From assembly GCA_030144725.1 (NCBI GenBank), contig JASKMD010000027.1:363796-427795 (forward strand): DNA of 64,000 bases. Direction: 5' to 3'. Under the pieces are notes generated by a model. It was given only the letters and a program-made list of their open reading frames with translations. It was not told where the DNA came from and ran no database searches. A program made the position numbers and the translations under genes. This DNA comes from Haematococcus lacustris (Eukaryota > Chlorophyta > Chlorophyceae > Chlamydomonadales > Haematococcaceae). Positions 1-64,000 of the stretch are shown here, one piece after another; the first letter of the stretch is position 1, and each line of letters starts with the position of its first letter.

Positions 1-1220
1 TCATGGGTCCCCACAGATGTGCCGCTACGGGCTGCTCAGCCCCACCACCAGCCTAGCCAGCTCGCAAGGGGCCCCCTGTGACAGCCCTGTAGCTGAGTCA
101 GCCGGGCCCCGGGAGGGCAGGGTGCCCAGAATGCCTAAGCGGTAGGGGCCCAGGGTGCCTAAGCGGCAGCAGCCCGAGCAGGCAGGACAGCTTGGGGACG
201 AGGGAGAGCAGCTCGGTCCTCTGCCCCTGCGGCCCCTTCGGCCATCTATTCACGTGCGCTTCGGGTCCGCCTGCGTCGCCCCGGGGCCAAGTTGGCCTGC
301 ATTGAGGCCTCTCCGGCCCCACCCCCAAGCCCACCCCCTTTGCCAGGGCCGCTCCCCTTCCTAGCCCACCCACCCTCCTCCACACACGCGTAGCCCGCGC
401 GAGGACGAGCCAGGACTAGCCATGCAACGCCCACGTGCAGCCGCCAAGTTCATGGCAGTCACCCTCAACATGCAGGGCCTTGCCCAACCTCACAAGCTGC
501 AGGCCCTGCTAGACTGGGCCGCTGACAGCCCGGCGCAGGTGGTGTTCCTTCAAAAGTGTCATAGGGCGGAGAGCGTGTGGCAGTGGGCAGAAACCAGTTC
601 AGGGGCCAAGCCCGCCTGGCCAGGGCAGTGGTTCTACACCCCCCGGCACCGGCAGTTCCCAGTGCTGACTGGTGTTGGTCAAGCCCTCCACCATCCTCCA
701 GGGGTGCACCCAGGTGCAGCTGCAGGAAGAGGGGGCCCAGGGGCGGGTGCTGCGGGTAGACGGGGAGCTGGCAGGCAGACCAATGTTCCTTGTGTGCGTG
801 TCCGCCCCGGCGCAGCAGGCAGAGCGGCCAGCGTTCTACGCATACACAGATAAATGCCTAAGTTGAGCCACTTTCTTCCAGAAAACAGTGTAGTCTCACA
901 ACGGGTTGGCTGCTCGGCAAGCAACTCATACCCACGTGTAGAGCTTGAAGTCTACTACCCGTCAGTGCCCATGTCTTTTCACGAGTCAAAGTGGTTGGGC
1001 AGCTGCAGCCCGGAAAGTGGAGGCCACCCGAAAACATGGGTTTTCAAACTAAAGTAACCTAAGTTGAGCCAGCCCCTTCACATCCAACTCTCACAGACAC
1101 TTGCTACCCCCACTTCAGGCATGTCATTACTATGGGGTTGAGGCCCTGATGGCACCAAAAATCCACATAAAAGCTGTGTTGTGAGTCGAAAGCTAATGCA
1201 TCACGATGTGCCCCCCCCCC

Positions 1221-1409
1221 CTACACGCGAGCCCCTCCGCCATACTTCGCTGCCCTCATGGAAAGCTGCTCTTCCAGCTCATGCCTGTCGTAGAACTGGT
1301 CCACTGCCCGGAAATACAGCGGAGGTTGCTCCTCCATTGAGCAACTAACAGCTGCATCCATCATATCGTTGGTCACATGTAGGCAATTCCATGGTGTTAG
1401 AGTCACCAT
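1221..1409 (-). pseudogene. Transposase C-terminal remnant (pogo-like)
   Basis: A 62-residue minus-strand reading frame ends in a run of charged residues (QFYDRHELEEQL). The same frame is open upstream to a stop near 1455, adding residues such as LLAAAKACIQAG. It lies inside the pogo-like element in the order and orientation expected for the region after the DDE domain. No DDE motif is present. The assignment rests mainly on position and orientation relative to the N-terminal remnant, so it is tentative. Confidence 0.45.
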
Positions 1410-1581
1410 GCTCTTGCCAGCTTGGATGCAGGCTTTGGCAGCTGCCAGCAGCTGCTACTTGTTGGGGCGGTATAGGCGTTGTTGGGGGGGTCTTGGCAAA
1501 CGCACGCTTCAATGGCTTTGTTTAGTATGGTTTATTATGATATTAATTCATACTAATAAATTCATTATTATTTCAATGGCT

Positions 1582-1983
1582 TCATTTGCTGCTCGGGCTT
1601 GCATCAGGGAAGGAGTGTGGCAGGCCCTTGCTCACACGGAACTCGCAGGCCCACTGCACTGCTCCAAGGAGGTCCAATCTGGTCACACCCCTACCCTGCG
1701 CTTTGGCCCCCTTGACAATGTTGACCAGCTGCATCTCCTCTGCCTCAATCAAAGCTGTCGGTCTCCACCTTGTAGCAACCCTACCCCCCATGTTGATAAA
1801 GTCGCTGAGGGTGGAGCGGCTGACTCCATGCTGTTGGGCCAGGGCACGCAATGAAGGGAGCGCAGTGCCCCTGGGGTGCTTGAAGTAGGCTTTGATGGCA
1901 GCGGCCAGCTTGCCAGCCCCCAAGGCTTTGTCAGCAGAAGCCTTGCTAGACGCCCTCAAAGGCTTGGCGGGTGGGAGGGCCAT
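1582..1983 (-). pseudogene. Pogo/CENP-B-type transposase N-terminal remnant with helix-turn-helix
   Basis: This 133-residue minus-strand frame contains a psq-type helix-turn-helix around residues 45-65 (LRALAQQHGVSRSTLSDFIN). It is followed by a second segment (TALIEAEEMQLVNIVKGAKA) resembling the start of the CENP-B-type DNA-binding domain. That is the usual N-terminal pair of pogo and Tigger transposases, which bind the terminal repeats. The frame stops just where the DDE catalytic domain should begin, and the next 170 bp is AT-rich junction sequence. An internal deletion is therefore the simplest explanation. Confidence 0.7.
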
Positions 1984-2636
1984 CGGGGTTGGGGCTGGGG
2001 CTGCAGGTCAGGTCAAGTGCAAGCCAAAATTTGCTGCATGGGCCATTTTCATGCCCGATTCCGCGCGTGCCCCGGCACGTAAGCGGCAGCAAGGCGAAGC
2101 GCACCCAGTGCCGCGGTTGTGACGCCCACCGAAGAGTCTGGAAGTGCGGCGCAGGCGGCGCAAGAAGCTCAGGGCTGGCGGGGCGCGGCCTTAAGCCGTT
2201 GGGCGGTTAAAATGGGTGGAAGCGGCGAAGTCCAGATCTCACCAGCCGACCTGCCATTGCATGGCGCGACCCTTCAACCACCGTCGCAACCACCTCTAGC
2301 GGTGGTGCGCGGAAAAAAATCGCGGGGTTTCACCCAAGAACCAAGAGATCGCGATGTTTGGGGTGGCTCAACTTAGGCATTTATCTGTGTAGTGCCTTCC
2401 TGCTTGCCTCCTGCCAGCCGCGGACCGCCGCGTACTCCTCATGGGAGGCGACCTCAACTGTATCCTGGCCCCAGCGGACAGAGTGGGCATCCCGCAGAGC
2501 TCGCAGCATGGGGAGGCCTGGGTGGGCAGCCGGGGCCAAGGGGCGGAGCAGCTGCGGCAGCTGGTGGGTGAGCGGGGTCTGGTGGACCCGTGGCGTCATC
2601 TGCACCCCTCCAAGAGAGACCTCACCCACTTCAGCG

Positions 2637-2726
2637 AGCGTTGGCAGACGGGTGCGCGCCTCGATCGGTGGTACATCTCAGAGCGTTGGCAGACGGGTGC
2701 GCGCCTCGATCGGTGGTACATCTCAG
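2637..2726 (+). repeat. 45-bp in-frame tandem duplication inside the LINE endonuclease
   Basis: Two perfect consecutive 45-bp copies each encode a 15-residue segment containing RLDRWYIS, the family's conserved late strand. The same duplication is present in every array unit (for example 5257-5346), so it arose before the array expanded. Confidence 0.95.
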
Positions 2727-3426
2727 AGGAGTTGGTGCAGTGGCAGATGGACAGCGCCATCCAGGGGCTGCCCACCGACCACCGGCCGGTATCTGAGGCT
2801 GTGTGCCCCCCGACCTGCCTCTCATCGTCCCCGCTCCCTGGCGCTGCACCCCGCCCACCTCGACAACCCTGACCTCCTAGACTGCCTCAAGGTCTTCCCA
2901 ACAGGCGAGGCACAACACCACTAGGCTGCGAGTCAGCTGGGGCTGCCCAGGGATGGGCACAGCGCTAGGTGGGCCCGCCTCAAGCAGGGCCTGGCCAGGC
3001 GCGCCCAACAGTTCCTGCGGGTCCAACGCCGAGCGCAGCGTGATCTGCGGCAGCGCAGGGAGAAGGCGGCGGCAGCGGCCAGGGCGCACCTCGTGCGGCA
3101 GCTAATGCGGGTGGAGCGAGAGGGGGAGGCTGAGGTTGGCTCAGCAGCAGCGACAGCAGCATAGCCCTACATCCCGGGGCCCTCACCCTGCCTGAGTTGT
3201 CCACCCCCCCCTCCAGCGCACCTCAGTTGGGGCTGGCACGGCTGGGGATGAGGGGGCCCGGGTGGCGCATGCGTCTTGCTTTGTCCCGCCCCGCCCCGCG
3301 CTCCCCCCCCTCACACCTCTTCCCACACGTTTGCTCTCTGGCCCCCTCTACACCCCTTGGGCAGCCCCTCCCCCCTTGTTAAGTCCTCCCGCTGCCCGTC
3401 ACGGGGCTCTTGAGGGGTCTATCGCC

Positions 3427-4038
3427 ATGGGTTCCCCTCCCAGTTTCCCCCCACAAGCCTCTCCGCGCTGCCCAGGGCACTTGGGGCTGCTGGTGAAGGC
3501 CCTCACTAAGGGCGCGGTTCTGGCCTCCAAGGGCAAGCTCGCAGCTAACAAGCTGAGAGCTTCCACAGCCAAGGGTCTAGCAGCAGCCGGGCAGTGGGTG
3601 GGTGCGGAACCTTCCGCCAGCCCTCCCTCCCTTGACCCCGTGGACGCCGAGGTAGCGGGCCCCACCGCCCCTTGGCCAAGGCAGGACACGGGTGTAGGCT
3701 CAGTCCATCTTCTCCCAGTGCAGGAGACCGTTCCTTCTTCCGGGATGGGCAGCCGTTTCGGGTCAGAGAGGGGCGGAGCCGCTGAGATGCAGGCCAGTCA
3801 GTCTCCCCGCTGGTTTGACACCGCCGCCAGGGCCCCTCCGCGCCCCTCCCTGGGTGACAGGAGGGCCGGGCGGGAGGAGCGGCAGGGGGAGGCCCAATGT
3901 AGGTCGAGGCGAGGCAGCACGCAGTCAGCTACCCAGCCAGCCAAAGGGGGTCCTCCCCGGCGCCGGTATGACATCCCCTCGTCCGCTTCCAGCTCTGAGG
4001 TCAAGGAGGATCTGCGGGTAGGGATAGTAGGCGGGTAG
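3427..4038 (+). CDS. Low-complexity ORF upstream of the LINE endonuclease, copy 1 (possible ORF1)
   Basis: The frame encodes 203 residues from an ATG in good context (GCCATGG); it stays open upstream to about 3262 without an earlier ATG. The protein has a Lys/Ala-rich amphipathic stretch near residues 25-50 (KALTKGAVLASKGKLAANKL), a Pro/Ser-rich middle and an Arg-rich tail ending in PRRRYDIPSS. No zinc knuckle or RRM is seen. It lies before the endonuclease of the next unit, which is where LINE ORF1 sits, so ORF1 is the best guess. It could also be chance open frame in GC-rich DNA. The unit is flanked by copies that keep the frame open, which is weak evidence for coding since the copies are nearly identical. 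Confidence 0.35.
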   Translation: MGSPPSFPPQASPRCPGHLGLLVKALTKGAVLASKGKLAANKLRASTAKGLAAAGQWVGAEPSASPPSLDPVDAEVAGPTAPWPRQDTGVGSVHLLPVQETVPSSGMGSRFGSERGGAAEMQASQSPRWFDTAARAPPRPSLGDRRAGREERQGEAQCRSRRGSTQSATQPAKGGPPRRRYDIPSSASSSEVKEDLRVGIVGG

Positions 4039-4109
4039 GGGGATAGGCGAGGGGGGTAGGCGAGGGGGGTAGGCGAGGGGGTTAGGCAAGTAGGCGGGTA
4101 GGGATAGTG
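4014..4109 (+). repeat. G-rich minisatellite at the ORF1/endonuclease spacer
   Basis: Several imperfect copies of a 12-13 base motif (TAGGCGAGGGGGG) follow the ORF. One copy varies between units: GGCAAG, GGCAAA or GGCGAG. The block begins GTAGGG after CTGCG and is followed 70-80 bp later by CCCCACAG, so it could lie in an intron. Similar blocks follow every unit. Confidence 0.7.
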
Positions 4110-4588
4110 ATCTAGAGGCTCAGCTCAGGCCGCGGCTAGCCGGCAGGCAGCGTGCTGCTCAGCTTGGTCATGGGTCCCCACAGGTGTGCCGCTACGGGCT
4201 GCTCAGCCCCACCACCAGCCTAGCCAGCTCGCAAGGGGCCCCCTGTGACAGCCCTGTAGCTGAGTCAGCCGGGCCCCGGGAGGGCAGGGTGCCCAGAATG
4301 CCTAAGCGGTAGGGGCCCAGGGTGCCTAAGCGGCAGCAGCCCGAGCAGGCAGGACAGCTTGGGGACGAGGGAGAGCAGCTCGGTCCTCTGCCCCTGCGGC
4401 CCCTTCGGCCATCTATTCACGTGCGCTTCGGGTCCGCCTGCGTCGCCCCGGGGCCAAGTTGGCCTGCATTGAGGCCTCTCCGGCCCCACCCCCAAGCCCA
4501 CCCCCTTTGCCAGGGCCGCTCCCCTTCCTAGCCCACCCACCCTCCTCCACACACGCGTAGCCCGCGCGAGGACGAGCCAGGACTAGCC

Positions 4589-5784
4589 ATGCAACGCCCA
4601 CGTGCAGCCGCCAAGTTCATGGCAGTCACCCTCAACATGCAGGGCCTTGCCCAACCTCACAAGCTGCAGGCCCTGCTAGACTGGGCCGCTGACAGCCCGG
4701 CGCAGGTGGTGTTCCTTCAAAAGTGTCATAGGGCGGAGAGCGTGTGGCAGTGGGCAGAAACCAGTTCAGGGGCCAAGCCCGCCTGGCCAGGGCAGTGGTT
4801 CTACACCCCCCGGCACCGGCAGTTCCCAGTGCTGACTGGTGTTGGTCAAGCCCTCCACCATCCTCCAGGGGTGCACCCAGGTGCAGCTGCAGGAAGAGGG
4901 GGCCCAGGGGCGGGTGCTGCGGGTGGACGGGGAGCTGGCAGGCAGACCAATGTTCCTTGTGTGCGTGTCCGCCCCGGCGCAGCAGGCAGAGCGGCCAGCG
5001 TTCTACGCATAGTGCCTTCCTGCTTGCCTCCTGCCAGCCGCGGACCGCCGCGTACTCCTCATGGGAGGCGACCTCAACTGTATCCTGGCCCCAGCGGACA
5101 GAGTGGGCATCCCGCAGAGCTCGCAGCATGGGGAGGCCTGGGTGGGCAGCCGGGGCCAAGGGGCGGAGCAGCTGCGGCAGCTGGTGGGTGAGCGGGGTCT
5201 GGTGGACCCGTGGCGTCATCTGCACCCCTCCAAGAGAGACCTCACCCACTTCAGCGAGCGTTGGCAGACGGGTGCGCGCCTCGATCGGTGGTACATCTCA
5301 GAGCGTTGGCAGACGGGTGCGCGCCTCGATCGGTGGTACATCTCAGAGGAGTTGGTGCAGTGGCAGATGGACAGCGCCATCCAGGGGCTGCCCACCGACC
5401 ACCGGCCGGTATCTGAGGCTGTGTGCCCCCCGACCTGCCTCTCATCGTCCCCGCTCCCTGGCGCTGCACCCCGCCCACCTCGACAACCCTGACCTCCTAG
5501 ACTGCCTCAAGGTCTTCCCAACAGGCGAGGCACAACACCACTAGGCTGCGAGTCAGCTGGGGCTGCCCAGGGATGGGCACAGCGCTAGGTGGGCCCGCCT
5601 CAAGCAGGGCCTGGCCAGGCGCGCCCAACAGTTCCTGCGGGTCCAACGCCGAGCGCAGCGTGATCTGCGGCAGCGCAGGGAGAAGGCGGCGGCAGCGGCC
5701 AGGGCGCACCTCGTGCGGCAGCTAATGCGGGTGGAGCGAGAGGGGGAGGCTGAGGTTGGCTCAGCAGCAGCGACAGCAGCATAG
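4589..5784 (+). pseudogene. LINE APE endonuclease and linker, array unit 2
   Basis: This is the uninterrupted form of the unit 1 pseudogene with the same frameshift, in-frame TAG (5009-5011), Glu-to-Lys change and 45-bp duplication. It shares CGCGGACC and CTGGTGGGTG with unit 1, whereas units 3-8 have CGCCGACC and CTGGCGGGTG. Units 1 and 2 therefore form one branch. Confidence 0.85.
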
Positions 5785-6046
5785 CCCTACATCCCGGGGC
5801 CCTCACCCTGCCTGAGTTGTCCACCCCCCCCTCCAGCGCACCTCAGTTGGGGCTGGCACGGCTGGGGATGAGGGGGCCCGGGTGGCGCATGCGTCTTGCT
5901 TTGTCCCGCCCCGCCCCGCGCTCCCCCCCCTCACACCTCTTCCCACACGTTTGCTCTCTGGCCCCCTCTACACCCCTTGGGCAGCCCCTCCCCCCTTGTT
6001 AAGTCCTCCCGCTGCCCGTCACGGGGCTCTTGAGGGGTCTATCGCC

Positions 6047-6658
6047 ATGGGTTCCCCTCCCAGTTTCCCCCCACAAGCCTCTCCGCGCTGCCCAGGGCAC
6101 TTGGGGCTGCTGGTGAAGGCCCTCACTAAGGGCGCGGTTCTGGCCTCCAAGGGCAAGCTCGCAGCTAACAAGCTGAGAGCTTCCACAGCCAAGGGTCTAG
6201 CAGCAGCCGGGCAGTGGGTGGGTGCGGAACCTTCCGCCAGCCCTCCCTCCCTTGACCCCGTGGACGCCGAGGTAGCGGGCCCCACCGCCCCTTGGCCAAG
6301 GCAGGACACGGGTGTAGGCTCAGTCCATCTTCTCCCAGTGCAGGAGACCGTTCCTTCTTCCGGGATGGGCAGCCGTTTCGGGTCAGAGAGGGGCGGAGCC
6401 GCTGAGATGCAGGCCAGTCAGTCTCCCCGCTGGTTTGACACCGCCGCCAGGGCCCCTCCGCGCCCCTCCCTGGGTGACAGGAGGGCCGGGCGGGAGGAGC
6501 GGCAGGGGGAGGCCCAATGTAGGTCGAGGCGAGGCAGCACGCAGTCAGCTACCCAGCCAGCCAAAGGGGGTCCTCCCCGGCGCCGGTATGACATCCCCTC
6601 GTCCGCTTCCAGCTCTGAGGTCAAGGAGGATCTGCGGGTAGGGATAGTAGGCGGGTAG
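6047..6658 (+). CDS. Low-complexity ORF, copy 2
   Basis: Identical in length and frame to copy 1 (203 residues), at the same place in the unit. The following minisatellite has the GGCAAA variant. Function unknown. Confidence 0.3.
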   Translation: MGSPPSFPPQASPRCPGHLGLLVKALTKGAVLASKGKLAANKLRASTAKGLAAAGQWVGAEPSASPPSLDPVDAEVAGPTAPWPRQDTGVGSVHLLPVQETVPSSGMGSRFGSERGGAAEMQASQSPRWFDTAARAPPRPSLGDRRAGREERQGEAQCRSRRGSTQSATQPAKGGPPRRRYDIPSSASSSEVKEDLRVGIVGG

Positions 6659-7208
6659 GGGGATAGGCGAGGGGGGTAGGCGAGGGGGGTAGGCGAGGGG
6701 GTTAGGCAAATAGGCGGGTAGGGATAGTGATCTAGAGGCTCAGCTCAGGCCGCGGCTAGCCGGCAGGCAGCGTGCTGCTCAGCTTGGTCATGGGTCCCCA
6801 CAGGTGTGCCGCTACGGGCTGCTCAGCCCCACCACCAGCCTAGCCAGCTCGCAAGGGGCCCCCTGTGACAGCCCTGTAGCTGAGTCAGCCGGGCCCCGGG
6901 AGGGCAGGGTGCCCAGAATGCCTAAGCGGTAGGGGCCCAGGGTGCCTAAGCGGCAGCAGCCCGAGCAGGCAGGACAGCTTGGGGACGAGGGAGAGCAGCT
7001 CGGTCCTCTGCCCCTGCGGCCCCTTCGGCCATCTATTCACGTGCGCTTCGGGTCCGCCTGCGTCGCCCCGGGGCCAAGTTGGCCTGCATTGAGGCCTCTC
7101 CGGCCCCACCCCCAAGCCCACCCCCTTTGCCAGGGCCGCTCCCCTTCCTAGCCCACCCACCCTCCTCCACACACGCGTAGCCCGCGCGAGGACGAGCCAG
7201 GACTAGCC

Positions 7209-8404
7209 ATGCAACGCCCACGTGCAGCCGCCAAGTTCATGGCAGTCACCCTCAACATGCAGGGCCTTGCCCAACCTCACAAGCTGCAGGCCCTGCTAGA
7301 CTGGGCCGCTGACAGCCCGGCGCAGGTGGTGTTCCTTCAAAAGTGTCATAGGGCGGAGAGCGTGTGGCAGTGGGCAGAAACCAGTTCAGGGGCCAAGCCC
7401 GCCTGGCCAGGGCAGTGGTTCTACACCCCCCGGCACCGGCAGTTCCCAGTGCTGACTGGTGTTGGTCAAGCCCTCCACCATCCTCCAGGGGTGCACCCAG
7501 GTGCAGCTGCAGGAAGAGGGGGCCCAGGGGCGGGTGCTGCGGGTGGACGGGGAGCTGGCAGGCAGACCAATGTTCCTTGTGTGCGTGTCCGCCCCGGCGC
7601 AGCAGGCAGAGCGGCCAGCGTTCTACGCATAGTGCCTTCCTGCTTGCCTCCTGCCAGCCGCCGACCGCCGCGTACTCCTCATGGGAGGCGACCTCAACTG
7701 TATCCTGGCCCCAGCGGACAGAGTGGGCATCCCGCAGAGCTCGCAGCATGGGGAGGCCTGGGTGGGCAGCCGGGGCCAAGGGGCGGAGCAGCTGCGGCAG
7801 CTGGCGGGTGAGCGGGGTCTGGTGGACCCGTGGCGTCATCTGCACCCCTCCAAGAGAGACCTCACCCACTTCAGCGAGCGTTGGCAGACGGGTGCGCGCC
7901 TCGATCGGTGGTACATCTCAGAGCGTTGGCAGACGGGTGCGCGCCTCGATCGGTGGTACATCTCAGAGGAGTTGGTGCAGTGGCAGATGGACAGCGCCAT
8001 CCAGGGGCTGCCCACCGACCACCGGCCGGTATCTGAGGCTGTGTGCCCCCCGACCTGCCTCTCATCGTCCCCGCTCCCTGGCGCTGCACCCCGCCCACCT
8101 CGACAACCCTGACCTCCTAGACTGCCTCAAGGTCTTCCCAACAGGCGAGGCACAACACCACTAGGCTGCGAGTCAGCTGGGGCTGCCCAGGGATGGGCAC
8201 AGCGCTAGGTGGGCCCGCCTCAAGCAGGGCCTGGCCAGGCGCGCCCAACAGTTCCTGCGGGTCCAACGCCGAGCGCAGCGTGATCTGCGGCAGCGCAGGG
8301 AGAAGGCGGCGGCAGCGGCCAGGGCGCACCTCGTGCGGCAGCTAATGCGGGTGGAGCGAGAGGGGGAGGCTGAGGTTGGCTCAGCAGCAGCGACAGCAGC
8401 ATAG
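7209..8404 (+). pseudogene. LINE APE endonuclease and linker, array unit 3
   Basis: Same broken structure as unit 2. First unit in the array with CGCCGACC and CTGGCGGGTG, the variants shared by units 3-8. Confidence 0.85.
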
Positions 8405-8666
8405 CCCTACATCCCGGGGCCCTCACCCTGCCTGAGTTGTCCACCCCCCCCTCCAGCGCACCTCAGTTGGGGCTGGCACGGCTGGGGATGAGGGGGCCCG
8501 GGTGGCGCATGCGTCTTGCTTTGTCCCGCCCCGCCCCGCGCTCCCCCCCCTCACACCTCTTCCCACACGTTTGCTCTCTGGCCCCCTCTACACCCCTTGG
8601 GCAGCCCCTCCCCCCTTGTTAAGTCCTCCCGCTGCCCGTCACGGGGCTCTTGAGGGGTCTATCGCC

Positions 8667-9278
8667 ATGGGTTCCCCTCCCAGTTTCCCCCCACAAGCCT
8701 CTCCGCGCTGCCCAGGGCACTTGGGGCTGCTGGTGAAGGCCCTCACTAAGGGCGCGGTTCTGGCCTCCAAGGGCAAGCTCGCAGCTAACAAGCTGAGAGC
8801 TTCCACAGCCAAGGGTCTAGCAGCAGCCGGGCAGTGGGTGGGTGCGGAACCTTCCGCCAGCCCTCCCTCCCTTGACCCCGTGGACGCCGAGGTAGCGGGC
8901 CCCACCGCCCCTTGGCCAAGGCAGGACACGGGTGTAGGCTCAGTCCATCTTCTCCCAGTGCAGGAGACCGTTCCTTCTTCCGGAATGGGCAGCCGTTTCG
9001 GGTCAGAGAGGGGCGGAGCCGCTGAGATGCAGGCCAGTCAGTCTCCCCGCTGGTTTGACACCGCCGCCAGGGCCCCTCCGCGCCCCTCCCTGGGTGACAG
9101 GAGGGCCGGGCGGGAGGAGCGGCAGGGGGAGGCCCAATGTAGGTCGAGGCGAGGCAGCACGCAGTCAGCTACCCAGCCAGCCAAAGGGGGTCCTCCCCGG
9201 CGCCGGTATGACATCCCCTCGTCCGCTTCCAGCTCTGAGGTCAAGGAGGATCTGCGGGTAGGGATAGTAGGCGGGTAG
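8667..9278 (+). CDS. Low-complexity ORF, copy 3
   Basis: Same 203-residue frame. Carries the silent CCGGAATGGG variant (near 8983) shared with copies 5 and 6. Confidence 0.3.
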   Translation: MGSPPSFPPQASPRCPGHLGLLVKALTKGAVLASKGKLAANKLRASTAKGLAAAGQWVGAEPSASPPSLDPVDAEVAGPTAPWPRQDTGVGSVHLLPVQETVPSSGMGSRFGSERGGAAEMQASQSPRWFDTAARAPPRPSLGDRRAGREERQGEAQCRSRRGSTQSATQPAKGGPPRRRYDIPSSASSSEVKEDLRVGIVGG

Positions 9279-9828
9279 GGGGATAGGCGAGGGGGGTAGG
9301 CGAGGGGGGTAGGCGAGGGGGTTAGGCAAGTAGGCGGGTAGGGATAGTGATCTAGAGGCTCAGCTCAGGCCGCGGCTAGCCGGCAGGCAGCGTGCTGCTC
9401 AGCTTGGTCATGGGTCCCCACAGGTGTGCCGCTACGGGCTGCTCAGCCCCACCACCAGCCTAGCCAGCTCGCAGGGGGCCCCCTGTGACAGCCCTGTAGC
9501 TGAGTCAGCAGGGCCCCGGGAGGGCAGGGTGCCCAGAATGCCTAAGCGGTAGGGGCCCAGGGTGCCTAAGCGGCAGCAGCCCGAGCAGGCAGGACAGCTT
9601 GGGGACGAGGGAGAGCAGCTCGGTCCTCTGCCCCTGCGGCCCCTTCGGCCATCTATTCACGTGCGCTTCGGGTCCGCCTGCGTCGCCCCGGGGCCAAGTT
9701 GGCCTGCATTGAGGCCTCTCCGGCCCCACCCCCAAGCCCACCCCCTTTGCCAGGGCCGCTCCCCTTCCTAGCCCACCCACCCTCCTCCACACACGCGTAG
9801 CCCGCGCGAGGACGAGCCAGGACTAGCC

Positions 9829-11024
9829 ATGCAACGCCCACGTGCAGCCGCCAAGTTCATGGCAGTCACCCTCAACATGCAGGGCCTTGCCCAACCTCAC
9901 AAGCTGCAGGCCCTGCTAGACTGGGCCGCTGACAGCCCGGCGCAGGTGGTGTTCCTTCAAAAGTGTCATAGGGCGGAGAGCGTGTGGCAGTGGGCAGAAA
10001 CCAGTTCAGGGGCCAAGCCCGCCTGGCCAGGGCAGTGGTTCTACACCCCCCGGCACCGGCAGTTCCCAGTGCTGACTGGTGTTGGTCAAGCCCTCCACCA
10101 TCCTCCAGGGGTGCACCCAGGTGCAGCTGCAGGAAGAGGGGGCCCAGGGGCGGGTGCTGCTGGTGGACGGGGAGCTGGCAGGCAGACCAATGTTCCTTGT
10201 GTGCGTGTCCGCCCCGGCGCAGCAGGCAGAGCGGCCAGCGTTCTACGCATAGTGCCTTCCTGCTTGCCTCCTGCCAGCCGCCGACCGCCGCGTACTCCTC
10301 ATGGGAGGCGACCTCAACTGTATCCTGGCCCCAGCGGACAGAGTGGGCATCCCGCAGAGCTCGCAGCATGGGGAGGCCTGGGTGGGCAGCCGGGGCCAAG
10401 GGGCGGAGCAGCTGCGGCAGCTGGCGGGTGAGCGGGGTCTGGTGGACCCGTGGCGTCATCTGCACCCCTCCAAGAGAGACCTCACCCACTTCAGCGAGCG
10501 TTGGCAGACGGGTGCGCGCCTCGATCGGTGGTACATCTCAGAGCGTTGGCAGACGGGTGCGCGCCTCGATCGGTGGTACATCTCAGAGGAGTTGGTGCAG
10601 TGGCAGATGGACAGCGCCATCCAGGGGCTGCCCACCGACCACCGGCCGGTATCTGAGGCTGTGTGCCCCCCGACCTGCCTCTCATCGTCCCCGCTCCCTG
10701 GCGCTGCACCCCGCCCACCTCGACAACCCTGACCTCCTAGACTGCCTCAAGGTCTTCCCAACAGGCGAGGCACAACACCACTAGGCTGCGAGTCAGCTGG
10801 GGCTGCCCAGGGATGGGCACAGCGCTAGGTGGGCCCGCCTCAAGCAGGGCCTGGCCAGGCGCGCCCAACAGTTCCTGCGGGTCCAACGCCGAGCGCAGCG
10901 TGATCTGCGGCAGCGCAGGGAGAAGGCGGCGGCAGCGGCCAGGGCGCACCTCGTGCGGCAGCTAATGCGGGTGGAGCGAGAGGGGGAGGCTGAGGTTGGC
11001 TCAGCAGCAGCGACAGCAGCATAG
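9829..11024 (+). pseudogene. LINE APE endonuclease and linker, array unit 4
   Basis: Same broken structure. It carries a T variant (TGCTGGTGGACG, near 10160) found otherwise only in unit 6. The spacer just upstream has private changes at about 9473 and 9510. Confidence 0.85.
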
Positions 11025-11286
11025 CCCTACATCCCGGGGCCCTCACCCTGCCTGAGTTGTCCACCCCCCCCTCCAGCGCACCTCAGTTGGGGCTGGCACG
11101 GCTGGGGATGAGGGGGCCCGGGTGGCGCATGCGTCTTGCTTTGTCCCGCCCCGCCCCGCGCTCCCCCCCCTCACACCTCTTCCCACACGTTTGCTCTCTG
11201 GCCCCCTCTACACCCCTTGGGCAGCCCCTCCCCCCTTGTTAAGTCCTCCCGCTGCCCGTCACGGGGCTCTTGAGGGGTCTATCGCC

Positions 11287-11898
11287 ATGGGTTCCCCTCC
11301 CAGTTTCCCCCCACAAGCCTCTCCGCGCTGCCCAGGGCACTTGGGGCTGCTGGTGAAGGCCCTCACTAAGGGCGCGGTTCTGGCCTCCAAGGGCAAGCTC
11401 GCAGCTAACAAGCTGAGAGCTTCCACAGCCAAGGGTCTAGCAGCAGCCGGGCAGTGGGTGGGTGCGGAACCTTCCGCCAGCCCTCCCTCCCTTGACCCCG
11501 TGGACGCCGAGGTAGCGGGCCCCACCGCCCCTTGGCCAAGGCAGGACACGGGTGTAGGCTCAGTCCATCTTCTCCCAGTGCAGGAGACCGTTCCTTCTTC
11601 CGGGATGGGCAGCCGTTTCGGGTCAGAGAGGGGCGGAGCCGCTGAGATGCAGGCCAGTCAGTCTCCCCGCTGGTTTGACACCGCCGCCAGGGCCCCTCCG
11701 CGCCCCTCCCTGGGTGACAGGAGGGCCGGGCGGGAGGAGCGGCAGGGGGAGGCCCAATGTAGGTCGAGGCGAGGCAGCACGCAGTCAGCTACCCAGCCAG
11801 CCAAAGGGGGTCCTCCCCGGCGCCGGTATGACATCCCCTCGTCCGCTTCCAGCTCTGAGGTCAAGGAGGATCTGCGGGTAGGGATAGTAGGCGGGTAG
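11287..11898 (+). CDS. Low-complexity ORF, copy 4
   Basis: Same 203-residue frame; followed by the GGCAAA minisatellite variant also found after copy 2. Function unknown. Confidence 0.3.
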   Translation: MGSPPSFPPQASPRCPGHLGLLVKALTKGAVLASKGKLAANKLRASTAKGLAAAGQWVGAEPSASPPSLDPVDAEVAGPTAPWPRQDTGVGSVHLLPVQETVPSSGMGSRFGSERGGAAEMQASQSPRWFDTAARAPPRPSLGDRRAGREERQGEAQCRSRRGSTQSATQPAKGGPPRRRYDIPSSASSSEVKEDLRVGIVGG

Positions 11899-12448
11899 GG
11901 GGATAGGCGAGGGGGGTAGGCGAGGGGGGTAGGCGAGGGGGTTAGGCAAATAGGCGGGTAGGGATAGTGATCTAGAGGCTCAGCTCAGGCCGCGGCTAGC
12001 CGGCAGGCAGCGTGCTGCTCAGCTTGGTCATGGGTCCCCACAGGTGTGCCGCTACGGGCTGCTCAGCCCCACCACCAGCCTAGCCAGCTCGCAAGGGGCC
12101 CCCTGTGACAGCCCTGTAGCTGAGTCAGCCGGGCCCCGGGAGGGCAGGGTGCCCAGAATGCCTAAGCGGTAGGGGCCCAGGGTGCCTAAGCGGCAGCAGC
12201 CCGAGCAGGCAGGACAGCTTGGGGACGAGGGAGAGCAGCTCGGTCCTCTGCCCCTGCGGCCCCTTCGGCCATCTATTCACGTGCGCTTCGGGTCCGCCTG
12301 CGTCGCCCCGGGGCCAAGTTGGCCTGCATTGAGGCCTCTCCGGCCCCACCCCCAAGCCCACCCCCTTTGCCAGGGCCGCTCCCCTTCCTAGCCCACCCAC
12401 CCTCCTCCACACACGCGTAGCCCGCGCGAGGACGAGCCAGGACTAGCC

Positions 12449-13644
12449 ATGCAACGCCCACGTGCAGCCGCCAAGTTCATGGCAGTCACCCTCAACATGC
12501 AGGGCCTTGCCCAACCTCACAAGCTGCAGGCCCTGCTAGACTGGGCCGCTGACAGCCCGGCGCAGGTGGTGTTCCTTCAAAAGTGTCATAGGGCGGAGAG
12601 CGTGTGGCAGTGGGCAGAAACCAGTTCAGGGGCCAAGCCCGCCTGGCCAGGGCAGTGGTTCTACACCCCCCGGCACCGGCAGTTCCCAGTGCTGACTGGT
12701 GTTGGTCAAGCCCTCCACCATCCTCCAGGGGTGCACCCAGGTGCAGCTGCAGGAAGAGGGGGCCCAGGGGCGGGTGCTGCGGGTGGACGGGGAGCTGGCA
12801 GGCAGACCAATGTTCCTTGTGTGCGTGTCCGCCCCGGCGCAGCAGGCAGAGCGGCCAGCGTTCTACGCATAGTGCCTTCCTGCTTGCCTCCTGCCAGCCG
12901 CCGACCGCCGCGTACTCCTCATGGGAGGCGACCTCAACTGTATCCTGGCCCCAGCGGACAGAGTGGGCATCCCGCAGAGCTCGCAGCATGGGGAGGCCTG
13001 GGTGGGCAGCCGGGGCCAAGGGGCGGAGCAGCTGCGGCAGCTGGCGGGTGAGCGGGGTCTGGTGGACCCGTGGCGTCATCTGCACCCCTCCAAGAGAGAC
13101 CTCACCCACTTCAGCGAGCGTTGGCAGACGGGTGCGCGCCTCGATCGGTGGTACATCTCAGAGCGTTGGCAGACGGGTGCGCGCCTCGATCGGTGGTACA
13201 TCTCAGAGGAGTTGGTGCAGTGGCAGATGGACAGCGCCATCCAGGGGCTGCCCACCGACCACCGGCCGGTATCTGAGGCTGTGTGCCCCCCGACCTGCCT
13301 CTCATCGTCCCCGCTCCCTGGCGCTGCACCCCGCCCACCTCGACAACCCTGACCTCCTAGACTGCCTCAAGGTCTTCCCAACAGGCGAGGCACAACACCA
13401 CTAGGCTGCGAGTCAGCTGGGGCTGCCCAGGGATGGGCACAGCGCTAGGTGGGCCCGCCTCAAGCAGGGCCTGGCCAGGCGCGCCCAACAGTTCCTGCGG
13501 GTCCAACGCCGAGCGCAGCGTGATCTGCGGCAGCGCAGGGAGAAGGCGGCGGCAGCGGCCAGGGCGCACCTCGTGCGGCAGCTAATGCGGGTGGAGCGAG
13601 AGGGGGAGGCTGAGGTTGGCTCAGCAGCAGCGACAGCAGCATAG
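12449..13644 (+). pseudogene. LINE APE endonuclease and linker, array unit 5
   Basis: Same broken structure, lacking the T variant of units 4 and 6 that flank it. This patchwork points to exchange or conversion between units. Confidence 0.85.
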
Positions 13645-13906
13645 CCCTACATCCCGGGGCCCTCACCCTGCCTGAGTTGTCCACCCCCCCCTCCAGCGCA
13701 CCTCAGTTGGGGCTGGCACGGCTGGGGATGAGGGGGCCCGGGTGGCGCATGCGTCTTGCTTTGTCCCGCCCCGCCCCGCGCTCCCCCCCCTCACACCTCT
13801 TCCCACACGTTTGCTCTCTGGCCCCCTCTACACCCCTTGGGCAGCCCCTCCCCCCTTGTTAAGTCCTCCCGCTGCCCGTCACGGGGCTCTTGAGGGGTCT
13901 ATCGCC

Positions 13907-14518
13907 ATGGGTTCCCCTCCCAGTTTCCCCCCACAAGCCTCTCCGCGCTGCCCAGGGCACTTGGGGCTGCTGGTGAAGGCCCTCACTAAGGGCGCGGTTC
14001 TGGCCTCCAAGGGCAAGCTCGCAGCTAACAAGCTGAGAGCTTCCACAGCCAAGGGTCTAGCAGCAGCCGGGCAGTGGGTGGGTGCGGAACCTTCCGCCAG
14101 CCCTCCCTCCCTTGACCCCGTGGACGCCGAGGTAGCGGGCCCCACCGCCCCTTGGCCAAGGCAGGACACGGGTGTAGGCTCAGTCCATCTTCTCCCAGTG
14201 CAGGAGACCGTTCCTTCTTCCGGAATGGGCAGCCGTTTCGGGTCAGAGAGGGGCGGAGCCGCTGAGATGCAGGCCAGTCAGTCTCCCCGCTGGTTTGACA
14301 CCGCCGCCAGGGCCCCTCCGCGCCCCTCCCTGGGTGACAGGAGGGCCGGGCGGGAGGAGCGGCAGGGGGAGGCCCAATGTAGGTCGAGGCGAGGCAGCAC
14401 GCAGTCAGCTACCCAGCCAGCCAAAGGGGGTCCTCCCCGGCGCCGGTATGACATCCCCTCGTCCGCTTCCAGCTCTGAGGTCAAGGAGGATCTGCGGGTA
14501 GGGATAGTAGGCGGGTAG
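13907..14518 (+). CDS. Low-complexity ORF, copy 5
   Basis: Same 203-residue frame, with the CCGGAATGGG variant and GGCAAG minisatellite form, as in copies 3 and 6. Confidence 0.3.
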   Translation: MGSPPSFPPQASPRCPGHLGLLVKALTKGAVLASKGKLAANKLRASTAKGLAAAGQWVGAEPSASPPSLDPVDAEVAGPTAPWPRQDTGVGSVHLLPVQETVPSSGMGSRFGSERGGAAEMQASQSPRWFDTAARAPPRPSLGDRRAGREERQGEAQCRSRRGSTQSATQPAKGGPPRRRYDIPSSASSSEVKEDLRVGIVGG

Positions 14519-15068
14519 GGGGATAGGCGAGGGGGGTAGGCGAGGGGGGTAGGCGAGGGGGTTAGGCAAGTAGGCGGGTAGGGATAGTGATCTAGAGGCT
14601 CAGCTCAGGCCGCGGCTAGCCGGCAGGCAGCGTGCTGCTCAGCTTGGTCATGGGTCCCCACAGGTGTGCCGCTACGGGCTGCTCAGCCCCACCACCAGCC
14701 TAGCCAGCTCGCAAGGGGCCCCCTGTGACAGCCCTGTAGCTGAGTCAGCCGGGCCCCGGGAGGGCAGGGTGCCCAGAATGCCTAAGCGGTAGGGGCCCAG
14801 GGTGCCTAAGCGGCAGCAGCCCGAGCAGGCAGGACAGCTTGGGGACGAGGGAGAGCAGCTCGGTCCTCTGCCCCTGCGGCCCCTTCGGCCATCTATTCAC
14901 GTGCGCTTCGGGTCCGCCTGCGTCGCCCCGGGGCCAAGTTGGCCTGCATTGAGGCCTCTCCGGCCCCACCCCCAAGCCCACCCCCTTTGCCAGGGCCGCT
15001 CCCCTTCCTAGCCCACCCACCCTCCTCCACACACGCGTAGCCCGCGCGAGGACGAGCCAGGACTAGCC

Positions 15069-16264
15069 ATGCAACGCCCACGTGCAGCCGCCAAGTTCAT
15101 GGCAGTCACCCTCAACATGCAGGGCCTTGCCCAACCTCACAAGCTGCAGGCCCTGCTAGACTGGGCCGCTGACAGCCCGGCGCAGGTGGTGTTCCTTCAA
15201 AAGTGTCATAGGGCGGAGAGCGTGTGGCAGTGGGCAGAAACCAGTTCAGGGGCCAAGCCCGCCTGGCCAGGGCAGTGGTTCTACACCCCCCGGCACCGGC
15301 AGTTCCCAGTGCTGACTGGTGTTGGTCAAGCCCTCCACCATCCTCCAGGGGTGCACCCAGGTGCAGCTGCAGGAAGAGGGGGCCCAGGGGCGGGTGCTGC
15401 TGGTGGACGGGGAGCTGGCAGGCAGACCAATGTTCCTTGTGTGCGTGTCCGCCCCGGCGCAGCAGGCAGAGCGGCCAGCGTTCTACGCATAGTGCCTTCC
15501 TGCTTGCCTCCTGCCAGCCGCCGACCGCCGCGTACTCCTCATGGGAGGCGACCTCAACTGTATCCTGGCCCCAGCGGACAGAGTGGGCATCCCGCAGAGC
15601 TCGCAGCATGGGGAGGCCTGGGTGGGCAGCCGGGGCCAAGGGGCGGAGCAGCTGCGGCAGCTGGCGGGTGAGCGGGGTCTGGTGGACCCGTGGCGTCATC
15701 TGCACCCCTCCAAGAGAGACCTCACCCACTTCAGCGAGCGTTGGCAGACGGGTGCGCGCCTCGATCGGTGGTACATCTCAGAGCGTTGGCAGACGGGTGC
15801 GCGCCTCGATCGGTGGTACATCTCAGAGGAGTTGGTGCAGTGGCAGATGGACAGCGCCATCCAGGGGCTGCCCACCGACCACCGGCCGGTATCTGAGGCT
15901 GTGTGCCCCCCGACCTGCCTCTCATCGTCCCCGCTCCCTGGCGCTGCACCCCGCCCACCTCGACAACCCTGACCTCCTAGACTGCCTCAAGGTCTTCCCA
16001 ACAGGCGAGGCACAACACCACTAGGCTGCGAGTCAGCTGGGGCTGCCCAGGGATGGGCACAGCGCTAGGTGGGCCCGCCTCAAGCAGGGCCTGGCCAGGC
16101 GCGCCCAACAGTTCCTGCGGGTCCAACGCCGAGCGCAGCGTGATCTGCGGCAGCGCAGGGAGAAGGCGGCGGCAGCGGCCAGGGCGCACCTCGTGCGGCA
16201 GCTAATGCGGGTGGAGCGAGAGGGGGAGGCTGAGGTTGGCTCAGCAGCAGCGACAGCAGCATAG
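15069..16264 (+). pseudogene. LINE APE endonuclease and linker, array unit 6
   Basis: Same broken structure. It carries the T variant of unit 4 in the endonuclease but the downstream variants of units 3 and 5, so it looks like a recombinant of the two types. Confidence 0.85.
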
Positions 16265-16526
16265 CCCTACATCCCGGGGCCCTCACCCTGCCTGAGTTGT
16301 CCACCCCCCCCTCCAGCGCACCTCAGTTGGGGCTGGCACGGCTGGGGATGAGGGGGCCCGGGTGGCGCATGCGTCTTGCTTTGTCCCGCCCCGCCCCGCG
16401 CTCCCCCCCCTCACACCTCTTCCCACACGTTTGCTCTCTGGCCCCCTCTACACCCCTTGGGCAGCCCCTCCCCCCTTGTTAAGTCCTCCCGCTGCCCGTC
16501 ACGGGGCTCTTGAGGGGTCTATCGCC

Positions 16527-17138
16527 ATGGGTTCCCCTCCCAGTTTCCCCCCACAAGCCTCTCCGCGCTGCCCAGGGCACTTGGGGCTGCTGGTGAAGGC
16601 CCTCACTAAGGGCGCGGTTCTGGCCTCCAAGGGCAAGCTCGCAGCTAACAAGCTGAGAGCTTCCACAGCCAAGGGTCTAGCAGCAGCCGGGCAGTGGGTG
16701 GGTGCGGAACCTTCCGCCAGCCCTCCCTCCCTTGACCCCGTGGACGCCGAGGTAGCGGGCCCCACCGCCCCTTGGCCAAGGCAGGACACGGGTGTAGGCT
16801 CAGTCCATCTTCTCCCAGTGCAGGAGACCGTTCCTTCTTCCGGAATGGGCAGCCGTTTCGGGTCAGAGAGGGGCGGAGCCGCTGAGATGCAGGCCAGTCA
16901 GTCTCCCCGCTGGTTTGACACCGCCGCCAGGGCCCCTCCGCGCCCCTCCCTGGGTGACAGGAGGGCCGGGCGGGAGGAGCGGCAGGGGGAGGCCCAATGT
17001 AGGTCGAGGCGAGGCAGCACGCAGTCAGCTACCCAGCCAGCCAAAGGGGGTCCTCCCCGGCGCCGGTATGACATCCCCTCGTCCGCTTCCAGCTCTGAGG
17101 TCAAGGAGGATCTGCGGGTAGGGATAGTAGGCGGGTAG
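16527..17138 (+). CDS. Low-complexity ORF, copy 6
   Basis: Same 203-residue frame with the CCGGAATGGG variant. Function unknown. Confidence 0.3.
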   Translation: MGSPPSFPPQASPRCPGHLGLLVKALTKGAVLASKGKLAANKLRASTAKGLAAAGQWVGAEPSASPPSLDPVDAEVAGPTAPWPRQDTGVGSVHLLPVQETVPSSGMGSRFGSERGGAAEMQASQSPRWFDTAARAPPRPSLGDRRAGREERQGEAQCRSRRGSTQSATQPAKGGPPRRRYDIPSSASSSEVKEDLRVGIVGG

Positions 17139-17688
17139 GGGGATAGGCGAGGGGGGTAGGCGAGGGGGGTAGGCGAGGGGGTTAGGCAAGTAGGCGGGTA
17201 GGGATAGTGATCTAGAGGCTCAGCTCAGGCCGCGGCTAGCCGGCAGGCAGCGTGCTGCTCAGCTTGGTCATGGGTCCCCACAGGTGTGCCGCTACGGGCT
17301 GCTCAGCCCCACCACCAGCCTAGCCAGCTCGCAAGGGGCCCCCTGTGACAGCCCTGTAGCTGAGTCAGCCGGGCCCCGGGAGGGCAGGGTGCCCAGAATG
17401 CCTAAGCGGTAGGGGCCCAGGGTGCCTAAGCGGCAGCAGCCCGAGCAGGCAGGACAGCTTGGGGACGAGGGAGAGCAGCTCGGTCCTCTGCCCCTGCGGC
17501 CCCTTCGGCCATCTATTCACGTGCGCTTCGGGTCCGCCTGCGTCGCCCCGGGGCCAAGTTGGCCTGCATTGAGGCCTCTCCGGCCCCACCCCCAAGCCCA
17601 CCCCCTTTGCCAGGGCCGCTCCCCTTCCTAGCCCACCCACCCTCCTCCACACACGCGTAGCCCGCGCGAGGACGAGCCAGGACTAGCC

Positions 17689-18884
17689 ATGCAACGCCCA
17701 CGTGCAGCCGCCAAGTTCATGGCAGTCACCCTCAACATGCAGGGCCTTGCCCAACCTCACAAGCTGCAGGCCCTGCTAGACTGGGCCGCTGACAGCCCGG
17801 CGCAGGTGGTGTTCCTTCAAAAGTGTCATAGGGCGGAGAGCGTGTGGCAGTGGGCAGAAACCAGTTCAGGGGCCAAGCCCGCCTGGCCAGGGCAGTGGTT
17901 CTACACCCCCCGGCACCGGCAGTTCCCAGTGCTGACTGGTGTTGGTCAAGCCCTCCACCATCCTCCAGGGGTGCACCCAGGTGCAGCTGCAGGAAGAGGG
18001 GGCCCAGGGGCGGGTGCTGCGGGTGGACGGGGAGCTGGCAGGCAGACCAATGTTCCTTGTGTGCGTGTCCGCCCCGGCGCAGCAGGCAGAGCGGCCAGCG
18101 TTCTACGCATAGTGCCTTCCTGCTTGCCTCCTGCCAGCCGCCGACCGCCGCGTACTCCTCATGGGAGGCGACCTCAACTGTATCCTGGCCCCAGCGGACA
18201 GAGTGGGCATCCCGCAGAGCTCGCAGCATGGGGAGGCCTGGGTGGGCAGCCGGGGCCAAGGGGCGGAGCAGCTGCGGCAGCTGGCGGGTGAGCGGGGTCT
18301 GGTGGACCCGTGGCGTCATCTGCACCCCTCCAAGAGAGACCTCACCCACTTCAGCGAGCGTTGGCAGACGGGTGCGCGCCTCGATCGGTGGTACATCTCA
18401 GAGCGTTGGCAGACGGGTGCGCGCCTCGATCGGTGGTACATCTCAGAGGAGTTGGTGCAGTGGCAGATGGACAGCGCCATCCAGGGGCTGCCCACCGACC
18501 ACCGGCCGGTATCTGAGGCTGTGTGCCCCCCGACCTGCCTCTCATCGTCCCCGCTCCCTGGCGCTGCACCCCGCCCACCTCGACAACCCTGACCTCCTAG
18601 ACTGCCTCAAGGTCTTCCCAACAGGCGAGGCACAACACCACTAGGCTGCGAGTCAGCTGGGGCTGCCCAGGGATGGGCACAGCGCTAGGTGGGCCCGCCT
18701 CAAGCAGGGCCTGGCCAGGCGCGCCCAACAGTTCCTGCGGGTCCAACGCCGAGCGCAGCGTGATCTGCGGCAGCGCAGGGAGAAGGCGGCGGCAGCGGCC
18801 AGGGCGCACCTCGTGCGGCAGCTAATGCGGGTGGAGCGAGAGGGGGAGGCTGAGGTTGGCTCAGCAGCAGCGACAGCAGCATAG
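17689..18884 (+). pseudogene. LINE APE endonuclease and linker, array unit 7
   Basis: Same broken structure. A C is missing from the C-run just downstream (near 18930), making this unit 2,619 bp. Unit 8 shares the loss. Confidence 0.85.
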
Positions 18885-19145
18885 CCCTACATCCCGGGGC
18901 CCTCACCCTGCCTGAGTTGTCCACCCCCCCTCCAGCGCACCTCAGTTGGGGCTGGCACGGCTGGGGATGAGGGGGCCCGGGTGGCGCATGCGTCTTGCTT
19001 TGTCCCGCCCCGCCCCGCGCTCCCCCCCCTCACACCTCTTCCCACACGTTTGCTCTCTGGCCCCCTCTACACCCCTTGGGCAGCCCCTCCCCCCTTGTTA
19101 AGTCCTCCCGCTGCCCGTCACGGGGCTCTTGAGGGGTCTATCGCC

Positions 19146-19757
19146 ATGGGTTCCCCTCCCAGTTTCCCCCCACAAGCCTCTCCGCGCTGCCCAGGGCACT
19201 TGGGGCTGCTGGTGAAGGCCCTCACTAAGGGCGCGGTTCTGGCCTCCAAGGGCAAGCTCGCAGCTAACAAGCTGAGAGCTTCCACAGCCAAGGGTCTAGC
19301 AGCAGCCGGGCAGTGGGTGGGTGCGGAACCTTCCGCCAGCCCTCCCTCCCTTGACCCCGTGGACGCCGAGGTAGCGGGCCCCACCGCCCCTTGGCCAAGG
19401 CAGGACACGGGTGTAGGCTCAGTCCATCTTCTCCCAGTGCAGGAGACCGTTCCTTCTTCCGGGATGGGCAGCCGTTTCGGGTCAGAGAGGGGCGGAGCCG
19501 CTGAGATGCAGGCCAGTCAGTCTCCCCGCTGGTTTGACACCGCCGCCAGGGCCCCTCCGCGCCCCTCCCTGGGTGACAGGAGGGCCGGGCGGGAGGAGCG
19601 GCAGGGGGAGGCCCAATGTAGGTCGAGGCGAGGCAGCACGCAGTCAGCTACCCAGCCAGCCAAAGGGGGTCCTCCCCGGCGCCGGTATGACATCCCCTCG
19701 TCCGCTTCCAGCTCTGAGGTCAAGGAGGATCTGCGGGTAGGGATAGTAGGCGGGTAG
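19146..19757 (+). CDS. Low-complexity ORF, copy 7
   Basis: Same 203-residue frame, followed by the GGCGAG minisatellite form shared only with copy 8. Confidence 0.3.
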   Translation: MGSPPSFPPQASPRCPGHLGLLVKALTKGAVLASKGKLAANKLRASTAKGLAAAGQWVGAEPSASPPSLDPVDAEVAGPTAPWPRQDTGVGSVHLLPVQETVPSSGMGSRFGSERGGAAEMQASQSPRWFDTAARAPPRPSLGDRRAGREERQGEAQCRSRRGSTQSATQPAKGGPPRRRYDIPSSASSSEVKEDLRVGIVGG

Positions 19758-20307
19758 GGGGATAGGCGAGGGGGGTAGGCGAGGGGGGTAGGCGAGGGGG
19801 TTAGGCGAGTAGGCGGGTAGGGATAGTGATCTAGAGGCTCAGCTCAGGCCGCGGCTAGCCGGCAGGCAGCGTGCTGCTCAGCTTGGTCATGGGTCCCCAC
19901 AGGTGTGCCGCTACGGGCTGCTCAGCCCCACCACCAGCCTAGCCAGCTCGCAAGGGGCCCCCTGTGACAGCCCTGTAGCTGAGTCAGCCGGGCCCCGGGA
20001 GGGCAGGGTGCCCAGAATGCCTAAGCGGTAGGGGCCCAGGGTGCCTAAGCGGCAGCAGCCCGAGCAGGCAGGACAGCTTGGGGACGAGGGAGAGCAGCTC
20101 GGTCCTCTGCCCCTGCGGCCCCTTCGGCCATCTATTCACGTGCGCTTCGGGTCCGCCTGCGTCGCCCCGGGGCCAAGTTGGCCTGCATTGAGGCCTCTCC
20201 GGCCCCACCCCCAAGCCCACCCCCTTTGCCAGGGCCGCTCCCCTTCCTAGCCCACCCACCCTCCTCCACACACGCGTAGCCCGCGCGAGGACGAGCCAGG
20301 ACTAGCC

Positions 20308-21503
20308 ATGCAACGCCCACGTGCAGCCGCCAAGTTCATGGCAGTCACCCTCAACATGCAGGGCCTTGCCCAACCTCACAAGCTGCAGGCCCTGCTAGAC
20401 TGGGCCGCTGACAGCCCGGCGCAGGTGGTGTTCCTTCAAAAGTGTCATAGGGCGGAGAGCGTGTGGCAGTGGGCAGAAACCAGTTCAGGGGCCAAGCCCG
20501 CCTGGCCAGGGCAGTGGTTCTACACCCCCCGGCACCGGCAGTTCCCAGTGCTGACTGGTGTTGGTCAAGCCCTCCACCATCCTCCAGGGGTGCACCCAGG
20601 TGCAGCTGCAGGAAGAGGGGGCCCAGGGGCGGGTGCTGCGGGTGGACGGGGAGCTGGCAGGCAGACCAATGTTCCTTGTGTGCGTGTCCGCCCCGGCGCA
20701 GCAGGCAGAGCGGCCAGCGTTCTACGCATAGTGCCTTCCTGCTTGCCTCCTGCCAGCCGCCGACCGCCGCGTACTCCTCATGGGAGGCGACCTCAACTGT
20801 ATCCTGGCCCCAGCGGACAGAGTGGGCATCCCGCAGAGCTCGCAGCATGGGGAGGCCTGGGTGGGCAGCCGGGGCCAAGGGGCGGAGCAGCTGCGGCAGC
20901 TGGCGGGTGAGCGGGGTCTGGTGGACCCGTGGCGTCATCTGCACCCCTCCAAGAGAGACCTCACCCACTTCAGCGAGCGTTGGCAGACGGGTGCGCGCCT
21001 CGATCGGTGGTACATCTCAGAGCGTTGGCAGACGGGTGCGCGCCTCGATCGGTGGTACATCTCAGAGGAGTTGGTGCAGTGGCAGATGGACAGCGCCATC
21101 CAGGGGCTGCCCACCGACCACCGGCCGGTATCTGAGGCTGTGTGCCCCCCGACCTGCCTCTCATCGTCCCCGCTCCCTGGCGCTGCACCCCGCCCACCTC
21201 GACAACCCTGACCTCCTAGACTGCCTCAAGGTCTTCCCAACAGGCGAGGCACAACACCACTAGGCTGCGAGTCAGCTGGGGCTGCCCAGGGATGGGCACA
21301 GCGCTAGGTGGGCCCGCCTCAAGCAGGGCCTGGCCAGGCGCGCCCAACAGTTCCTGCGGGTCCAACGCCGAGCGCAGCGTGATCTGCGGCAGCGCAGGGA
21401 GAAGGCGGCGGCAGCGGCCAGGGCGCACCTCGTGCGGCAGCTAATGCGGGTGGAGCGAGAGGGGGAGGCTGAGGTTGGCTCAGCAGCAGCGACAGCAGCA
21501 TAG
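20308..21503 (+). pseudogene. LINE APE endonuclease and linker, array unit 8
   Basis: Last complete copy before the gap; same broken structure and the same lost C downstream as unit 7. Confidence 0.85.
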
Positions 21504-21765
21504 CCCTACATCCCGGGGCCCTCACCCTGCCTGAGTTGTCCACCCCCCCTCCAGCGCACCTCAGTTGGGGCTGGCACGGCTGGGGATGAGGGGGCCCGGG
21601 TGGCGCATGCGTCTTGCTTTGTCCCGCCCCGCCCCGCGCTCCCCCCCCCTCACACCTCTTCCCACACGTTTGCTCTCTGGCCCCCTCTACACCCCTTGGG
21701 CAGCCCCTCCCCCCTTGTTAAGTCCTCCCGCTGCCCGTCACGGGGCTCTTGAGGGGTCTATCGCC

Positions 21766-22377
21766 ATGGGTTCCCCTCCCAGTTTCCCCCCACAAGCCTC
21801 TCCGCGCTGCCCAGGGCACTTGGGGCTGCTGGTGAAGGCCCTCACTAAGGGCGCGGTTCTGGCCTCCAAGGGCAAGCTCGCAGCTAACAAGCTGAGAGCT
21901 TCCACAGCCAAGGGTCTAGCAGCAGCCGGGCAGTGGGTGGGTGCGGAACCTTCCGCCAGCCCTCCCTCCCTTGACCCCGTGGACGCCGAGGTAGCGGGCC
22001 CCACCGCCCCTTGGCCAAGGCAGGACACGGGTGTAGGCTCAGTCCATCTTCTCCCAGTGCAGGAGACCGTTCCTTCTTCCGGGATGGGCAGCCGTTTCGG
22101 GTCAGAGAGGGGCGGAGCCGCTGAGATGCAGGCCAGTCAGTCTCCCCGCTGGTTTGACACCGCCGCCAGGGCCCCTCCGCGCCCCTCCCTGGGTGACAGG
22201 AGGGCCGGGCGGGAGGAGCGGCAGGGGGAGGCCCAATGTAGGTCGAGGCGAGGCAGCACGCAGTCAGCTACCCAGCCAGCCAAAGGGGGTCCTCCCCGGC
22301 GCCGGTATGACATCCCCTCGTCCGCTTCCAGCTCTGAGGTCAAGGAGGATCTGCGGGTAGGGATAGTAGGCGGGTAG
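21766..22377 (+). CDS. Low-complexity ORF, copy 8
   Basis: Same 203-residue frame. An extra C upstream (near 21642) joins a further N-terminal frame that could begin at an ATG at 21586, unlike the other copies. Function unknown. Confidence 0.3.
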   Translation: MGSPPSFPPQASPRCPGHLGLLVKALTKGAVLASKGKLAANKLRASTAKGLAAAGQWVGAEPSASPPSLDPVDAEVAGPTAPWPRQDTGVGSVHLLPVQETVPSSGMGSRFGSERGGAAEMQASQSPRWFDTAARAPPRPSLGDRRAGREERQGEAQCRSRRGSTQSATQPAKGGPPRRRYDIPSSASSSEVKEDLRVGIVGG

Positions 22378-22884
22378 GGGGATAGGCGAGGGGGGTAGGC
22401 GAGGGGGGTAGGCGAGGGGGTTAGGCGAGTAGGCGGGTAGGGATAGTGATCTAGAGGCTCAGCTCAGGCCGCGGCTAGCCGGCAGGCAGCGTGCTGCTCA
22501 GCTTGGTCATGGGTCCCCACAGGTGTGCCGCTACGGGCTGCTCAGCCCCACCACCAGCCTAGCCAGCTCGCAAGGGGCCCCCTGTGACAGCCCTGTAGCT
22601 GAGTCAGCCGGGCCCCGGGAGGGCAGGGTGCCCAGAATGCCTAAGCGGTAGGGGCCCAGGGTGCCTAAGCGGCAGCAGCCCGAGCAGGCAGGACAGCTTG
22701 GGGACGAGGGAGAGCAGCTCGGTCCTCTGCCCCTGCGGCCCCTTCGGCCATCTATTCACGTGCGCTTCGGGTCCGCCTGCGTCGCCCCGGGGCCAAGTTG
22801 GCCTGCATTGAGGCCTCTCCGGCCCCACCCCCAAGCCCACCCCCTTTGCCAGGGCCGCTCCCCTTCCTAGCCCACCCACCCTCC

Positions 22885-23384
22885 NNNNNNNNNNNNNNNN
22901 NNNNNNNNNNNNNNNNNNNNNNNNNNNNNNNNNNNNNNNNNNNNNNNNNNNNNNNNNNNNNNNNNNNNNNNNNNNNNNNNNNNNNNNNNNNNNNNNNNNN
23001 NNNNNNNNNNNNNNNNNNNNNNNNNNNNNNNNNNNNNNNNNNNNNNNNNNNNNNNNNNNNNNNNNNNNNNNNNNNNNNNNNNNNNNNNNNNNNNNNNNNN
23101 NNNNNNNNNNNNNNNNNNNNNNNNNNNNNNNNNNNNNNNNNNNNNNNNNNNNNNNNNNNNNNNNNNNNNNNNNNNNNNNNNNNNNNNNNNNNNNNNNNNN
23201 NNNNNNNNNNNNNNNNNNNNNNNNNNNNNNNNNNNNNNNNNNNNNNNNNNNNNNNNNNNNNNNNNNNNNNNNNNNNNNNNNNNNNNNNNNNNNNNNNNNN
23301 NNNNNNNNNNNNNNNNNNNNNNNNNNNNNNNNNNNNNNNNNNNNNNNNNNNNNNNNNNNNNNNNNNNNNNNNNNNNNNNNNNNN
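22885..23384. other. Assembly gap (500 N)
   Basis: A run of exactly 500 N, probably a placeholder of unknown true size. It interrupts the ninth array unit. Confidence 0.99.
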
Positions 23385-23748
23385 GGCAGCCCCAGCAGCA
23401 GCCGGGCAGCAGCTGAGGCAGGGTGAGGGCCCCGGGATGTAGGGCTCAGCTGCTGTCGCTGCTGCTGAGCCAACCTCAGCCTCCCCTCTCGCTCCACCCG
23501 CATTAGCTGCCGCACGAGGTGCGCCCCGGCCGCTGCCGCCGCCTTCTCCCTGCGCTGCCGCAGATCACGCTGCGCTCGACGTTGGACCCGCAGGAACTGT
23601 TGGGCGCGCCTGGCCAGGCCCTGCTTGAGGCGGGCCCACCTAGCGCTGTGCCCATCCCTGGGCAGCCCCAGCTGACTCGCAGCCTCGTGGTGTTGTGCCT
23701 CCGCCTGTAGGGAAGACCTTGAGGCAGTCTAGGAGGTCATGGTTGTCG
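23385..23748 (-). pseudogene. Diverged LINE endonuclease/linker fragment, inverted relative to the array
   Basis: The plus strand here matches the reverse complement of the end of the endonuclease and the basic linker of the array unit (compare 2880-3180), with scattered substitutions and an indel (CCTCCGCCTGTAGG against CCTCGCCTGTTGG). Similarity stops at GTTGTCG near 23748, where element A begins. It is either the flank of an inverted array arm or an independent copy of the same LINE family. Confidence 0.8.
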
Positions 23749-24615
23749 CACTTTTCGCCTCTCGCACTTTTCGCAACCTGCCGTTTCGCGTGGGTCGCGA
23801 GCTAGCGCCTCCCGTTAGCACAGCTAGCGTTTTCGCAGCAGGAGCAGCCGGAGGAGCGTTGTTTCGCAGTTTTTGTTGCTAAGGCAGCAAGTCGCGAGTT
23901 TCAGCCTGCGGAGCAGCTAAACAGCAAGGAGCAGGAGCTGCGTTGAGGTGGTGTGGTCGTCTCTGTCTGTCTGCTTTCAGCCGCAGCCAGCCGCCAGCAG
24001 CCGCCAGCAGCCGCCAGCAGCCGCCAACGGCCGCCAGCAGCGCTTTTGCTCTTTTCGGCTTTCCGCTTTATAACGTCTGTCTGTTTGCGCCAGCCGCAAC
24101 CGTTTCTCTCAGGCGCCGCCACCTGAGCGCCTCATCCCAGCCGCCGCTACCTCGCAGCTGCCGCAGGTGTAACCGCTCCAACCGCCTCCAGTAGCCTTTC
24201 CAGCCGCAGGTCCTTTCCTGCTATCGCTGTGTGCAGCTGCTGTCGCTTCTTGTGCGAACCACAACCAGCAGTTCGCGGGAGCCTACAGCGCTGTCGGTTT
24301 CCAGAGGCATCCGCCTTAACCGCTGCAGCTTCCGCCCAGCTGCCCTTCCCCCACCCTCTTCTCCTTCTCCCCCCCTTCCTCCTCCCCCCCGCGTGCCTTG
24401 CCTTCTGCCGGCGCCTGTCGCGTCACTACCTAGGAGACGACAACGGTCGGAGGCCCACCGCCGGGGTTTGCTCCACTGAATTCAGATGGACCAATTGACA
24501 AGAGCGCTTGGTGTAGTGTCGCTCAACGGTATGTCCGAGGTGTAAGCCGCCACCGTTTTCGCCAGCCGCCAGTGAGCCGCCAGTGAGAAACCCTCGTCGC
24601 TGATAGAATCGCGCA
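23744..24615 (+). other. Element A 5' LTR and untranslated leader (boundary between them not resolved)
   Basis: No coding frame is convincing in this 870-bp stretch before the gag ATG. It contains a 10-base repeat (CCGCCAGCAG) at about 23988-24045, a TATA-like TTTATAAC near 24066, and CT-rich sequence at 24340-24400. Position immediately upstream of gag makes LTR plus leader the natural reading. The LTR end and primer-binding site could not be fixed. Confidence 0.5.
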
Positions 24616-25182
24616 ATGGCGCTGTACAGCAACGACGGAATGCTAACCTCTAACGTGCAATCTCCGTTCTCGTCTCCAATGTCTTATGTGATGGGTCCTG
24701 ATGGCACTGCCAGCTATGTGGCGGCACAAACTCCTCTGCCGCTTTATTACGGCGCAGGACCTCCAATTCTTGACACGGCAATGCAAGTGGCTCCCGCGCC
24801 GTCCGCGCCGTTCATGGCCAATGTTCCGTTCACACCCGCGGCGGGGCCGACGGTTACCGTTCCCCAGTCGCAACTAGCAGCCTTGCTTAATCTGCTGCAG
24901 CAGGCCCAGGTGAGGCCCGAACTTTTGACTGGCTCGCCTGGAATGGTTCCAGCTCATGCTCAGATAGCGCCGAACCCTGCCAAATCCCGGCATCGTCTTG
25001 ACGCATGGACCGACAAGTGCATTGAGAGTGGCAGGCGTGCCTCTGCTTTTTGTGATGACTATGAGCTCTATTGCACTGAATGTGGGTATGACATGTGCAC
25101 ATCATTTCCGCTGTACATCACTGGTGCTGCTCGCAACTGGTGGTATGATGGCATGGTGGAGTCATACCGGCAGTCAAACTTC
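24616..25182 (+). pseudogene. gag: Element A gag, part 1 (N-terminal and start of capsid-like domain)
   Basis: The frame opens with ATG in context CGCAATGG and runs 189 codons before the CACTA-like element. The first 120 residues are rich in Pro, Ala and Ser. Residues from about 140 read AFCDDYELYC...LYITGAARNWWYDGM, the pattern of the Retrotrans_gag domain (conserved Phe-x-x-x-Tyr, then the G-x-A-x-x-W-[WY] helix). Gag forms the particle that packages element RNA. The last intact codon is TTC at 25180-25182; the frame continues at 31075. Confidence 0.85.
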
Positions 25183-25309
25183 CACACAAGCAAATTAGTG
25201 CGGATATTCGTCATCCTAGGGGGGTAGTTTTTTGATGCGGTTCGCCTCGGATTGTCCTTGCGACTCCAACGCCACTTGACGCTTGTTGAAATTCTGAGTA
25301 TGTGAGCAG

Positions 25310-25412
25310 TTGGAGTGTAGGTACCTACAGTACTATAGATGTCTACAGTACTGTAGATACCTACAGTACTTTAGGTGTCTACAGTACTGTAGACGTCTAC
25401 ATTACTGTAGGT
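25310..25412. repeat. Short degenerate CTACAGTACTGTAG array near the left end
   Basis: Five or six copies, some mutated (CTACAGTACTATAG, CTACAGTACTTTAG), about 130 bp inside the left TIR of CACTA-like element 1. Confidence 0.9.
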
Positions 25413-26138
25413 CAGATTTGACAAGGTCTCTTGTAAATAGGGTACCATGCTGTTCTCCACATTCAAACCACCATTTGCTACCGCGATTGCACCGTCAGCT
25501 TCTGCGTGCTATAAATAGTGAGAGGCGTCGAAGCGTAGGCCCGCAAGCTCGATATGGATATTTGTGCCGAAAGTTGTGTCCACGCAATAAGGCCGCCATA
25601 GGGAGCTACATACATACGTGTAAGGTCTAAGGCCGGGGCCCGTCTCTATCGCAAGCTAGGTCCGTTCTGTCGGTTGTACTGGGTACCTCGGCTTGCAAGC
25701 TCCCGCAAAGCTGTGGATGTTGATGATGCCCCGCAATCACAACAACCTCGTGCACCGCACCCTCCCGTGTAATATCGAGTGCGGCAGAGATTGCCCCAAA
25801 AGTTGTTTGCGGTTGGCCCTCAACCATCCATCATTACATCTAACCTCACATCATTACATCATGACTCTTAGCCTACATCATTACATCACCACTTGTGGTC
25901 CTGCCAATCACTGCATGCATGGTATGGGCAAGGGATCTGACTCTTGCAAGGGCTGGTCTCAGGGTCGATACCTAACCCTAGAGGCTGAATAATGCTGGGC
26001 TCGGCAACATAAGCACGCTTTGTTGTCGGCGCATTTGCATAGCACTGTCGGGATAGCAAACGAGCTTGGGCTACATTGAGTTGTTCCTGCATGGGGGTGA
26101 AGGGGGCATGGGGGTTAAGGATGCATGGGGGGAAGGCA
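25413..26138. other. Left interior of CACTA-like element 1, no gene seen
   Basis: Mixed-composition DNA with short frames only and no recognisable domain. It contains a small repeat of CATCATTACATC at about 25830-25890. Confidence 0.6.
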
Positions 26139-26905
26139 GCTACAGTACTGTAGGGGTCTACAGTACTGTAGACACCTACAGTACTGTAGACACCTACAGT
26201 ACGGTAGACACCTACAGTACTGTAGACATCCTACAGTACTGTAGACACCTAAAGTACTGTAGACACCCTACAGTACTGTAGACACCTACAGTACTGTAGA
26301 CACCTACAGTACTGTAGATGTCTACAGTACTGTAGGTGTCTACAGTACTGTAGACATCCTACAGTACTGTAGACACCTACAGTACTGTAGACACCTACAG
26401 TACTGTAGACACCTACAGTACTGTAGACACCTACAGTACTGTAGACATCTACAGTACTGTAGACATCTACAGTACTGTAGACATCTACAGTACTGTAGAC
26501 ATCTACAGTACTGTAGACACCTACAGTACTGTAGACATCCTACAGTACTGTAGACACCTACAGTACTGTAGAGACCTACAGTACTGTAGACACCCTACAG
26601 TACTGTAGACACCCTACAGTACTGTAGACACCTACAGTACTGTAGATACCTACAGTACTGTAGACACCTACAGTACTGTAGACATCCTACAGTACTGTAG
26701 ACACCTACAGTACTGTAGACACCTACAGTACTGTAGACATCCTACAGTACTGTAGACATCCTACAGTACTGTAGACACCTACAGTACTGTAGACACCCTA
26801 CAGTACTGTAGACACCCTACAGTACTGTAGACACCTACAGTACTGTAGACACCCAACAGTACTGTAGACACCTACAGTACTGTAGACACCTACAGTACTG
26901 TAGGC
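26139..26905. repeat. Main left array of the palindrome CTACAGTACTGTAG
   Basis: About forty copies with an 18-19 bp period. The 14-mer is a perfect palindrome; the 4-5 base spacers vary (ACAC, ACATC, ATGT, ACACC). Occasional point changes occur (TACGGTAG at about 26205). Each copy can form a short hairpin or bind a dimeric protein. Confidence 0.97.
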
Positions 26906-27175
26906 AGCAGCAGCATGGGTGGCAGCAGCAGCAGGGGGGGGGGCAGCAGCAGCAGTAGGGGGGCAGCAGCAGCAGCAGTAGGGGGGGGGGCAGCAGCAGA
27001 AGTAGGGGGGCAGCAGCAGCAGCAGCAGGGGCGCAGCAGCAGCAGCAGGGGGGGCAGCAGCAGCAGCAGGGGCGCAGCAGCAGCAGCAGCAGGGGGGCAG
27101 CAGCAGCAGCAGGGGGGCAGCAGCAGCAGCAGGGGCGAAGCAGCAGCAGCAGTAGGGGGGCAGCAGCAGATATAG
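26903..27175. repeat. (GCA)n / G-run microsatellite block
   Basis: Alternating GCAGCAGCA stretches and runs of 6-9 G. Open frames here are composition artefacts. Confidence 0.95.
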
Positions 27176-27239
27176 TAGGGGCACTGTAGCACCTACCTAC
27201 CTTTTGGCTGCTTGATGACTGCTGCTAGGAAGGGGGGGG

Positions 27240-27560
27240 AGTGGAAGAGTGAAGGCGGGGAGGGGGGGTAGATGTGGAAGGCGGGAGGTGGGAGGCAGGG
27301 AGGCGGGAGACGGGGAGGCGGGAGGCAGGGAGGCGGGAGGTGGGGAGGCGGGAGGCTCAACCGGGTTGGGCTGGGCGGGGGTGGGTTGGGTTGGGGGCAT
27401 GGGTTTGGGTGGGTGGGGCATGGGTTGGGGGCATGGGTTGGGGTGGGTGGGGGCATGGGTGGGGGTGGGGGCAGGGGAGGGAGCGGGGGCGGGGGCGGGG
27501 GCGGGGGCGGGGGCGGGGGCGGGGGCGGGGGCGGGGGCGGGGGCGGGGGAGGATGAATTG
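27240..27560. repeat. G-rich block with (GGGGGC)n at 27476-27548
   Basis: A purine-rich region of GGCGGGAGG and GGGTTGGG motifs, then about a dozen uninterrupted GGGGGC hexamers on the plus strand. It has strong G-quadruplex potential. Confidence 0.9.
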
Positions 27561-27599
27561 GGAGGGGGTGGTTGTGTAGGGGAAAGGGAAGTGGAAGGG

Positions 27600-27760
27600 A
27601 GGTGCCCACTAGACCTGCAACCAAGGGGCGTGCACGTGCGGTAGGGTGACCAGGCTGGGCACTGTGTTAGCTATCACCGTGGCCTTACCTTTGTGGTCCT
27701 CCTGGCCTCCTACCTGCTCACACCAGGCAACATATCCCTTGCGCCAGTGGGGTGGGACTG
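27600..27760 (-). other. Candidate exon with flanking intron-like sequence (minus strand)
   Basis: Read on the minus strand, a short frame (HWRKGYVAWCEQVGG) ends at AAG followed by GTAAGG. About 80 bp later comes a CCAGCCTGGT element and TTGCAG before GTCT. Donor, branch-site-like and acceptor signals are in the right order. A similar module (KAGATCCEQRRGQTDYGK then GTAAGA) lies at about 29710-29800. This could be a relic of a spliced transposase gene. Low confidence. Confidence 0.3.
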
Positions 27761-28460
27761 CGGTGGGGAGTGTAGGGTGTAGGGAAGGGAAGGTGGGGTG
27801 AGGTGGGGGTTGCGATGCCACGTCAATCGAAGGGTGGGAGAGGGGAAGAGGAGGCTTGACAAGTATGGGAGGGGAGAGGGAGGGAGAGGGGGAAGGGAGG
27901 GGTGGGAAGAGGGTGGGTGGGGTGGGCTTTCTCCTGGCTGCTGGGATGTCAGGGGAGAGGTGACGGGGAGGGGGGAAGTGGGGGGTGGGTAGAGGTGGAA
28001 GTGGAGGGACGACAAGCTGGGCGTTGGTGGTGGGCGTGGGAAAGGGGAGGAAAAGGGGATGGGGAAGGGTGTGACGATCAATCTTGCAGCGTGACAAGGG
28101 GCATGCTAGCGGTTAAGGTGGGTACAGGGTGCCACATACCTGCACTCACCTTGTGCTGGGGTGTGGTGTATATGTGTGTGGGAGGAAGGGGAGGAAGGGG
28201 AGGGAAGGGAAGGAGAGGTCCATGGGGAGGGCGAGAGAAGTGGGGAGGGCATCGATAGTCTCAGGTGTAGGCGCACAAGACCTGCGGCAATGGTGTGACG
28301 ATTTGTCAACGGAAGCAAACATTGGACATGGGTACTGGATGCACTCACCATTAGAGTAGGGAGATGTAGAGCTGGCAGATGGAGGGGCAGGTGTAGCAGC
28401 CCTCCATTACAACCCACCTTCCTTTGTCCTCACCTCAGTAGGAAGTGGAGTGTGGGAGAG
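27760..28460. other. Purine-rich interior with further intron-like modules, no confident gene
   Basis: G- and A-rich DNA. On the minus strand two more segments begin GTGAGT and end GCAG or GCAAG after 65-70 bp (about 28081-28150 and 28280-28348). No domain could be recognised. Confidence 0.4.
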
Positions 28461-28467
28461 TAGGGTT

Positions 28468-29423
28468 GGGTTGGGCTGGGCTGGGCTGGGCTGGGCTGGG
28501 CTGGGCTGGGCTGGGCTGGGCTGGGCTGGGCTGGGCTGGGCTGGGCTGGGCTGGGCTGGGCTGGGCTGGGCTGGGCTGGGCTGGGCTGGGCTGGGCTGGG
28601 CTGGGCTGGGCTGGGCTGGGCTGGGCTGGGCTGGGCTGGGCTGGGCTGGGCTGGGCTGGGCTGGGCTGGGCTGGGCTGGGCTGGGCTGGGCTGGGCTGGG
28701 CTGGGCTGGGCTGGGCTGGGCTGGGCTGGGCTGGGCTGGGCTGGGCTGGGCTGGGCTGGGCTGGGCTGGGCTGGGCTGGGCTGGGCTGGGCTGGGCTGGG
28801 CTGGGCTGGGCTGGGCTGGGCTGGGCTGGGCTGGGCTGGGCTGGGCTGGGCTGGGCTGGGCTGGGCTGGGCTGGGCTGGGCTGGGCTGGGCTGGGCTGGG
28901 CTGGGCTGGGCTGGGCTGGGCTGGGCTGGGCTGGGCTGGGCTGGGCTGGGCTGGGCTGGGCTGGGCTGGGCTGGGCTGGGCTGGGCTGGGCTGGGCTGGG
29001 CTGGGCTGGGCTGGGCTGGGCTGGGCTGGGCTGGGCTGGGCTGGGCTGGGCTGGGCTGGGCTGGGCTGGGCTGGGCTGGGCTGGGCTGGGCTGGGCTGGG
29101 CTGGGCTGGGCTGGGCTGGGCTGGGCTGGGCTGGGCTGGGCTGGGCTGGGCTGGGCTGGGCTGGGCTGGGCTGGGCTGGGCTGGGCTGGGCTGGGCTGGG
29201 CTGGGCTGGGCTGGGCTGGGCTGGGCTGGGCTGGGCTGGGCTGGGCTGGGCTGGGCTGGGCTGGGCTGGGCTGGGCTGGGCTGGGCTGGGCTGGGCTGGG
29301 CTGGGCTGGGCTGGGCTGGGCTGGGCTGGGCTGGGCTGGGCTGGGCTGGGCTGGGCTGGGCTGGGCTGGGCTGGGCTGGGCTGGGCTGGGCTGGGCTGGG
29401 CTGGGCTGGGCTGGGCTGGGCTG
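28468..29423. repeat. (GGGCT)n pentanucleotide array, about 190 copies
   Basis: An uninterrupted run of GGGCT over about 955 bp with no visible substitution. The long frames through it (Gly-Leu-Gly-Trp-Ala or Ser-Pro-Ala-Gln-Pro repeats) exist in several frames on both strands because the period is five. Confidence 0.99.
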
Positions 29424-29483
29424 CAACACAAGGGAGGCAACACAAGGGAGGCAACAGTGGGAACGTTGTGAGAGGTGATGAAA

Positions 29484-29573
29484 TGGTGGTGGTGGTGGTG
29501 GTGGTGGTGGTGGTGGTGGTGGTGGTGGTGGTGGTGGTGGTGGTGGTGGTGGTGGTGGTGGTGGTGGTGGTGA
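29484..29573. repeat. (GGT)n microsatellite, about 30 copies
   Basis: Uninterrupted GGT trinucleotides. Confidence 0.98.
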
Positions 29574-29825
29574 GGGGGACTGGGAGGGGGTGGTAATCAG
29601 GGGGGTACTAGGCGTGGTTGTAAGACCTGCAGCAACCAGGTGTGGTAGCGGTTAGGCTGGATACTAAGGGCTATGCTGCGCAATGCTAGCTCCTTCTAAG
29701 CTCTTACCTTGGTCCTAAGCTCTTACCATAGTCCGTCTGGCCTCTTCGCTGCTCACAACACGTTGCACCTGCCTTGCGTTGGTGCATCAATGCTTGCGAT
29801 TCATTGCGGAGAATCGTTGCGAGGA

Positions 29826-29942
29826 AACTGGCCGCGAGGCTAGCTGCGATGCTGGCTGCGAGGCTGGCTGCGAGGCTGGCTGCGAAACTGGCTGCGAGGC
29901 TGGCTGCGAGGAAAATGGCTGCGAGGCTGGCTGCGAGCTGCC
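29826..29942. repeat. GGCTGCGAG short tandem repeat
   Basis: Imperfect 12-base copies of GAGGCTGGCTGC with several variants. Confidence 0.9.
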
Positions 29943-29966
29943 TCACAGGTATGCTTCTGCGCTGCT

Positions 29967-30168
29967 GGACCAGCTGAGTGGCCGCGAGGTTGATTGCCGA
30001 GTATGTGGCTGCGAGTATGGGCTAGATGTGGCTGCGAGTATGGGTAACCTCGTGCGATGCCATCTGTGGACCAGCTGTGTGGCCGCGAGGTTGATTGCCG
30101 AGTATGTGGCTGCGAGTATGGGCTAGATGCGGCTGCGAGTATGGGTAACCTCGTGCGATGCCATCGCT
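29967..30168. repeat. 101-bp tandem duplication
   Basis: Two nearly identical consecutive copies starting GGACCAGCTG at 29967 and 30068. Confidence 0.93.
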
Positions 30169-30255
30169 GCAATACCGGCTACACGATGCTGCGACTAAGT
30201 GTTGGACGGATGCCTTGAATGCAAGTGAGATGTTCAGAATTTTTATAAGTGCTTA

Positions 30256-30940
30256 AAGGCTACAGTACTGTAAGTGGTCTCTCGAGGTACCTCGAGGTAC
30301 CTAGAGGTACTGTAGATGTTTACAGTACTCTAAATGTCTACAGTACTGTAGATGTCTACAGTACTGTAGATGTCTACAGTACTGTAGGTACCTACAGTAC
30401 TGTTAATGGTCTCTCGAGGTACCTCGAGGTACCTACAGTACTGTAGATGTCTACAGTACTGTAGATGTCTACAGTACTGTAGATGTCTACAGTACTGTAG
30501 ATGTCTACAGTACTGTAGGGTGTCTACAGTACTGTAGATGTCTACAGTACTGTAGGTACCTACAGTACTGTAAATGGTCTCTCGAGGTACCTCGAGGTAC
30601 CTACAGTACTGTAGATGTCTACAGTACTGTAGATGTCTACAGTACTGTAGATGTCTACAGTACTGTAGATGTCTACAGTACTGTAGGTACCTACAGTACT
30701 GTAAATGGTCTCTCGAGGTACCTCGAGGTACCTACAGTACTGTAGATGTCTACAGTACTGTAGATGTCTACAGTACTGTAGGTACCTACAGTACTGTAAG
30801 TGGTCTCTCGAGGTACCCCGACAGTACTGTAGACATCTACAGTACTGTAGGGGTCTACAGTACTGTAGGTGTCTACAGTACTGTTCGTGTACTCGCGAGG
30901 TACCCCGACAGTACTGTAGACACCTACAGTACTGTAGCAT
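30256..30940. repeat. Right array of CTACAGTACTGTAG with a second palindrome, CTCGAGGTACCTCGAG
   Basis: About thirty copies of the 14-mer with an 18-bp period. They are grouped into higher-order blocks separated by TGGTCTCTCGAGGTACC segments (near 30271, 30405, 30571, 30706 and 30800). The spacer holds a 16-bp perfect palindrome, CTCGAGGTACCTCGAG. The last copies are degraded to GACAGTACTGTAG. Confidence 0.96.
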
Positions 30941-31074
30941 GGCCGTATCTCACCAACCGCGCAAAATCACGAATTTTAGTTTCGACCCCCAATCTTACAA
31001 TGCCTTCATTTGACTATGTACCAAGTCCGAGGCTCCGAATCTCAAAAATGCTGTTACTAATTTGCCTGAGTGTC

Positions 31075-31501
31075 ACTATCAACCGTCCGCCATGGTCCTT
31101 TGTGCGCACCCAGTTCCTGGCCTACATCGGCGATGATTTGATTGACCATGTTTCTGCTTCTCGTCAACGCCTCATTGGCACGCACAACCGGCTGCAGATG
31201 TCTGCTGGTATGTCCTTGCAGTCCTATGCCACTGAATTTCGGAACCATGTCGTGCGCATGGGTGCCAACCAACTATCTGATGTGGTGCAAGTGGATCTGT
31301 TTGTGCAAGGCCTGTCTCATGAGCTACGAAGCCGGGTTGCTGTGAACCCTTTCTCCGGTCATGCTTGGCCCCACCTACCTGCAGTGATTGCTGCTGCTCA
31401 AGGTGTTGAGCGCATGTTGATGGCAGTGGCTGCCAGCAATGCTCGTGCCGATGTCGTTGCCCCCATGCAGAACGTCATTGCTGCCGTTGTGCCACCCATT
31501 G
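31075..31501 (+). pseudogene. gag: Element A gag, part 2 (C-terminal half of capsid-like domain)
   Basis: The frame resumes with RPPWSFVRTQFLAYIGDD and continues through MSLQSYATEFRNHVVRMG and DLFVQGLSHELR, matching the second half of Ty3/gypsy Gag (the Y-x-x-x-F and F-x-x-G-L helices). The codon broken at 31501 is completed at 58952 after element B and one CATTG duplication are removed. The tail (residues VVAPMQNVIAAVVPP) leads into the nucleocapsid part. Confidence 0.85.
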
Positions 31502-31662
31502 TGTAACGAAGCGAGGTTCTTCCTAGGGGAAATAACCGAGCAGTTGCATGAGATCCCACCGTCATAACTCCCAGTAGGGTGACGGTGGCGTGTGACGGCT
31601 GGCCGCTGGCCTATTTACCCGAGGGCCGCTAGAGAGTTGGGGATTCTCGTTATCAGAGGCAT
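31502..31662 (+). repeat. Element B 5' LTR, first part
   Basis: Matches 58661-58821 with three differences (near 31528, 31573 and 31618). It is cut by the LINE, whose target duplication (TTATCAGAGGCAT) spans 31650-31662. Confidence 0.96.
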
Positions 31663-31744
31663 GACTTTTTCGGTTGGCAACAACCGGAGGAGTTTTCTGC
31701 AACACACACGACGCTGTTCACCAAACGCTGTACACGACTACACG

Positions 31745-31759
31745 ATGCGCCAAAAATGA
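31745..31759 (+). promoter_or_regulatory. Four-codon upstream ORF overlapping the LINE start codon
   Basis: ATG CGC CAA AAA TGA: the uORF stop (31757-31759) overlaps the main ATG (31756-31758) as ATGA. This is a termination-reinitiation type arrangement. Seen directly; a regulatory role is inference. Confidence 0.5.
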
Positions 31760-34700
31760 ACCCCAATGATAGGTGGAGCGACGCGGCGTCTCTTGAGACG
31801 GCCGGGATGCTGAACGCGGTTAGCTACTGCGTCAGCACTATGCCGGGTAAGCCCAGATGGTCAGCGATGATCAAAGCAATTGTTATCCTGATGATGTTAC
31901 AGCTGACATATTGCTGCAACCCGAACCAAGGCCACAATAGCTCTGCGCACACATCCACCCGCATAGCTCGCTGCCCAAATAGCCTTCCACAGGGAGAACA
32001 TTTCTGGACTGGACGTAACAGCCGCCGAAACCCGATGTGGCAGCCAGAAAACAAGCGCTCGCAGCCTTGCTTAGCTATACAGCACTGCGCCCCACAAAAC
32101 CCCATACAGCGACAAGAGACTAGGCCTGCTCTGCCACAGCCGTGCATTACCACACTCTGCCCTGAGCCGACGTATGCCTACAGACACCACAAACCATCGC
32201 CAAAGGGAAACACCCTGCGGACCACCCTGATGGGAAACACCCTGACGGATTGCTATGTACTGCCAAAGGGAAACACCCTGCGGACCACCCCGAAGGGAAA
32301 CACCCTGACGGATTGCTATGAACTGCCAAAGGGAACACCCCTGCGGCCCCCCCCGATGGGCACACCCCTGACGGACTGCTACGAACTGCCAAAGGGAGCA
32401 CCCCTGCGGCCCCCCCCGATGGGAATACCCCTAAGGAACAGCTCTGCTCAGGCAACCCTAGGGCCCGACTCAACTATTGACATTCAAGTATGTGATGCAC
32501 AACCAATCCTACACATGTTACCCTTGCTATGCGCAGAAATGAACTACTGGCCTGCCACGATACAGCCCCATGCCCAAAGCCCAACCATGCAGGCCGGTGA
32601 GGCTGGCGGAGCACAGCCAGCCCACTGCATGCCAGAAGCGCACGCCCCAGCCACGCACGGCATGCTTGCCATGACGCAGCCCCGTGTTCAATGCCCAACC
32701 ATGCAGGCCGGTGAGGCTGGCGGAGCACAGCCAGCCCACTGCATGCCAGAAGCGCACGCCCCAGCCACGCACGGCATGCTTGCCATGATGCAGCCCCGTG
32801 TTCAATGCCCAACCATGCAGGCCGGTGAGGCTGGCAGAGCACAGCCAGCCCACTGCATGCCAGAAGCGCACGCCCCAGCCACGCACGGCATGCTTGCCAT
32901 GACGCAGCCCCGTGTTCAATGCCCAACCATGCAGGCCGGTGAGGCTGGCGGAGCACAGCCAGCCCACTGCATGCCAGAAGCGCACGCCCCAGCCACGCAC
33001 GGCATGCTTGCCATGACGCAGCCCCGTGCCCAATGCCCCACCATGCAGGCCGGTGAGGCTGGCGGAGCACAGCCAGCCCACTGCATGCCAGAAGCGCACG
33101 CCCCAGCCACGCACGGCATGCTTGCCATGACGCAGCCCCGTGTTCAATGCCCAACCATGCAGGCCGGTGAGGCTGGCGGAGCACAGCCAGCCCACTGCAT
33201 GCCAGAAGCGCACGCCCCAGCCACGCACGGCATGCTTGCCATGATGCAGCCCCGTGTTCAATGCCCAACCATGCAGGCCGGTGAGGCTGACGGAGCACAG
33301 CCAGCCCACTGCATGCCAGAAGCGCACGCCCCAGCCACGCACGGCATGCTTGCCATGACGCAGCCCCGTGTTCAATACCCCACCATGCAGGCCCGCGAGG
33401 CACGCGGAGCCCACCATGTACCAGCAGAGCACGCTCCAGCCATACACGCTGGCACCATGCCGCCCTATGAAGCACAGCCAGCCAAGGAGCAGACAGGGAT
33501 GCTCCATTCATGCATGCTGATGGATACCAGCAGAGACGTTGGTACGATTGCTGACAAGACCTACAAGACACATGTCCCATGTAAGGATGCCCTCCATGAC
33601 ATCAAACAAACCTACTTGCAATGGAAGGGCATGCATTGCATATTCATAGCAGTAGCCTGTGCATGGTGGTGGATTCATCACCATGCAACACTTCACCTCA
33701 CTCCGATAATCTCTCAGTCCATCTCTCAGACCATCTCTCAGTCCCAAAACTGCTTTCGAAGGCATTGCAAAAGGCTGCAAAGATGGAGAGCCATCTCCAC
33801 TACATCGGCCTTCGTCAATTTCCTTTACATAGACGGGACTATCGATAGACAAACCGCCATACTCAACCTCACAGTCTGCATGCACACCTGGACTACACAA
33901 GGCCACTACACTGTGACGGGAGGCAAGTCCTCAGTAATCGTTCATCACTACAACACCACTCTTCAACGCCACACTATTTACAGAATCACCATCTTAGATA
34001 AACAACGACGCCCTACCAACGTCATCCCCATGGACTACCTTAAGACCGCCATCCAATGGCTGGGCATTTTGAGCACGAGCTACTGCGCCGTGGCGATCAC
34101 ATACATTGCATGGCTCCTACTTGCATGCGGGGACGTTGAAGCCAACCCGGGACCCAACACACACTACGTCCAGCAAGTGGGTAGCAGCACATGCCAAGCC
34201 AACTCCCTTAACAACATCGCGGGACGGAAATGGGTCAGCATCGACGATATCGACACCTTCTACGCACAAAGGCTCACGCAGCTCAACACACCGGACGAAC
34301 TTAAAGCCTGGCAGATGGCAAGAGGCGCAGGAGGCTACGACGATGGAGTAATAGACCTGTACCTCACATCTAAGTACGGCCTGATGGCGACAAGCGTCGC
34401 CGACCTCAGGCGACCCCAAGACTGGACTAAACACAACCTCAATAGTCTAGCACAGCGCCACGAAACGACTGCATTCCTATGCAAAAGACTGGGCCACAGC
34501 ATGGCCATGACAAGCCTCAATGGGAAATGGTCACTCAAGGACTCCCTAGACCCAGCACCCACTCCCTTGGCACGCATCGCAATGTCAACAAAGCAAACGC
34601 ACCACCAGCTCTTCATCATCACCCCCACCCACACAACCCGTACGAGTGCACAGTTAGCACTCTGCCATACCAAGAAGATAAATCACATCATCAGCCATAC

Positions 34701-37700
34701 CAACCACAACACTGGCCTACCCGTACCCATCTATATGGAAGCACAACACAAATGTTTTTGCTTGGTACACGCCATCAACATGGCCATGGGGAGACCAATG
34801 ATCAACCCAAATGATGTCCTCACACACTGCAACCACCTGGCCACTCACCTCCAAGACCTAGCGAGCAGAGCCAGGGGGGAGAACAAGCACATACCCCTGC
34901 CCGACCGTACCCCACACATATATGATGAGGAGGGAAACTTCAACATCCACTCCATGAACCACTACCTTTATCACAACTACAAGACCCTACACCTGGCAAC
35001 GCAGGAGCTGCCCCATGACAACATCACTAGGGCAACGCTAAGTACCCTCATGGGCAATGAGGACAATCACATCAGCAACGCAGCCATTCTCATCAACAGG
35101 AACCATGCGACTACCCTTAGGTACCTAGACAACACCTGGTACTGGCTGGACTCACAAGCTACACACGCTAGGCGGCTGCTGACCACAGCAGACTGGAAGG
35201 AGCTGCAAGGAGGGCTAATCCTAATTAAGCAAGGCATGCAACATAAGAATCTCATCGAACCCATCTTCTGGTTAGCAGACCCATTGGAGCAAGCCACCAC
35301 GACACAGCTAGAGCAACACTACCAAAGACCGGACCCCATAGACCTGAGCGGCCACGACGACCAACCACCAGCAATACCACCTCCAGCAGCGACACCACCT
35401 TCCCTCGCCACGAGCAACAACGATCTTAAACGCAAAAATACCTCTGCAGAGGCAGACCCGCCGACCCGGTCGCGACACCGCGAAGCTGCCACCACGAAGG
35501 AAGACGCAGCCACACCTCCCCCCCCAACACGAAACGAGAAGCCAAGCACCAAGACAGGCCCTAAGAAACCACGATCGAAGAAAGGAGCCAGAAACACCAG
35601 CCACAGCAAAGAGGGGCTCACGCAAACGCTCATGTCAAGGTACCTAACCACCACCCAGGCCACCACTTCCAGCCCGTCAGTCCCATGCCCAACCACAGAG
35701 GCCCCCCCCAACATCCCCACACAAGCTCACCAGACCCCCAGCAGACAACACCTGACGCTCACAACTCTTAACGTCCGGGGCCTCTACCGGGCTAGAAGGG
35801 ACGTCGCCCACCTCATCCACCACCACCACCCCGACATCCTGATCTTGACAGAGACGAAGACACAGCACAAGAAAGACACACCGGGATGGCTGAGAGTAGC
35901 CACCCAGGACTACACACTGCACCGACACGGTGGCCACAGTGAAGTCCTCATTGGCATCAAGCATGACCTAGCCATTCCGACGCAAGCCACCCTAGCACCA
36001 CCAAGCACGGAGGCGGAAGTAAACTCCAGATGCGTCATCCTGACTCTTAGCCAGCACCACAGCGACAACCTCACCATCGTAGCAACGTACTGGCCATCGG
36101 GCTGCAACGAAGACGCGCTCCCACTGCGGGAGAAGATGCAGCAACACATACGCACAGCCACAAGACACCTGCCCGGCTCCCTCATTCTCGCCGGTGACTT
36201 GAATGCCACGATGAAAACAGAAGACCGCTCCGAACACACTGAATACACCCAGGACCGCATGATGAGGGAGTTTGCCACAGAGATGCGCCTGCCCGAAGCC
36301 GACCCCGGCGACCGGGCCTGGACCTACCAACAACCACACTGCAACAGCCGCATCGACGCCATTCTGACGCGCGACGCACGACCAGGCCCCGAGCATCGCA
36401 CCAACGTAGACACACGCACATATCTCAGCGACCACAGACCACTCACTGCCACACTGACTACAGCCAGATTGGGCATACACCTGGCACAAACACAACAGCC
36501 CCAAAACCAAAAGCACACTGTTCTCACCACACCCATCAACAACAGCGACAGGGAAGCCTTCCGCCTAGCCGTGCAACAACCCAGCTCAGGCGCACCACAA
36601 CTGCACGCACAACTGGCAGCCTACCTGTCACCTCTCTTTACGGAAGCCACAGCCTTCTTGGCGAACCTGGACAAGGCCAACCCACACCAACCCAAACGCC
36701 TGACGCAGCTAGCAGGCCTCCACCCAAGGCAAGCTGTAGACATGGCAGCCACCATGCTCACAACCCTTTTGAAAACCTGCAGGACGACCGCCATGAAGAC
36801 TTGCACAACAAAGACACTGACTAGAGGGGGCCAACACTACCAACGCAGGACCATGTGCAGAATCAGATTGGCGCTAGGCAAGAAGCTCAAGACCACTAGA
36901 AATCTCAGCCGGCAGGCTAGGCAACTATTCAAACAGAATGGCGCCCACCCAACGATCGAGGAGCTCATCCCAGATACAGACACAAGCAACACAGCGATCA
37001 GGGAGGCGGTGCTAGCACGTCAAGACGACGACCCAACCGACAACCACGTGCAAGCCGCACTAGCTAAGCTGACAAACACCTACCGCGACCAAATCCACCA
37101 GCTGGACGATGACGACTCCGCACTCGCCATCGCACAGGCCCGGCTCCGAATGCAACAACTAATAAGCACCCAGCCCAAGAAAGCCAACAAATATATTCTA
37201 CGCCCATCCCGCACGAGCCACAAAGGCCTACAAGCGCTCACAGACCCCGCCACCAGAAGAATTTGTACCGCCCCGGCCGACCTTAACCGGATTATCATAG
37301 CCGCATACGGGCAGAAGCTATCACCCCCAACGCCCAAAACCGGCCACTACACAGACACACAGACAAGAAACTATCCCTGGGCCCGAGCCAAAGCGGACGA
37401 CCCCTTCACACTACATACCTGCAAAAGCATTCACTGGATGCACACAGCCATCATGGACAAAGCTAGCTTCCAAGAATGCCTCAGCAGGCTGGCAGGAGGC
37501 AAAGCCCCAGGACCAGATGGCATCGAGAACGAGATCATCAAGATGTTGCCATGGGAGATGAGGGACACCATCCACCAACTGTTCATCATCATGTGGGCCA
37601 CTGGCTGCACACCCACAGCATGGAAAACCAGTGACACCTGCCTACTCTACAAGGACAAGGGCCAGGAAACAGACCTCAACGCCTACAGACCGGTAGGACT

Positions 37701-38589
37701 GGCCAACACCATCTACAAGCTATGGACCAGCCTCATTACCAAGACACTCTATGAGTACGCCGAGGCCAATGGGATGCTGAGCAAATGCCAAGCAGGCTTC
37801 CGCTCTCACAGGGACACCACTCAGCAACTACAAATGCTAGTCATGGCCCTTGAAGACGCTAAACTTGCTAAAGCAGACATCTATGCCCTCATGGTCGACT
37901 TCACAAGTGCATTTAACACCACATGTCAAGACAAACTGCTATGGATCATGCACGACCTTGGCTTCCCCACCGACGCCACAGACGCGGTGAAGGACCTATA
38001 CACGGGCGCTACGACGCGCTTCAAGACCCCGTACGGCCCTACTGATCCGATACCCGTAGACCGGGGCACCATCCAGGGCGACTCACTCTCACCCTTCCTG
38101 TTCCTCATCTACATCGAACCCCTACTGCGTTGGCTCCAAGTAGGAGCGCGGGGGTACAAATTCCAGTCAGTGGAAAACGACAGCGACAACAGATACACTA
38201 TAGGGAGCATCGATTATGCGGACGACGTCGCCATCCTCTGTAACTCCATTAGCAACACACGCGTCCAGGCGGACAAGCTCTCAGCCTACTCGGACTGGGG
38301 CCACCTCATCATATCACACAGCAAAACCCTCGCCACGGCGGCACTACACAAAGCGCATCAATCCGGCCGATGCAGCACCCAAGAAGACGCGGAGAAGGAA
38401 GCCCGCAAGCAACTGCAAGACCTACGCCTACAAGGAAAACCGGTCACCTTCCTCCGCCCGACAGCACCCTTTACCTACCTAGGAGTCATGCTCACCATGA
38501 CACTCAACTGGAAACCACAACACACGGCCCATGATAACACAGCTAAGGCAGAAACTAGACAGACTGCGGCGCTCCTTCGCCAGCGCTAG
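31756..38589 (+). CDS. LINE polyprotein, segment 1: N-terminal protein, 2A motif, Josephin-like protease, APE endonuclease, reverse transcriptase
   Basis: The frame opens at ATG 31756 (context AAAAATGA) and is open for 2,277 codons. Residues 1-799 have two in-frame repeat blocks and three hydrophobic stretches, the last just before GDVEANPGP (2A, residues 792-800). From about 990 a Josephin-like cysteine protease is visible: Gln in EAQHK, catalytic-type C1002-x-x-H-x-x-N, EEGNFNIHS, His1117 and Asp1132 in WYWLDS. The APE domain (about 1335-1570) has N1339, E1366, GDLN at 1480-1483 and SDHRP with H1560. The RT follows with GGKAPGPDG near 1915, DFTSAF at 2048 and YADD at 2154-2157. True coding leaves this frame near 38535, where a one-base shift moves it to the next segment. 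Confidence 0.92.
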   Translation: MNPNDRWSDAASLETAGMLNAVSYCVSTMPGKPRWSAMIKAIVILMMLQLTYCCNPNQGHNSSAHTSTRIARCPNSLPQGEHFWTGRNSRRNPMWQPENKRSQPCLAIQHCAPQNPIQRQETRPALPQPCITTLCPEPTYAYRHHKPSPKGNTLRTTLMGNTLTDCYVLPKGNTLRTTPKGNTLTDCYELPKGTPLRPPPMGTPLTDCYELPKGAPLRPPPMGIPLRNSSAQATLGPDSTIDIQVCDAQPILHMLPLLCAEMNYWPATIQPHAQSPTMQAGEAGGAQPAHCMPEAHAPATHGMLAMTQPRVQCPTMQAGEAGGAQPAHCMPEAHAPATHGMLAMMQPRVQCPTMQAGEAGRAQPAHCMPEAHAPATHGMLAMTQPRVQCPTMQAGEAGGAQPAHCMPEAHAPATHGMLAMTQPRAQCPTMQAGEAGGAQPAHCMPEAHAPATHGMLAMTQPRVQCPTMQAGEAGGAQPAHCMPEAHAPATHGMLAMMQPRVQCPTMQAGEADGAQPAHCMPEAHAPATHGMLAMTQPRVQYPTMQAREARGAHHVPAEHAPAIHAGTMPPYEAQPAKEQTGMLHSCMLMDTSRDVGTIADKTYKTHVPCKDALHDIKQTYLQWKGMHCIFIAVACAWWWIHHHATLHLTPIISQSISQTISQSQNCFRRHCKRLQRWRAISTTSAFVNFLYIDGTIDRQTAILNLTVCMHTWTTQGHYTVTGGKSSVIVHHYNTTLQRHTIYRITILDKQRRPTNVIPMDYLKTAIQWLGILSTSYCAVAITYIAWLLLACGDVEANPGPNTHYVQQVGSSTCQANSLNNIAGRKWVSIDDIDTFYAQRLTQLNTPDELKAWQMARGAGGYDDGVIDLYLTSKYGLMATSVADLRRPQDWTKHNLNSLAQRHETTAFLCKRLGHSMAMTSLNGKWSLKDSLDPAPTPLARIAMSTKQTHHQLFIITPTHTTRTSAQLALCHTKKINHIISHTNHNTGLPVPIYMEAQHKCFCLVHAINMAMGRPMINPNDVLTHCNHLATHLQDLASRARGENKHIPLPDRTPHIYDEEGNFNIHSMNHYLYHNYKTLHLATQELPHDNITRATLSTLMGNEDNHISNAAILINRNHATTLRYLDNTWYWLDSQATHARRLLTTADWKELQGGLILIKQGMQHKNLIEPIFWLADPLEQATTTQLEQHYQRPDPIDLSGHDDQPPAIPPPAATPPSLATSNNDLKRKNTSAEADPPTRSRHREAATTKEDAATPPPPTRNEKPSTKTGPKKPRSKKGARNTSHSKEGLTQTLMSRYLTTTQATTSSPSVPCPTTEAPPNIPTQAHQTPSRQHLTLTTLNVRGLYRARRDVAHLIHHHHPDILILTETKTQHKKDTPGWLRVATQDYTLHRHGGHSEVLIGIKHDLAIPTQATLAPPSTEAEVNSRCVILTLSQHHSDNLTIVATYWPSGCNEDALPLREKMQQHIRTATRHLPGSLILAGDLNATMKTEDRSEHTEYTQDRMMREFATEMRLPEADPGDRAWTYQQPHCNSRIDAILTRDARPGPEHRTNVDTRTYLSDHRPLTATLTTARLGIHLAQTQQPQNQKHTVLTTPINNSDREAFRLAVQQPSSGAPQLHAQLAAYLSPLFTEATAFLANLDKANPHQPKRLTQLAGLHPRQAVDMAATMLTTLLKTCRTTAMKTCTTKTLTRGGQHYQRRTMCRIRLALGKKLKTTRNLSRQARQLFKQNGAHPTIEELIPDTDTSNTAIREAVLARQDDDPTDNHVQAALAKLTNTYRDQIHQLDDDDSALAIAQARLRMQQLISTQPKKANKYILRPSRTSHKGLQALTDPATRRICTAPADLNRIIIAAYGQKLSPPTPKTGHYTDTQTRNYPWARAKADDPFTLHTCKSIHWMHTAIMDKASFQECLSRLAGGKAPGPDGIENEIIKMLPWEMRDTIHQLFIIMWATGCTPTAWKTSDTCLLYKDKGQETDLNAYRPVGLANTIYKLWTSLITKTLYEYAEANGMLSKCQAGFRSHRDTTQQLQMLVMALEDAKLAKADIYALMVDFTSAFNTTCQDKLLWIMHDLGFPTDATDAVKDLYTGATTRFKTPYGPTDPIPVDRGTIQGDSLSPFLFLIYIEPLLRWLQVGARGYKFQSVENDSDNRYTIGSIDYADDVAILCNSISNTRVQADKLSAYSDWGHLIISHSKTLATAALHKAHQSGRCSTQEDAEKEARKQLQDLRLQGKPVTFLRPTAPFTYLGVMLTMTLNWKPQHTAHDNTAKAETRQTAALLRQR
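32204..32430 (+). repeat. 63-bp in-frame coding repeat in the LINE N-terminal protein
   Basis: About 3.6 copies of a 21-residue unit (PKGNTLRTT..GNTLTDCY) with progressive drift to PKGTPLRPPP. Confidence 0.9.
32587..33430 (+). repeat. 114-bp in-frame coding repeat in the LINE N-terminal protein, seven copies plus a degenerate one
   Basis: The 38-residue unit starts MQAGEAGGAQPAHCMPEAHA. Seven copies run from 32587 to 33384 with a few substitutions; an eighth degenerate copy follows (MQAREARGAHHVP). The period is a multiple of three, so copy number can change without breaking the frame. Each unit has two Cys and several His. Confidence 0.96.
34126..34155 (+). other. 2A-type ribosome-skipping motif (CGDVEANPGP)
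   Basis: The residues D-V-E-A-N-P-G-P fit the 2A consensus D-[VI]-E-x-N-P-G-P exactly. Such motifs make the ribosome skip the Gly-Pro bond, releasing the upstream protein and continuing translation. The break would fall between residues 799 and 800. A hydrophobic stretch (AVAITYIAWLLLAC) precedes it. 2A motifs are known from trypanosome L1Tc and some animal non-LTR elements; function here is inferred from sequence. Confidence 0.88.
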
Positions 38590-39985
38590 ACAAGCCATCC
38601 ACATTATTAAAACAGCGATCATTCCCAGCCTGGCTTATAGCTTCTGCGTGGTACCATGCACCCCGGGGGACCTAGACCTCTTTGACAGAGCAGTCAACCA
38701 ATGCGTCAAGCACAAGCTCAACCTCCCACTGGGCACACCTAATGCCGTCATCCGGGACGACATAGACAAGCTCGGCCTCGGCATCAGCTCAGCAGCCCAA
38801 GAGTACCATGCCAGGAACACCACAGCCCTCGTCTCCAGTCTCCAGTCCGCGGACAACACATACGCACACATATCGAGATGCATGCTCCACAAACAGATCA
38901 CCTGGCTCTACGCACAGGCCGCTAAACATGGACACCGAATTCCCAACCTATTGCAACACACCCTGCGGGCCAGACAACTCCTGCATACCACCACAGCAAA
39001 CCTCTTCGCCACACACGAAGGGGCACCCCTCTACCCCAAGGAGACTAAAGCACTTGGGCAACTCATAACACAGAGCGCTAGCCCGCTGCCACGGGACATA
39101 GTCAGCGCATGCATTACATGCCTCAAGAGCCTAGGACTGACACACCCTTCGGAGCTCATCTGCCAGGATAACATACACATTATGTCAGGGGATAGCCTCA
39201 GGAAACGCTTCGGCACTAAGGTGAAACAAAAGCACATCATCGCTTTAAATAGACTTACGGCCATGGCGACCATGGAACACTGCCCAACCGCGACGGAAGC
39301 CAAGACCATCCTTGGGAGACGGGATACAACGCTTACCCTACCAGCAGACCAGCGGCGGATCCGAGCCTGGGCCGCAGGGCTCACAGAGCTCACTCCTCAC
39401 ACCACCGCCCACACCGGGCCCCGCTACACGGACATCCGAGCATACATGACAACCAAGACACCCGCAAAGGACACACAGCCGCCTACACCGACCCCCATAA
39501 CGGCGACCGCGAGATCCAAACTCACAAACAACGCCCCCAAGCCACCGACTGCGAAACAGCCCACGCCGCAGCCCAGGATCGGCAGCAAAAGACCAGCGGA
39601 AGACAGACACACAGAAGCGGACGATCGACACACCCAGACCATCCCTGACGTAGTGACACACATACCCATCATGACCCTGGCCAATCTCAGTACATGGAAA
39701 GCCGATACTGCACGCCAACACAAAAACGAGCAGCTAGGGATCATGCTAGGAGCCATGTATGACCACCAAGAGTCCATCACTGCCATTGACGGATGGCACT
39801 GGAACGGCAACAACCAAGAAAGCTATTACAACGTCCACTGGAGGCCCACCATCATAGAGAAATGGGCTCTCCAAATGTACAAGAAGGAAGGCTACACGCC
39901 CGCCCACACAGAAGACATCTGCAGAGCAGATGCAGAACATGCTTGCACATGCGAACTATGCTGGGAACCCAAAGAGACAGCCCCA
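38535..39985 (+). CDS. LINE polyprotein, segment 2: RT thumb/linker region and first half of a PHD finger (shifted frame)
   Basis: Continuation of the LINE polyprotein in the next frame. It starts with TQLRQKLDRLRRSF and IIPSLAYSFCVVP, typical of the helices after the RT palm. The frame is open for 1.45 kb to TGA 40001-40003. A Pro/Lys/Thr-rich linker lies around 39440-39640. It ends with CTCELCWEPKE, the first zinc ligand pair of a PHD finger whose rest is in the following frame. The two flanking one-base shifts compensate each other. They could be real lesions or consensus errors. Confidence 0.85.
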
Positions 39986-42780
39986 TGTGCATCAACTGTA
40001 TGAGAGCCTACCACCCGGCCTGCCTAGCCAAGACAGGCCTAGCGGGGCAAGCGAGGGATGACCACTGGCTCTGCCCAGTCTGCGCACACGGCGAAGATGA
40101 CCTCAAAACCGCCATGCGAAAGTCAGTGGAGACGGACCTAATAAAGGCCCACTGGCACCCCACAACTGAACCTAAGCCGCTAATTCTAGCACATATCGAC
40201 TACACCGATAAGAAGAATGAGTACGACGCGGACAATAGTAAGAGACAAGAGGCGAGACGCCGACCACTCGACGCGGCCCTCCCAGAGCATACCCGGCAGG
40301 GTCTGCCCGACCCCCACACCTGGATACCCCGCTGCACCGACCTGCACTCCAGAGCCACATTCCACACCTCACCGGTTGACCCGCAAACAGACATCGTCGG
40401 GACGGGAAGGTGTGAAATCACACTCCAGAATCACTCCCACATCACCATCCAAGCTATGTGTGGAGGGAGCCAAGGACCCAACCTGCCCCAACACAGCCTC
40501 ATTGAACACGTAGTAGCCCATGATGAGGCGGGGCGCACAGTGGGCCTGATCAACAAGACCAATTACCAAAATCTTACCACATGGCTGCAGCACACACCAC
40601 ACCCACGGGACCCAGCCATGGAGCTAGCAGCTCTCCTACGTAGAAATAATACACAAAGCACCCCCCAACCACTCCTAGCAGCACAAAACAAGGCCATCAC
40701 CACCCTCTACAACACACAGTACTTTCCCAGCACCGTCCAGAGATGGGCCAATCCACTCACGGTCAGGGCTGGGACCACTACCTACTGGAGCCCAGACATC
40801 AACGACACAGCCTATGGGGCACACCACAACTGCCTCCTCGTGAGACACACAGGGCTCTCTACATGGAACGTCCCAGCTGAGGATGCCCTGGCCCTAAAAT
40901 GCATCAAACATGCAATACACTCTGCCACAATGGAGGAGGCCACGGCCACTATCCTGCTCATCCCTGGAAAGAAAGGCATCTCATATCCTAAACACATAGC
41001 CATGCTCAAAAGCTACCCGGAGTACTGTCAGCACCTGGCCACCATCCCCCTTGACAAATCAAAGGCAGCTACCAAGTCATGCAAACACGCCACGCTGCTC
41101 ACCTACATCGTTTGGAACAAGGCGGGGCAACAACTCGTCACAAAAGGGAATCTACAAGGCTGGCTGGCCAACACAGCCACGGCGCTACACCCCAGACCCG
41201 ACCGGCACCCTAAACACAACCAACCCTCGAAACACGTCCAGCCCACCCAACTGCCCAGCGGGCACTACAAGCACATGCACCTCCCGGCAGACCGCGAGCT
41301 CCCCGCCACGGGGCACATGCGCCAACCCAACCAGATCGCACCCCCGTTCTGCACAACATCAAGTATGGTCATTCCCAACTGGAGGACTGTCACGTACACA
41401 GATGGCAGCTGCATGCAAGAAACGGATCGCGCCCCGTCGCGGAAAGTGGGAGCGGGAGTGTACACACCGGAGAATGACGAGCGGCTCACCATTGCCCTAC
41501 CCGACCACAGCACCATAAACAGAGCAGAGCTCGCAGCTATCCACGCGGCCATCAAATCGGGAGCAACCCATATCGCCACTGACAGCCTCTGCTCCATATA
41601 CCAAATACGGAGAGCACTGGCCAACCCAATGTCGCTCCGCACACATCACCACAGGGACATATTGGCCGACATCGCCACCCTGATCATGAACAGCCGCGAC
41701 ACTATACACCTACGAAAAGTCCGGGCACATTCCGGCATCATCGGAAATGAAGCGGCAGACACCCTGGCCAAACACGCGGCTATGTACCCGGAGCAGGCCC
41801 ACACTCAGGCCCCGCACGAGCACACCGAACAACAGACCTGGCTGAGCGCAACCACCGAAACTGGCACCACCATACCGCTACCGGACTGCCGACACAGCGT
41901 ACGCACACATATGCGCGCCAAACACAAACTGGGACTCGCAAACCAAGATAGCATCTACTACCAGATGTCCCAAGACATCGCCAGGGTCGCAGCCAAAGGG
42001 TCATGTGAAAGAGTAATGCTCGACCCGGGCATCCCGACCGCTGCCCAAAGAACAGCACTGCTCTACCGCACTGGCGGGCTCTACAACCAGAAATTGGCGA
42101 TGCGCTGGGGGAAGGCCGCGGACGATCGGTGCCCACTCTGCGGCGAGGCCGATAGTGCTACTCACCTTCTCTCGGGATGCACCCGCACTGCAGCTTTAGT
42201 ACAAGAGCGGCACAACGGGGCGGGACGCCTCATCACTAAAGCGATCAGTAAAGGCTCGCAAGGAGGGTGCATTACATACACTGACATCGGTAGCCACGCA
42301 CGCGGCGAGCAAAACGACATGGATCTCCCTAACACCACCTTAAGCGGCACCCTTGCAGCCATAGGCCTGCCAACAGCACACAATACGACAACCCGCCCTG
42401 ATATCATCATGGTCAGCACCAAAAGCAACAAAAGAAACAGGGATAAGGACGTGTCCAACAAGCACGTCACTATATTGGAGATTAAATATTGTGCCGACTC
42501 TCGATGGGCCGAACAACTAGAAAAAGCCAGCACACAACACGCAGCCCTCGCCACAGCCATCCGGGAAGCTGGCAACACCGTTACCATCCGACCTATCCTA
42601 CTTGGCATAGGCGGCATTACATACGAAGCACACACCAAGCAACATATGAGAGAGTTGGGTGTAACACACACCAACACCATCAAACTACTTAACAAGCTCA
42701 CCCGGCACGCAGTGATAAGCTCACATAGCATCGCCAAAACAAGCTACAGACTCAGAGCAGGGAAAGGGGATTGGGGCTAG
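39985..42780 (+). CDS. LINE polyprotein, segment 3: PHD finger (second half), RNase H, zinc finger and restriction-like endonuclease
   Basis: Back in the original frame. MCINCMRAYHPACL...WLCPVC completes a C4HC3 PHD finger (about 39988-40084). RNase H follows, with YTDGS (Asp at 41401), RAELAAI (Glu at 41527), TDSL (Asp at 41581), RAHSG (His at 41728) and NEAAD (Asp at 41758). The C-terminus has a CCHC finger CPLCGEADSATHLLSGC (about 42130-42180), then RPD (42394-42402) and EIK (42478-42486). That RPD...E-x-K pattern with a preceding CCHC is the signature of the restriction-like endonuclease of early-branching LINEs. The stop is TAG 42778-42780. Having both APE and restriction-like nucleases in one element is the Dualen hallmark. 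Confidence 0.9.
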   Translation: MCINCMRAYHPACLAKTGLAGQARDDHWLCPVCAHGEDDLKTAMRKSVETDLIKAHWHPTTEPKPLILAHIDYTDKKNEYDADNSKRQEARRRPLDAALPEHTRQGLPDPHTWIPRCTDLHSRATFHTSPVDPQTDIVGTGRCEITLQNHSHITIQAMCGGSQGPNLPQHSLIEHVVAHDEAGRTVGLINKTNYQNLTTWLQHTPHPRDPAMELAALLRRNNTQSTPQPLLAAQNKAITTLYNTQYFPSTVQRWANPLTVRAGTTTYWSPDINDTAYGAHHNCLLVRHTGLSTWNVPAEDALALKCIKHAIHSATMEEATATILLIPGKKGISYPKHIAMLKSYPEYCQHLATIPLDKSKAATKSCKHATLLTYIVWNKAGQQLVTKGNLQGWLANTATALHPRPDRHPKHNQPSKHVQPTQLPSGHYKHMHLPADRELPATGHMRQPNQIAPPFCTTSSMVIPNWRTVTYTDGSCMQETDRAPSRKVGAGVYTPENDERLTIALPDHSTINRAELAAIHAAIKSGATHIATDSLCSIYQIRRALANPMSLRTHHHRDILADIATLIMNSRDTIHLRKVRAHSGIIGNEAADTLAKHAAMYPEQAHTQAPHEHTEQQTWLSATTETGTTIPLPDCRHSVRTHMRAKHKLGLANQDSIYYQMSQDIARVAAKGSCERVMLDPGIPTAAQRTALLYRTGGLYNQKLAMRWGKAADDRCPLCGEADSATHLLSGCTRTAALVQERHNGAGRLITKAISKGSQGGCITYTDIGSHARGEQNDMDLPNTTLSGTLAAIGLPTAHNTTTRPDIIMVSTKSNKRNRDKDVSNKHVTILEIKYCADSRWAEQLEKASTQHAALATAIREAGNTVTIRPILLGIGGITYEAHTKQHMRELGVTHTNTIKLLNKLTRHAVISSHSIAKTSYRLRAGKGDWG

Positions 42781-42889
42781 GAAGGGTTTCTCCATCACCC
42801 AGGGTAGGTGGTGGGAGCAGGCCGCGCCTCAGGCGGAAGCTCCTTCCTCAATGCACGCCGGCTCCACGCCGGAGTAGTCTTCTTCTTCT
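42781..42889 (+). other. LINE 3' UTR
   Basis: About 109 bp with a small hairpin (CCGGCTCCACGCCGG near 42859) and a terminal TCTTCTTCTTC run before the target duplication. Such short 3' tails are probably what the RT recognises. Confidence 0.75.
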
Positions 42890-42902
42890 TTATCAGAGGC
42901 AT

Positions 42903-43027
42903 TGTGTAACACACATTGCCACCCAACCGGAAGTAGCGGACTGTGGAACGCGAGGCAGGAGCGTCCCACTCACACGGAAGACATACAAGGTGAGGCAGAG
43001 CAGCAGTTCTGCCACCCCTTTGTTACA
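42903..43027 (+). repeat. Element B 5' LTR, second part
   Basis: Matches 58822-58946 with no difference noticed and ends TTACA. Together with 31502-31662 it makes 286 bp, equal to the 3' LTR. Confidence 0.96.
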
Positions 43028-43495
43028 TTGGTTTCCGACCGCAAGGTTGCGACCAAGTGTCGCGGTTCATCGGTTCCTGTGCAAGCGCCCACCGCCCTCC
43101 CCTTCACCGCTTCCCCTTATCTAACCCTCTAGCTCCACCCTTCGGGGCGAGCACGCACTACCCTTCGGGGCGTGCTTGAGAGTTCCGCACTGCGGGCTCT
43201 CGCGGCGTTGTACTGCCTAAAAGTACATCGGCTTTTCAAGCCACTGCTACCCGTAAGGGCGCAGGCGTGCGTATTGCAACAACGCCCTAACTGGGTGCTT
43301 GCATTTTGCGTTTTAAAAGCCAAGTCGACCCTTTACTGGGAACGCAAAAGCTTTTCAGCGCTACACGCACTTTGCGCACGATTGCTAGCTTGTTGCTCGT
43401 GGTTTTACCATTTGTGCACTGCTAAAGAGCGTACTTGCTCATTTTGCATCGTTAGCGCATAAGACAAATTGCCCTAGCATTTGCTTGGTGCGCAG
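43028..43495 (+). other. Element B primer-binding region and structured leader
   Basis: The sequence directly after the LTR is TTGGTTTCCGACCGCAAGG, where the tRNA primer site should lie; the tRNA could not be identified. The leader has stem-loops, including AGCACGC (43150-43156) pairing with GCGTGCT (43170-43176). No coding frame is convincing before the gag ATG at 43496. Confidence 0.6.
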
Positions 43496-46349
43496 ATGAC
43501 ACACAAAGCAACACGAGCTTTGGTGCAACTGGGTCGCGGCTCACTCCGAGGCCGGACCCCTGCGGCTCCAGCAGCGTCGGTGACAACCCAAGAAGTTACC
43601 TCAACTTCTACTTCTGGGTCGCACGACACTAGCACCGGAGCACGGGAGACAGCTCCTGGGGCCGACGCTGCGGCCAGAGCCATGTGCGGCCTCACCACCG
43701 AGGTGAAGGACGCAATGCACACACTCACACAGCTGCTTGATGAACATGTTAAGCGCAAGTCAACAAGGACACGCCTATTGCACATGTTCTTCAATGGCAA
43801 GCCTGTCATGAGACGGCGTGCAGCACTTAAGCTTGCTAACCCCACAATCACCAAGTGGCTTATGCACAAAACAACACAAGCCAAACAATTGGTGCGTGCT
43901 TATGTGCAGGCCGTGGAGCTGGACATTGCTGCCAACCAGGACAGCTCCATGGAGGACATGCCAGACGCGGCGCAACAGCCGCCGCCTGCACCAGCAAGCG
44001 CTGCGCCTGCAGCAACAAGCGCTGCGCCTCAAGCGCCTCCGGCGCAACCAGCCAGCGCGGCACAGCAGCCCGCAGCAGCTGCTGCTGCCACTAGGCTGAC
44101 GCAACTCAGACCTGCTGCGGTGGTGGTGCCTCCAAACACCACCACCCATGACCGCATCAACCATCTGGAGCGAGAGAACCGCTCGCTGAAGCAGAGTGTC
44201 AGGACACTGCAGGCCGCTAGCACAAGCCGCCATTGCCCCTCCTCCAGATGCTCAGGTCGACGCTCTGCAGCAGCAGCTCATTGCTGTGCAAGCACGCCTG
44301 GCGGACAAAGAGGCTGCTTGCCTGAAGCTGCAGCAGCAAGTCAACAACTACAAGGCCAAGGCTCTCCCGGTGATTGCCAAGGAGAACCTGGCAAAGGTTA
44401 CCGTCAGCATTAGCCGACTGGAGGCTGAGCGCGCAGCAGCTCAAGCCTCTGCCGCACAGCTGCTGGCGGCATGGTCTAGCCTCATGGAGGTGTCAGCGGC
44501 TTTGGACAGGATCAACACCGACCTGGCCAAGCAGCGACAAACAAAGCTGCACTACGAGAAGTCTCCAGACTTCGATGCTGCGACACAATATGTGTTTGAG
44601 CAAGCGCAGGTGCAAGCTAAAGAGCCCCTGGCTGCAGAGCAGGCAGCCCGCCAAGCAGCTGAGGAGCAGCTTGGCAACACGCAGCAACAACTGCATGAGG
44701 CACAGGTTTTCATTGAGCACCTTCAACGCCATGTTGCAGATGAGCGGCAGCAGCGTGAGCGTGCGCAAAACGACCTGGCTCAGCTGCGTGCCGATGAAAA
44801 AGCCGCCAGCCAGCGCCTGCAACAGCTTCGCAGGCAAATCTCGGTGCACAAGGCCACCATCGCCAGTGACAAGACCGGCCTCTTGGCCATTGTCACCAAC
44901 AACTACGACCACTTGAGGGTCACCGAGCGCATCACGCCGGACAGGGTCCATGATCCCGCATTCCAAGAGCGTGTGGCGATGTGCCTGGTGGACGAGCAGC
45001 TGCTTGGTCCTGTCCCTCGGAACACTCCCCCTGGGCAGTTTGCGCAACAACATGAAGACATGGCCATCGACCCCGACGACATGTCTTGCCCGGACCCTGT
45101 TCAGGCAGCAGCTCCGGGCGTGGGCTCGGCTGACGTGGCTCAGCAGGCAGGCACCAGCAGGCCTCGCCCCCCCAAGCCCACTTTTGAGCCTCTCCCTCCT
45201 CCCAGCTCCATCATGCCAGAGGAGTACCGCGTTGTGCCGGAGGAGCGTGAGCGTTACTTCACGAAACACTTCGCTCCTCAGTTGCACGCCATGCGAAAGG
45301 ACTATGACCTGAGCATCACTCGCTTCAACGCGGACGAGGCCTGGAACCACAAAGCCATGGGGTTTGGAGCGGACTACCGCCAGTGGCAGTCGCTCATGTG
45401 CCACTACGCCACAAAGGCAAGTGACCCCCCTCAATCCAAAGAGCAGTCACACAAACCCCACATGGTCAAGACGGGATTACCCGCCAGATTTTCTGGGGCC
45501 AGTGGACAGTTTGCAGAGGATGCCATTTTCCTGTTCCTTGACTATCTTACAGGCAATAACATACCTCAACCTGACTGGCCTAGCCACATCCTACCCTTGC
45601 TTGAAGGAAAAGCACTGCAAGCGTGGCTCTCCGTAGCTCAACCGCTGTGATTGTCAGGAGGCACACCAACTTGGGAACTCATGCGTGATACACTCACCAA
45701 AGCTTTTCCTTGTGGTGACAGGGCTATGCAAGCCCGCAAACTCTTGCACACCATCAAGCAACAAACCAGAACCCCAGAATATCTGAGGTACTTCAGGATG
45801 TTGGTAGCACGTGCAGGCGAACCCACACCCACGGACCGTGATCTTTTGCTCTGGTACATGCGTGGACTTAAGTCTAGCATTGCAGACCAGTGCAAAGTAA
45901 ACCCAGCCACAGGAAAACCATGGGACTCATTTGAAGCTCTGGCAGAGTACTCGTGTGCTATTGACACCTACACCCGCGACACTGACACCGACAAGCCTGT
46001 GCGTGCTAACCTTGCACACACCAAAGGCCGGACACTCCGCCGATCATCATCGCAAATCTCCTTGCGCCCTGCTCACTCCCAGGTGCCGAACAAACGTGCT
46101 GCATCTGAAGCCGGTGACTATGGCGGCAAGCACCGCGGAAGTGGCCGCGGCGGCCGTCACAACAACGGCAAGCACGGCAACGATCACTCAGGTGGTGGCC
46201 GTGGCGGTGGTCAAGGCGGCGGCAGTGGCCGGGGTGGTGGCGGCGGCCGAGGCCGTGGCCGTGGCGGTCGTCACGACAATGGCGGCAACCGCAACAAGAA
46301 CGGCAACGACGCCAGCGGCAGCGATGCCCCCAAAACCGACGCCAAGTGA
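43496..46349 (+). pseudogene. gag: Element B gag (frameshift and internal TGA), Gly/Arg-rich tail
   Basis: The first ATG is 43496. Residues up to about 44205 are in one frame (basic region MTHKATRALVQ, then Ala/Gln/Pro-rich). A one-base shift near 44205 leads to a long Ala/Gln/Glu-rich coiled coil (about 44260-44880). The capsid-like part then runs from ARFSGASGQFAEDAIFLFLDYL through LEGKALQAWLSV. An in-frame TGA at 45648-45650 splits it before WELMRDTLTKAFPCG and DLLLWYMRGLKSS, the expected second half. The tail is RGG-like (GRGGGGGRGRGRGGR) with no CCHC zinc knuckle, so RNA binding probably relies on Gly/Arg repeats. It ends at TGA 46347-46349, in frame with pol. Confidence 0.85.
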
Positions 46350-47460
46350 AGGTGTCCTCCGGAGGGACAGCCGGAGCTAACGGTGAGCGCAGCAGTGCAT
46401 CCTAATTTGGTAAACCAAATAGCTGCAAAGACAGGCAAACCCTTCTCCACAATAGGACATGCCTCGTCTGCTGCTAACCCCCTCACCGACCCTGCACAGT
46501 TCCTGTTTGACATCATGCCTGGTCAGCATGTGTGGATTGACTGTGCACCCAGTCATCTCAAAACCTGCCTTGAGCACTACAACGCTCACAAGCAAGAGAG
46601 TCCGAATACAACATCCGCTTGTGTGCTGCTTCCCAGGTTTTCGGGTACCTCCAGATACAAGGAGTGGAGAAAGCTAACAGCAAGCTGGACGTTGCTGCAT
46701 ACTTTCCCTCGCCACACTCTATTGAGGATGAATGGCGACGTACCCCCGCATGCAATTCAGGTGTTTTACAACGCCCCTGCATGCCAAGACACCTTGAGGG
46801 CTAGGACAGCAACAGCCAATGATGACGGGCCTGTTATGACCTTTGACGCTGTCGTTAGCAACAATCCAGTAACTCTCTTGATTGACTCAGGTGCCACCCA
46901 CTGCTTTGTGAGCAAAACATTGACTGCAAGGCTCAACTTGCGTGCAAGGGATGATAAGCAACCTGTAGTGTTAGCTGATGGTTCACATGGTGAGACCCAA
47001 GGCATATGCTCAATTAAAATCAAGTTGCAAGGTGTCATTAAGACATGCTCGTGCTTTGTAATTGACATGCCCCTCAACTATGACATCATCCTTGGAGACG
47101 AGTTTCTTTTGGCCCACAAAGCCGTGATCGATTACGGCGCGCGAACATGCACAATCGCTGGCCCGTACAATCGACGCGCTGTGCTAAAACCAAGAACAGT
47201 AACCACACAAGCCAATACCATCGGTTTGTCGTGCATCACTCTAAGCAGAGCCAAACGTGATATGCGAAAAGGTGCAAAAGCGGCCCTGATCCATGTCTCA
47301 GCTGCAAACGCAACACCAATTGCAACTAAAGCCGCTAAAGAACACGAATACAGTGCCCCAATCAAGGCTTTGATCAAACAATATGCACAAGTCTTTGACG
47401 ACCTGCAAGGGCTCCCTCCAGAACGGAACATTGCTCACACAATCCCGTTGGAGCCTGGAG
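46350..47460 (+). pseudogene. pol: Element B pol, part 1: N-terminal domain, aspartic protease, start of RT
   Basis: Pol follows gag in the same frame after a single TGA and has no ATG for over 100 nt, so readthrough is likely. An N-terminal region (HVWIDCAPSHLKTCLEHY ... TSACVLLPRF) precedes the protease and is not a standard pol domain. The protease has LLIDSGATHCFVS (active site DSGA) and YDIILGDEFL. The connection ends with DLQGLPPERNIAHTIPLEPG, the conserved lead-in to Ty3/gypsy RT. The next codons are displaced by the 2.4-kb transposon and resume at 49885. Confidence 0.88.
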
Positions 47461-48564
47461 TCATGGCCTCCCAACCCCCTTGAAAAGGGGGTGTGTCCGT
47501 TTCACGCGGTTTATTTCTCGCACAACTTGCGGATTGATGAACGAAGCACATCAGTATGTAGAGGGCTCGCTTGGCTACACGCTACGGCTGTCCTGAGCGT
47601 CCATGACTATGTATATGATGCACTGCTTAGGCGTGAACCCGGCCTATGTTTTGTGGGCAGATATCACCATGCACGCCTCCTCCACCCTCGACCTTCTTAA
47701 TGACGCCGTGATGAAGCAAACGCAAGTATGTGTGCAGTCGCGCTTTGTGTTGCGATGGCCGAAATCGCGAGTTTGAAATCTAAGAAGCTGAAATGCTTCT
47801 TTAACGCACCCACACCACTGCTGATGTTGCGTCTAAACCAGCCGCATACTTCTTAACATCTATTAGCTTTCACTCGTCATTTGTGTCGCTCGCGCTGTCA
47901 CGCGTAAGACGGAGTGGTTGTATGCTCTAGCGGTTCATCAAGACACTATGTGCACCCTTCACTTCTTGTTACAGTAGACTATGTGGCCTGATAGTCAAAC
48001 TGACCGCGGGACTCTTCATACTTGAGCCTTTTCTGCTCGTTTCCCCGGTTATGTGCTTTGTTCGTTGTAGCAAGAGCATTTGCGTAGGTGCGAAGCCTTC
48101 GTTGTGTCGCTACATCGTTTTGGGACATCACCACCGAGACATGTGCTTCGGTCCACAGTGCCATGACCTGTTGCACTCCCTCGCACCTCGTGTCCTCCCA
48201 GCTGGCCCCACTCGCACCTGCAGGCCTGTACACTCCATAGCAAAGGCCCCTGGCACTAGAGTTTGTTAACAGCTTTTGCTTTAGCATCAATCCATGCCGT
48301 AGGTGCATGCCACAACGTGCATCCCCCACTGGCTGGGTACAGTAGATAAGCAACAAGTATCTAAAGGCAAACATCTAGTAGGACTGCAAGCACCCATCGC
48401 AGATGTGGTAGCAGAACACCCTTCCCGAGCAACTGCAAGTCTTGCCTTATGGCCACAACAAAGCCCCATACTAGCACCCCATGGCAGGGCAAGATCTGTA
48501 CACTCCATAGCTAGGCCTGGTCTCTTGTCCATTAGCTACACGCCCATGGCAACAAAGCAGAGCC

Positions 48565-49209
48565 CTATGGCAACACCCCATGCCCGGTGGGGCTGCCACG
48601 CTCAGCAATGTGCTTCTGCACGGCCTTCTGCCAGCCTGCCACCAAGGTGTTGCCGACTGGCTGATCCCGGGGCGGCACCTCGTGGTAAAGGAGGTAGGCC
48701 CTGAGCTGCTCGCGTGTGAACCGGGTTGCCTCCTTGGCTGAGGTATTGCTGTAGTCTGCACCCCGTGCGTGTTGTTGGAATGCCTGCTGCAGCTGCTGCA
48801 GGGGGACCTGGGTGGGCACATTCAACACCATCTTGGCGTGCACCGGTGAGGGCTGCATGCGCATGTGCAGCGGTGAGGGCTGCATGCGCAGCGGTGCATG
48901 TGCAGCGGTGCATGTGCAGCGGTGCATGTGCAGCGGTGAGGGCATGTGCAGCGGTGCATGTGCAGCGGTGCATGTGCAGCGGTGCAGCGGTGCATGTGCA
49001 GCGGTGCATGTGCATGTGCAGCGGTGCATGTGCAGCGGTGCATGTGCAGCGGTGCATGTGCAGCGGTGCATGTGCAGCGGTGCATGTGCAGCGGTGAGGG
49101 CTGCATGCGCAGCGGTGAGCTGCTCCATGCTCTTGGCTGCCTCATGGTGAGCCTGGGCCTTTGCCCCATTGGCTCTGTTTGCTCTCGTGTGTTTTGGGAC
49201 GGGTGGCAT
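48565..49209 (-). CDS. Uncharacterised ORF inside the 2.4-kb transposon
   Basis: A minus-strand frame of 214 codons. The N-terminus (MPPVPKHTRANRANGAKAQ) is basic, the middle is a His/Thr/Ala-rich stretch produced by the minisatellite at 48855-49105, and the C-terminal part (FTREQLRAYLLYHEVPPRD) looks helical and non-repetitive. A small DNA-binding domain is possible. I do not recognise a family, and the repeat-driven middle makes this doubtful as a gene. Confidence 0.25.
   Translation of the reverse strand: MPPVPKHTRANRANGAKAQAHHEAAKSMEQLTAAHAALTAAHAPLHMHRCTCTAAHAPLHMHRCTCTCTAAHAPLHRCTCTAAHAPLHMPSPLHMHRCTCTAAHAPLRMQPSPLHMRMQPSPVHAKMVLNVPTQVPLQQLQQAFQQHARGADYSNTSAKEATRFTREQLRAYLLYHEVPPRDQPVGNTLVAGWQKAVQKHIAERGSPTGHGVLP
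48855..49105. repeat. GCAGCGGTGCATGT minisatellite
   Basis: Roughly eighteen copies built from GTGCAGCGGTGCAT with insertions of GAGGGCTGCATGC. Open in several frames. Confidence 0.93.
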
Positions 49210-49862
49210 GTCAGGCAGAAGGGCAGTGAGGAGGTGCTGGGAGGTGGTGGTAGGCAGCTGGGCCTGCTAGGGTGGGCTGCTGGCAGGTACAGTGGGCAGG
49301 AAGGGTCAGTGGTGCTTGGGCTCCTGCAATTGACAATCCATGGCTCACTGAGATTTGAGAGTAATATTGACTATTCTGTCTCAGCTGGGCATATGAATAG
49401 AGTAGCTTTTGATTCGGGGGACAGCATAAAAATACGACATCTCTCTGAGTTTTGGCTGGATTACTGCAAATCCTACCTGCTCAGTGGAGCCGCAGCTGAA
49501 GCTTGTAAAGCCCATTTAGGTGTGCCGTGATGTACTCGGAAACTCCTGCATCATCAGATGTTCGTCGGGTAACCTGTGCTGGCGGCCATCGGCGCAGGAA
49601 TAGTGGGAACTGCTGCGTGTATGTCACCTCGCGGGCTGGCAGCAGCGCCTATGCGTAGAGCACCAACAGCACGCCTGTACTGCGCGATGTCTTGAGGGTG
49701 GCCGGCGGATCCCAACCACCCTATCGACCACAATTGAAGCAGCTGCTGGTTGCTGCCGCAACTAGAGTCCGCGTTAAAGCCATGCCGCGCAGGGCTAAAG
49801 CCATCGGCCTGCTCCAGGAGCAATCGGTCGCATGTGACGGTCTTACATGCCAAAACATCAGA
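49210..49862. other. Right interior of the 2.4-kb transposon, no gene seen
   Basis: Mixed sequence with short frames and no recognisable motif. Confidence 0.5.
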
Positions 49863-49884
49863 GTTGGGAGGCCCTGACCTGGAG

Positions 49885-51207
49885 CCAAACCGCCGTTTCG
49901 GCCCATGTATCGCATGTCGCCAGCGGAACTCGCAGAGGTCGAAAAGCAAATCAAAGAGCTTCTTGCTCTTGGTCTTATCGACCAGCTACTCACCTAGCTC
50001 CTCACCTTACGGCGCCCCTGTCCTGTTTGTCACAAAAGCAGATGGGTCACTCCGTATGTGCATTGACTTTAGGGCACTCAACAAGGTGACTATCAAGAAT
50101 AAGTACCCTTTGCCCCGAATAGATCAACTCATTGATCGCCTCCATGGAGCCACCGTGTTCAGCAGCCTCGACCTGCATTCAGGCTACCATCAAATCCGCA
50201 TCACTCCTGAAGACGTTCCCAAATCGGCCTTTCGCACGCCGTTCGGACATTATCAGTTCAAAGTCTTAAGCTTCGGCTTGACTAATGCACCTGCTACATT
50301 TCAAGCGGTGATGAACGATATCTTCAGAGAGCACAACAAATTCGTTGTGGTCTACCTTGATGACATCTTAATGTTCAGCAAGGATAAAACCGAGCATGCA
50401 AAACACTTGGAGGTTGTTTTCAAACTCCTCTTACAAAACCAGTTATATGCTAAGCTCAAAAAGTGCGAGTTCGAACGAGCCGAGCTGAAATTCCTCGGTC
50501 ACCTTGTAGGTGTAAAAGGCATTCGTCCTGACCCTGCAAAAATTCAGAGCATTGTAGACTGGCCACCTCTCACAGATGTGGCGTCCGTCCGCTCATTCGT
50601 TGGACTTGCAACCTATTTTCGCACCTTCATACAAGGTTTTGCCAAACTAGTTGCACCACTGACAAACCTCACCAAGACTCACGTCCAATGGTGTTGGGAT
50701 GACAGTTGTGAGGCTGCTTTTCGAGGTGTTAAGCATGCCTTGTCCAATGCTCCAGTGTTAGCACTGCCAGACTTCTCCAAGCAGTTCCAAGTGATCTGTG
50801 ATGCATCCGTGACCGGAATCGGCGCTGTGCTTATGCAAGATGGTCATCCAATTGCTTTTGAAAGCAGACGCTTGATACCGGCAGAGGTGAATTACACCAC
50901 AGGAGAGCAGGAGCTCTTGGCAGTCGTCCATGCCTTAAAGACATGGCGATGCTATTTGGAGGGGGTGGAGTTCAAGGTGATCACAGATCATAACCCACTC
51001 ATCTACATAAACACCCAACCAAACCTCTCGAGAAGACAAACCAGGTGGTCAGAGTACCTACAAAGGTTTAAGCAACTCACTTGGGAGTACAGACCCGGAC
51101 GGATCAACGTTGCTGATCCCTTGTCCCGGTATCCACCAAACAAGACAGCAGCAGTGCTCATGGCCGTGACACGCAGCAAGACTGGCAAGTCACCAGCACC
51201 TAAACCT
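49885..51207 (+). pseudogene. pol: Element B pol, part 2: reverse transcriptase and RNase H (one frameshift)
   Basis: The RT resumes with [11 protein letters not shown] and GLID, then shifts frame near 49983 before [15 protein letters not shown]. Palm motifs follow: [35 protein letters not shown] and the catalytic YLDDILMF near 50355. RNase H starts with [16 protein letters not shown] (Asp), then [13 protein letters not shown] (Glu) and [10 protein letters not shown] (Asp), and ends with [11 protein letters not shown]. This is a normal Ty3/gypsy order. The frame runs into the foldback MITE after CCT 51205-51207. Confidence 0.92.
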
Positions 51208-51552
51208 CACTCCTACAATTTAGTCCCTACGTTTGTCCCTGCGTTCTACCGACCTTGTCCGATCGGGCTGGAAATTTGATAGATGGCAGTTTTCAGAAAA
51301 TAAAACATATTTTACAAGAAGAATATTTTGAAAAATCAACAGCTGTTGCGCTGTGGCCCGCAACCTATCCCTGCACTCATCCCTGCACTCTAGCCACAGG
51401 GCCACAGCGCAGCCGCCTTTGATTTTGTCAAGATATTTTTTCTGAAAAATATGTTTTGTTTTCTGCAAACTACCATCTATCAAAATTCCAGCCCGATCGG
51501 ACAAGGTCGGTCAACACGCAGGGACGGACGCAGGGATTAATTTGTAGGAGTG
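51208..51552. mobile_element. Foldback MITE with CACTC ends (345 bp), 2-bp target duplication
   Basis: Arms of about 150 bp (51208-51359 and 51399-51552) are imperfect inverted repeats, beginning CACTCCTACAA and sharing CCTTGTCCGATCGGGCTGG and GCGCTGTGGCCC. They leave a 39-bp loop. It is flanked by CT (51206-51207 and 51553-51554), and removal restores the pol frame. The CACTC ends and 2-bp duplication match the two CACTA-like elements here, so it may be mobilised by the same transposase type. Confidence 0.9.
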
Positions 51553-51554
51553 CT

Positions 51555-52298
51555 GCTGAGGTGGTTAGACAACTTGAGCCAAAGAAACGGACACGAACGG
51601 GAAGAAAGCCCCAAGAGGCTCCCGCCGTTTTGGAGGAAACACATCCCGACCCTGATGAAATACAAGACACTATCGCCACTATCCAATCAGGATATCGGCA
51701 AGATCCGTGGTTTGAGGATGCACGCAACCTCACAGACCTGCGCTTGTGTGAAAACTCACTTCTGTGGTATCATGGCTCCCGAGTCGTGGTCCCGAACTTA
51801 GAAGGCGTCAAGAGGGCTCTCTTGTATGAACTTCATGACACCCCAATGAGCGGGCATGGAGGGATTTCAAAGACATACAAGGCTGTATCAGAGAGATTCT
51901 GGTGGCCTGGCATGCACAATTACGTGGCAGACTATGTGAAACGATGCCACGTGTGCCAACGCAATAAAAGCAGCACCCAGAAGCCAGCCGGACTAATGGT
52001 GCCATTGCAAATGCCCAAAGCCCCATGGGATAGTGTAAGCATGGACTTCGTGGTTAAGCTGCCCAAGACAGCAGCAGGACACGACTCCATCCTCGTGATT
52101 GTGGACAGGCTGACCAAAATGGTGCACCTGGCCCCCACCGTCGAGAAAGTCAATGGAGAAGACGTTGCACGTCTCTTCTACGACAATGTCTTCAAGCTGC
52201 ATGGCATGCCCCTTGAGATCATATCAGACAGGGACCCTCGTTTCCGAGGTCAGTTCTTCTCAGGACTGTGCGACATCATGCAAACCAAGCAATGCTTG
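51555..52298 (+). pseudogene. pol: Element B pol, part 3: integrase zinc domain and first part of the catalytic core
   Basis: After a linker (EVVRQLEPKKRTRTGRKP) comes the HHCC zinc domain: ELHDTPMSGHGG ... FWWPGMHNYVADYVKRCHVCQRNK. The core begins with VSMDFVVKLP (first Asp) and has IISDRDPRFRGQF (second Asp). The frame ends at TTG 52296-52298, where CACTA-like element 2 is inserted, and continues at 57229. Confidence 0.92.
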
Positions 52299-52480
52299 CA
52301 CTCACGATAAATAAGGCCGACGCGGGGGCCTTTTTTGCATCGGATGGACTTTCTGCTCCGATAGAACGATAGAGCGTTGAGTTTAAGGGGGACCTCGCTC
52401 TTGAATGAAGTCCTAACTCGCAGCGGTTGCGAAGATACATCGATCCGCGCGCGAGGTACCCCCCCCTTTTTGGGAATCTG

Positions 52481-53250
52481 CACAGATGTTGGTTAAATGA
52501 GCCCGGCATCTGTGCAGATGCATGCCGATGCCTTTAGGAAAAGCGACATCTGTGCAGATGCCGGTTATTAAATCTGTGCAGATACTAATAAAGGCGACAT
52601 CTGTGCAGATGTCGGTAATTAAATCTGTGCAGATGCACAAAAGGGCGACGTCTGTGCAGATGCCGGTTATATTTTAAGGACGACATCTGTGCAGATGCTA
52701 ATAAAGGCGACATCTGTGCAGATGCCGGTTATTAAATCTGTGCAGATGCTGATAAAGGCGACATCTGTGCAGATGTCGGTAATAAAATCTGTGCAGATGC
52801 ACAAAAGGGCGACATCTGTGCAGATGCCGGTTATATTTTAAGGACGACATCTGTGCAGATGCTAATAAAGGCGACATCTGTGCAGATGCCGGTTATTAAA
52901 TCTGTGCAGATGCTGATAAAGGCGACATCTGTGCAGATGTCGGTAATTAAACATGTGCAGATGCACAAAAGGGCGACATCTGTGCAGATGCCGGTTATAT
53001 TTTAAGGACGACATCTGTGCAGATGCTAATAAAGGCGACATCTGTGCAGATGCCGGTTATTAAATCTGTGCAGATGCTAATAAAGGCGACATCTGTGCAG
53101 ATGTCGGTAATAAAATCTGTGCAGATGCACAAAAGGGCGACATCTGTGCAGATGCCGGTTATAATTTAAGGACGACATCTGTGCAGATGCTAATAAAGGC
53201 GCCATCTGCACAGATAAATACCTCGACATATGCACAGATGCCAAGTAGTG
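52481..53250. repeat. Left subterminal array of CATCTGTGCAGATG, 164-bp higher-order repeat
   Basis: More than 20 copies of ATCTGTGCAGATG sit in a higher-order unit. The landmark GCACAAAAGGG occurs at 52635, 52799, 52963 and 53127, exactly 164 bp apart. Within a unit the linkers alternate (CCGGTTAT, CTAATAAAGGCGA, TCGGTAAT). The arms CATCTG/CAGATG are complementary around a TG centre. Confidence 0.96.
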
Positions 53251-53322
53251 CAGCTGTGCACATGAAGGCTACGCAAAGGCACCGCGAAGGAAGCAAAGTC
53301 ACCGCGAAGGAATCAAGACTCT

Positions 53323-54356
53323 GGGGGTATTTCCAATGCGGGGTAACGGGGTAGAGGGGAACGGGGGAATACACTTTTTACCCCCCGTTTCCAATGCGGG
53401 AAATGGAGGTTGGGTTCGGTTATATTGCGAGTTGTGGCGAGTGGCCGCGAGCTTAACGAGAGCTTCATCCCTTTGCACGACCACGACATCCACCTTTGTT
53501 CATCCAAATGTTCACTTTTGGTGATCGTCGTCGGCGCGAGGCTGAGGATGAGCTAACGGTTGCCGTAGTGATACGGCTTATTGGTAATCCGAAACCGGAC
53601 CTAACGTCGGCACACATTTGGTGACAGCTCCTGGCTCAAACATTGAAGTGATACGTGTTTGGTGACCCTCTATGTCTATGGGCTGGGCTGGGCTGGGCTG
53701 GGCTGGGCTGGGCTGGGCTGGGCTGGGCTGGGCTGGGCTGGGCTGGGCTGGGCTGGGCTGGGCTGGGCTGGGCTGGGGGGGCTGTAGAGTGTGTGGCTGT
53801 AGAGATTGGGAGGTGGCATTTGTAGACGCCTAGTGCATTGCAGGGTTGGGCAAGGCCAAGCGGATCAGTTTGATGGTTGCACATGCAAGAAGCCTTAAGA
53901 TGCAGTGATGGGTGCAGGTGCAGGACCAAGCATCGCTTCAGCTTTGTGTGTTCCCGTGCGTGAGTGTTGGGGCGCTGTTGCATCGCTTTTGCAAGCCATA
54001 TGAATCGCTTCACCTGACTCCTGACTAGTCCTGGTCACGCTCTATGCGTGAGCCTCCTGGCTGCGTGCCATCTGGCTGCGAGCCATCGGGCATCGTTCGT
54101 ACCCCCTCATTTTTCCCCCGAGCACTTTTTTTACTACCGCGGGGTTCGGCTGGGGTAGCAAAAAGCGAGGAGGGGAGGGCGGTTAGGGACCAACCACCGC
54201 CATTCCCCTGGGGGAATTTGCCAACGGTGTAAACGGACTCGCAGGGGAACGGCAGTTGGACGGCGGTTAGAGAGGGAATGAAAATTCCCCCGCTGCGCTT
54301 TTCCCCTCATTCCCCCGTTACCCTCCGAGAAATTCCCCCGCATTGGAAATACCCCC
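53323..54356. mobile_element. PIF/Harbinger-like non-autonomous element (1,034 bp) nested in CACTA-like element 2
   Basis: Terminal inverted repeats start GGGGGTATTTCCAATGCGGG at the left end and, read inward, at the right end (right end 54337-54356). They are flanked by a 3-bp TCT (53320-53322 and 54357-54359). G-rich ends with 3-bp duplications are typical of PIF/Harbinger. An internal copy of the end motif (TTTCCAATGCGGGAAA) occurs at about 53387-53402. No transposase frame is convincing. Confidence 0.75.
53681..53776. repeat. (GGGCT)n array, about 19 copies
   Basis: Same pentanucleotide as the 955-bp array in CACTA-like element 1, here inside the Harbinger-like element. Confidence 0.97.
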
Positions 54357-54904
54357 TCTTCCATTATTCAACAATCTGTGTGATATCTGCATGAAGTTTT
54401 CGCAAAGGTGGCGTGAAGGAAGCCAAGGAACCGCGAAGGAGCTTGGATTGCCCCATATAGCAGCAATGAGCAGCCAGGAGCAGCCAACAAAAATCGTCGC
54501 CAAAAGGCTAGCCACGAGCCAGCCAGCCGCTTAGGCGACCAGATGCCATCAGGTTAAGCGATAGGATCAAGATATAGCGACAGAAAACGGAAGGAGGCGC
54601 AGCGATGCAGCGACACAGCGATGCAAAGATGCGGCAAATGCATGAGGTGCAACTAGGACACGTAGCCCGAAGCCTGTGAGACGGAGCGGAAGAGGAGTGG
54701 AGGGGCCCGGAGGCGGTCAGGAGCCATGCATGAGACGAAGCTGGGTGCACTTGAAAAAAAGTTGGGTGCACCCACACAAACCCCACCCTAGCGAATGGTG
54801 AGTATTCTATCTTGCAGTCATGTGGCTCCAAGTACCTTGCCAGACTATTTGCCAACCACTGAATTGTTGCATGTTCAATGGTCCCAACCTCCCCTTCCCT
54901 ACAC

Positions 54905-55262
54905 CCAGCCCAGCCCAGCCCAGCCCAGCCCAGCCCAGCCCAGCCCAGCCCAGCCCAGCCCAGCCCAGCCCAGCCCAGCCCAGCCCAGCCCAGCCCAGCC
55001 CAGCCCAGCCCAGCCCAGCCCAGCCCAGCCCAGCCCAGCCCAGCCCAGCCCAGCCCAGCCCAGCCCAGCCCAGCCCAGCCCAGCCCAGCCCAGCCCAGCC
55101 CAGCCCAGCCCAGCCCAGCCCAGCCCAGCCCAGCCCAGCCCAGCCCAGCCCAGCCCAGCCCAGCCCAGCCCAGCCCAGCCCAGCCCAGCCCAGCCCAGCC
55201 CAGCCCAGCCCAGCCCAGCCCAGCCCAGCCCAGCCCAGCCCAGCCCAGCCCAGCCCAGCCCT
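54905..55262. repeat. (CAGCC)n array, about 70 copies
   Basis: Uninterrupted AGCCC pentanucleotide, the complement of the GGGCT arrays elsewhere in the window. Confidence 0.98.
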
Positions 55263-55299
55263 CCCCTCCCCTCCCTCCCCCACCACCACCTCCTTCATC

Positions 55300-55500
55300 A
55301 CCCTACCACAAGAAGCAGGTGCATGGAGCGCAAGAGCAGCCAGGAGCTGCAGCCATGGAGGCGCTGCCATGTAGGTATAGAAGTGGCGCTAGCAAAGAGT
55401 GAGTGGCCAACCCTTGCACATGGGTGGTCCGATGCCCAGCCTAACCGCAAAGATGCCCATTGTTTATTGCAGGTCCCACGGTCAGCCCTTCCCTCTTCCC
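55300..55500 (+). other. Candidate exon-intron module (plus strand)
   Basis: A short frame is followed by GTGAGT (near 55399), then CCAGCCTAACCGC (CTAAC branch-site-like, near 55436-55448) and TATTGCAG before GTCCC (near 55476). The same CCAGCCTAACCGC and CAG-GTC pattern occurs on the minus strand of CACTA-like element 1 (about 29625-29670). Shared intron architecture suggests both elements keep scraps of a related gene. Low confidence. Confidence 0.35.
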
Positions 55501-55621
55501 CCCTTCCTCCTTTACCCTCCCCCCTTCCCCCTTCCCCCTTCCCCACCCTGTCCCACCACCTCCAAGTCTGCCTCCCCACCTACCTCCCGCCTTTCCCACC
55601 CCCCGCCCCACGACACACGCT

Positions 55622-55925
55622 GCAGCCCTCTCCCTACCCTACCCTTGGCGTAGCAGCCCTCTCCCTACCCTACCCTTGGCGTAGCAGCCCTCTCCCTACC
55701 CTACCCTTGGCGTAGTAGCCCTCTCCCTACCCTACCCTTGGCGTAGCAGCCCTCTCCCTACCCTACCCTTGGCGTAGCAGCCCTCTCCCTACCCTACCCT
55801 TGGCGTAGCAGCCCTCTCCCTACCATACCCTTGGCGTAGCAGCCCTCTCCCTACCCTACCCTTGGCGTAGTAGCCCTCTCCCTACCATACCCTTGGCGTA
55901 GTAGCCCTCTCCCCACCCTACCCGT
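55622..55925. repeat. 31-bp minisatellite (CCCTCTCCCTACCCTACCC...)
   Basis: About ten copies ending CTTGGCGTAGCAG or CTTGGCGTAGTAG. Confidence 0.95.
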
Positions 55926-56320
55926 GGCGTACCAACCTGGAGCGGGCAACATGGAGCGGGCAGCTTGGAGTGGGATCCCGTAGTAGCAGCCCACCCAGCC
56001 CACCCATGCCATGCCATGCCCACACACCACAATGACCCTACCCATCCCTCTCCAAAGGGGACGATAGCTGGATGGTGGAGCACTTGGGTGGTTGTCAGCA
56101 TGTGCTTGTTGCGCGACACGGCATAGGTGGGAGTCAATGGTAGTGTGGTGTGTGAAGGATAGCGGGAGCACGTAAGTGGAGGCTATGAAGTTGCACCCCG
56201 TGTTATACATCACTAAGGAGAGGTGTAGCATCAACCTTGTTGTAGCGTCCATCCTCGTCATCTTGCCGCCTTGTTGTGATGTTGTTGTGTTGTCCTTGGT
56301 GTGGTGTGGTGTGGTGTGGG

Positions 56321-56421
56321 GTGATGGTGATGGTGATGGTGATGGTGATGGTGATGGTGATGGTGATGGTGATGGTGATGGTGATGGTGATGGTGATGGT
56401 GATGGTGATGGTGATGGTGAT
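56321..56421. repeat. (GGTGAT)n microsatellite, about 16 copies
   Basis: Uninterrupted hexanucleotide. Confidence 0.97.
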
Positions 56422-56579
56422 GTGTGGTGTCACCTTCTTGTTGTGTTGTGTCGTTGCTACCTTGTCACATCGTAGGGAGGTGTTGCGGTCATTGGGTGCA
56501 TCAATGCATGTGCTTAGCATTTCCATGTTGAGGTGTTGTGGAGTGATGGTACATCGAGACATGTGCTTGCAAGTCCCGT

Positions 56580-56818
56580 AGCGAGGTGTTGCGGGATGTT
56601 TGGGTGTCAATGCATGTGTTTTGCGGGGATGTTGCGGGGTGTTGGGTCGTCAATACATGTGTTTTGCGGGGGTGTAGCGTGGTGTTGCGGGGTGTTTGGT
56701 CGTCAATACATGTGTTTTGCGGGGGTGTAGCAAGGTGTTGCGGGGTGTTTGGTGGTCAATACATGTGTTTTGCGGGGATGTTGCGGGAGGTTTGGGTGTC
56801 AATACATGTGTTTTGCGG
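56580..56818. repeat. GTGTTTTGCGGGG minisatellite (period about 45-60 bp)
   Basis: Repeated ATACATGTGTTTTGCGGGG and GTTGCGGGGTGTTTGG segments, four to five imperfect copies. Confidence 0.85.
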
Positions 56819-56837
56819 ATGTAAGAGTCGATGAAAT

Positions 56838-57080
56838 AGTCGACATCTGTGCAGATGAAGCCACGACATCTGCACAGCCAAGCCGCGAATGTAATAGTCG
56901 ACATCTGTGCAGATGCTATAGACAACATCTGCACAGCCAAGGCTCGAATGTAATAGTCGACATCTGTGCAAATGTCGTCGTCAGCAGCTGCACAGATGTT
57001 GGTCGCGGTATACGACATCTGTGCAGATGTCGACTAGCAGCAGCTGTGCAGATTAAGGACAACCGACATCTGTGCAGATT
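56838..57080. repeat. Right subterminal array of CATCTGTGCAGATG
   Basis: About nine copies in both orientations (ACATCTGTGCAGATG and CATCTGCACAG), ending about 145 bp inside the right TIR. Confidence 0.94.
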
Positions 57081-57228
57081 GCTTGGTTGTGAAAATCGCG
57101 GCCCAATTACGTCGCAACGGATGCACGGAGTTATGTAAGACTTGTACCGTTCGAACGGCCTTCTACTCCTCTTTCCAATGAGCTATGGTCGGTCCAATCG
57201 CGACCGGTCCTTGTTTATCGTGAGTGTG

Positions 57229-58020
57229 TCCACCGCGTTTCATCCTCAGTCAGACGGCCAGACTGAAAGAATGAACAAGGTGATGGAAGACATGTTACGG
57301 CACTATGTCGGAGTCGAGTATGTGGATTGGGATAGATTCCTGTCCTCAGCCGAGTTTGCAATCAACAACTCGTATAACTCCTCCATTGGGACAACCCCCT
57401 TTCGCTTGAACAACGTAAAGGACCCAAACGTGCCGATAACCTTAAAGCTCGACGCCACGACAAACAACGCCGCCCAAAACTTCGTTAGAGTCATGAAAGA
57501 CAACTTGGAGAAGGCTAAGCTCACATTAGACGCGGCTCGTAAACGTCAAAAGGCCTATTATGACCTCATGCACAGGGACGAAAACGAGATTGTCGTGGGC
57601 AGCGAAGTGCTACTTCGAACGAAGCACTTAAAGTTCAAGAATCCGGGGTCCCCGAAGCTATTACCCCTGTACATTGGGCCCTTCCAAGTCACACAGAAAG
57701 TGAATGACGTGGCCTTCAGGATAAAGCTCCCCGAGACGTTCAAAATACACGACGTATTCCATGTATCCAAGCTCAAGCCATTCTTGGCAGGACCTGGGAT
57801 GATGGTGCCCCCTCCTCCTCTTGAAGAAGGCGACGGCCTCTACTTCACGGTGAATCACCTGTTGCAGCACCGGAAGAACAAGCAAGGCAAGGATGAGTAC
57901 TTGGTTAGATGGTCCGGCTACGGCCCAGAGCACGACACGTGGGAACCAGCAAGTAACCTCAAAAAGGCAACCATCCAGGAATACAAGGACAACCTCAAAC
58001 CTCTCCCCGAGTTTGTGTAA
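57229..58020 (+). pseudogene. pol: Element B pol, part 4: end of integrase and chromodomain
   Basis: The frame resumes with STAFHPQSDGQTERMNKVMEDMLR, carrying the third catalytic residue (Glu in QTER) of the DDE triad. The GPY/F module is seen in LLPLYIGPFQVTQKV. The C-terminus has a chromodomain (YFTVNHLLQHRKN ... EYLVRWSGYGPEHDTWEPASNL), which places the element among chromoviruses and would direct integration to marked chromatin. The stop is TAA 58018-58020. Confidence 0.93.
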
Positions 58021-58660
58021 AAGTCCTACTGCTCACCTTGGCCCGGTGGCAGCCGACACCTAATTGGTGTTGAAGCATTGGTAGTCAGCACACGGTGAAC
58101 GTGTCCTGCTCCTTTGAATATCCCATGACGTTTGCATAGTCTTGATGATGGTCTGTATGGCTCAACCACACGACAACGTGTGATGAGAGCAGCATCTCTT
58201 GACGCTGTATGCAACGCATGTGGAAGTCCATCGCCCGGCACCTGCATAGTCGGAGAGACCGTCTGTCTGGCCCACATGTGTCATGTGCACAAGTGTGGTG
58301 CAGGGTCTTCTTTGGCGCTGTATGTAGATCCCGACAAGTACACGCAGAACTAACGGTCGTCTGTATGGCCCACTAAGCTTACAAAGGCTGAGTGTGGTGC
58401 GAGGCCTTAGGACGCTGCCTCAAGTACTGGCGATCGGCAGGTGCCCCTCGCGTATGCATGCTAAAACGCGCAGACACCCGTTGTCTGGATGCCCTCAAGT
58501 CACCTCGTCTGTATGGGGTGTTGGAGTCATGAACCAACACTCGCAGGAGCTTTCTTGTGTAAGAGCATTGGCACTCGGAGCCTCCCAGGCGTAGCTAACC
58601 TGTGGACAATGCTCCCCTGGTCTTTTTCCCGAGGACGGGTTTTGGCCAGGTCGGGGGGGA
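58021..58660 (+). other. Element B 3' untranslated region and polypurine tract
   Basis: About 640 bp without a convincing gene. A loose repeat GTCTGTATGGC recurs (58149, 58361, 58508 and variants). The sequence just before the 3' LTR, GGTCGGGGGGGA (58649-58660), is the polypurine tract that primes plus-strand synthesis. Confidence 0.8.
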
Positions 58661-58946
58661 TGTAACGAAGCGAGGTTCTTCCTAGGAGAAATAACCGAGC
58701 AGTTGCATGAGATCCCACCGTCATAACTCCCCGTAGGGTGACGGTGGCGTGTGACGGCTGGCCGCTGGCCTATTTAGCCGAGGGCCGCTAGAGAGTTGGG
58801 GATTCTCGTTATCAGAGGCATTGTGTAACACACATTGCCACCCAACCGGAAGTAGCGGACTGTGGAACGCGAGGCAGGAGCGTCCCACTCACACGGAAGA
58901 CATACAAGGTGAGGCAGAGCAGCAGTTCTGCCACCCCTTTGTTACA
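58661..58946 (+). repeat. Element B 3' LTR (286 bp)
   Basis: Starts TGTAACGAAGC and ends TTACA. Intact copy of the LTR split by the LINE on the 5' side; about three substitutions between the two. Confidence 0.97.
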
Positions 58947-58951
58947 CATTG

Positions 58952-59202
58952 AGAACCACGCTGCCCTTGTTGTCACGGGCAACACGGTCTGCTACTACTG
59001 CCAAAAGCTTGGCCATGTGGTGGCCACGTGCCCTGATAAGGCAGCTGGTCGTCCCCGCACTCCTCGCATCCACAATGGTGTTCGCCTTGGACCTACTGGC
59101 CCAAGGGGTGTGAAGAAGCCTCAATGGCAGCGAAGGGGCTCTGTGGCAGCTGTGAGCACTCCTGGCATGCCGGCTGCACCAGGCCCACCAAGGCACGCCT
59201 AG
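58952..59202 (+). pseudogene. gag: Element A gag, part 3: nucleocapsid zinc knuckle
   Basis: After the CATTG duplication the gag frame resumes with ENHAALVVTG and the knuckle CYYCQKLGHVVATC (C-x2-C-x4-H-x4-C), which binds element RNA. A basic Pro/Arg tail follows. It ends at TAG 59200-59202, after which the same frame stays open into pol. Confidence 0.92.
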
Positions 59203-61173
59203 GATGTTGCCCAACTGCCTAGTGCACAACATGTTGGGACTGACAAGATGTCACCGGACTTGGTGGATTTCTTGATCAAGAGTGGATGTAAGATCCCTCT
59301 CTCTTGTGCACCACTTGTTTCCCTACTCCGCTTCTCCGGCCATGCTTGCGTAGCTGGCTCATCCCCGCAGGGCAAGCTACGTTTAATGATGCCCGCCAAG
59401 GTGCAGGGTGATGTGCGCTGCAAGGTGCTCGTTGACACGGGTGCTACTGAGTCATTTGTGGATGCTTCTTTTGCTGACAAACTGGGGGCCCCCGTGCGTC
59501 ACCAGGATACGATGCGCATCCGTGTGGCAAATGGTCACAATGCAGTCATCACCTCACAAGCTTTACTACATCTATGGCTCTACCCTGCCCCATGTGAGCA
59601 ACTGTGGTTGATGAAGATGCCTGACCTGCTGTGTGGTGTGGATGTCATACTGGGTAATGACTGGCTGGACGACCACCAAGCTGTGCTAGATTATGGATCA
59701 CGGAAGTGCACCATTGTCAGTGGCATAAACAAGCATGAGCTCACCGGAGAGGTGCTTGCAGCCATGCCGCCCATGCACGCTGAAGTGCCCAAGCTGACTG
59801 CTGCTGCCCTAGGTCAAGCGGAAGCTGAGTTGTTCTTGTCTGCCAATGAGGCTGAGGCTTTGCTGAACCAAGGTGCCCGTGCCTTTGTCGCCTTGGTGCA
59901 ATCTGTGCATATGGACGCCATTGCGCATGGTGCGGTGCTGGCTGCGCTCCAGGAAACGGATGTGCCTCCTCATGTTACTGTCAGGCTGCAAGCCTTGCTT
60001 GACAAGTATAGCTCTATTTTTGCTGAGTTTACAGAACTCCCACCTGACCGTGGTGTGGGACACAGCATCAAACTGAAACCTAATGAGCCTATACCACACA
60101 GCCGGCCATACAAGCTAAGTCCCATTGAGCAAGCTGAGCTGGCAAAGCGCATACCGGAGTACATTGCTAAAGGTTGGATTGAGCCTAGTGACTCCCCTTA
60201 CTCCTCACCGCTGCTGTTTGTGGAAAAGAATGATGGCACACTACGCATGTGTGTGGATTTCAGGGCGCTCAACAAGATCACTGTGCGTGACAGGTTTCCA
60301 CTGCCGCTCATCGATGACCTGTTTGACAAGCTGCAGGGATGCACTCTTTTCAGCAGCATGGATTTGCAGAGCGGCTACCATCAGATCCTGATCCCAGCTG
60401 AGGACGTACCCAAGACCGCTTTCAGCACCCCCACCGGACATTACCAATACAAGGTATTGTGCTTTGGCCTGACTAATGCACCAGCCACCTTTCAACGCGT
60501 CATGAACAACATCTTCCATGACCTGCTGGGCAAGTCTGTGCTGGTGTACTTGGATGACATCCTCATCATGTCACGATCATTGGAAGAGCATTTCATGCAT
60601 CTAGAGCAGGTGCTACAACGGTTGCATATGCACAAACTGTTTGCACGCTTGTCAAAGTGCTCTTTTCTGCGGGCCATGCTGAAGTTTCTAGGCCACATAG
60701 TTGGCAAAGATGGCATTGCTGTTGATCCAGCCAATGTTGAGGCCATTCACAGCTGGCCTGTGCCCAGAACCCTGCTTGCTCTACAAGGGTTCTTGGGGGC
60801 TGCCAACTATGTGCGCCGCTTTGTGTTAGGGTTCAGCATGCTGGCTGCGCCACTCACAGATCTGGTGGGCCATGAAGCCAAGGATTTTGACTGGCAGGCC
60901 TGGAACCCCGAGACCTTAGCTGCATTCCAAGCATTGAAGCATGCTATTGCCCAAGTACCCATGCTTAAGCTACCTGATCACACGCGCCCATTTGAAGTGT
61001 GCTGCGATGCGTACTTGCTGGGTGTGGGGGCTGTGTTGCTGCAAGATGACCACCCAGTGGCATACATGAGCAGGAAGTTCTCGGCAGCAGAGTGCAACTA
61101 CACCACGGGAGAGCAGGAGCTGCTGGCACTGGTGACGGCATGCAAAGTATGGCGCTGCTATCTTGAAGGTGTG
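59203..61173 (+). pseudogene. pol: Element A pol: protease, reverse transcriptase, RNase H (truncated by element C)
   Basis: The frame is open directly after the gag TAG; the first ATG is 59248. The protease has VLVDTGATESFVDASF (DTGA) and VILGNDWL. The RT shows [36 protein letters not shown] and the catalytic YLDDILIM near 60550. RNase H begins FEVCCDAYLLGVGAVLL and [12 protein letters not shown] and stops at CYLEGV, where element C is inserted after GTG 61171-61173. Integrase is outside the window. No internal stop or shift is seen, so this pol was intact before insertion. Confidence 0.94.
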
Positions 61174-61672
61174 TGTAACGGGACTCGGAGGTGCATTGGT
61201 TCTTACATTCTTGATATCTGCTGGTTCACTACTTGTAACGGAGCTGAGACCAGGGAGCCTGTGAGGGCGGGAGAGCGAGACAGGACCCGGGGTCAGATAG
61301 AGTTCTGAGCCAAGGTTACAACAAAGCAGAGATGACAAACAGAGCACGGCTTACCTGTGAGGGCGGGAGAGCGAGACAGGACCCGGGGTCAGATAGAGTT
61401 CTGAGCCAAGGTACCTGTCTCTGCCCTCACAGAGCCTTAAGTACTCAAAACCATTCACATTCTTAGTCATCCACGTGTAAAGGAAAAAGGTGTACGTAAA
61501 CTGTGAACTTCTGTGCTCGGTGCATCCGCCTAGGTTCGGAGCACCTTGCACAGAGAACAACAAAAGCATCCTACTGTAAGAAAAGAACAAGTACTCAGTT
61601 CGCTAAAGATCAGACATGCAAGTCAGTTTAAAAGATGCAAGCCGCCCATGCTGCGCATGTCCATTACATTCA
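61174..61672 (-). repeat. Element C 3' LTR (499 bp)
   Basis: On the minus strand it begins TGAATGTAATGG next to the polypurine tract and ends CCGTTACA. It contains a duplicated segment of about 59 bp with a 96-bp period (starting CCTGTGAGGGCGGGAG at 61258 and 61354). The second LTR is outside the window, so the ends rest on the TG...CA termini, the polypurine tract and the break in element A. Confidence 0.8.
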
Positions 61673-61690
61673 CCCCCCCTGGAAAAAAGA
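61673..61690 (-). other. Element C polypurine tract
   Basis: Minus-strand CCAGGGGGGG directly abuts the LTR start TGAATG, as expected for the plus-strand primer. Confidence 0.8.
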
Positions 61691-61709
61691 TGTTTAGCCT
61701 CTAAACATG

Positions 61710-64000
61710 CTACCTGCGCTTCTTGGGAGCCTTAGCTTGCTTGCACTGATGACAAAGCCAGGCACCACGAGGCACAGAACGAAGTGGGGGTGACAGGCAC
61801 GTGATGTGAAAACCCTTGTCGCATTGATCACAAAGCAACATCGGAGGCCGCGGTGAACGGCTGGCGCAGACTTGGCAGGCAGGGTCGTCGTCAACTGGGG
61901 CATGGTGGCGGGCGGTGTAATCCCGGATCAAGGCGGCGACCGCGTCCTGCTGCGCGAGTGCTGGGCCCCACTCCCAGGAGTTGAAGGAGTCGTCGTAGCC
62001 AGCCCACTTGATGAGGTACTGAAAGGCGTGCTGCGCGTCGTTCCAGCGACGACCCAGGATGGCTTCCACCGTGAAGTAAGCCTCTCCGTCGATGATCACG
62101 GGCGAAGGCTGAAGCTCCACGGCGCGCTCAGGGAAAGAGGAGGAGGAAAGATAGGGCCGTAGGCGGCTGATGTGGAAGGTGGGGAGGATACGCATGGAGG
62201 AAGGAAGGTCGAGCTTGTAGGAGACCGGGGAGTGCTTGGCCAGGACCTTGAAAGGCCCCACAAAGCGAGGCTGGAGCTTGGCGCTGTTGACAGCAGTCTG
62301 CAGGTTCAGGTTGGCACAGCTGAGCAGCACCAGATCACCGACCTCAAACTCGTCATGGCGGCGGTGCTGGTCAGCATGCAGCTTCTGGGTGTCAATGGAG
62401 CGCTGCAGGGCTGAGCGAGCGGCGGTAAGGTTGTTGCGCATGGAGGTGACGAAGTCCTCAGCTGCCTGGCTGGGCACAAGGGTGGGAGGGGGGAGCAAGA
62501 GAGCAGAGGGTGTGGTGGGGTGTTGGCCGTAGTTGAGGTAGAAGGGGGTGAAGCCAGTGCCAGCGTGCTCAGAGCTGTTGTAGGCAAACTCCACGGCTGC
62601 AAGGTGCTGGTCCCAATCAGACTTGTGGTCGTTGACGTAGGGCCTCAGCATGTCCTCCACGGTGCGGTTGGCGCGTTCTGTCTGGCCGTCGGTCTGGGGG
62701 TGGTAGGCAGAGGAGAGGAGGAGCCGGGTGCCGGTGAGGTGGAAGAGGGAGGTCCAGAAGTCAGATGTGAACTTGGGGTCACGGTCAGAGATGATGGCCT
62801 CCGGCAGGCCGTGGTGCTTGAAGATGTGGTCAAAGAAGAGGCGGGCGGTGTCGTGAGCGGTGGCGGTGGTGGTGGTGGGGATGAGGTGGATCATCTTGCT
62901 GAGCTTGTCGACGATGGTGAAGATCATGGTGTGGCCGCGGGGAGTGGCTGGAAGGGGCCCAATGAAGTCCATGCTGACCTGCTGCCAATTGCGGGAGGGG
63001 ATGGGGAGGGGCTGTAGCAGGCCAGGGGGCAGCTGGTTGGTGGCCTTGTTGCGCTGGCACTTGTCGCATGTGCGCACGTACTCCTGGACGGTCTTGTGCA
63101 TCTGCGGCCAATAGAAGTGACGCTGCAGCCGCTCCAGAGTCTTGGCACGCCCTAGGTGGGCAGCGGTGTGGGCGTCATGAGCTTCATGCAACAGCTGGGC
63201 GCGGAGAGGGGAGGAGGGGATGTAGAGGCGGGGAGGGGTGGAGGTGGTGTAGAGGCGGCCTTCAATGACCTGCAGGTGGGTAGGGCTGGAGGGTGAAGGG
63301 GGGGAGAGGACCTGGGACAGGGCTGCTTGGTAGGCCGGGTCCTCGGGCGCATGGCGGTCAAAGGTGGAGAAGAAGGAGGGGTCAGGGTCAACGATGGAGA
63401 GGGCGGTGAGTTGGTGGTCAGGGCGACGGGAGAGGGCGTCCGGCACGGTGTGGTGCTTGCCAGCCTTGTGCACAAAGGTGATGTCGAACTCCGCAAGGCG
63501 CTGGGTCCACCGCATCTGGCGCCCGGTGAGGTTGGACTGGGTGAGCACATGGGTGGTGGCGCTGTTGTCAGTCTCCACAATGAAGGGACGACCCAGTAGG
63601 TAGTGGCGCCAGGTGGTGAGGGCATGGAGCACAGCCAGGAGCTCACGCTCATGGGCTGGGTAGTTGACCTGAGCCGGGTTGAGCTTGCGGCTCTCGTAGG
63701 CCACCACGTACTCGGCGCCGGAGGAGTCCAATTGGGTGAGAACGGCACCAATGGCAAAGAGGGAGGCGTCAGTCTTGACAGTGAAGGGGAGGGAGAAGTC
63801 AGGGGGACGCACGACGGGGGAGCTGGCCATGGCTGCCTTGATGTCGGCAAAGGCACGCTGCTCAGCCTCGCCCCAACGCCATGGCTGCTCATCACGCAGC
63901 AGGTCGGTGAGAGGGAGAACACGGTGGGCATGGTGGTGTAGGAGACGCCGGTAGTAGTTGGCGGTGCCGAGGAACGACCGTAGCTGGTGCTTGTCCTGTG
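61710..64000 (-). CDS. pol: Element C pol (partial): RT thumb, RNase H, integrase, chromodomain, PHD finger
   Basis: Open from the window edge to the stop at 61710. It begins inside the RT thumb (FLGTANYYRRLL ... PLTDLLR). RNase H has FTVKTDASLFAIGAVL, ERELLAVLHAL and IVETDNSAT. The integrase has the HHCC domain (HEAHDAHTAAHLG ... CDKCQRNK), VSMDFIGPL, ISDRDPKFTSDFW and TDGQTERANR, then the GPY/F module LQPRFVGPFKVL. A chromodomain follows (AYFTVEAILGRR ... YLIKWAGYDDSFNSWEW). After it comes a C-terminal PHD finger: CQVC, LLCDQCDKGFHITCL, AWLCHQC (C4HC3). No lesion is visible, so this may be an active copy. A chromodomain-PHD tandem would read two chromatin marks. Confidence 0.94.
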   Translation of the reverse strand, partial: QDKHQLRSFLGTANYYRRLLHHHAHRVLPLTDLLRDEQPWRWGEAEQRAFADIKAAMASSPVVRPPDFSLPFTVKTDASLFAIGAVLTQLDSSGAEYVVAYESRKLNPAQVNYPAHERELLAVLHALTTWRHYLLGRPFIVETDNSATTHVLTQSNLTGRQMRWTQRLAEFDITFVHKAGKHHTVPDALSRRPDHQLTALSIVDPDPSFFSTFDRHAPEDPAYQAALSQVLSPPSPSSPTHLQVIEGRLYTTSTPPRLYIPSSPLRAQLLHEAHDAHTAAHLGRAKTLERLQRHFYWPQMHKTVQEYVRTCDKCQRNKATNQLPPGLLQPLPIPSRNWQQVSMDFIGPLPATPRGHTMIFTIVDKLSKMIHLIPTTTTATAHDTARLFFDHIFKHHGLPEAIISDRDPKFTSDFWTSLFHLTGTRLLLSSAYHPQTDGQTERANRTVEDMLRPYVNDHKSDWDQHLAAVEFAYNSSEHAGTGFTPFYLNYGQHPTTPSALLLPPPTLVPSQAAEDFVTSMRNNLTAARSALQRSIDTQKLHADQHRRHDEFEVGDLVLLSCANLNLQTAVNSAKLQPRFVGPFKVLAKHSPVSYKLDLPSSMRILPTFHISRLRPYLSSSSFPERAVELQPSPVIIDGEAYFTVEAILGRRWNDAQHAFQYLIKWAGYDDSFNSWEWGPALAQQDAVAALIRDYTARHHAPVDDDPACQVCASRSPRPPMLLCDQCDKGFHITCLSPPLRSVPRGAWLCHQCKQAKAPKKRR

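Follow-up and report, generated by a model that had tools for sequence, protein, structure and literature searches.

A giant Dualen-type LINE of Haematococcus lacustris with a StopGo signal, two Josephin-like domains and a PCIF1-like domain

Background

LINEs of the Dualen/RandI type have a cysteine protease among their features, the Josephin family consists of deubiquitinases, and we know of no LINE protease with a proven job. Dualen/RandI LINEs of Chlamydomonas reinhardtii were reportedly described by Kojima and Fujiwara in 2005, and 2A-bearing APE-type LINEs are said to have been described by Odon in 2013. Excerpts of PMC4640811 and PMC8226300 mention Dualen/RandI LINEs, while Odon 2013 is cited on 2A in APE-type LINEs in excerpts of PMC4981915 and PMC12846837. 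Green algal RandI elements have (ATT)n and (CTATTT)n tails according to part of PMC3747384. NeSL and Utopia LINEs are presented in part of PMC4640811 as bearing an N-terminal Ulp1-like protease and a restriction-like endonuclease (RLE) only, and as mostly target-specific. No paper was common to the Dualen literature and the literature on 2A-like sequences and non-LTR elements that we found.

We describe here an abundant LINE of the green alga Haematococcus in which StopGo, an APE-type endonuclease (APE) and an RLE occur together, a combination useful for understanding how LINEs moved from RLE to APE. By its architecture (APE, RLE, reverse transcriptase (RT), RNase H and cysteine protease) the element is a Dualen-type LINE, as an initial annotation had proposed, and both of its nuclease domains have low dN/dS. 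A green algal host and a short-repeat 3' tail are also shared with Dualen/RandI; the protease is here a Josephin and doubled, and is accompanied by a 2A, a PHD finger and a PCIF1-like domain, which may set the element apart from the type elements. The other 2A-bearing LINEs have a StopGo signal in common with our element, whereas APE and RLE are here combined and the 2A lies directly ahead of a protease. Similarly, NeSL and Utopia, as presented in that part of PMC4640811, resemble it in being RLE-type LINEs that have, ahead of the RT, a protease from a ubiquitin-like-modifier family, but differ in having Ulp1, RLE alone and mostly specific targets.

Structure and insertion of the element

The window, that is, the whole 64,000-nucleotide stretch of H. 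lacustris DNA that was analysed, contains a LINE lying within the 5' LTR of a Gypsy element. The limits in the initial annotation (31756..42780) give way to those set by a 13-bp duplication, 31663 and 42889.

31650..31662, +, target-site duplication, left copy, TTATCAGAGGCAT
31663..42889, +, whole LINE insertion, 5'-complete, about 11.2 kb; 13-bp duplication on both sides, empty site seen in the 3' LTR of the Gypsy element
31756..38589, +, ORF A, 2277 aa, coding for the pre-2A protein, the 2A, the Josephin pair, APE and RT
38501..38589, +, overlap of ORFs A and B, first frame break; relatives continue in one frame
38501..40003, +, ORF B: post-RT region, extending to the PHD finger's first cysteines
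39790..40003, +, overlap of ORFs B and C, second frame break, within the PHD finger
39790..42780, +, ORF C: end of the PHD finger, PCIF1-like domain, RNase H, zinc finger, RLE
42781..42889, +, 3' UTR: (TTC)n tail and two stem-loops, predicted and conserved; of 1,834 candidates in the genome, the 40 that were scored (the window among them) all show 97% identity or more
42890..42902, +, target-site duplication, right copy

Two more genomic copies, whose 5' ends agree with this one to within a few bases, have duplications of 11 and 12 bp, so that duplications of varying length (11-13 bp) are present in all three copies looked at. With an RT, no LTR, such duplications and a simple-repeat tail, the element has the characters of a non-LTR retrotransposon. 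Its tail, (TTC)n, differs from those given for green algal RandI elements in the part of PMC3747384 cited above. No 3' end was obtained from copies L031 and L042, and at gathering scores Rfam has no match in the window. A downstream flank recurring at 31497, 42900 and 58819 could have pointed to site-specific insertion; we reject this because the recurring flank is LTR sequence of the host Gypsy element and because further copies have downstream flanks that differ from one another in all 17 readable cases (the eighteenth, in L032, reads N).

With ORFs A and C in frame 1 and ORF B in frame 2, the window copy as assembled shifts frame twice. The single polyprotein originally proposed is thus interrupted here, but holds for relatives, which read through both places in a single frame. 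Of the 150 scored Josephin matches in the H. lacustris genome, 46 lie in open frames that reach 3,500 aa or more, and frames in genomic copies often span 3,500-4,900 aa. The domains of the window copy are as follows:

31756..34152, +, pre-2A protein, with a hydrophobic segment (residues 36-55) and 38-aa tandem repeats at 32563-33410
34132..34155, +, 2A/StopGo core DVEANPGP, residues 793-800, preceded by WLLLACG
34153..34620, +, first Josephin-like domain (JOS1), ORF A 800-955, C813/H914/D929; own profile 3e-12, Pfam alone 0.0029
34717..35226, +, second Josephin domain (JOS2), C1002/H1117/D1132; Pfam alone 1.6e-11
35752..36450, +, APE; Pfam PF03372 (Exo_endo_phos, 2.1e-12), GDLN and SDH motifs
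36817..36837, +, LTRGGQH, residues 1688-1694, ubiquitin-tail-like candidate cut site in the APE-RT linker
37633..38505, +, RT, YADD at residue 2154; Pfam PF00078 (RVT_1, 1.8e-21)
39919..40095, +, PHD finger, interrupted in the window copy by the second frame break
40552..41034, +, PCIF1-methyltransferase-like domain, ORF C 255-415, NVPA replacing NPPF
41377..41790, +, RNase H; Pfam PF00075, 2e-19 (ORF C)
42052..42765, +, CCHC zinc finger and RLE; motifs and family alignment

The Pfam matches and the RLE motifs of ORF C (C-x2-C-x7-H-x4-C at 781, RPD...EIK at 869) bear out the APE, RT, RNase H and RLE of the initial annotation. Its PHD finger is borne out most clearly by relatives. ORF C scores 0.0068 and 16.9 bits in Pfam, below the cut-off of 24, with the frame break cutting the finger in the window copy; relatives P0081 and P0089 reach 1.1e-6 and 2.9e-7. 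The zinc-binding Cys/His set stands in one frame in relatives and is split in the window copy.

A StopGo signal and two Josephin-like domains

The pre-2A protein has no Pfam match, and its C-terminal part is similar between subfamilies. At its end, the core DVEANPGP, already recognized from the sequence, fits the (D/G/C/N)(V/I)ExNPGP motif of StopGo/2A, with a chance expectation in ORF A of 3e-6 from composition. The 2A is retained in all 19 readable genomic copies (L009 reads N there). In 35 of 36 2A-bearing Haematococcus proteins, the first Josephin match starts at most 22 residues past the end of the 2A. The signal also precedes the Josephin in P0092, P0127 and P0150, and is missing in 14 of 17 other proteins having more than 100 aa ahead of the Josephin. 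To the eye, LLLACG resembles an LLLLSG-like upstream class in the excerpt of PMC12846837.

The Josephin-like nature of the protease was correctly perceived: ORF A matches the curated Pfam Josephin model over two stretches (1.9e-12, 47.7 bits, cut-off 26), and a family profile compared with solved structures matches Josephin-2 (6pgv, 5.9e-8) and ataxin-3 (2dos, 4.2e-4). JOS2 used as a single sequence finds a sperm protein best (3e-4), with Josephin-2 third (0.42). The proposed C1002, H1117 and D1132 do correspond to the Josephin Cys, His and Asp columns. JOS2 passes Pfam on its own (44.7 bits, cut-off 26). The initial annotation overlooked JOS1, right after the 2A. Since JOS1 alone misses the Pfam cut-off (17.9 of 26 bits) and is linked to Josephins through the family profile and the triad, we name it Josephin-like; with a seed profile from three domains other than JOS1, the window JOS1 scores 15.0 bits, the highest score among 500 shuffles being 12.1. 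Pfam also misses the Josephin carried by relative P0158.

Among 129 profile-aligned Josephin segments, counting those with a letter at the column, Cys is found in 113/113, His in 126/126 and Asp in 121/124. The Gln column holds Gln in 36 of 37 second domains; in 36 first domains from Haematococcus the counts there are 14 Q, 7 V, 7 E, 5 R, 1 K and 2 gaps. As the window JOS1 carries Val in place of the usual Gln, this domain may be weak as a protease. Sequence profile and triad are thus common to the element and the Josephin family (ataxin-3, Josephin-1/2), but here the domains are in tandem and inside a retrotransposon polyprotein. Titles and abstract openings of the literature on Josephin and retrotransposons yielded no element-encoded protease; ataxin-3 gene retrocopies are a topic where that literature pairs the two.

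A PCIF1-like domain

Also overlooked was a PCIF1-like domain between the PHD finger and RNase H. Pfam alone finds no match in this region of the window, but a profile built from five Pfam-matched relatives matches ORF C at 4e-19 (0/200 shuffles). Against solved structures, the profile matches the cap-adenosine methyltransferase PCIF1 (6irv, 4.6e-6; 6irx, 6.5e-4), with the FASPL...FG region in common. Unlike PCIF1, the LINE domain is devoid of the catalytic NPPF, which is absent from the motifs listed for 100 aligned segments: NVPA, the Haematococcus form, stands there in 51 of the 100, and NPEY is the commonest form elsewhere. By title, no paper on PCIF1 and retrotransposons deals with an encoded domain.

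Relatives and selection

Metagenome relatives share the domain order of the window element, the order APE, RT, PHD, PCIF-like, RNase H, RLE deviating in only 2 of 177 sequences (P0021 and P0172). P0105 has a Ulp1 domain and no Josephin, and its RT is sister to that of P0127, which has two Josephins (support 96). Judged from these sequences, this is a swap between proteases for ubiquitin-like modifiers, Ulp1 (SUMO-protease family) for Josephin, seen in one instance only. In the H. lacustris genome, a search for Ulp1 in long frames gave 53 Ulp1-family matches, the longest frame being 427 aa.

We computed dN/dS among 20 genomic copies plus the window, using only pairs with 0.1<dS<1.2; pairs are non-independent, and the copies, hand-picked from 150 scored and mostly with long open frames, lean to intact ones. 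Medians (pairs used in brackets) are 0.111 for JOS1 (61/210), 0.175 for JOS2 (78/210), 0.121 for APE (183/210), 0.141 for PHD (91/210), 0.086 for the PCIF-like domain (135/190), 0.121 for RNase H (88/190) and 0.114 for RLE (89/190); the window row for PHD is partly out of frame and the L009 JOS1 is short. Linkers give 0.431 (JOS2-APE, 76/210), 0.304 (PCIF-RNH, 147/171) and 0.157 (PHD-PCIF, 115/190). For the pre-2A part, 36/190 pairs fell within 0.05<dS<1.2. Both Josephins, PHD, the PCIF1-like domain, RNase H and RLE thus appear to be under purifying selection, the PCIF-like domain having the lowest value among domains measured.

Proposed function

On balance we favour a giant Dualen-type LINE with a StopGo-split polyprotein, in which the Josephins would most likely be deubiquitinases and the PCIF1-like domain would bind RNA. 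One mRNA would be read as one polyprotein; at the StopGo signal the ribosome would release the N-terminal repeat protein, a putative ORF1-like partner, and then make the enzyme part, from the two Josephins through APE, RT, PHD, PCIF1-like domain and RNase H to RLE. Insertion would proceed by target-primed reverse transcription from the conserved 3' stem-loops, consistent with the observed ends, tail and duplications, and the two nucleases may divide the cutting strand by strand. As deubiquitinases, the Josephins would most likely either protect the LINE's own protein or RNP against removal through ubiquitin or deubiquitinate chromatin at the insertion target; there the PHD finger may bind the tails of histones. 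The PCIF1-like domain most likely binds RNA ends or the cap, with no methylation.

Viral relatives in the C48 family process polyproteins, and by analogy the Josephins might release separate nuclease, RT and RNase H/RLE parts from the giant protein. The length of the frames, with nine recognised domains or signals, would suit such a role, as would LTRGGQH, which resembles a ubiquitin tail and whose conservation in 55 of the 61 APE- and RT-bearing Haematococcus proteins leaves room for self-cleavage. This site is absent, however, from all 97 other proteins, and among the GG sites in linkers of 25 proteins no other recurs across lineages, save a GGKAPGPDG-type RT sequence and PGGQH/PGGAH in P0078/P0084. 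StopGo would already offer separation ahead of the enzymes, and we know of no Josephin that processes a polyprotein. The self-processing once proposed for this locus thus comes down to one candidate site kept only in Haematococcus; we consider processing unlikely, and that the Josephins act as deubiquitinases most likely. Could the protease and PCIF1-like regions instead be functionless, as passengers or as captures in decay? Frame breaks in the window copy, the loss of NPPF and the absence of the usual Gln from most Haematococcus first domains would speak for this. Yet in the copies compared, dN/dS of JOS1 and the PCIF-like domain does not exceed that of APE, RNase H or RLE, JOS2 being only somewhat higher, and Cys, His and Asp are near-invariant; these low values disfavour the passenger reading, which we hold to be very improbable.

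As to class, APE and RLE might have been joined independently in a separate lineage that is not Dualen. No type Dualen/RandI or Chlamydomonas sequence appears by name among the matches listed (40; 120 of 230; 111), and the extra domains go unmentioned for Dualen in the excerpts of PMC4640811 and PMC8226300. Nevertheless, the same nuclease pair and RNase H occur in a green alga of the type host's order, and among solved structures the RT is nearer to RLE-bearing R2 elements (best, 1.7e-18) than to L1 (1.1e-4), as an intermediate position would allow. We find a separate origin quite improbable and retain the Dualen-type assignment.

A bolder scheme, offered tentatively and rather unlikely as a whole, is that StopGo frees an active deubiquitinase pair fused to the replication enzymes and that the PCIF1-like domain, methyltransferase-derived but catalytically dead, holds on to the element's RNA at its capped 5' end; the polyprotein would thereby evade ubiquitin control and hold its transcript, with ubiquitin and SUMO proteases exchangeable between lineages. 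A selected Josephin pair, replaced by Ulp1 in one lineage, makes ubiquitin-like modifiers a possible LINE-host battleground, an idea that two small domains would suffice to test. That a PCIF1-derived domain lacks NPPF yet has the lowest dN/dS suggests an RNA-binding role, for which we know of no precedent in LINEs.

Upstream reading frame

An upstream ORF (30574-31506) was considered as the element's ORF1 and rejected, as an LTR of the inner Gypsy element stands between it and the LINE. A gag match was sought in Pfam and none found, the ORF giving only a weak Otospiralin match below cut-off. By eye, it contains a zinc knuckle; it appears to be part of an outer Gypsy-like element whose sequence continues from 58947.

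Domain organization of the LINE

Profiles built from seed sequences and run over 130 proteins plus the three window ORFs place the domains in the order 2A, first Josephin-like domain (JOS1), second Josephin domain (JOS2), APE, RT, PHD, PCIF1-like, RNase H and RLE, which deviates in 2 of 177 sequences; the E-values of these profiles, trained on their own matches, are strong by construction. Pfam bears out the Josephin, APE, RT and RNase H domains proposed in the initial annotation, with ORF A matching Josephin, Exo_endo_phos and RVT_1, and ORF C matching RNase_H. The reading frame changes at the ORF A/B and B/C junctions of the window copy; relatives are uninterrupted at both places, so both breaks are specific to this copy or stem from its assembly.

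When each domain is run by itself against Pfam Josephin, JOS2 scores 44.7 bits, above the cut-off of 26, and JOS1 17.9, below it. A profile from an 11-sequence alignment of tandem Josephins matches the structures of Josephin-2 (6pgv, 5.9e-8) and ataxin-3 (2dos, 4.2e-4), which JOS2 as a lone query matched poorly. Over 129 Josephin segments, the catalytic letters are conserved (Cys 113/113, His 126/126, Asp 121/124). The best protein matches, 40 of 40 annotated as H. lacustris (Chlamydomonadales in the database annotation), reach 100% identity across the Josephin region. Among relatives, Pfam Josephin scores 26.8 bits in P0124, 25.1 in P0084 and 16.6 in P0150; P0158 has no Pfam Josephin match, although the seed-built profile matches it. 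In the Josephin tree, Haematococcus first domains form one group (support 77) and second domains another (support 89), and tandem pairs from some metagenome elements cluster separately. The doubling may thus have arisen more than once or been reshuffled; we are unsure of this, as several branches are long.

The 2A (StopGo) motif of the initial annotation recurs in the window and 19 of 20 genomic copies, the twentieth reading N there, and NPGP is present in 32 of the 40 best protein matches. Across 26 distinct Haematococcus sequences, the W, L, L, L, A, G, D, E, N, P, G and P of WLLLAxGDxExNPGP are 88-100% conserved, and no upstream position from -59 to -10 exceeds 58%. Among Haematococcus proteins that have >30 aa upstream of two full Josephins, 33 of 36 contain the motif. 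Of the 17 other proteins whose Josephin is preceded by >100 aa, 3 carry the expanded form (D/G/C/N)(V/I)ExNPGP given by PMC12846837. Two relatives, P0105 and P0109, carry a 2A motif without a Josephin. In metagenomic P0092, two 2A motifs flank a Josephin-like fragment.

Pfam PCIF1_WW matches 12 of 12 scanned relatives at E <=0.0045 (7 above the curated cut-off); 9 of the 12 already had that model in their precomputed annotation when chosen. Pfam itself gives no match at the PCIF1-like region of window ORF C; a profile from five relatives matches this ORF at 4e-19, and none among 200 shuffled sequences gave a match up to E 10. A seven-segment profile, which contains the window segment, matches solved PCIF1 at 4.6e-6 and 6.5e-4. 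At the NPPF position, Haematococcus copies read NVPA (51 of 100 segments) and NPEY is commonest in other lineages (20); NPPF is absent from the segments listed, in which the closest motifs are HPPF, LPPY and NPPN, once each. Loss of NPPF, together with the lowest dN/dS among the measured domains, argues for a retained, probably non-catalytic role. The substrate of PCIF1 is known, and by analogy this role might be cap or RNA-end binding.

Selection and the 3' end

Both Josephins and the APE share one frame in all 20 genomic copies compared with the window; in copy L009, JOS1 is shortened and a stop lies upstream. Median pairwise dN/dS is 0.111 for JOS1, 0.175 for JOS2, 0.121 for APE, 0.141 for PHD, 0.086 for the PCIF-like domain, 0.121 for RNase H and 0.114 for RLE, against 0.431, 0.157 and 0.304 for the JOS2-APE, PHD-PCIF and PCIF-RNH linkers and 0.257 for the final 130 codons before 2A; these values are a description rather than a test, because pairs share history and copies were picked for long frames. 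Both Josephins and the PCIF-like domain thus show a constraint apparently similar to that on the nucleases. The PHD-PCIF linker, constrained like the adjoining domains, may belong to one of them.

The 3' UTRs of the window and 18 of the 20 copies (n=19) share 61 of 102 columns, with two stem-loops predicted by RNAalifold (-29.3). All 19 end in (TTC)n, with varying n and different flanks.

Relatives and the proposed role of the Josephins

All 97 proteins not bearing the Haematococcus name contain RT, and the counts for the other domains are PCIF-like 76, RNase H 68, RLE 63, PHD 60, APE 59 and Josephin 24; missing end domains would be expected, because most relatives lie on short contigs. A Josephin is present in 23 of the 32 relatives that have >250 aa upstream of the APE, and a relaxed search adds Josephin fragments in P0117 and P0123; in 6 of the 32, neither profile nor relaxed search found a protease. 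In metagenomic P0105, Ulp1 (1.3e-22) takes the place of the Josephin, and the RT tree (FastTree) pairs this protein with P0127, a two-Josephin protein, as its sister (support 96).

Domain order, catalytic triads, the 2A motif, selection, the target-site duplications and the tail are directly observed; we propose in addition that StopGo would split off an N-terminal repeat protein, that the Josephins would strip ubiquitin from the element's proteins or chromatin, and that target-primed reverse transcription would start at the 3' stem-loops. The replacement of Josephin by Ulp1, a SUMO-protease family, was seen once and favours modifier removal over self-cleavage. A ubiquitin-tail-like LTRGGQH lies between APE and RT (36817-36837, ORF A residues 1688-1694); it recurs in 55 of the 61 Haematococcus proteins that contain both of these domains and in 0 of the 97 others, so in this host the Josephins may still cleave the polyprotein itself.

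Several of the 53 genome-wide matches to PF02902 (Ulp1 family) fall in short frames that recur and contain in-frame TGA; these could be exons or old elements.

The Dualen type paper reportedly mentions a cysteine protease for the element. Titles and abstract openings, with few subscription journals covered, yielded no encoded Josephin or PCIF1 domain joined to a retrotransposon, and no overlap between Dualen and 2A-in-LINE papers. With that coverage, the search is weak evidence of novelty. Dualen encodes APE and RLE and is, with RandI, among RNase H carriers (PMC4640811), and Dualen families occur in every core-Reinhardtinia species compared (PMC8226300).

Insertion boundaries and copy number

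Blastn inside the window aligns 31502-31662 with 58661-58821 (98.1%) and 42887-43027 with 58806-58946 (99.3%). The matched regions are LTRs of one Gypsy element (31502-58946), beginning TGTAACG and finishing TTTGTTACA, with a 5-bp duplication, CATTG, at 31497 and 58947. Its inter-LTR ORFs match aspartyl protease, RT, integrase and chromodomain. Its 3' LTR is an empty, uninterrupted site for the LINE insertion and thereby sets the LINE limits:

31663-42889, LINE, flanks TTATCAGAGGCAT
around 30938-31501 and 58947-61308, outer Gypsy-like element (protease and RT downstream, at 59248-61308)

The Gypsy element whose 5' LTR holds the LINE has a chromodomain and itself seems to lie within another Gypsy-like element, and the similarity of the LTR parts makes the insertions look young. 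Two further LINE copies, close to the window copy (dS 0.12-0.21 in JOS1, JOS2, APE and JOS2-APE linker regions), have target-site duplications of 11 and 12 bp (2 of 2 tested) and start no more than a few bases away from the equivalent position of the window copy.

In the 308-Mb assembly, where the window covers 363796-427795 of its contig, the Josephin model gives 799 candidates; 150 were scored, the window copy not among them, and all 150 exceed the cut-off, 149 being free of stops within the match and 46 lying in open frames of at least 3,500 aa (longest 5,825 aa). The model gives a signal in 0 of 14 control genomes. A 3' UTR search gives 1,834 candidates, 40 of them scored.

Other repeats in the window

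A second retroelement bearing a PHD finger (4.4e-11), a Gypsy integrase end with chromodomain, lies at 61710-63830 (-). A tandem array at about 2200-22400 (~2,620-bp unit, ~68% GC, same ORF pattern per copy) has no Rfam match, and one 280-aa ORF has no Pfam match. GGGCT is repeated 192 times at 28463-29423 (matches 99%), with shorter 5-bp arrays of TGGGC (53679-53777) and CCCAG (54904-55261). Arrays at 26140-26903, 30260-30937, 52539-53215 and 56831-56995, whose units are self-complementary in part (CTACAGTACTGTAG, ATCTGTGCAGAT), sit near and inside retroelements.
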